IMG/VR virus record: IMGVR_UViG_3300002835_010534
Location: 1 to 23,311 of that record
DNA from: a virus
Length of the DNA: 23,311 nt
Strand: one strand, 5' to 3'
The position numbers were made by a program, and so were the translations under genes. Under the pieces are notes generated by a model that was not told where the DNA came from, did no database searches, and worked only from the letters and a program-made list of their open reading frames with translations. This document shows, one piece after another, positions 1 through 23,311 of this stretch (the first letter of the stretch is position 1; each line of letters opens with the position of its first letter).

Positions 1-378
1 CGATCAAAGGTTGATGATGATCGTGGTCGAGGTTGTTCTAATGGACTTCATGCTGGTGCATTGAATTATGTGGCCGGTTATGGAAGTCTTGAATCTGGCG
101 ATAAGATTGTTATCGTTAAGATTAATCCTGCTGATGTTGTGAGTGTTCCTAGCGATTGTAACTATGAGAAACTTCGCACTTGCCGATATGAAGTTGTCGG
201 AGAGTATCAAGGCGAACTTCTCAAGCCTCTCTACTCATCAGTCTTTACTGAAGATGACTATGATGACGATGAAGAGGATCTTAATGATGATTATGATTGG
301 GGATGGAATGATGATGAGGAAGATATTGATGAAACCTATTATCATGATGAAGATAATCATATGGATGGTTATAACTGA
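1..378 (+). CDS. rIIB-like phage protein, 5' end missing
   Basis: The reading frame is open from the first base of the window to the TGA at 376-378, so the true start lies upstream; the TTG at 61 is only an internal codon. The visible 125 residues contain CSNGLHAGALNYV followed by GDKIVIVKINPADVVSVP and a short CRYEVVGEY block. From memory this is the conserved core of proteins annotated as rIIB-like in T4-type and other large phages. T4 rIIB acts with rIIA at the membrane and affects lysis timing and exclusion by prophages; the biochemical role is unsettled. The last 40 or so residues are an Asp/Glu-rich tail, probably disordered. Local G+C is higher than in the following genes (28 of the first 60 bases). 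The family call is moderately sure; function is inferred. Confidence 0.6.
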   Translation, partial: RSKVDDDRGRGCSNGLHAGALNYVAGYGSLESGDKIVIVKINPADVVSVPSDCNYEKLRTCRYEVVGEYQGELLKPLYSSVFTEDDYDDDEEDLNDDYDWGWNDDEEDIDETYYHDEDNHMDGYN

Positions 379-387
379 TTAAAAGCA

Positions 388-451
388 AAGGAATAGTCTG
401 GGGACTGGAGTAGTTAGTGCTATATCTTAGGGTTCGATCCCCTAATTCCTT
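388..451 (+). tRNA. Miniature tRNA-like cloverleaf (possible degenerate tRNA)
   Basis: A fully paired 7-bp acceptor-like stem (AAGGAAT at 388-394 with ATTCCTT at 445-451) encloses a textbook T arm: TAGGG, loop TTCGATC at 433-439, CCCTA. Between them are only 33 bases, too few for normal D and anticodon arms. They can still fold into two small hairpins: AGTC/GACT (395-398 with 403-406, loop TGGG) and GTAG/CTAT (410-413 with 420-423, 6-nt loop, one G-T pair). Total length is 64 nt against about 73 for a tRNA. No CCA is encoded and no 7-nt anticodon loop with U33 is visible, so no amino acid can be assigned. It fills the gap between the rIIB-like gene and the next gene. It may be a decayed tRNA, a tRNA mimic or a processing signal. 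Confidence 0.4.
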
Positions 452-459
452 TTTAAATT

Positions 460-864
460 ATGAACGATAAAGAAAATAATGACGATCCTTATAAATTCTA
501 CTTTCAGATAGATACTGAGTGGATCAAGAAATATATGGATAGTTTATTGAATAAAATAGATTATCAATGGATAGATAAAGAAGTATTAGAAGAAATTATT
601 GATAAACTACCTCAATATAAAATCGAACCTGTTGATGGATTCCAGTTTGTTTCGTTGCCTGTGAATGATTACTTCTCCAATACAGTGGTGGATAAAACCT
701 CCCTGTATTTGGGGAATAATCAGTATAATGAAGGAATTTGGAAAATGAAATATTTTGTTTATAATAAATTACACAAAGACTACGAATTACATTTACAGAG
801 TCATGCTGGACATATTATTAGGCAACCACGATACTATAAAGGATTATTTGAAATACTCAACTAG
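460..864 (+). CDS. Hypothetical protein, 134 aa
   Basis: I do not recognise this family. The protein is soluble, with no signal peptide or membrane segment. The N-terminal half is acidic and predicted helical (residues 18-52, WIKKYMDSLL to EEIIDKL). The C-terminal half is more basic with several aromatic residues and ends in RQPRYYKGLFEILN. The ATG at 460 follows only 8 bases after the tRNA-like element and has no clear Shine-Dalgarno sequence, which makes the start less certain. The next gene begins 9 bases after its stop. The position, just upstream of a recombination gene pair, gives no firm functional hint. Confidence 0.7.
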   Translation: MNDKENNDDPYKFYFQIDTEWIKKYMDSLLNKIDYQWIDKEVLEEIIDKLPQYKIEPVDGFQFVSLPVNDYFSNTVVDKTSLYLGNNQYNEGIWKMKYFVYNKLHKDYELHLQSHAGHIIRQPRYYKGLFEILN

Positions 865-873
865 GAAATATTT

Positions 874-1299
874 ATGAATAAAGATGAGTGGTTTGTTATA
901 AAAGATTTAGATATGTTTATAGATCACACTAGAAAAATTATATATAATGCTTATGGTAAGCAAGAAGAAGATCAAGATACAGAATCAGATGATATAATTG
1001 TATTAACAACTAAAGAAAAAGAAGAATTAAATAAAATACTACCACTTAATGAATCATCAATGATTATCAAATCGTTAATGAAACATCAAAAAAACAAAAA
1101 AACTAAAGAACGCAGACTATTAATTAATGATACCATATATGCTAAAATTATACAGTCTCTAGGGGATAGAATGACAAGTAATATATTGAATGGTCTAGTT
1201 AATAAGGGCGTTATTGAAACAGGTTACGACAACGATATTGATGATTTTATTTTTTGGGTAAAAGATGAATACAAAAAAGAAAAACCAGAAACCGATTGA
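874..1299 (+). CDS. Hypothetical protein, 141 aa, possible winged-helix C-terminus
   Basis: Unrecognised family. The middle (residues 45-80) is lysine-rich and charged. The C-terminal 60 residues read like a small helical domain followed by a wing: LINDTIYAKIIQSLGDRM, then SNILNGLVNKGVIETGYD, then DDFIFWV. That arrangement would fit a winged helix-turn-helix, but this is only an inference from pattern. A weak ribosome-binding site (AGGAA) sits about 8 bases before the ATG. Its end overlaps the next gene by 35 bases, so the two are probably co-translated. The next two genes are a RuvA-III-like protein and RuvB, so a role in DNA metabolism is possible but not shown. Confidence 0.7.
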   Translation: MNKDEWFVIKDLDMFIDHTRKIIYNAYGKQEEDQDTESDDIIVLTTKEKEELNKILPLNESSMIIKSLMKHQKNKKTKERRLLINDTIYAKIIQSLGDRMTSNILNGLVNKGVIETGYDNDIDDFIFWVKDEYKKEKPETD

Positions 1300-1678
1300 T
1301 TACGATTTACATCTAAAATATAGATGTCCTAATAATAAATGTAATTGTGAACACTGGTTATCTATCAAAGAAACTAAAACAAAAAACTTTAAAGTTGTTT
1401 GTGATTGCGAAACTACTTTTTCACCAAAACAAATTAAAAAAATAAGAATTGTTTACTTAGAAAAAGAAGAATCACAACATACAGAAACTAAGCAACCAGA
1501 GAAAGACACAATACCAAATGACCTTTTGGAAAAGAGCACAGAAACTCTGGTCAATTATGGATTCACCAAAGAAGAATCACACAAATTATTAATTTCTAGT
1601 TATATAAAGAACATAACAGAAGACTGTTCCACGCTAATTAAAAAAGCACTAAAGTCTATTGGAGGTTTGAATGGCTAA
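1265..1678 (+). CDS. Zinc-ribbon protein with RuvA domain III-like C-terminus
   Basis: The 137-residue protein has two parts. Residues 18-64 hold five cysteines (C21, C26, C28, C46, C48) in a zinc-ribbon-like pattern. After a polar, Glu/Lys-rich linker (65-82), residues 86-133 resemble the C-terminal domain III of RuvA, the UBA-like module that docks on the RuvB beta-hairpin: LVNYGFTKEES corresponds to LIALGYKPQEA in E. coli RuvA, and STLIKKALKSI to ETLIREALRAA. The RuvA OB-fold and helix-hairpin-helix junction-binding domains are missing. The gene overlaps both neighbours (35 bases upstream, 8 bases with the RuvB gene), which supports a stoichiometric partner role. I infer a RuvB activator or loader that binds DNA through the zinc ribbon instead of the RuvA tetramer. 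Confidence 0.7.
   Translation: MNTKKKNQKPIDYDLHLKYRCPNNKCNCEHWLSIKETKTKNFKVVCDCETTFSPKQIKKIRIVYLEKEESQHTETKQPEKDTIPNDLLEKSTETLVNYGFTKEESHKLLISSYIKNITEDCSTLIKKALKSIGGLNG
1661..1665 (+). promoter_or_regulatory. Strong Shine-Dalgarno for the RuvB-like gene
   Basis: GGAGG at 1661-1665 lies 5 bases before the ATG at 1671 and fixes that start. It sits inside the coding region of the preceding gene. Confidence 0.8.
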
Positions 1679-2567
1679 TATTATTAGACCAACTAAATTT
1701 GACGATATAATTGGTCAGCAAAATGTTCTTGATCGTCTAAAGATCATGGTGAGCGGTTGTAAAAGCGAGGGTGCTGTGATGCCTCACGTTTTAATAGACG
1801 GCCCTCCTGGCCTTGGTAAGACCACCATAGCGGGTGCTATAGCACACGAAATGAACGTGAACCTATACATAGCAAACGCAGCAAACCTGAGAAGCGTTAA
1901 GAATCTTATGCCATATCTAATGGGTATAAGTCCACGATCAATCTTATTTATTGATGAAATTCATAGATTGCCAAAAATAGTTGAAGAATTCTTATATCCT
2001 ATTATGGAGGATTTTCAACTTAGTATGTCGATAGAAAATAATATAGAAACTATTGATATCCCAATGTTTACTTTAGTTGGTGCTACAACAACTGGAGGAA
2101 GTTTAAGTCAGCCATTCTATGATCGTTTCACAATTAAAGAACATCTGTCTTTTTATAGTGACAGTGATTTAGCTAAACTAGCAAAGTTGAATACACAAAA
2201 ACTAGATATTAATATATCAGATGACGATCTACTAGAGATTGCAAAAAGAAGCAAAGGCACACCAAGAATCCTGAACGCTAGACTACAATGGTATAAAAAT
2301 TATAAACTGTGTAACAAAGACGATGCTTCTATTGATGAGATATTTAATATACAAGGCATTGACCATAATGGTTTTGATGTGTATGATAAACTATATATTG
2401 AAACACTAGCAAAATCTAAAGGAACTCCTATTGGATTGAAGACAATTTCTTCTTTAACTGGAATTTCAATAGAAACAATAGAAAATAGTATTGAACCATA
2501 CATGGTTAGAAAAGGCTATGTTGTAAGATCACAGAAAGGTAGACTATTAAATAAGTATGACCTATGA
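1671..2567 (+). CDS. ruvB: RuvB-type Holliday junction branch-migration ATPase
   Basis: A 298-residue AAA+ protein with RuvB features along its whole length. RPTKFDDIIGQ opens the protein; Walker A is GPPGLGKT (44-51), Walker B is LFIDEIH (92-98), and a beta-hairpin region follows MEDFQLSM (112-119). Sensor 1 is GATTTGG (137-143), a DRF motif carries the likely arginine finger (R152), and sensor 2 is GTPR (196-199). A C-terminal winged helix (about 233-293) contains PIGLKTISSLTG and EPYMVRKGYVVR, as in bacterial RuvB. It is about 40 residues shorter than E. coli RuvB. Two usual arginines differ: ATTRAG is ATTTGG here, and PLRDRF is PFYDRF. In bacteria RuvB hexamers drive branch migration on RuvA-bound junctions; no full RuvA is seen here, only the domain III-like gene upstream. 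Codons for residues 24-63 are unusually G+C rich. Confidence 0.93.
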   Translation: MANIIRPTKFDDIIGQQNVLDRLKIMVSGCKSEGAVMPHVLIDGPPGLGKTTIAGAIAHEMNVNLYIANAANLRSVKNLMPYLMGISPRSILFIDEIHRLPKIVEEFLYPIMEDFQLSMSIENNIETIDIPMFTLVGATTTGGSLSQPFYDRFTIKEHLSFYSDSDLAKLAKLNTQKLDINISDDDLLEIAKRSKGTPRILNARLQWYKNYKLCNKDDASIDEIFNIQGIDHNGFDVYDKLYIETLAKSKGTPIGLKTISSLTGISIETIENSIEPYMVRKGYVVRSQKGRLLNKYDL

Positions 2568-2865
2568 TCATAATATATATTATATAATAATAGCCATATT
2601 ATTAGTAAATAATGTAATGTGTTTTTGTATAGGATATTTGATTCCTAGGTCTAGCGAGGGTGTATCTATAAAAGACAATAATGTTTTTAGAAAAAATAAT
2701 ACTCAGGTATCTACTAAAGACAAAATTCAGATTGATGATAAAACATTTGTAACAGATATTAAGACTGACAATTTAGAAAAAAAATATAAAGATCTTGGAG
2801 ATATAAAAACATCAAATGAGAATATATCATCCTCAATTAATAAATTAAAAAATATGAAAGGCTAA
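2557..2865 (+). CDS. Small single-pass membrane protein upstream of actin-like gene
   Basis: 102 residues. One hydrophobic segment (residues 8-29, YYIIIAILLVNNVMCFCIGYLI) near the N-terminus is followed by a polar Lys/Asp/Ser/Asn-rich region with no recognised domain; residues 72-102 look helical and could form a coiled coil. The topology suggests an N-terminal anchor with a cytoplasmic tail. The start overlaps the RuvB stop by 11 bases, and the stop is 2 bases before the actin-like gene, so the three genes are probably one translation unit. A role as a membrane tether or adaptor for the actin-like protein is inferred from position only. Confidence 0.75.
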   Translation: MTYDHNIYYIIIAILLVNNVMCFCIGYLIPRSSEGVSIKDNNVFRKNNTQVSTKDKIQIDDKTFVTDIKTDNLEKKYKDLGDIKTSNENISSSINKLKNMKG

Positions 2866-2867
2866 AT

Positions 2868-3869
2868 ATGGCAAAGGGACTAGATGTTGGTACAAGTTTT
2901 ATTGTTTTATCTCAAGATTCTGATGATGGAGTTGTCTATAAGGATTTTAGAGATGCCTTTTACATTATAAAACCAACCACAGTCGTTGCCACAAAAATGA
3001 TAGAAAAAGGATTATCTGGAAAAACTTTCATAAAAGATAGTGATGGGTCGTTTATTATACTAGGAAAAGACGCTATAGAAAAAGCGGTTGAGAGAAACGA
3101 CACAGCAAAAAGACCAATGTATAGGGGTGTTGTTTCTTCAAAAGAAAAAGACGCCAAAAGAATATTAGCATTTATTTTGAAAGAAGTAGTCGGAGAATCA
3201 TCAGAGCCCTTTGAAAAACTGGTTTTTTGTGTTCCAGCACAACCAGTTGATCAAGAAGATGAAGATTTTGATGTTGGTTACCATGAAGATGTTATAAAAA
3301 CAGTATTATCAGAATGTGGATATGATGCTAAAGCAATAAATGAAGCAGAGGCGTTGTGTTATGCTGAATTAGAAAATGATGATTATACTGGGATAGCAAT
3401 TAGTTGTGGTGCTGGTATGACAAATGTTTGTGTTATGCTTAATGGTGAACCAACCGTTGTCTTTAGTACCACAAAATCTGGAGACTGGGTTGATAGAATG
3501 AGTGCTGTTGCAACTGGTGAAACGGACAGTGTTGTTCAAGCAGAGAAAGAGGGTAGTGATTTTAATATAGGTGAACCTAATGATAATCCTATTCTGGCTG
3601 CCGTTTCTTCATACTATGATAGATTAATTGATTATACAACAAAACAACTATCTCATGCTTTAACAGGCCATAAGTTATTACCTAAGTTTAAAAATCCATT
3701 GACTATTGTGGTTGCTGGTGGAACATCACAAGCCAAAGGATATGTGGATATTTTTACTAAAAAATTACAAGAAAATAATTTTCCACTATCAATAAAAGAA
3801 GTAAAACACGCATCAGATCCATTACATGCTGTTTCTAAAGGATGTTTAATAGCATCAAAAGTACTATAA
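2868..3869 (+). CDS. Actin/MreB-like ATPase (ASKHA fold)
   Basis: 333 residues with the nucleotide-binding motifs of the actin superfamily in order: phosphate 1 GLDVGTSFIVL (4-14), connect 1 NEAEALCYA (158-166), phosphate 2 SCGAGMTNVCVM (179-190) and adenosine motif VVAGGTSQAKGY (281-292). AVSKGCLIAS (321-330) fits connect 2. RPMYRGVV (82-89) recalls the RPMKDGVI stretch of MreB. Bacterial and phage relatives (MreB, ParM, Alp) form filaments that move DNA or organise the envelope. The membrane protein directly upstream could anchor it. No centromere-like repeat array and no separate ParR gene are seen. Which subfamily it belongs to cannot be decided from the sequence alone. Confidence 0.82.
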   Translation: MAKGLDVGTSFIVLSQDSDDGVVYKDFRDAFYIIKPTTVVATKMIEKGLSGKTFIKDSDGSFIILGKDAIEKAVERNDTAKRPMYRGVVSSKEKDAKRILAFILKEVVGESSEPFEKLVFCVPAQPVDQEDEDFDVGYHEDVIKTVLSECGYDAKAINEAEALCYAELENDDYTGIAISCGAGMTNVCVMLNGEPTVVFSTTKSGDWVDRMSAVATGETDSVVQAEKEGSDFNIGEPNDNPILAAVSSYYDRLIDYTTKQLSHALTGHKLLPKFKNPLTIVVAGGTSQAKGYVDIFTKKLQENNFPLSIKEVKHASDPLHAVSKGCLIASKVL

Positions 3870-3873
3870 AATC

Positions 3874-3879
3874 TATAAT
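3874..3879 (+). promoter_or_regulatory. Possible -10 element (TATAAT) before protease gene
   Basis: A perfect TATAAT lies just after the actin-like stop, 53 bases upstream of the protease ATG. There is no good -35 hexamer at the usual distance (only AT-rich coding sequence), so this is a weak call in an AT-rich gap. Confidence 0.25.
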
Positions 3880-3882
3880 AGG

Positions 3883-3890
3883 GTGTATTA
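3883..3890 (+). promoter_or_regulatory. GTGTATTA motif, copy 1
   Basis: This octamer lies in the gap before the serine protease gene. Identical copies occur in the gaps at 19851-19858 and 20880-20887, always 27-49 bases before a start codon. It may be a promoter element read by the phage sigma factor; no experimental support is visible. Confidence 0.35.
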
Positions 3891-3906
3891 ATTAGTTTGG
3901 ATATCA

Positions 3907-3926
3907 ATTCCACCAGTAAGTGGAGT
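3907..3926 (+). promoter_or_regulatory. Hairpin covering the Shine-Dalgarno of the serine protease
   Basis: ATTCCAC (3907-3913) can pair with GTGGAGT (3920-3926) around the 6-nt loop CAGTAA, giving 7 bp with a single G-T pair. The 3' arm contains the protease gene's ribosome-binding GGAG (3922-3925). Folding would hide the site and lower translation. Confidence 0.5.
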
Positions 3927-3931
3927 TAGAA

Positions 3932-4696
3932 ATGAGACTAATTAAATTAATAATTCTATTTTTTTTGATCATATTATCTAATATAGGATATGCTGGGACA
4001 CGGCATCCTTTAGTTGAAGATAGTAGATATATAGATTTTGGAAGAAAATTTCCACATGTTGGAAGATTATGTGGTTCTTATAGAGATGGCAAAATATTTT
4101 GTGCATCTTCTGTTGCTATAAGAAAAAGAATAATATTAACAGCTGCTCATGTTGTTAAGAATGCAGATAAGTGTGTTATTCATATTAATAATAAAAAAAT
4201 ACATGTAAAAAATATAGTTTGTCATAGAGATTTTGAAGAAGATAATTTTGGTTGGTATGATATAGCAATATGCTCACTTAATGAAGATATAGGTCTAGAG
4301 TCTTATCCAGTGTTATATCAAGAAAATAATGAAGTTAATAAAAAATGTACAATTAGTGGATTTGGTTTAAATGGAACATTTGATTCTGGTTGTATTTACT
4401 CTGACACAGAGAGAAGAGCTGGATCAAATACTATAGACCAGATAGAAAGAGGTCTGTTGATATGCACACCATCTCGTCATATGAGCGATACAAGCCCATC
4501 TGACCTTGAGTTTTTAATTTCTTCTGGTGACAGTGGGGGTGGTTTATTCATAGATGACAGGCTGGCTGGAATCAACTCATGCGTAATGGCTATTGATAAA
4601 AAACCAGACTCAACATATGGAGATGAATCAGGACACACCAGAATTAGTGATCATATAGAATGGATTAATTTGAACATAGAAGAGATGGATAGATAG
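3932..4696 (+). CDS. Secreted trypsin-like serine protease (S1 family)
   Basis: I start at the ATG at 3932, not the in-frame GTG at 3920, because GGAG at 3922-3925 is correctly spaced for it. The product is 254 residues. Residues 1-21 form a signal peptide (MRLIK, a hydrophobic core, then a YAG cleavage site). The chymotrypsin triad is present: His73 in LTAAHVV, Asp110 in WYDIAICSL and Ser201 in SSGDSGGGLF. Several cysteines could form disulfides, which fits an exported protein. Phage genes for exported S1 proteases are unusual. The role could be modification of host periplasmic or surface proteins, or of the virion. No obvious pro-domain is seen, apart from about 25 residues between the signal and the domain. 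Confidence 0.88.
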   Translation: MRLIKLIILFFLIILSNIGYAGTRHPLVEDSRYIDFGRKFPHVGRLCGSYRDGKIFCASSVAIRKRIILTAAHVVKNADKCVIHINNKKIHVKNIVCHRDFEEDNFGWYDIAICSLNEDIGLESYPVLYQENNEVNKKCTISGFGLNGTFDSGCIYSDTERRAGSNTIDQIERGLLICTPSRHMSDTSPSDLEFLISSGDSGGGLFIDDRLAGINSCVMAIDKKPDSTYGDESGHTRISDHIEWINLNIEEMDR

Positions 4697-4767
4697 TTAT
4701 ATATTACTCACCGACCTGTATCATATATAGTTATCAAAGAGGAACATGTCAATATGAAATATTTTTC

Positions 4768-4795
4768 TTGACACAGACAAAGACAAAGGTATGAT
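4768..4795 (+). promoter_or_regulatory. Near-consensus sigma-70 promoter
   Basis: TTGACA at 4768-4773 (6 of 6), a 16-base spacer, then TATGAT at 4790-4795 (5 of 6 to TATAAT). It lies in the 130-base gap after the protease gene, and transcription would begin near 4802, about 25 bases before the next start codon. The rest of the gap (4697-4767) is AT-rich and shows no clear terminator. It would be read by the host RNA polymerase. Confidence 0.7.
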
Positions 4796-4826
4796 ATGTT
4801 GTATTCAACGCGAGACTTTTTCAAAA

Positions 4827-5015
4827 ATGAACGATTTCGATAATAAAGACAGAAAAGAAGCTGGTAAGAAAAATTTTAGCAACAAGCAGAAGAGATTTAA
4901 TGAAGTCTCTGAAGAACAAAGATTTGTTTCTAAAACAAAAAAACAGTTTAAATCAAAGATAGAAGATATTAGACAAGAAGAACTATGGGAAGATTGGAAC
5001 GATGAATATAAATGA
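4827..5015 (+). CDS. Small charged hypothetical protein, 62 aa
   Basis: The frame is open from an ATG at 4791, but that codon overlaps the -10 box of the promoter at 4768-4795, so I use the in-frame ATG at 4827. The product is highly charged and lysine/glutamate-rich. It looks fully helical and ends in EELWEDWNDEYK. There are no cysteines or membrane segments, and I do not recognise a family. No strong Shine-Dalgarno is visible. Its stop overlaps the next start (ATGA), so it is the first gene of a translationally coupled run behind the sigma-70 promoter, where early phage genes for host takeover are often found. Confidence 0.65.
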   Translation: MNDFDNKDRKEAGKKNFSNKQKRFNEVSEEQRFVSKTKKQFKSKIEDIRQEELWEDWNDEYK

Positions 5016-5242
5016 AATACATAGAAGAATTATTCTCTGGTGATTGTTTTAAATCTGAGGATAGATTATTTATAATAACTTCAGATTTCAAAAAAGATAA
5101 TTCTAAATTATGCTTTGATTTAGAGTCAGGTTTTCCAAAATGGTTTTTGCCAGAAATAATAGTAAACAAAATAGAGATTTATACTTTAGACGAATCAAAT
5201 AATATACTACCAATAAAAGAAACTAAAAAAGATGAACTTTAA
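5012..5242 (+). CDS. Hypothetical protein, 76 aa
   Basis: Small, probably beta-rich protein. GDCFKSEDRLFIITSDF and PEIIVNKIEIYTLDE read like short strands of an SH3-like or small barrel fold, but that is only pattern reading. It overlaps the previous gene by 4 bases (ATGA) and the next by 11 bases. No catalytic motif or membrane segment is visible, and the function is unknown. Confidence 0.7.
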   Translation: MKYIEELFSGDCFKSEDRLFIITSDFKKDNSKLCFDLESGFPKWFLPEIIVNKIEIYTLDESNNILPIKETKKDEL

Positions 5243-5489
5243 AAATAAAATATTTACCTTTTTAAATTCTTTCATATGGCATATGTATTGGGGATTTCCT
5301 AAAAGTACGAAATCACAAATATTAGACAGATATTCTATTTGTCTTGATTGTGATGATTTTGACAGTAAGAATTCTCAATGTTTGGTCTGTGGGTGCAATC
5401 TTAATAAGAAACAAATATTCATGAATAAATTAGCTTGGGCTGATCAAGAATGTCCAGTAGGAAAATGGGGAAGTCTTATAAAGAAATAA
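5232..5489 (+). CDS. Small zinc-ribbon-like protein
   Basis: 85 residues. The C-terminal half carries five cysteines in a pattern typical of a small treble-clef or ribbon protein: ICLDCDDF, then CLVCGCNL, then QECPVGKW near the end. The CP-x-GKW ending with an upstream CxxCGC is, from memory, common in short phage proteins of unknown function. The N-terminal 40 residues are aromatic-rich (FIWHMYWGF) and might pack against a membrane or another protein. It overlaps the previous gene by 11 bases and is followed after 2 bases by the macro-domain gene. Confidence 0.7.
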   Translation: MNFKNKIFTFLNSFIWHMYWGFPKSTKSQILDRYSICLDCDDFDSKNSQCLVCGCNLNKKQIFMNKLAWADQECPVGKWGSLIKK

Positions 5490-5491
5490 TC

Positions 5492-6028
5492 ATGAAAACA
5501 ATATCTAACAAAGAAACATTTCCAATTGTTCGTGGAGATCTTTTTGATTATGTTGAAAAAATCACCAGATCAGGAAATAACGGATCAAGTATTATAGTTC
5601 CACATGTTTGTAACAATATTAATGCTTTTGGTGCTGGGTTTGCTGGAGAAGTATCTAAGAATTATCCAATAGTCAAAGAAAATTATCATCTTTTAGGATC
5701 AAATTTTTTAAAGAATAATTTAGGATATGTTCAATTTATCGAAGTGTATAGAGATGCTTCTTTTGGTCATAAACTTATCTTTGCTAATATGATTGCACAA
5801 AATGGAACTGTGAGTAAAAAAAATCCAAGACCATTAAATTATTTAGCATTAGTTAAATGTATGAATCAAATTAATATGTTTATATCTAAAAATTTTAACA
5901 ATGATACCCGTGTAGAAATTCATGCTCCACGATTTGGTTGTGGATTAGCAGGAGGAAACTGGAATTTTATTAGTGATCTTATAGATGATATTTGGACTAA
6001 TAAATCGGTTGTTATATATTTAAAATGA
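5492..6028 (+). CDS. Macro-domain (ADP-ribose-binding) protein
   Basis: I choose the ATG at 5492 because it follows the previous stop by 2 bases; the in-frame ATG at 5450 would extend the protein into the cysteine-rich gene upstream. The 178 residues carry macro-domain signatures: VRGDLF (13-18), PHVCNNINAFGAGFAGEV (37-54, the nucleotide-binding loop), ANMIAQNG (98-105) and the second loop PRFGCGLAGGNW (146-157). The domain fills the protein with no extra module. Macro domains bind or hydrolyse ADP-ribose derivatives, including terminal ADP-ribose on proteins or DNA, O-acetyl-ADP-ribose and ADP-ribose-1''-phosphate. A role in NAD salvage or in undoing ADP-ribosylation-based defence is inferred. 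It overlaps the next gene by 4 bases. Confidence 0.85.
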   Translation: MKTISNKETFPIVRGDLFDYVEKITRSGNNGSSIIVPHVCNNINAFGAGFAGEVSKNYPIVKENYHLLGSNFLKNNLGYVQFIEVYRDASFGHKLIFANMIAQNGTVSKKNPRPLNYLALVKCMNQINMFISKNFNNDTRVEIHAPRFGCGLAGGNWNFISDLIDDIWTNKSVVIYLK

Positions 6029-7008
6029 CCAATAATTTTACTACTGAATCAATAATATCTTCATGTCTTAATGAAGAATTTAAAAATAATAATATCAAAT
6101 ATTTAAAATATTTTAAAGACAAACTGCAAATTCATGATGGTGAAATATTATTAAAATTTCATGATCATTCTATTGAAATAATTAAACATAAAATTTCTAA
6201 TGATAATGAATGGAGATTGCACTCAACATTAGATTTAATCTTAAATACAATTAAAGAATATAACCTACAATTAAATTGTTATGTTATAATAAATATTAAT
6301 GATGGAGTTATATGTGGTGAAAAATTTACAAGATTGTCAACTGTTGGTAGACACAAAGATAGCACTCATGTAGGTATACCTGACTCTTTATCTTGGAGTT
6401 ATATTAATAATGGAACTTTCAAGAAAATACTTAGTGAAGATATCAATTTTTCTGATAAAAAGGATATAATAGTATTTAGGGGTGCTGATACCGGTAAAGT
6501 AAGAGATAATTTATTAAATCAAAGAGTTTATTTTTGTAATAAGTATCATGATTATGATAAATTAGATGCTAAGATTACTAAACTTATAGGCTATAATAAA
6601 GACTTTTTGCAATCACATAATATACAAAGTATAAATATTATTAGTGATCCATTATCTACACAAGATCAACTTAAATATAAATATATCTTATATATATATG
6701 GAAATTCTGTTTCCACCGATAGACTGTTATGGAATTTAGCCTCAAATTCTATTACGATACAAGTTGAACCATTACCTTGCGAATATGATTATATTTGGTA
6801 TCATCATTTTCTATTACAACAAAATTTAATACCTTCATTATCAGAAAATAACTTTATAGAAGATTTTAATAATTTATTAACAAATACAAATCTATCTGAA
6901 CTAAAAATTAAACAACAAAACTTCGCAAATATACTAATAGATAAAAAAATAAATATACAATATACTAAAGAAGTTTTAGTAAAATATAATACTATATATA
7001 ATAGTTAA
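6025..7008 (+). CDS. GT90-family (CAP10/LpsA-like) glycosyltransferase
   Basis: 327 residues. The C-terminal two thirds carry the CAP10-family layout: IVFRGADTGKVRDN (149-162), then KYKYILYIYGNSVSTDRLLWNLAS (217-240), the nucleotide-sugar site, then VEPLPCEYDYIWYHHF (247-262). The N-terminal part (1-140) is less conserved and likely supplies acceptor contacts. The family transfers xylose, glucose or similar sugars in fungal capsule, animal O-glucosylation and bacterial LPS core. There is no signal peptide or membrane segment, so it acts in the cytoplasm. It opens the glycan island, overlaps the macro-domain gene by 4 bases and ends 4 bases before glf. Donor and acceptor are unknown. Confidence 0.78.
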   Translation: MTNNFTTESIISSCLNEEFKNNNIKYLKYFKDKLQIHDGEILLKFHDHSIEIIKHKISNDNEWRLHSTLDLILNTIKEYNLQLNCYVIININDGVICGEKFTRLSTVGRHKDSTHVGIPDSLSWSYINNGTFKKILSEDINFSDKKDIIVFRGADTGKVRDNLLNQRVYFCNKYHDYDKLDAKITKLIGYNKDFLQSHNIQSINIISDPLSTQDQLKYKYILYIYGNSVSTDRLLWNLASNSITIQVEPLPCEYDYIWYHHFLLQQNLIPSLSENNFIEDFNNLLTNTNLSELKIKQQNFANILIDKKINIQYTKEVLVKYNTIYNS

Positions 7009-7012
7009 TGCA

Positions 7013-8101
7013 ATGAAGTATGATTTTCTCATTATTGGTGCGGGGATATTTGGTTCTGTGTGTGCAAGAGAACTTACAGACAAAGGTTTTTCCTGTTTAG
7101 TCTTAGAAAAAAGAGATCATATAGGAGGAAACTGCTATACATATAAAGAATCAAAGATAGATATTCATAAATATGGTGCTCATATATTTCATACATCTAG
7201 TGAAAAAATATGGAACTATATCAACAAATTTAGCAAATTTAACAACTATAGACACAGTGTTGTTGCTAATTATCAAAACAAAATAATTCCTCTCCCATTT
7301 AACATGTGGACTTTTAATAGTATCTGGGGAGCTATTACCCCAACAGAAGCAATTGGTATTATCAATAGTCAGAAATTTCATGGGACCCCTTCAAATTTAG
7401 AAGAACAAGCAATTTCAATGGTTGGTAAAGATATATATGAAATACTCATTAAAGGCTATACAAAAAAACAGTGGATGAAAGATCCAAAATTTTTGCCAAA
7501 AGAAATTATAAAACGTATTCCTATTAAGTTTATTTATAATAATGATTATTTTGATGACCAATTTCAAGGTATTCCTACAGATGGATATACAAAAATATTT
7601 GAAAATATGTTAGATGGTATAGATGTTCAACTAGATAGTGACTATTTTGAAAATAGAAATTTTTATGATCAACTAGCCAGATATAAAATCTATTCTGGCC
7701 CAATAGACAGATACTATGATTATACTTATGGTAAATTAGAATATAGATCATTAAATTTTCAACATGAGACACTATCAATTGAAAACTATCAAGGGTCTAG
7801 TGTTGTTAATTACACAGATGAATCGATCCCATTTACTAGAATTTTAGAGCATAAACACTTTAATCCAAACAACAAATCCGATAAGACCATTATCACCAAA
7901 GAATTTTCTATATCTTGGACTGGTGCTGAAGACCCAATTTATCCAATTAATGATACGACAAATAATGATATATATAAAAAATACAAAGACATTCCTAATT
8001 CCAAAACTATTTTTGGTGGAAGATTAGCAGAATATAGATATTATGATATGCATCAGGTCATAGGATCTGCATTATCAACAGTTTCACAAATTATAAAATA
8101 A
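7013..8101 (+). CDS. glf: UDP-galactopyranose mutase
   Basis: 362 residues, the normal length for bacterial Glf. Features in order: FAD dinucleotide motif GAGIFG (9-14), LEKRDHIGGN (31-40), the substrate-side YGAHIFHT (54-61), YTKKQW in the middle, and the C-terminal FGGRLAEYRYYDMHQVIG that closes the flavin site and carries conserved arginines. The flavoenzyme interconverts UDP-galactopyranose and UDP-galactofuranose in the cytoplasm, the only known source of galactofuranose for LPS, capsule or other glycans. Its place beside GT90 and GT4 genes suggests that one of them uses UDP-Galf. No key motif seems to be missing, so it is probably active. Confidence 0.95.
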   Translation: MKYDFLIIGAGIFGSVCARELTDKGFSCLVLEKRDHIGGNCYTYKESKIDIHKYGAHIFHTSSEKIWNYINKFSKFNNYRHSVVANYQNKIIPLPFNMWTFNSIWGAITPTEAIGIINSQKFHGTPSNLEEQAISMVGKDIYEILIKGYTKKQWMKDPKFLPKEIIKRIPIKFIYNNDYFDDQFQGIPTDGYTKIFENMLDGIDVQLDSDYFENRNFYDQLARYKIYSGPIDRYYDYTYGKLEYRSLNFQHETLSIENYQGSSVVNYTDESIPFTRILEHKHFNPNNKSDKTIITKEFSISWTGAEDPIYPINDTTNNDIYKKYKDIPNSKTIFGGRLAEYRYYDMHQVIGSALSTVSQIIK

Positions 8102-8109
8102 TCATAATC

Positions 8110-8643
8110 ATGATGAATAGACTAAATAATCAAAGAGTATATCTTGCTGGTGCTATGGATAGAGTAGCAGATAGAGGTATTGGATGGAGAGATGATATCA
8201 CGCCATTTCTTCAAGATTTAGGCGTGGTAGTCTTTAATCCAATTAAAAAACCTTCTGCTATAGGTATGGAAGATTTTACTACTCATCAAATAAAACAAAA
8301 ATTGAAAAATGAGTGTAATTATGATGAACTATCTAAACTTATGAAAGTTATACGATCAGTAGATTTACGATTAGTAGATATTAGTGATTTTCTGGTTGTT
8401 AATCTTGATTTAGATACGCATCCTTGTGGTACACTAGAAGAAATTTTTCTTGCTAATAGAGAGAAAAAACCTATCATAATTCATATGGTTCAAGGAAAAC
8501 AAAATGCTCCAGACTGGTTATTTGGAACAATTCCTCATGAAATGATTTTTTCATCATGGAATGAGATCAAAAATTATTTGAGTCATATTAATTGTTCAGA
8601 AATTATAAACGATCATAAAAGATGGTACTTTTTTAATGTCTAA
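8110..8643 (+). CDS. Nucleoside 2-deoxyribosyltransferase-like protein
   Basis: 177 residues. The N-terminus RVYLAGAMD (9-17) followed by GWRDDITPFL (25-34) and VVFNP (40-44) is the usual start of this Rossmann-like family. VDISDFLVVNLD (89-100) and CGTLEEIFLANREKKPIII (106-124) supply the acidic residues and the Glu (110/111 region) expected to act as nucleophile. The family cleaves or exchanges the N-glycosidic bond of deoxynucleosides or deoxynucleotides; related phage proteins act in salvage or base modification. Two ATG codons start the protein (8110 and 8113). Its location between glf and glycosyltransferase genes raises the chance of a sugar-nucleotide substrate, but that is inference. 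Confidence 0.72.
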   Translation: MMNRLNNQRVYLAGAMDRVADRGIGWRDDITPFLQDLGVVVFNPIKKPSAIGMEDFTTHQIKQKLKNECNYDELSKLMKVIRSVDLRLVDISDFLVVNLDLDTHPCGTLEEIFLANREKKPIIIHMVQGKQNAPDWLFGTIPHEMIFSSWNEIKNYLSHINCSEIINDHKRWYFFNV

Positions 8644-9394
8644 TACAGTTATTTTAACATCATATTTTTCTCAAAAAACCCATCCTAATGATCCAAATGA
8701 TAAGGGTGTAGTTGGTAGAGGTAGCGATGGAAGAGTTTGGCAAAATAGTTTTGAATATATTAAAACATGGTATGATTCTATCCAAAGCCTAGGCTTAGAT
8801 GCTAGAATTTTCCATGATGATCTTTCTGATGATTTTGTAAAACAATATTCTACTGATAAAATACAATTTATAAAAATACAAATGTCTGTATTTTCTAATT
8901 TAGATTGGAGATTTTTTTGTTATAGAAATTATTTAAATAATAATTATCATGAGAGTGTGTTTTTAACAGATTGTTCTGATGTTAAAATAGTAAAAAATCC
9001 AGGTAATATTATTAAAGAATATTCAGATACAAATTATTTCATTTGTAAAGATAATATTACAACCAGAGATTTCAATTATATCAAAGTTCATTCCCATTTT
9101 AAATGGGATAATTTAGAATGGTTTATCAATCATCACAATAACAATAGTTTAGATCTATTAAATATGGGTGTGATAGGCGCTAAATATGAAGATATGCTCG
9201 ATTTTTTAGATAAATTTTGCGTAGTCAGATTAAAAATGAATAATCCTGAATTTGCACAAGCAGATATGTGGGTTGGTCAATATATCTTCAGACATTTATT
9301 GTCTTCAAAAAAGAAACTTATAGGATATCCATTTACTAGTGATTTTAAACAATATCAAAATGATAGAGAGGATGTATATTTTATACACAAATGA
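8636..9394 (+). CDS. Putative GT-A glycosyltransferase
   Basis: 252 residues. The order VILTSYF, alternating strands, then SVFLTDCSDVKIV (107-119) looks like a GT-A Rossmann half with an acidic metal-site motif (TDCSDV, 111-116). LLNMGVIGAKYEDMLDFLDKF in the C-terminal half resembles the acceptor/donor loop of several such enzymes. WRFFCYRNYL (91-100) lies just before. No signal peptide is present. It overlaps the previous gene by 8 bases and the next by 4. Specific family, donor and acceptor cannot be assigned; the fold call rests on motif order only. Confidence 0.6.
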   Translation: MSNTVILTSYFSQKTHPNDPNDKGVVGRGSDGRVWQNSFEYIKTWYDSIQSLGLDARIFHDDLSDDFVKQYSTDKIQFIKIQMSVFSNLDWRFFCYRNYLNNNYHESVFLTDCSDVKIVKNPGNIIKEYSDTNYFICKDNITTRDFNYIKVHSHFKWDNLEWFINHHNNNSLDLLNMGVIGAKYEDMLDFLDKFCVVRLKMNNPEFAQADMWVGQYIFRHLLSSKKKLIGYPFTSDFKQYQNDREDVYFIHK

Positions 9395-10314
9395 GTATTC
9401 AAAAAATAATGCTTATAAGCGATGGAGATATTCCTGTTCCTCCAAACGGATGGGGTGCATTAGAAAGAGTAGTCTGGAATTATAGCCAGCACTTGATTAA
9501 ATTAGGATATGATGTGCTAATATCAAACCATCAAGACTCTTCAAAGGTATTAGAAGACTGGAGAAGATTCAAGCCAGATTTAGTACATAATCATATAGGA
9601 AAACACTGGGAAGCAATGTCTCTCATAAATGGGTGTAAAAAAATAGTTACAAATCATGGTGGCGCTTTTATCTTTCATAAACCATTTTATGATCATATAT
9701 TCACAACTTATTTCAGAGATTGTGACTTATATTTATTAACAGATGAGGAAAAAATTTTTTATGACTCATATAATATTTGGAATACAAATATAATTGTTCC
9801 TAATGGTGTTAATTCAGAAATCTTTAAACATTCTGTAATAAGAGATGGAGCTATTTATTTAGGTAAAATAAGTATAAGAAAAAAACAATCATACTATCAA
9901 AAACTAGGTATAAATTGTTATTTTGCTGGTAATACCGAAGATAATACATTTAATTATTCTCATCCAAAATATTTGGGAGAATGGACCCATGAAGAAGTTG
10001 CGGATAAATTATGTAAATTTAATACATTAGTATTATTAAGTAGTTCAGAATTACAGCCATTAGTATGTCTAGAAGCATTATGTAGTGGCCTTGGATTAGT
10101 TCTATCAAAACCATGTGCTCAATCATTAGATACATCTAAACCATGGATTAGTGTGATTCCAGATGATAAATTAGATGATATAAATTTTATTAATAATGAA
10201 ATTGCCAGAATTTCTAATTTAGCAGAGATTCATAGAGAAGATGTAATAAAGTATGGTCAATCTTTTGATTGGACTAATATTGTTAATAAATATGTGGAAC
10301 TAATCAATGCCTAA
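9391..10314 (+). CDS. GT4-type glycosyltransferase (GT-B fold)
   Basis: 307 residues. The N-terminal domain begins MLISDGDIPVPPNGWGALERV (7-27), matching the glycine-rich acceptor loop of GT4 enzymes. VPNGVNSEIF (136-145) marks the interdomain region and AIYLGKISIRKKQ (154-166) starts the C-terminal domain. The GT4 EX7E signature is E220-x7-E228 in SSSELQPLVCLEAL, which binds the sugar nucleotide. It is shorter than most GT4 enzymes (350-400), with the missing length in the N-terminal domain. It probably transfers a sugar from a UDP- or GDP-donor in the cytoplasm. ATGA overlap upstream and 8-base overlap downstream indicate tight coupling. Confidence 0.8.
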   Translation: MSIQKIMLISDGDIPVPPNGWGALERVVWNYSQHLIKLGYDVLISNHQDSSKVLEDWRRFKPDLVHNHIGKHWEAMSLINGCKKIVTNHGGAFIFHKPFYDHIFTTYFRDCDLYLLTDEEKIFYDSYNIWNTNIIVPNGVNSEIFKHSVIRDGAIYLGKISIRKKQSYYQKLGINCYFAGNTEDNTFNYSHPKYLGEWTHEEVADKLCKFNTLVLLSSSELQPLVCLEALCSGLGLVLSKPCAQSLDTSKPWISVIPDDKLDDINFINNEIARISNLAEIHREDVIKYGQSFDWTNIVNKYVELINA

Positions 10315-10999
10315 ATTGTCAGCTTACTATGCTTGCTATAAAAATAGGAAAGCCATAGAGTTTGTATTGTCTAATTTTAGAAAATTTTTTCCAGATGTTT
10401 TTATCTGTTTAATTTCTGATGGTGGAGATGATTTTAGCGATTTAGCTAAAAAATATAATACTGAATACTATTATATGAATAATTTATTTCAGTCTGGACC
10501 CATAAATGTATATTCGTCAGAAAGAATGATAGAGTGGTGGGATAGGCAAAAAATGGTTTGTGATATTTCTAAATCGGACTATACAATTATTCTTGAGGAC
10601 GATGTGTACACTATTAATTCTTTTGAAATTAATGAAGATTTTTCACTAAAGGGCGTATCAAGACATCAAACAAATTTATTTACAAAACAAATGTCAAAAG
10701 ATATATTTGATTATGGACAAATAGATAATGATTATTATGGCATGTGTGGTGGAAGCGTATATAATAGTCAAATATTTAAAGATATCTATAATGATGTTAT
10801 TGTAGATATAAAAAATAATCATGATTATCTAATTAATAATAGTTTTGATAGTTATTATAAACTTGGTGCTGTTGATGCTAACATAACTTATCATTTTAAT
10901 AAAAGAAGTTATAAATATCTAGATGCTGAGTGGTTAACTGAAGATAAAAACAATACTAATAAGCCAATGATTCATGGCTGGAAAGAACACTATGTCTGA
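10307..10999 (+). CDS. Putative GT-A-like glycosyltransferase, paralogue of 12654-13337
   Basis: 230 residues. SAYYACYKNRKAIEFVLSNF opens the protein, ICLISDGGDD (33-42) follows, and the likely metal site is TIILEDDVYT (93-102, EDDV at 97-100). YYGMCGGSVYNSQIF (143-157) lies where the other island member at 12654-13337 has a matching CGG stretch, and the acidic motif sits at the same residue number in both, so they are probably old duplicates. This suggests a GT2/GT-A type enzyme with Asp-rich metal binding. There is no membrane segment, and donor and acceptor are unknown. Confidence 0.62.
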   Translation: MPKLSAYYACYKNRKAIEFVLSNFRKFFPDVFICLISDGGDDFSDLAKKYNTEYYYMNNLFQSGPINVYSSERMIEWWDRQKMVCDISKSDYTIILEDDVYTINSFEINEDFSLKGVSRHQTNLFTKQMSKDIFDYGQIDNDYYGMCGGSVYNSQIFKDIYNDVIVDIKNNHDYLINNSFDSYYKLGAVDANITYHFNKRSYKYLDAEWLTEDKNNTNKPMIHGWKEHYV

Positions 11000-12062
11000 A
11001 AAAATTGAAGGAAAAAGCTTTACAAGCAATACTACCAAATTACTTAAACATCTGGATAAACTTCAAGTCTTGCAAGATGGAGGCAAGCCATCGCCTGTGA
11101 TGGCTCATATCTCTATTATTAATGCCTGCAATTTGACTTGTAGTTTTTGTTGTTTTGCAAATAGAGACATGAAAGACAGACTTCCTCTAGACAGAATAAA
11201 AAAAGCACTTGATGCTTTTAAAAAAATAGGAGTTACTGGAATAGAATACACTGGTGGGGGTGAGCCAACTATACATCCTGATTTTGAAGAAATAATAAGA
11301 TACACTCATAGTCTCGGATTTAAGATAGGACTTTGTACCAATGGAGCAAGGATTGGTAAAGACAGACCCATCAAACAAGATCTTGTTAAATTATTTTCTT
11401 GGATTAGACTTGGTATGTATGGGTTTTATGAAGGATATGAATATGATCTGAGCGTTTTTGATGGGATAGAAACAAAACCTTCAGCAGCATATGTTTGGGA
11501 TGAAAACCTTGCCACTTCAGACAATCCAAATATAACAGGATTGTGGACTGATCTTAGTAAGAAAAAACTAGCAACCAATTTTCAAACACCCGATAAATTC
11601 TATAAAATGCTTGACTGGGTAGAAAATAATAAAATACCTTGTAGAATAGCATTTAATGCTATTAAAAATGTTGAAGAAACCAAGAAAGATATTGTCTCTA
11701 TTAGAAAAGCTATCAATGATTATGAGTCAACAAATAATATACAACTCAAGTATGCTTTTTTATCTGACTTTAATTTTAAGGGCGAAAGAAGAAATGATCA
11801 TTGCTATATGCATTTAGTAAAACCATTCTTGTTTACTGACGGATATATCTATGCCTGTCCATCTGCGGAACTTTCTTTAGAAAATAATTACAACTATGTT
11901 CCCGAATCACAGTTTATGGTTTGCGATATTGATCATATAGAGGAATTTTATAGTAAACCAGGACAAGTAAGGCATCACGCTTGCCATTATTGTAAGTACG
12001 CTATGCAAAACGAATTAATAGACGATATATTAACGGAGACAGCACATAATGAATTCGCATAA
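10992..12062 (+). CDS. Radical SAM enzyme with SPASM-like C-terminal cysteines
   Basis: I use the ATG at 10992, preceded by GGAAAG at a good distance; an in-frame ATG at 10974 would add six residues. The 356-residue protein has the radical SAM cluster motif CNLTCSFC (C46, C50, C53 in this numbering, a CX3CX2C pattern) and the SAM-binding TGGGEPTIHP. After the barrel, cysteines in YACPSAEL, FMVCDI and RHHACHYCK (all in the last 75 residues) could hold an auxiliary iron-sulfur cluster. Radical SAM enzymes of this layout modify peptides, sugars or lipids. Its place between glycosyltransferases and a methyltransferase gene fits sugar or glycan modification, but the substrate is unknown. It overlaps both neighbours by 8 and 14 bases. 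Confidence 0.85.
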   Translation: MSEKIEGKSFTSNTTKLLKHLDKLQVLQDGGKPSPVMAHISIINACNLTCSFCCFANRDMKDRLPLDRIKKALDAFKKIGVTGIEYTGGGEPTIHPDFEEIIRYTHSLGFKIGLCTNGARIGKDRPIKQDLVKLFSWIRLGMYGFYEGYEYDLSVFDGIETKPSAAYVWDENLATSDNPNITGLWTDLSKKKLATNFQTPDKFYKMLDWVENNKIPCRIAFNAIKNVEETKKDIVSIRKAINDYESTNNIQLKYAFLSDFNFKGERRNDHCYMHLVKPFLFTDGYIYACPSAELSLENNYNYVPESQFMVCDIDHIEEFYSKPGQVRHHACHYCKYAMQNELIDDILTETAHNEFA

Positions 12063-12657
12063 ATTTAATAAAGATTACTATGAAGATGGTGTTAGACAAC
12101 ATTTATCTGGATATCAAGAATATAAATGGATGCCAACTAGATCAATCCCAGAAGCTATAGATATTAAAAATAATTTCACATTCAAGACATGCGTTGATTA
12201 TGGGTGTGCAAAAGGATTTTTAGTACATGCTCTTAGAATACTTGGGGCTGATGCTTATGGGGAAGACATTAGTGAATACGCTATAAATAATTGTCATCCA
12301 TCAGTTAAGCCATATATCTCATTACCTAACGATAAAAATTATGATCTATTAATAGCAAAAGATATATTAGAACATGTATCAGAAGAAAATCTACCAGATT
12401 TATTAAGGACTTTTACTAGTAAAGCTAAGGATTTCTTTTTTGTAATACCTCTTGGCGACAATAATATGTTTAGGATAAGAGAATACGAAGTAGATATCAC
12501 CCACGTAACAAAGAAAGACGAAGAATGGTGGATTAATTTATTTAATCAAAACGGTATAAGTATAAGTAACTTTTCATATAGTCTTGGATCAGTTAAAGAC
12601 AAATGGACATCAACATATCCTTACGGTAATGGATTTTTTATTGGCAAAAAAAAATGA
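12049..12657 (+). CDS. SAM-dependent methyltransferase (class I)
   Basis: 202 residues. Motif I is CVDYGCAKGFLVHAL (48-62) with the SAM-binding DYGCAKG, then YGEDISEYAI (70-79) supplies the acidic residue that binds the ribose. DLLIAKDILEHV (99-110) is the typical motif IV/post-IV region of small-molecule methyltransferases. The N-terminal YYEDGVRQHLSGYQEYKW looks like the lid helix. It is not a DNA methyltransferase by motif (no DPPY or PC motif). It overlaps the radical SAM gene by 14 bases, which suggests that both act on the same product, perhaps O-methylating a sugar. GGAG at 12034-12037 is its likely ribosome-binding site. Confidence 0.82.
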   Translation: MNSHKFNKDYYEDGVRQHLSGYQEYKWMPTRSIPEAIDIKNNFTFKTCVDYGCAKGFLVHALRILGADAYGEDISEYAINNCHPSVKPYISLPNDKNYDLLIAKDILEHVSEENLPDLLRTFTSKAKDFFFVIPLGDNNMFRIREYEVDITHVTKKDEEWWINLFNQNGISISNFSYSLGSVKDKWTSTYPYGNGFFIGKKK

Positions 12658-13337
12658 AAATACAAGCATTGTTGTTCATGTGTAACGATTTCGATCGAGC
12701 TAAATTCACATTAGATAATTTTTCAAAACATAATCCAGATATACCAATATCTGTTATAAATTCTGGTGGAAAATCACCAAAAAAATTTTTAGATCATAAT
12801 AAAAATATCATAAAATTTATTGACGAAGAAGATCTATGGCATAGAAGAACTCATTGTGGCAGAGGTGGGTTTGGATTAAAATATATTGATGTATTATTTA
12901 GATATGGATTAAATTCTAATTTTACTCATACTTTATATTTAGAAACAGATGTCTTAACAAATAGAAAAATAACTATTGAGCCAAAATATGATTTGTCTGG
13001 AGTATTTATTGAATGTGGCCCAAAAGAACAAATACTTTGGGACTATTTTAATATCTCTGATTACAGATATCATACTGGATGTGGAGGAACAATATTTACA
13101 ACTAATTTTTTTAATACTATATCTAGTGATATAGATAAATTTAATATGTTTAAAAAATTGTATGATTTATTTCCAGAACACTATTATATGGATTTGATTC
13201 TTACGTTAGTAGCAAGATATAGCAATTTAACTTATGGTCACTGGGAAGAAATATCTGATGTCAGAGCACATATGGTAGGAAATAATTTTGTTGGTGGTAA
13301 CATATCAGCTACATTAGTACATGGATATAAAATTTAA
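12654..13337 (+). CDS. Putative GT-A-like glycosyltransferase, paralogue of 10307-10999
   Basis: 227 residues. It shares layout with the protein at 10307-10999: an N-terminal strand, FTLDNFSKHNPDIPISVINSGG (18-39, compare FVLSNFRKFFPDVFICLISDGG), the acidic motif LYLETDVLT (94-102, ETDV at 97-100) and TGCGGTIFTTNFF (141-153). The middle has LWHRRTHCGRGGFGLKYIDV (61-80), a possible acceptor loop absent from the paralogue. It overlaps the methyltransferase gene by 4 bases and is followed by guaC after 2 bases. The exact activity is unknown; the fold is inferred from motif order and from the paralogue. Confidence 0.62.
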   Translation: MKIQALLFMCNDFDRAKFTLDNFSKHNPDIPISVINSGGKSPKKFLDHNKNIIKFIDEEDLWHRRTHCGRGGFGLKYIDVLFRYGLNSNFTHTLYLETDVLTNRKITIEPKYDLSGVFIECGPKEQILWDYFNISDYRYHTGCGGTIFTTNFFNTISSDIDKFNMFKKLYDLFPEHYYMDLILTLVARYSNLTYGHWEEISDVRAHMVGNNFVGGNISATLVHGYKI

Positions 13338-13339
13338 AT

Positions 13340-14476
13340 ATGCAAAAAATAATTAATGAAATTAAACTAGATTTTGATAATGTTCTTATTCGCCCAAAAA
13401 GATCAACTCTTAATAGTAGGTCAGAAGTAAGTTTATCTAGAAACTTCCATTTTAAATATTCTCCCAGAGAATTACTTTGCACACCAATTATGGTTGCAAA
13501 TATGGATACTGTTGGAACCTTTAAAATGGCTAGATCATTAGGAGTTCAAGGAGCAATAACTTGTTTACATAAGCATTATAGTGTTAATGAATATGTTGCT
13601 TTCTACACAGATCCTAGTGTTGTAAATAAAAATCTCGCATTTTACTCAGTTGGAACAGGTGCAAAAGATATAGAGAAACTTGATATGGTTTTTAGCCAAA
13701 TTAAAAAGTTCAACTTTCCCCTGCCCAATATTTGTGTTGATGTGGCCAATGGATACTCTGAGAAATTTGTAAAAACAGTATCTAATATAAGAAAACTATG
13801 CGATGAAGTAGTTATAATGGCGGGCAATGTTGTTACTCCAGAAATGACTGAAGAATTAATAATTCATGGCAAAGTTGATATAGTCAAGGTTGGTATAGGA
13901 TCTGGTAGTGTATGTACCACTCGTTTAAAAACTGGCGTAGGATACCCTCAGTTGAGTGCCGTGATGGAATGTACGGACGCTGCTCATGGTCTTGGTGGAC
14001 ACGTTTGCTCAGATGGTGGTTGTAAAGTAGTGGGAGATGTTTGCAAAGCATTTGGTGCAAATAGTGACTTTGTTATGTTGGGAAGTATGTTCGCTGGAAC
14101 TGATGAGTGTGAAGGAGAATGGAAATATGAATATTTAGTTGAAGCAGGATCTTGCGCTCCTGGTTTTTGGCAACCTGTAGATCCAGAAAACGATAACATA
14201 AAAAGAAAAATTTCTTTAAAATATTATGGAATGAGTTCATTAGACGCCATGAATAAACATCATAATGGAGTAGCAAAATATAGAACAGCAGAAGGTAAAT
14301 CAGTTACCGTTGCATATAAAGGCCCAGCAGAATATATTATATCAGATATTTGTGGAGGACTTCGTAGTGCTTGCACATATATTGGGGCCGATAAAATTAA
14401 AGACTTCGGTAAAAAAACAACATTTATTTTAGTAAACGACACACACAATAGGATTTATGAAAATGCAAAAACTTAA
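13340..14476 (+). CDS. guaC: GMP reductase
   Basis: 378 residues, close to bacterial GuaC, with no CBS domains. The IMPDH/GMPR barrel is evident: KLDFDNVLIRPKRSTL (9-24), MVANMDTVGTF (51-61), the catalytic loop GIGSGSVCTTR with Cys192, then KTGVGYPQLSAV and GGHVCSDGGC. YGMSSLDAM and GGLRSACTYIGA near the end match E. coli GuaC much better than GuaB, so I call GMP reductase. The enzyme uses NADPH to convert GMP to IMP and ammonia in the cytoplasm, moving guanine nucleotides toward adenine. That could help an AT-rich genome replicate (inference). It sits inside the glycosyltransferase run and overlaps the next gene by 20 bases. Confidence 0.93.
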   Translation: MQKIINEIKLDFDNVLIRPKRSTLNSRSEVSLSRNFHFKYSPRELLCTPIMVANMDTVGTFKMARSLGVQGAITCLHKHYSVNEYVAFYTDPSVVNKNLAFYSVGTGAKDIEKLDMVFSQIKKFNFPLPNICVDVANGYSEKFVKTVSNIRKLCDEVVIMAGNVVTPEMTEELIIHGKVDIVKVGIGSGSVCTTRLKTGVGYPQLSAVMECTDAAHGLGGHVCSDGGCKVVGDVCKAFGANSDFVMLGSMFAGTDECEGEWKYEYLVEAGSCAPGFWQPVDPENDNIKRKISLKYYGMSSLDAMNKHHNGVAKYRTAEGKSVTVAYKGPAEYIISDICGGLRSACTYIGADKIKDFGKKTTFILVNDTHNRIYENAKT

Positions 14477-15539
14477 TTTAAATTGTCCGCTTGGATTAAC
14501 GGGGTACGGTATAACCTCACTAAATATTTATAAAGAACTTAGACCTAAACTTGATATAACACTATTTCCAATAGGTGGTTCAGTATCGTTAGATAGTGAA
14601 GACGATAAAAAATCTATTGTAGAAGATACTAATAAAATAATTAATTATGATCCAAATTCACCATATCTCAAAATATGGCATCAATATGATTTAGCTACTA
14701 GGATTGGCAAAGGTAAATATGGAGCCCTTACGTTCTTTGAAATTGATAGGTTGAAACCATTAGAGACACACATGATTAATTGTACAGATACTGTCTTTGT
14801 TGCTTCAAAATGGGCAAAAGACATACTATTAAACAATGGTGTCACAACAAATATTATCATTTCTCCTTTAGGGGTTAATCATAATATATTCAATATTCAT
14901 GCCAAACCACCTATGAAAAAAGAGAATAATAGCTACGTATTTATTAATATTGGAAAATGGGAACTTAGAAAAGGACATGATATTTTATTAGAAGCATTTA
15001 ATAATGCGTTTACAGAAGCTGATGACGTTGAGTTGTGGATGGTTAATCATAATCCTTTCTTATCTCAAGAAGACAATGAAAAATGGGCTAAGATGTATCT
15101 AAATAGTAAGCTTGGTAAAAAGATTAGAATCCTACCGAGACTACCTAATCATTCAGATTTAGCTGGTATTATTTCGTTATCGGATTGTGCTGTTTTTCCA
15201 GCAAGAGCAGAAGGATGGAATAATGAAGTTATGGAAGTTATGGCTATGAACAAGCCTGTTATTCTAACTAATTACTCTGCTCATACAGAATATGCAACTA
15301 AAGATAATTCTTATTTAGTAGATATTGATAACTTAACAGAAGCACAGGATGATAAGTTTTTTGATGGTTATGGAAAATGGGCTGATCTTGGAGATAGACA
15401 GATAGAACAATTGGTTGAACATATGAGGTTCGTGTATAATAATAATATCAAAGATAATATAAACGGATTTAATACGGCCAAACAATATACTTGGACAAAT
15501 ACAGCTAATATTATTTATAACGATCTCTATGGAAATTAA
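14457..15539 (+). CDS. GT4-type glycosyltransferase (GT-B fold)
   Basis: 360 residues, the usual GT4 length. LGLTGYGITSLNIYKEL (12-28) is the N-terminal glycine loop, FVASKWAKDILL (114-125) and ISPLGVNHNIF (135-145) lead to the C-terminal domain, which begins FINIGKWELRKGHDILLEAF (162-181). The EX7E signature is E252-x7-E260 in ARAEGWNNEVMEVMAMNKPVI. The enzyme probably transfers a sugar from a nucleotide donor; the donor could be UDP-Galf from Glf, but nothing shows it. It overlaps guaC by 20 bases; AGGA stands 4 bases before the first ATG, so the ATG at 14463 is also possible. It closes the glycan island. Confidence 0.85.
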   Translation: MKMQKLNLNCPLGLTGYGITSLNIYKELRPKLDITLFPIGGSVSLDSEDDKKSIVEDTNKIINYDPNSPYLKIWHQYDLATRIGKGKYGALTFFEIDRLKPLETHMINCTDTVFVASKWAKDILLNNGVTTNIIISPLGVNHNIFNIHAKPPMKKENNSYVFINIGKWELRKGHDILLEAFNNAFTEADDVELWMVNHNPFLSQEDNEKWAKMYLNSKLGKKIRILPRLPNHSDLAGIISLSDCAVFPARAEGWNNEVMEVMAMNKPVILTNYSAHTEYATKDNSYLVDIDNLTEAQDDKFFDGYGKWADLGDRQIEQLVEHMRFVYNNNIKDNINGFNTAKQYTWTNTANIIYNDLYGN

Positions 15540-15541
15540 TT

Positions 15542-16051
15542 ATGCCAATACCATCAAAAAAATCAAACGAAAATAAAGAAAAATTTGTTAGTCGCTGCAT
15601 GAGTAGTGAAGTAATGAAAAAGGATTATCCAGATTCTAAACAAAGAGTTGCAATATGTTTAGGTCAAACAAGAACAAAAGGTAATTTAATTGAAGAAGTT
15701 CATGATGAATTATTTGCTAAAAATTGTTCTTGGGATGATGAATGGGATGAGTTTATTTGGGAAATTGAAGCACAGGAGATATATGATGAAGATGGTAAAG
15801 TCATAGCAGCAGAAAAAAATGGTCGCAAAGTGACATTAAATAAACCATTTAGGACTCCAGATGGCCCTAAAAAGTTTAGTGTTTATGTAAAAAATGAAAG
15901 TGGAAATGTAGTTAAGGTTAACTTTGGTGATCCTAATATGGAAATCAAGAAAGATATTCCTGCTAGACGAAAAAGTTTTAGAGCAAGAATGAGATGTGAA
16001 ACTCCTGGCCCAAAATGGAAAGCAAGATATTGGGCATGTAAATCATGGTAA
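15542..16051 (+). CDS. Phage head-associated protein with two small conserved modules
   Basis: 169 residues. The N-terminus (MPIPSKKSNENKEKFVSRCM, then YPDSKQRVAICLGQ) matches, from memory, a short module often found within phage prohead-protease or portal polyproteins. The C-terminal 45 residues (DPNMEIKKDIPARRKSF, then CETPGPKWKARYWACKSW) form a second basic, cysteine- and tryptophan-rich module seen in other large-phage proteins of unknown role. The acidic segment in between (residues 50-80) may be disordered. I infer a head morphogenesis role because of these modules and the structural genes that follow. It begins 2 bases after the GT4 gene. Confidence 0.68.
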   Translation: MPIPSKKSNENKEKFVSRCMSSEVMKKDYPDSKQRVAICLGQTRTKGNLIEEVHDELFAKNCSWDDEWDEFIWEIEAQEIYDEDGKVIAAEKNGRKVTLNKPFRTPDGPKKFSVYVKNESGNVVKVNFGDPNMEIKKDIPARRKSFRARMRCETPGPKWKARYWACKSW

Positions 16052-16091
16052 ATTTAAAATAATATTTATTAACATTATATAGAGGTGCAAT

Positions 16092-16574
16092 ATGGATCGT
16101 ATTCATGATATTTTAAATTCTGTTAACGAAACAGTTAGTAAGAAAATATCGAAAGCTGAAGATGGTGATTTTACCAAAGTTGAAGATATGGAAGTAGAAT
16201 CTCCAGAAATGGAACTTATGGAATATAAATACGATTTTTATCAAATGAGTTTAGGCTCAATAATGTCAATTGCTAAACATGCACAAGCAATAGTAGACGC
16301 ATTAGAAAATCCATCAGTTAAAGAAGGCTTGACAGAGAGTTGGCTACAGGGTAAAATCGCATTAACAGAAGATTATATGGTTACCATCCACAATTTTCTC
16401 ATGTTCGGAGAAACTGAAACCGATACTGAAGGAGCGGAGGCAGCAAAGAATCTACCTGGTTTATGGGAAAATATTCGCAAGAAAAAAGAAAAAGAAGGTA
16501 AGAAATATCGTCCAGCAAAGCCTGGGGATAAAGATAGACCAGATCCAAAACAGTGGAAAAAATTGACAGACTGA
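16092..16574 (+). CDS. Phage structural or head-maturation-related protein, 160 aa
   Basis: A ribosome-binding AGAGG precedes the ATG at 16092. The N-terminal half is helical and acidic; SIMSIAKHAQAIVDALENPSV and LTESWLQGKIALTEDYM lie in the centre. The C-terminal 40 residues, LPGLWENIRKKKEKEGKKY followed by PAKPGDKDRPD, resemble the basic GLWxNI tails that, as I recall them, occur in phage head-maturation proteins. No catalytic motif is visible. The gap before it (16052-16091) contains only AT-rich sequence and its ribosome-binding site. It is probably a capsid or scaffold-associated protein (inference). Confidence 0.68.
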   Translation: MDRIHDILNSVNETVSKKISKAEDGDFTKVEDMEVESPEMELMEYKYDFYQMSLGSIMSIAKHAQAIVDALENPSVKEGLTESWLQGKIALTEDYMVTIHNFLMFGETETDTEGAEAAKNLPGLWENIRKKKEKEGKKYRPAKPGDKDRPDPKQWKKLTD

Positions 16575-16625
16575 TTTAACGGTTAATAAAAGATTTTTAG
16601 GACATTATTTAAAAGGACAAAAAGT

Positions 16626-17264
16626 ATGATTATACCATCAATTGGTAAACAGAAGATTAAATATAAAGATCATTCAGGTATTCAATTTGAATCCCTAGAT
16701 TTTTATTTGAACTTATCTCAAAAAATTATAGCAAAATTAGCACCAACATTTTTTTCTGGACTATCCAAAGAAATGCTAAAGAATGAGGATGCTGTATCGT
16801 TCGTTGCTAATGCTATAATGATGGGTGATTGGAGATGGGAAAAGAGCGACGAAAAAAAGCAAAATAAAACATTGTATTCTTATAGAAATCAATGTGCTAT
16901 TTGGGCTATTAAAACATATATTACTAAAAAATATAAATTAAATAAAAGTAAAAAGAGATCATTCTCTATGTCCTCTTTTAGTTTATCTGACGAAGATGCG
17001 TTATTGACAGAACTTATTTCTGATCAAAAACAAAAGGATCCTATTGATATTCTTATAAAAGAAGAAGAAAATAATACTACATGTGGTCTTGTCAATGAGC
17101 TTCTTAATTCTGATATTCTCACAGACAAACAAAAAGACCATATTAAATTATACTTTTTAGAGAACTATACTCTAGAAAAAATTGGAGAAAAATATGATGT
17201 TACAAGAGAGGCTATCAGACAAAGCATAAAGTCTTCAATTAAAAAGATAAGAGAGTTAGTATGA
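16626..17264 (+). CDS. Phage sigma factor (sigma-70 family)
   Basis: 212 residues. Residues 48-104 correspond to region 2: MLKNEDAVSFVANAIMMGDW, then the region 2.4-like SYRNQCAIWAIKTYITKKYK, preceded by a Lys/Gln-rich turn. A charged linker (105-155) leads to region 4 at 165-212: LTDKQKDHIKLYFLENYTLE and the helix-turn-helix KIGEKYDVTREAIRQSIK, which matches sigma-70 region 4.2. It lacks regions 1.1 and 3. T4 gp55, the late sigma, has region 2 and a clamp-binding tail; this protein differs by keeping a normal region 4. AAAGGA stands about 10 bases upstream of the ATG. It precedes virion genes and probably directs late transcription. Confidence 0.85.
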   Translation: MIIPSIGKQKIKYKDHSGIQFESLDFYLNLSQKIIAKLAPTFFSGLSKEMLKNEDAVSFVANAIMMGDWRWEKSDEKKQNKTLYSYRNQCAIWAIKTYITKKYKLNKSKKRSFSMSSFSLSDEDALLTELISDQKQKDPIDILIKEEENNTTCGLVNELLNSDILTDKQKDHIKLYFLENYTLEKIGEKYDVTREAIRQSIKSSIKKIRELV

Positions 17265-17686
17265 AACTATATACGTTTTTTAATATAATAAGTAGCGATA
17301 TAAATAAAAACGAAAATTATATATTATCAACAGATAAAAATAGTATTATATTACCATATTCAGAAATATCAACACCAAGAGTAATGATGAATGAAATTAA
17401 ATATAATGTTAAAAATATGTTTGATACTGGTATGGTAAACTTTATCGAAGAAGTTATTATATCATATATAGATATTCAAAATGAGATCCTTCTTGAATAT
17501 GTTACAAAATTAGATAATAATAATTTTAATCTTGACCAAGACTTGTTTTTATTGTGTGGAGTTATAACTAATAAAAAGTCTACATCTAAGTTATTTTGGA
17601 CTAAGTTTGACTATGCTCTAGATGAGAAAATAAACAATCCAATTTTTGCTCTTATCGACACAACTATACAAAAAAGTTTATTATGA
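17261..17686 (+). CDS. Hypothetical protein, 141 aa
   Basis: Unrecognised. The composition is Asn/Ile-rich. It starts KLYTFFNIISSDINKNE, has a helical middle (MMNEIKYNVKNMFDTGM and FIEEVIISYIDIQNEILLEY) and ends in ALIDTTIQKSLL. No signal peptide, membrane segment or metal motif is visible. The ATGA overlap with the sigma gene and with the next gene shows translational coupling in a run of five genes (17261-19821). Role unknown. Confidence 0.72.
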   Translation: MKLYTFFNIISSDINKNENYILSTDKNSIILPYSEISTPRVMMNEIKYNVKNMFDTGMVNFIEEVIISYIDIQNEILLEYVTKLDNNNFNLDQDLFLLCGVITNKKSTSKLFWTKFDYALDEKINNPIFALIDTTIQKSLL

Positions 17687-18072
17687 TCAATTATATTAAA
17701 AGTTTATTCTCTTCAAAAAAGAAATCTCAATCTAAAACAGATGAATCTATTATAGATGTAATTATATCTCTTAATAAAAATGCAGGAATAGATGTGTCTA
17801 TTTTTATAGACGATACCAATAAAGATATAGATCGTGATATAATAGAATATTCAGAAAAGTGTGCGGAGTTTTTTCATATAATAAATAGTGGTAAACTAAA
17901 AAAGCAAATCCTTGATATACTAATAAATCAAATTAAAAAAGAAGATAATAATTTATTAATTGATAATATTGTTACTTTTTGGTCTATTATAGAAAAACAA
18001 AAAAGAAAACCAAAATTTGAAAAAGCTTTCATCTGTCCTACAGAAGTATTTACTAAACACATATCAAAATGA
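17683..18072 (+). CDS. Hypothetical protein, 129 aa
   Basis: Unrecognised. It begins MINYIKSLFSSKKKSQ, a short amphipathic or basic start that could touch membrane or nucleic acid, then alternates acidic and helical stretches (SEKCAEFFHIINSGKLKKQI, DNIVTFWSIIEKQKRKP). There is no catalytic motif. It is coupled by ATGA overlaps on both sides between the sigma-factor and ClpP-like genes. Its small size and helical nature would fit an adaptor, but this is not supported further. Confidence 0.7.
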   Translation: MINYIKSLFSSKKKSQSKTDESIIDVIISLNKNAGIDVSIFIDDTNKDIDRDIIEYSEKCAEFFHIINSGKLKKQILDILINQIKKEDNNLLIDNIVTFWSIIEKQKRKPKFEKAFICPTEVFTKHISK

Positions 18073-18494
18073 AAAAATCATATACTATCGTATGGGAAAA
18101 ATGGAGAGATCCTTTTGGTAGTGATGAAGATGGGCAGGACCACCCTTCAATTACTGAACAACCAGACGATGAAGAAATATATAATCCATACGAAGAAGAC
18201 GATAGTACTATAAGTACAAATAGTAAAGAAGTCAAATGTAAAATATTAATAACTCCTATGGGAGCTATTCCATATAATGAATTTACCGCATCTGGTAAAA
18301 TTTTTAATTTCTGGACCGGTCATTCTAATTTTACCATAACAAATAATATTGTTGATATCATAGAAGATACTGAAGGTGTTGAGACATTAGATGTATTTAC
18401 TAGATATAGATTTAGGATTGCTATTGGCAAAGCGTTTAGTGACTCTGAAGTAATGAGAAAAATAAACTCAAACATATATGAGTATATCAAATGA
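18069..18494 (+). CDS. Hypothetical protein, 141 aa, phage-conserved pattern
   Basis: Residues 10-55 are acidic (FGSDEDGQDH, then many Asp/Glu). The C-terminal 85 residues form a compact block: KILITPMGAIPYNEF, FNFWTGHSNFTITNNIVDII, then GVETLDVFTRYRFRIAIGKAF. I recall similar sequences in other tailed-phage genomes near structural genes, but no function is known to me. It has ATGA overlaps with both neighbours and directly precedes the ClpP-like gene, so a link to head maturation is possible. Confidence 0.7.
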   Translation: MKKSYTIVWEKWRDPFGSDEDGQDHPSITEQPDDEEIYNPYEEDDSTISTNSKEVKCKILITPMGAIPYNEFTASGKIFNFWTGHSNFTITNNIVDIIEDTEGVETLDVFTRYRFRIAIGKAFSDSEVMRKINSNIYEYIK

Positions 18495-19171
18495 CCCAAA
18501 CAGAGAACAAAGAAACAGATGTGGATCTCACTCTTCTTCATAACTATAATATAGATATAAAAAATAGAGAACTATATTTACATTCTCATTTTGCAGACTC
18601 TGAGGAAGTTGGTGTTGATTATAGATCAGCAATAACATTTGAAAAAAATTTAAGATATTTAAATCTTATATCTCTAGAACCAATAGTTGTTCATATGCAT
18701 CTTCCTGGTGGCGATTGGCAGGATTGTTTAGGCATATATGATACTATAAAAGCAAGCAAAAGCAAAGTTGCTATAATAGCATACGCAAAAGTAGAATCTA
18801 GTAGTAGTGTTTTATTACAAGCTGCTGATTTAAGAATATTAACTCCTAATACTAATTTTTTAATCCATTATGGATCATTAAGTATTGATAATGAACATAA
18901 AGCGGCCCTAAGTATGGTTCAGTGGAGTGAAAAAGAGAGCGAAAAGATGATAGAAATATTCACTGAAAAGTGTATTAGTAGTAGAATAGCCAAAGAAAAA
19001 AATTGGAAGAGAATGATTGTTCGCAAACATATCGTTACTCAATTAGCAACAAAGAGAGATTGGATTTTAACTGCTGACGAAGCAGTTCATTATGGTTTTG
19101 CAGATGGTATACTGGGTAGTAAAAAGTATCCAAATATAGACTACTTAAAAACAATAATTAAAAAACAATGA
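18491..19171 (+). CDS. clpP: ClpP-type serine protease, intact catalytic triad
   Basis: 226 residues in the ClpP/crotonase fold. VVHMHLPGGDWQDCLGIYDT (66-85) is the oxyanion-hole region. VESSSSVLLQAAD (101-113) aligns with the ClpP AASMGAFLLTAG block, placing the nucleophile at Ser103. NTNFLIHYG (120-128) gives His126 (ClpP NSRVMIHQ), and ATKRDWILTADEAVHYGFADG (186-206) gives Asp190 with the family's AxEAxxYGxxD ending. All three catalytic positions are therefore present. Phages use ClpP-like or SppA-like enzymes as prohead maturation proteases; the neighbouring head-type proteins (15542-16574) fit that role. An alternative is recruitment of host ClpX/ClpA, but no adaptor is obvious. Confidence 0.85.
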   Translation: MTQTENKETDVDLTLLHNYNIDIKNRELYLHSHFADSEEVGVDYRSAITFEKNLRYLNLISLEPIVVHMHLPGGDWQDCLGIYDTIKASKSKVAIIAYAKVESSSSVLLQAADLRILTPNTNFLIHYGSLSIDNEHKAALSMVQWSEKESEKMIEIFTEKCISSRIAKEKNWKRMIVRKHIVTQLATKRDWILTADEAVHYGFADGILGSKKYPNIDYLKTIIKKQ

Positions 19172-19821
19172 AAAATATAGAGTATGCCATCTATGATCTT
19201 GATTTGGACGAAGAAGAAATAAAAGTTAAAATTTTAAATGCCCAATCATTAAATATAAATTGTATATCTATACCATACTTCTATACTAAACTAGTTAAGT
19301 CTCTAGTTAAAGATACTCCAATAATAGTTTCTAATTCTATAGACTATCCACACGGACTCTCTGATACTAAATCAAGAAACTCTGCTATCAAAAATGCCAT
19401 AGTTAATGGTGCTCAAAAGATAGAAGTAGTTATTCAAAATAATTTATTAAGTAATAGAAAATATGATAAAATTAGAAACGATATAAAAAGTAATATAGAT
19501 ATTTGTGCAATTAATAATATTCCAATAACATACTATCTAGAATATAGAATTTTTACCCATCACTCTTTAATCAAGGCTTGCGATATTATACAAGAATTTG
19601 GTCTTAAAAGTGTCTATCCATCTACTGGTAATATGATAGATAATATTGATGATAATATTATTGCTAGTATTTTGCTCAAAGAAAAAACAGGAATAAGCAC
19701 CATTTTTACTGGCAATATTTGGAATAAAAATCATATAGAAAAATTAAATAAATATAAAATTGACCAAATTAGGACAAATACACTAAATGGTGTAAGATTA
19801 TTTAATGAGTTTTCTACTTAA
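19168..19821 (+). CDS. DeoC-like TIM-barrel protein without catalytic lysine
   Basis: 217 residues with the order of deoxyribose-phosphate aldolase: PIIVSNSIDYPHG (51-63), a GAQKIEVVIQNNLL block (81-94) corresponding to the DeoC GA-E-x-D-V-V region, ITYYLEYRIF (120-129) and SVYPSTGNMID (148-158). In DeoC the last motif is KTSTG, where the lysine forms the Schiff base; here the aligned residue is Tyr150. The acidic catalytic residue Asp of the V-D-V-V block is Glu86 here. The protein is thus unlikely to be an active aldolase of the known type. It overlaps the ClpP gene by 4 bases. It could be a pseudoenzyme, a structural protein or a different lyase. Confidence 0.7.
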   Translation: MKNIEYAIYDLDLDEEEIKVKILNAQSLNINCISIPYFYTKLVKSLVKDTPIIVSNSIDYPHGLSDTKSRNSAIKNAIVNGAQKIEVVIQNNLLSNRKYDKIRNDIKSNIDICAINNIPITYYLEYRIFTHHSLIKACDIIQEFGLKSVYPSTGNMIDNIDDNIIASILLKEKTGISTIFTGNIWNKNHIEKLNKYKIDQIRTNTLNGVRLFNEFST

Positions 19822-19850
19822 TTAATTTTAATTCAAATCAATCGTATTGT

Positions 19851-19858
19851 GTGTATTA
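19851..19858 (+). promoter_or_regulatory. GTGTATTA motif, copy 2 (candidate late promoter)
   Basis: This copy lies in the 67-base gap before the strongly translated gene at 19889, 38 bases upstream of its ATG. TATAAC at 19865-19870 could also serve as a -10 box but has no good -35. The same octamer precedes genes at 3932 and 20907. Confidence 0.35.
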
Positions 19859-19888
19859 TTTTAATATAACACCAAAAAGGAGCTAATA

Positions 19889-20449
19889 ATGGCAACTCAG
19901 CAAGTAAATGGTACAGCAACAACTGATACATCAACAAAGAATAAGGGTGGTGCAGTTATTAAGGCTGGCACATCTTTATTATTAGATAATGTTAGTGCTG
20001 CTCGCTCAAATGGAAATGGTAACGTATTCGCTTCAACAGTTATATCATCTGGTTCAACAGTTGTTGATTATGCAACCAGTGCTTTATCTGCTGGCACTTT
20101 TGCATATAATAATCAAAAACCAGTAGCAAAAAGATACTCCACACTAATAGCAGGAACAAGCAACTCTTTCTTACAGACTGGTGCTGCTAGACCTGAATTA
20201 GTCAGAAGTATTCAAAAACTAGAAACTTTAAGAACTCGTAGATTAACAACCGCTATCCGTGCTGGATACTGGAATATCTATAGTGGCAGATTTTCTACAC
20301 AACCAACCAATGCTGTTGACTCACTTGGTACAGACACCGCTGCTGCTCCAACTCAGGCTATTCCTGGTCAAATTGTTTATATGGCTGGTGGAAAGAATCC
20401 TCTCTATACTGGTTCTAATTCAACATATAAACCAAGATCAATTTGGTAA
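19889..20449 (+). CDS. Ala/Ser/Thr-rich probable virion protein, 186 aa
   Basis: The gene has its own gap, a strong Shine-Dalgarno (AAGGAG about 7 bases before ATG), an intrinsic terminator downstream and richer G+C than neighbours: signs of a highly expressed structural gene. The protein is rich in Ala, Ser, Thr and Gly (GGAVIKAGTSLLLDNVSAAR, ASTVISSGSTVVDYATSALS) with a central helical basic part (PELVRSIQKLETLRTRRLTT) and an aromatic IRAGYWNIYSGRF. It has no cysteines. I do not recognise a family; it could be a capsid decoration, minor coat or tail component. The ClpP-like protease two genes upstream may process structural proteins such as this one. Confidence 0.75.
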   Translation: MATQQVNGTATTDTSTKNKGGAVIKAGTSLLLDNVSAARSNGNGNVFASTVISSGSTVVDYATSALSAGTFAYNNQKPVAKRYSTLIAGTSNSFLQTGAARPELVRSIQKLETLRTRRLTTAIRAGYWNIYSGRFSTQPTNAVDSLGTDTAAAPTQAIPGQIVYMAGGKNPLYTGSNSTYKPRSIW

Positions 20450-20488
20450 TATTTAGTTATAATAAATCATATTCTTTTTACCGAAATT

Positions 20489-20522
20489 AAGTCATCTTAC
20501 TATAAAGTTCGATGACTTTTTT
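20489..20522 (+). terminator. Intrinsic terminator after the virion protein gene
   Basis: AAGTCATC (20489-20496) pairs fully with GATGACTT (20511-20518) around a 14-base loop, followed directly by T residues to 20522. It lies 40 bases after the stop at 20449 and 18 bases before the next ATG. It would end or weaken transcription from the strong gene upstream. Confidence 0.75.
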
Positions 20523-20539
20523 CTTGAAAGGGTTCTACT

Positions 20540-20860
20540 ATGAATGAACACATTCTTCATTTCTGGCAATCAATAGCGACTGCTTGTTTTGGCATAATTG
20601 TTACGTTAGTAGGATTCTGGGTTGGTGTTGGAAGAAAAATAGTAAATAGAGAAGATATTTCAGATATGATAAAAAATGAATCCCCATATCTTCAAGATCG
20701 TCAGTTTATTATGGAAAGACTAGCTATTAATAAAGAAACACAAGCAGCATTAACTGGTATGTTACAAAGAAACACCGAGGTTATGAACGAACTAAAAGTT
20801 CAAATAGCAACACTTGGTAAAACTCTAGAAGCTTTAGAAGAGAGAATTGAAAGAACGTAA
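20540..20860 (+). CDS. Small membrane protein with C-terminal coiled coil
   Basis: 106 residues. One transmembrane segment (about residues 12-31, ATACFGIIVTLVGFWVGVG) is followed by GRKIVNRED and a charged helical tail. Residues 63-104 (LAINKETQAALTG, MNELKVQIATLGKTLEALEE) have heptad-like spacing and probably form a coiled coil. The architecture resembles the inner-membrane spanin or other lysis/structural accessory proteins but has no specific motif. It is the first of five small genes in a row, four with apparent membrane segments, downstream of the terminator. AAAGGG about 10 bases upstream is its ribosome-binding site. Confidence 0.72.
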   Translation: MNEHILHFWQSIATACFGIIVTLVGFWVGVGRKIVNREDISDMIKNESPYLQDRQFIMERLAINKETQAALTGMLQRNTEVMNELKVQIATLGKTLEALEERIERT

Positions 20861-20879
20861 ATTGCAATTAATCCATTTG

Positions 20880-20887
20880 GTGTATTA
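20880..20887 (+). promoter_or_regulatory. GTGTATTA motif, copy 3
   Basis: Third intergenic copy, 27 bases upstream of the ATG at 20907. It is followed by AT-rich bases and the ribosome-binding GAGGT at 20894-20898. Upstream AATCC...TTTG resembles the bases before copy 2. Confidence 0.35.
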
Positions 20888-20906
20888 ATAATTGAGGTAA
20901 TATAAT

Positions 20907-21248
20907 ATGGTTAAACCTGGTTATAGAACTAGCGAATTTTGGTTTACCTTAGTAAGCTTTATGTTTAGTGGCTTATATTTATTAGGATTATTAGATAGTA
21001 ATAATCAAAAAGAAGATTTAATTCACGAAACTACTCGTGGCGTAGAAGCTATAATTCTTATTGGTGGCCAATTAACAGTTTTATATAAATATATTAAGGG
21101 TCGCACAGAAGTAAAAAAGACTTGGTGGAGCACAGCTTCTCCAGCAGAAAGAGTGATAGCTAATAAAACCAATAGTAAAAGAGGTAAGAAAGATGAAACT
21201 AGCAGAATTGTTAAAACCAGAGCTAGAAAATCTAATAAACGAAAGTAA
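20907..21248 (+). CDS. Two-pass membrane protein, holin-like
   Basis: 113 residues. Hydrophobic segments at 10-29 (EFWFTLVSFMFSGLYLLGLL) and 45-64 (GVEAIILIGGQLTVLYKYIK) are joined by a short polar loop with acidic residues. The C-terminal 45 residues are strongly basic (KTNSKRGKKDETSR, ending KTRARKSNKRK). Small size, two helices and a basic cytosolic tail fit a class II holin. No endolysin is next to it, so the holin call rests on topology only. The basic tail overlaps the start of the next gene by 56 bases, a larger overlap than elsewhere here. Confidence 0.6.
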   Translation: MVKPGYRTSEFWFTLVSFMFSGLYLLGLLDSNNQKEDLIHETTRGVEAIILIGGQLTVLYKYIKGRTEVKKTWWSTASPAERVIANKTNSKRGKKDETSRIVKTRARKSNKRK

Positions 21249-21576
21249 AATTTCCTTAAATGAAGTTAAAAGAGTAGCTATTGGTCAAGCATGGAAAATT
21301 CTACAATTAGCAATAGCTAATATAATTCAAAAGATAGAAGTATTATCTGTAGACGAAACAGGAAAAGATAAAAAGACTGTTGCAATGGATCTGTTAAATA
21401 ATTTTTATGATAAGGTATTTACTATAATAGACATACCATTCATACCACCTCTCATAGAACCTCTTATACATAAATATGTAAAAACATTTCTAATGATTCT
21501 TGTTGGATCTACCATAGATGCTATGGTAACTACTTTTAGAGAAACTGGAGTATTTTTACAATCTAATTCTAAATGA
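21193..21576 (+). CDS. Hypothetical phage protein, 127 aa, hydrophobic C-terminal half
   Basis: Starts inside the previous gene, with AGAGGTAAGAA as a plausible ribosome-binding region before its ATG. The N-terminal half is helical (LAELLKPELENLINESKI, then GQAWKILQLAIANIIQKI). The C-terminal half, FTIIDIPFIPPLIEPLIHK then YVKTFLMILVGSTIDAMVTT, is hydrophobic with prolines, so it could be membrane-associated or form a structural core. I recall similar proteins in large tailed-phage genomes without function. Part of the small membrane-protein run. Confidence 0.7.
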   Translation: MKLAELLKPELENLINESKISLNEVKRVAIGQAWKILQLAIANIIQKIEVLSVDETGKDKKTVAMDLLNNFYDKVFTIIDIPFIPPLIEPLIHKYVKTFLMILVGSTIDAMVTTFRETGVFLQSNSK

Positions 21577-21601
21577 TGATTTAATTTAAAAGGAATATTA
21601 T

Positions 21602-22030
21602 ATGAACTATACAGAAACATTTGATCAGTTTGCAAGTAAGTTATCAACTACAGATTTAGCCCTATATGCTGGAGCCGGCTTAATACTATGGGTTTTATTC
21701 AAAGATAAAATGAGTCCAGTCCAAAATTTCTTATCAACCACTATTGAAAAGATAAAAAGCTCACCCCCATTAAAATCTGTAAATCCGGTCTCCGTAGTTG
21801 TTCCTACTGTCAAACCAGTAGTAATCACAAAAGAAGATATCTTCTTTAAGCTTGTGGCTTCATGGAAACAAACAAGAGATTTAGCGGTTGAGAGTGGTTG
21901 TGATGACGCAGTAAAGGCTGCCGATCAAATGTTTCCGTATCTATCTCCAAATGTTTGTGGTAACTCAACCACCCCAATAAATAATAGCATATTAAAAACA
22001 GAAAACAAAAAGACTGTAGGTGATTTATGA
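21602..22030 (+). CDS. Single-pass membrane protein, 142 aa
   Basis: Shine-Dalgarno AAAGGAA lies about 8 bases before the ATG. A transmembrane segment at residues 18-33 (DLALYAGAGLILWVLF) is followed by a basic turn, a proline- and valine-rich linker (VNPVSVVVPTVKPVV, 60-75) and a helical part with two cysteines (SGCDDAVKAADQMFPYLSPNVCG) that might form a disulfide. The gene overlaps the next by 4 bases. The arrangement (anchor, stiff linker, small C-terminal part) is reminiscent of proteins that reach across the envelope, but no specific homologue is recognised. Confidence 0.7.
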   Translation: MNYTETFDQFASKLSTTDLALYAGAGLILWVLFKDKMSPVQNFLSTTIEKIKSSPPLKSVNPVSVVVPTVKPVVITKEDIFFKLVASWKQTRDLAVESGCDDAVKAADQMFPYLSPNVCGNSTTPINNSILKTENKKTVGDL

Positions 22031-22527
22031 ATTCAAAAAATTTATTACTCTTAATCGCATTACTACTAATTGCTATAGGTATTTTTAAACCAAATTTAAA
22101 TAACTTTTTAGACAGTAATCGTCCTTCAGTTAATGTGGTTGATAATCTTGATCTAGTGGCTCCATCCTCAGATGAACTATTAACCAAAAGTAAAGATATC
22201 ATTAAAGCACTATCTTCAAATTCTGATCGTAAAATAGACGGCAAAAGATTAGCGTCTTTATACAACGATATGGCTACTCTAATTAGTTTAGATGGAGAGA
22301 ATGAAGTTATTAAAAATACAGAAGACATTAGACAAGCTAATAGACTAGCCGGTCTTTTACTTCGACTTGATATTAAAAGTAAGTATCCCGATTTACCAGA
22401 AGCGGCAAAAGCATTGATTGTACAATCGATTGGTGACGATAATGTATTACTAAATAAAGAATTAAGAGAAAATGCAGTTAATGGGTTTAAGGCACTAGCC
22501 TGGGCATGTAACGAAGGAAGTAAATAA
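22027..22527 (+). CDS. Membrane-anchored or secreted helical protein, 166 aa
   Basis: Residues 5-20 (NLLLLIALLLIAIGIF) are a signal anchor or uncleaved signal. The rest (about 35-166) appears helical with no cysteines until the final ACNEGSK; patterns such as RKIDGKRLASLYNDMATLIS and IRQANRLAGLLLRLDIKSKY suggest a bundle. No catalytic motif is seen. It is coupled to the previous gene by ATGA and overlaps the following protease gene by a single base (TAATG), so the two may be made in similar amounts and work together. Confidence 0.7.
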   Translation: MNSKNLLLLIALLLIAIGIFKPNLNNFLDSNRPSVNVVDNLDLVAPSSDELLTKSKDIIKALSSNSDRKIDGKRLASLYNDMATLISLDGENEVIKNTEDIRQANRLAGLLLRLDIKSKYPDLPEAAKALIVQSIGDDNVLLNKELRENAVNGFKALAWACNEGSK

Positions 22528-23311
22528 TGACAAAACTATCTCCAGAAGAATTATATAAAAATTATAAAAAAGGTTTCTCTGGCTGTATTTGGGAACAGCA
22601 GATATTTGATAATCTAATGGAAAATAGTAAATATCCATTATTTGGAGACGCTAGCAAAAAAATTAAAAATAATGGTAAGGGCAAATTATCAACACCATAC
22701 AAGAGTGTATTAAAATTTGATAAAAATCCATATAATGAAAGACAAACTACTGGAGATTGTGTTAGTCATGCAACACGGAATGCTTGTGATGTTAGTAGAG
22801 CAGTAGAAATAGATGTCAATGGAGAAAGAGAAGCATGGATAGCAAAAGGAGCGACAGAAGCAATTTACGGTGCTAGAGGTTGGAGTGGACAAGGCATGAG
22901 TTGTTCAAGAGCCGCTGAATTTGTAAGTAAAAATGGCGGTATAGTATTAAGAAAAAATTATCCCGGTATTGCTGATTTTACTAAATACAATGGTAATCTT
23001 GGTGCTGGTTGGGGAGGAAGAGGATTACCAGACTCTGTGATTGATCTTGCTAATGATCACCAAATTAAAACTGTTAGTTTAGTACGAACAATAGAAGAAG
23101 CACGAGACGCAATAGCTAATGGTTATGGATTATCGGTATGTTCTAATTATGGATTTAGTAATAAACGAGATAAAAAAGGAATAGCAAATACTAGTGGTAA
23201 TTGGGCCCACGCTATGGCCTGGATAGCCTGTGATGATACTGGTAGTGAGCCATTATTTTTAGTACAAAATAGTTGGGGTAAATGGAATGATGGTGGTCAT
23301 CCAGAATGGGG
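22527..23311 (+). CDS. Papain-like cysteine protease (C1 type), 3' end missing
   Basis: The frame is open to the window end (261 full codons). Catalytic elements of the papain fold appear in order: Gln73 and Cys78 in QTTGDCVSHA (73-82), His228 in NWAHAMAWIA (225-234) and Asn248 in VQNSWGKWNDGG (246-257). Papain spaces its Gln and Cys by six residues; here it is five. No signal peptide or pro-domain inhibitor is evident in the first 70 residues, which instead have FSGCIWEQQIF and a Lys/Asn-rich linker. Genes of this type occur in some large phage genomes near structural genes; function is unknown (virion protein processing, a tail-borne protease or a transpeptidase-like role). Confidence 0.82.
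   Translation, partial: MTKLSPEELYKNYKKGFSGCIWEQQIFDNLMENSKYPLFGDASKKIKNNGKGKLSTPYKSVLKFDKNPYNERQTTGDCVSHATRNACDVSRAVEIDVNGEREAWIAKGATEAIYGARGWSGQGMSCSRAAEFVSKNGGIVLRKNYPGIADFTKYNGNLGAGWGGRGLPDSVIDLANDHQIKTVSLVRTIEEARDAIANGYGLSVCSNYGFSNKRDKKGIANTSGNWAHAMAWIACDDTGSEPLFLVQNSWGKWNDGGHPEW

Follow-up and report, generated by a model that had tools for sequence, protein, structure and literature searches.

The window is a 23,311-base stretch of DNA from a virus record. On its plus strand, as for all features of the locus described here, positions 3932-4696 encode a trypsin-like serine protease of 254 aa (Pfam PF00089 (Trypsin), E 9e-17; trypsin/elastase matches in PDB). His73, Asp110 and Ser201, which we take to be the catalytic triad, are invariant in 20 aligned relatives. 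The first 22 residues, judged by eye, resemble a Sec signal peptide, and together with the trypsin-like domain match this makes the protease probably an exported one, as an initial annotation had supposed. The protease found no match among isolated phage records, either as DNA or as protein.

The gene upstream, at 2868-3869, encodes an actin-like protein (Pfam PF25216 (Volactin), E 1.7e-64) and is a possible source of read-through RNA, as terminator-like sites are absent between 3869 and 3932. Two distant homologues of this protein (35% and 32%) occur in uncultured phage records of 485 and 595 kb. Among viral contigs, 379 candidate stretches encode relatives of the Volactin-family protein, 80 of which were kept, and the fetched stretch contained a protease match in 65 of these 80 (one of them, L029, a fragment). 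In relatives, the two genes are separated by an HNH gene, as at 4413-4718 of L042. A same-species contig of 91,952 bases, G001, matches two flanking parts of the window at 96-97%. Positions 6024-13340 are missing from the blastn matches of the window against G001 and constitute a replaceable block, with ORFs that by eye resemble glycosyltransferases. Other genes of the phage resemble IMP dehydrogenase/GMP reductase (13340-14476 of the window) and ClpP (18491-19171).

The initial annotation had pointed to a 7-bp stem, ATTCCAC/GTGGAGT (3907-3913/3920-3926), that holds in its 3′ arm the GGAG used by the protease ATG. The stem is present as described, and in the computed fold it is really 8 bp long, with one U-G pair and three G-C pairs. 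Its 5′ arm AATTCCAC begins one base earlier than noted before (3906-3913), and is followed by the loop CAGTAA (3914-3919) and the 3′ arm GTGGAGTT (3920-3927). The Shine-Dalgarno sequence (SD), GGAG at 3922-3925, lies inside this 3′ arm, 6 nt before the ATG, and its predicted unpaired probability is 0.00-0.01 whether the transcript starts at 3880 or at 3895. Beyond a bulge, two further pairs are predicted (3904/3905 with 3930/3929). The inner hairpin is enclosed by a previously unreported outer helix of 11 bp with one U-G pair, found in both the MFE and the centroid fold, whose 5′ arm lies at 3888-3898 and whose 3′ arm, at 3935-3945, extends into codons 2-5. The start codon (3932-3934) is thereby predicted to sit in an internal loop between both helices, and the interrupted helix has about 21 pairs overall.

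When 3880-3960 was compared with 200 dinucleotide shuffles of itself, its folding energy was -18.9 kcal/mol versus -10.7 (sd 2.4) for the shuffles, a z of -3.4, and none of the 200 was as stable. A stem of at least 8 bp with at least three G-C pairs over the SD was found in 2 of 400 shuffled leaders with the SD kept fixed, and in 1 of 537 other genes from four related contigs. In folds of the leader alone, 13% of 60 shuffles reach the same energetic sealing of the SD, so the inner hairpin by itself is only mildly unusual in energy. It is nevertheless long for its setting. An A/T-rich leader with an SD and a promoter motif could happen to fold without any regulation, a reading favoured by the leader-only shuffles and opposed by the whole-fold z and by the stem length.

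The computed cost of opening the ribosome site at the protease start, 13.1 kcal/mol, is the highest in the window, whose 37 genes average 4.8 (sd 2.75) and from which the site was chosen post hoc. It is also at the top of the 108 rows of G001, which come from overlapping pieces. This cost is reached by 12 of 761 gene starts in four contigs, and the footprint cost by 7 of the 761, a set that includes the G001 copy of the protease. The hairpin observation was confirmed and extended. The hairpin is not among the window's eight sites resembling an intrinsic terminator (a G+C-rich stem, then a T run). Rfam at gathering score gave no match in the window or in five G001 pieces (L014-L018), and only sub-threshold matches near the hairpin. 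In G001 (L018), a string resembling part of a hammerhead motif was discarded, as it falls within a coding region, the remainder of the motif is missing and there is no Rfam match.

In contigs L001, L002 and L010, the structure is unaltered, and the single base that differs between L002 and the window within 3861-3960 is outside it. The near-identical contigs have zero changes in 3880-3946. Because zero changes over 67 bases at 96-97% identity would have a chance of about 0.17 by our arithmetic, the unchanged structure in these contigs is uninformative on selection. The next relatives are at most 60% identical and their leaders are unlike that of the window; scans of viral contigs found no protease relatives at 60-95% protein identity. 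With the close contigs invariant and the distant leaders dissimilar, the alignment yielded no readable covariation, which had been suggested as a sign of the stem. The stem sequence does not recur in other protease clusters. The earlier idea had been tied to conservation of the stem in relatives; the stem sequence is not conserved beyond near-identical contigs, which is what a chance fold would give, but a hidden start site in general is.

That hiding was examined as a property of the protease family. From 155 loci with a protease hit, 8 were dropped and the 147 usable ones were grouped into 64 clusters at 75% protein identity (in an earlier comparison, 2 short leaders were dropped from 47 distinct ones). 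The mean opening cost was 8.66 kcal/mol (footprint 11.31) over the 64 clusters versus 5.71 (8.33) over 755 other genes of four related contigs, with protease leaders lower in G+C (0.267 versus 0.324 in other genes). The protease excess persists when the comparison is limited to other genes that have a good SD (5.72, n=394), an intergenic leader (6.18, n=296) or the GTGTA motif (5.80, n=66), and also against volactin leaders (5.36, n=30), RuvB-like leaders (5.13, n=38) and leaders of the 2557 ORF family (6.91, n=21, p 0.0024). Genes with a hydrophobic N-terminus average 6.96 (n=52) and proteases are still above them (p 3.7e-4); the family effect is partly common to such genes.

Stems that seal the SD (at least 5 bp, 3 G-C) were counted in genes with a recognised SD, which leaves out 6 of the 64 clusters and 218 of the 755 control genes. 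They were found in 9 of 58 protease clusters versus 6 of 537 other genes (p 1.4e-6), or in 8 of 57 clusters without that of the window (p 8.5e-6), although these and the above p-values are too small, and the case overstated, as the protease clusters are mutually related. The corresponding counts were 2 of 216 for intergenic-leader genes and 73 of 2280 for shuffled protease leaders. The sealing stems are of unrelated sequence (CCCTTT/AAAGGG in L172, ACCTC/GAGGT in L179, CCTCT/GGAGG in L199), and L165 has a 16-bp stem that includes the ATG. The energy of the SD hairpin in the leader alone was tried as a family signal, with 260 sampled genes as the control, and rejected because it was not above shuffles (median z 0.06; 4 of 64 below 0.05). 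By the computed enrichment, start sites are hidden more often and more strongly in this protease family than among the other genes that related phages carry.

In a swap test, the leader of each cluster was combined in turn with the first codons from all the others. The proteases' own leader and coding start are more occluded than swapped pairs by 0.84 kcal/mol (permutation p 0.00035), whereas two control sets (48 of 50 genes in the first and 48 sampled genes in the second) showed the reverse, -0.61 and -0.50, own pairs being more open. The strongest cases were L150, L203, L094 and L085. In one group, to which L203 and L007 belong, the 12-13 bases after the motif described below pair with codons 5-9. 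The window's own leader is ordinary in this test, ranking 13 of 64. Because this leader is occluded at least as much by 12 of 63 foreign coding starts, the outer helix here may be a chance pairing in A/T-rich sequence. Such foreign starts favour chance as the origin of the whole structure too. Chance is a fair rival at this single locus; the excess seen across the family relative to four kinds of control genes and the opposite sign of the swap test in controls speak against it. On balance, we regard a purely accidental fold as rather unlikely.

A promoter-like motif, GGTGTAT, lies at 3882-3888 and is followed by A/T-rich sequence to about 3894. Among hexamers upstream of genes, GTGTAT has the greatest strand asymmetry in G001 (7 versus 0) and G009 (10 versus 1), and in G011 it is present (7 versus 2) without being top-ranked. 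By computed position, 7 of its 9 intergenic copies in G001 are 27-59 nt before a same-strand ATG. Its window copies at 3883, 19851 and 20880 stand before the protease, the 19889 gene and the 20907 gene, respectively. In 48 of the 64 protease clusters, GTGTA[TAC] is found 20-70 nt upstream, and alignment of the 48 sites gives GGTGTAT, then an A/T-rich stretch. The same combination recurs before genes of G001, G009, G011, G012 and the window.

We infer from this recurrence that GGTGTAT is a promoter. Since some genes have an SD that follows the start of GTGTAT by about 15 nt, transcription would begin within about 14 nt of the start of the motif, which puts the putative start of the protease transcript at about 3893-3897. 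A sigma-like protein encoded at window 16626-17264 might read the motif. In many relatives the motif falls inside the C-terminal coding part of an upstream gene, as in the HNH gene of L042, and its conservation there may be protein-driven; in that gene, whose final codons hold GTGTAT, the promoter may limit changes at the protein's end and the reverse. Ten proteins downstream of the motif were scanned, giving one tail fibre, one weak portal match and one ribonucleotide reductase. Because the genes that carry it include both tail fibre and ribonucleotide reductase, the motif class is not clearly late.

Two other promoter candidates were set aside. A long pattern, GTGTATTWAAWWAGG with at most 2 mismatches, occurred 3, 4, 7 and 14 times in four contigs versus 7, 14, 6 and 9 times for the backward control (both strands), and enrichment was limited to the short motif core. 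TATAATA at 3874-3880 was the first candidate; it was put behind GGTGTAT since the latter recurs in relatives and TATAATA does not. It is a possible promoter, and a start there would retain the full outer helix.

The two transcript forms differ in predicted footprint cost, which is 17.1 kcal/mol for a start at 3880 and 10.2 for a start at 3895. The cost from SD to AUG drops just from 11.1 to 8.9 on trimming to 3895, with the SD paired in both. A transcript from the motif should thus lose most of the outer helix and keep the inner hairpin.

This layout was compared with known systems. PMC3014915 describes T4 genes e, soc, 49 and I-TevI as having the SD and/or AUG held in a helix, long early transcripts of gene e as silent, its late-promoter transcripts as devoid of the 5′ part of the structure, and the promoter as sitting in the DNA of the structure's 5′ strand. 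For gene e, protein output from the structured RNA is 100-fold lower. Like gene e, the phage protease is predicted to have its SD and/or AUG sequestered by a helix when transcripts read through from upstream. A candidate promoter motif overlaps the 5′ arm that begins the window's outer helix. Unlike gene e, the inner hairpin of the protease seals the SD and persists in the putative promoter transcript. Given the motif-based promoter and start, the transcript would lack the 5′ part of the structure for the outer helix but not for the inner hairpin. Further differences from T4 are the motif, GGTGTAT rather than TATAAATA, the gene, a serine protease, and the fold and promoter, here predicted from sequence. 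The T4-type late promoter TATAAATA has seven plus-strand sites in the window (6630 to 21084), none in the protease leader. Because the outer helix would work as in T4, the inner one differs and TATAAATA is absent from the leader, we class the protease leader as a variant of the gene e kind, not a member. In a literature search at the level of search results, no paper was found naming this protease leader.

The initial annotation had proposed a T4-style hairpin that would keep the gene silent on early read-through RNA. In a full timer of the gene e type, a later phage promoter in the 5′ arm would moreover produce well-translated RNA. The sequestered SD and the motif that overlaps or adjoins the outer 5′ arm agree with such a timer, as does the fall in footprint cost on trimming. 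Some distant clusters show the same layout in other sequences with big drops (10.7 kcal/mol in L150, 10.7 in L197, 9.0 in L165, 7.6 in L203 and 7.1 in L094), and no terminator-like site separates the upstream gene. However, the trimmed RNA keeps the hairpin, leaving the SD unpaired at a probability of at most 0.01. Family-wide, cutting at the motif lowers the cost by a mean of 2.33 kcal/mol for proteases versus 2.18 for other genes (p 0.25), a loss of at least 4 kcal/mol is seen in 11 of 48 proteases versus 6 of 45 other motif genes (p 0.18), and trimmed protease leaders are still costlier than controls (9.46 versus 6.15). Promoter trimming was therefore dropped as a family signal, the protease drop being no larger than that of other genes. 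With a motif class that is not clearly late besides, an early/late switch is possible, but the family data do not favour it and we consider it doubtful.

Hairpins of translational coupling offer another comparison. In L179, the SD-sealing stem ACCTC(ATAAATAA)GAGGT has the preceding gene's stop codon in its loop, and in L179, L159, L164 and others the upstream stop is in or near the sealing stem, at a distance of about 30 nt from the protease ATG. This arrangement suggests translational coupling in these relatives. In the window, unlike these, the upstream stop codon (3867-3869) is 19 nt ahead of the outer helix, too far for a ribosome that terminates there to be expected to touch the helix.

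As the long and the short transcript are both predicted to hide the start site, a release step would be useful. The structure could then be a site for binding by an RNA-binding protein or for cutting by a double-strand RNase that frees the start, a conditional switch released in trans, to which the long interrupted helix would lend itself. Relatives have no conserved loop or sequence, and the Rfam searches of the window and the five G001 pieces gave only sub-threshold matches near the site, so that such a release in trans looks improbable. SD-sealing hairpins are typical of RNA thermometers, and one is present here. Nevertheless, the predicted unpaired probability of the SD is at most 0.002 at 4, 15, 20, 25, 30 and 37 °C, and a thermometer is very hard to credit.

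The reading we prefer is that the start site is concealed by the protease mRNA itself and that the structure restrains translation of the exported protease, to which we assign a probability of roughly 0.6. An SD in the inner hairpin and a start codon in the internal loop would slow 30S binding and keep the output of exported protease low. Read-through RNA from the actin-like gene would form the complete structure. A transcript from GGTGTAT would be without most of the outer 5′ arm and cost about 10 instead of 17 kcal/mol to open, with the SD still paired. As a net effect, read-through RNA would be almost silent, and RNA from the gene's own promoter would be translated at a low, possibly conditional, level. 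Restrained translation of the exported protease is the likely effect and is better supported than a T4-style early/late switch.

A broader proposal is more tentative. In related phages, occlusion may be kept while the RNA sequence turns over freely, with leader and first codons co-evolving and the promoter often lying in the helix 5′ strand, where its use would partly unlock the gene. A logic like that of T4 gene e might thus have persisted, or arisen anew many times, while the sequence itself was not conserved. If true, start-site structure would restrain a class of phage genes beyond those for lysis and homing endonucleases. Opening cost would be the only visible trace of the constraint, with neither sequence conservation nor covariation to reveal it, and ordinary RNA-family searches would therefore miss it. 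The statistic of own versus swapped leaders and coding starts would then be a simple way to look for such genes.
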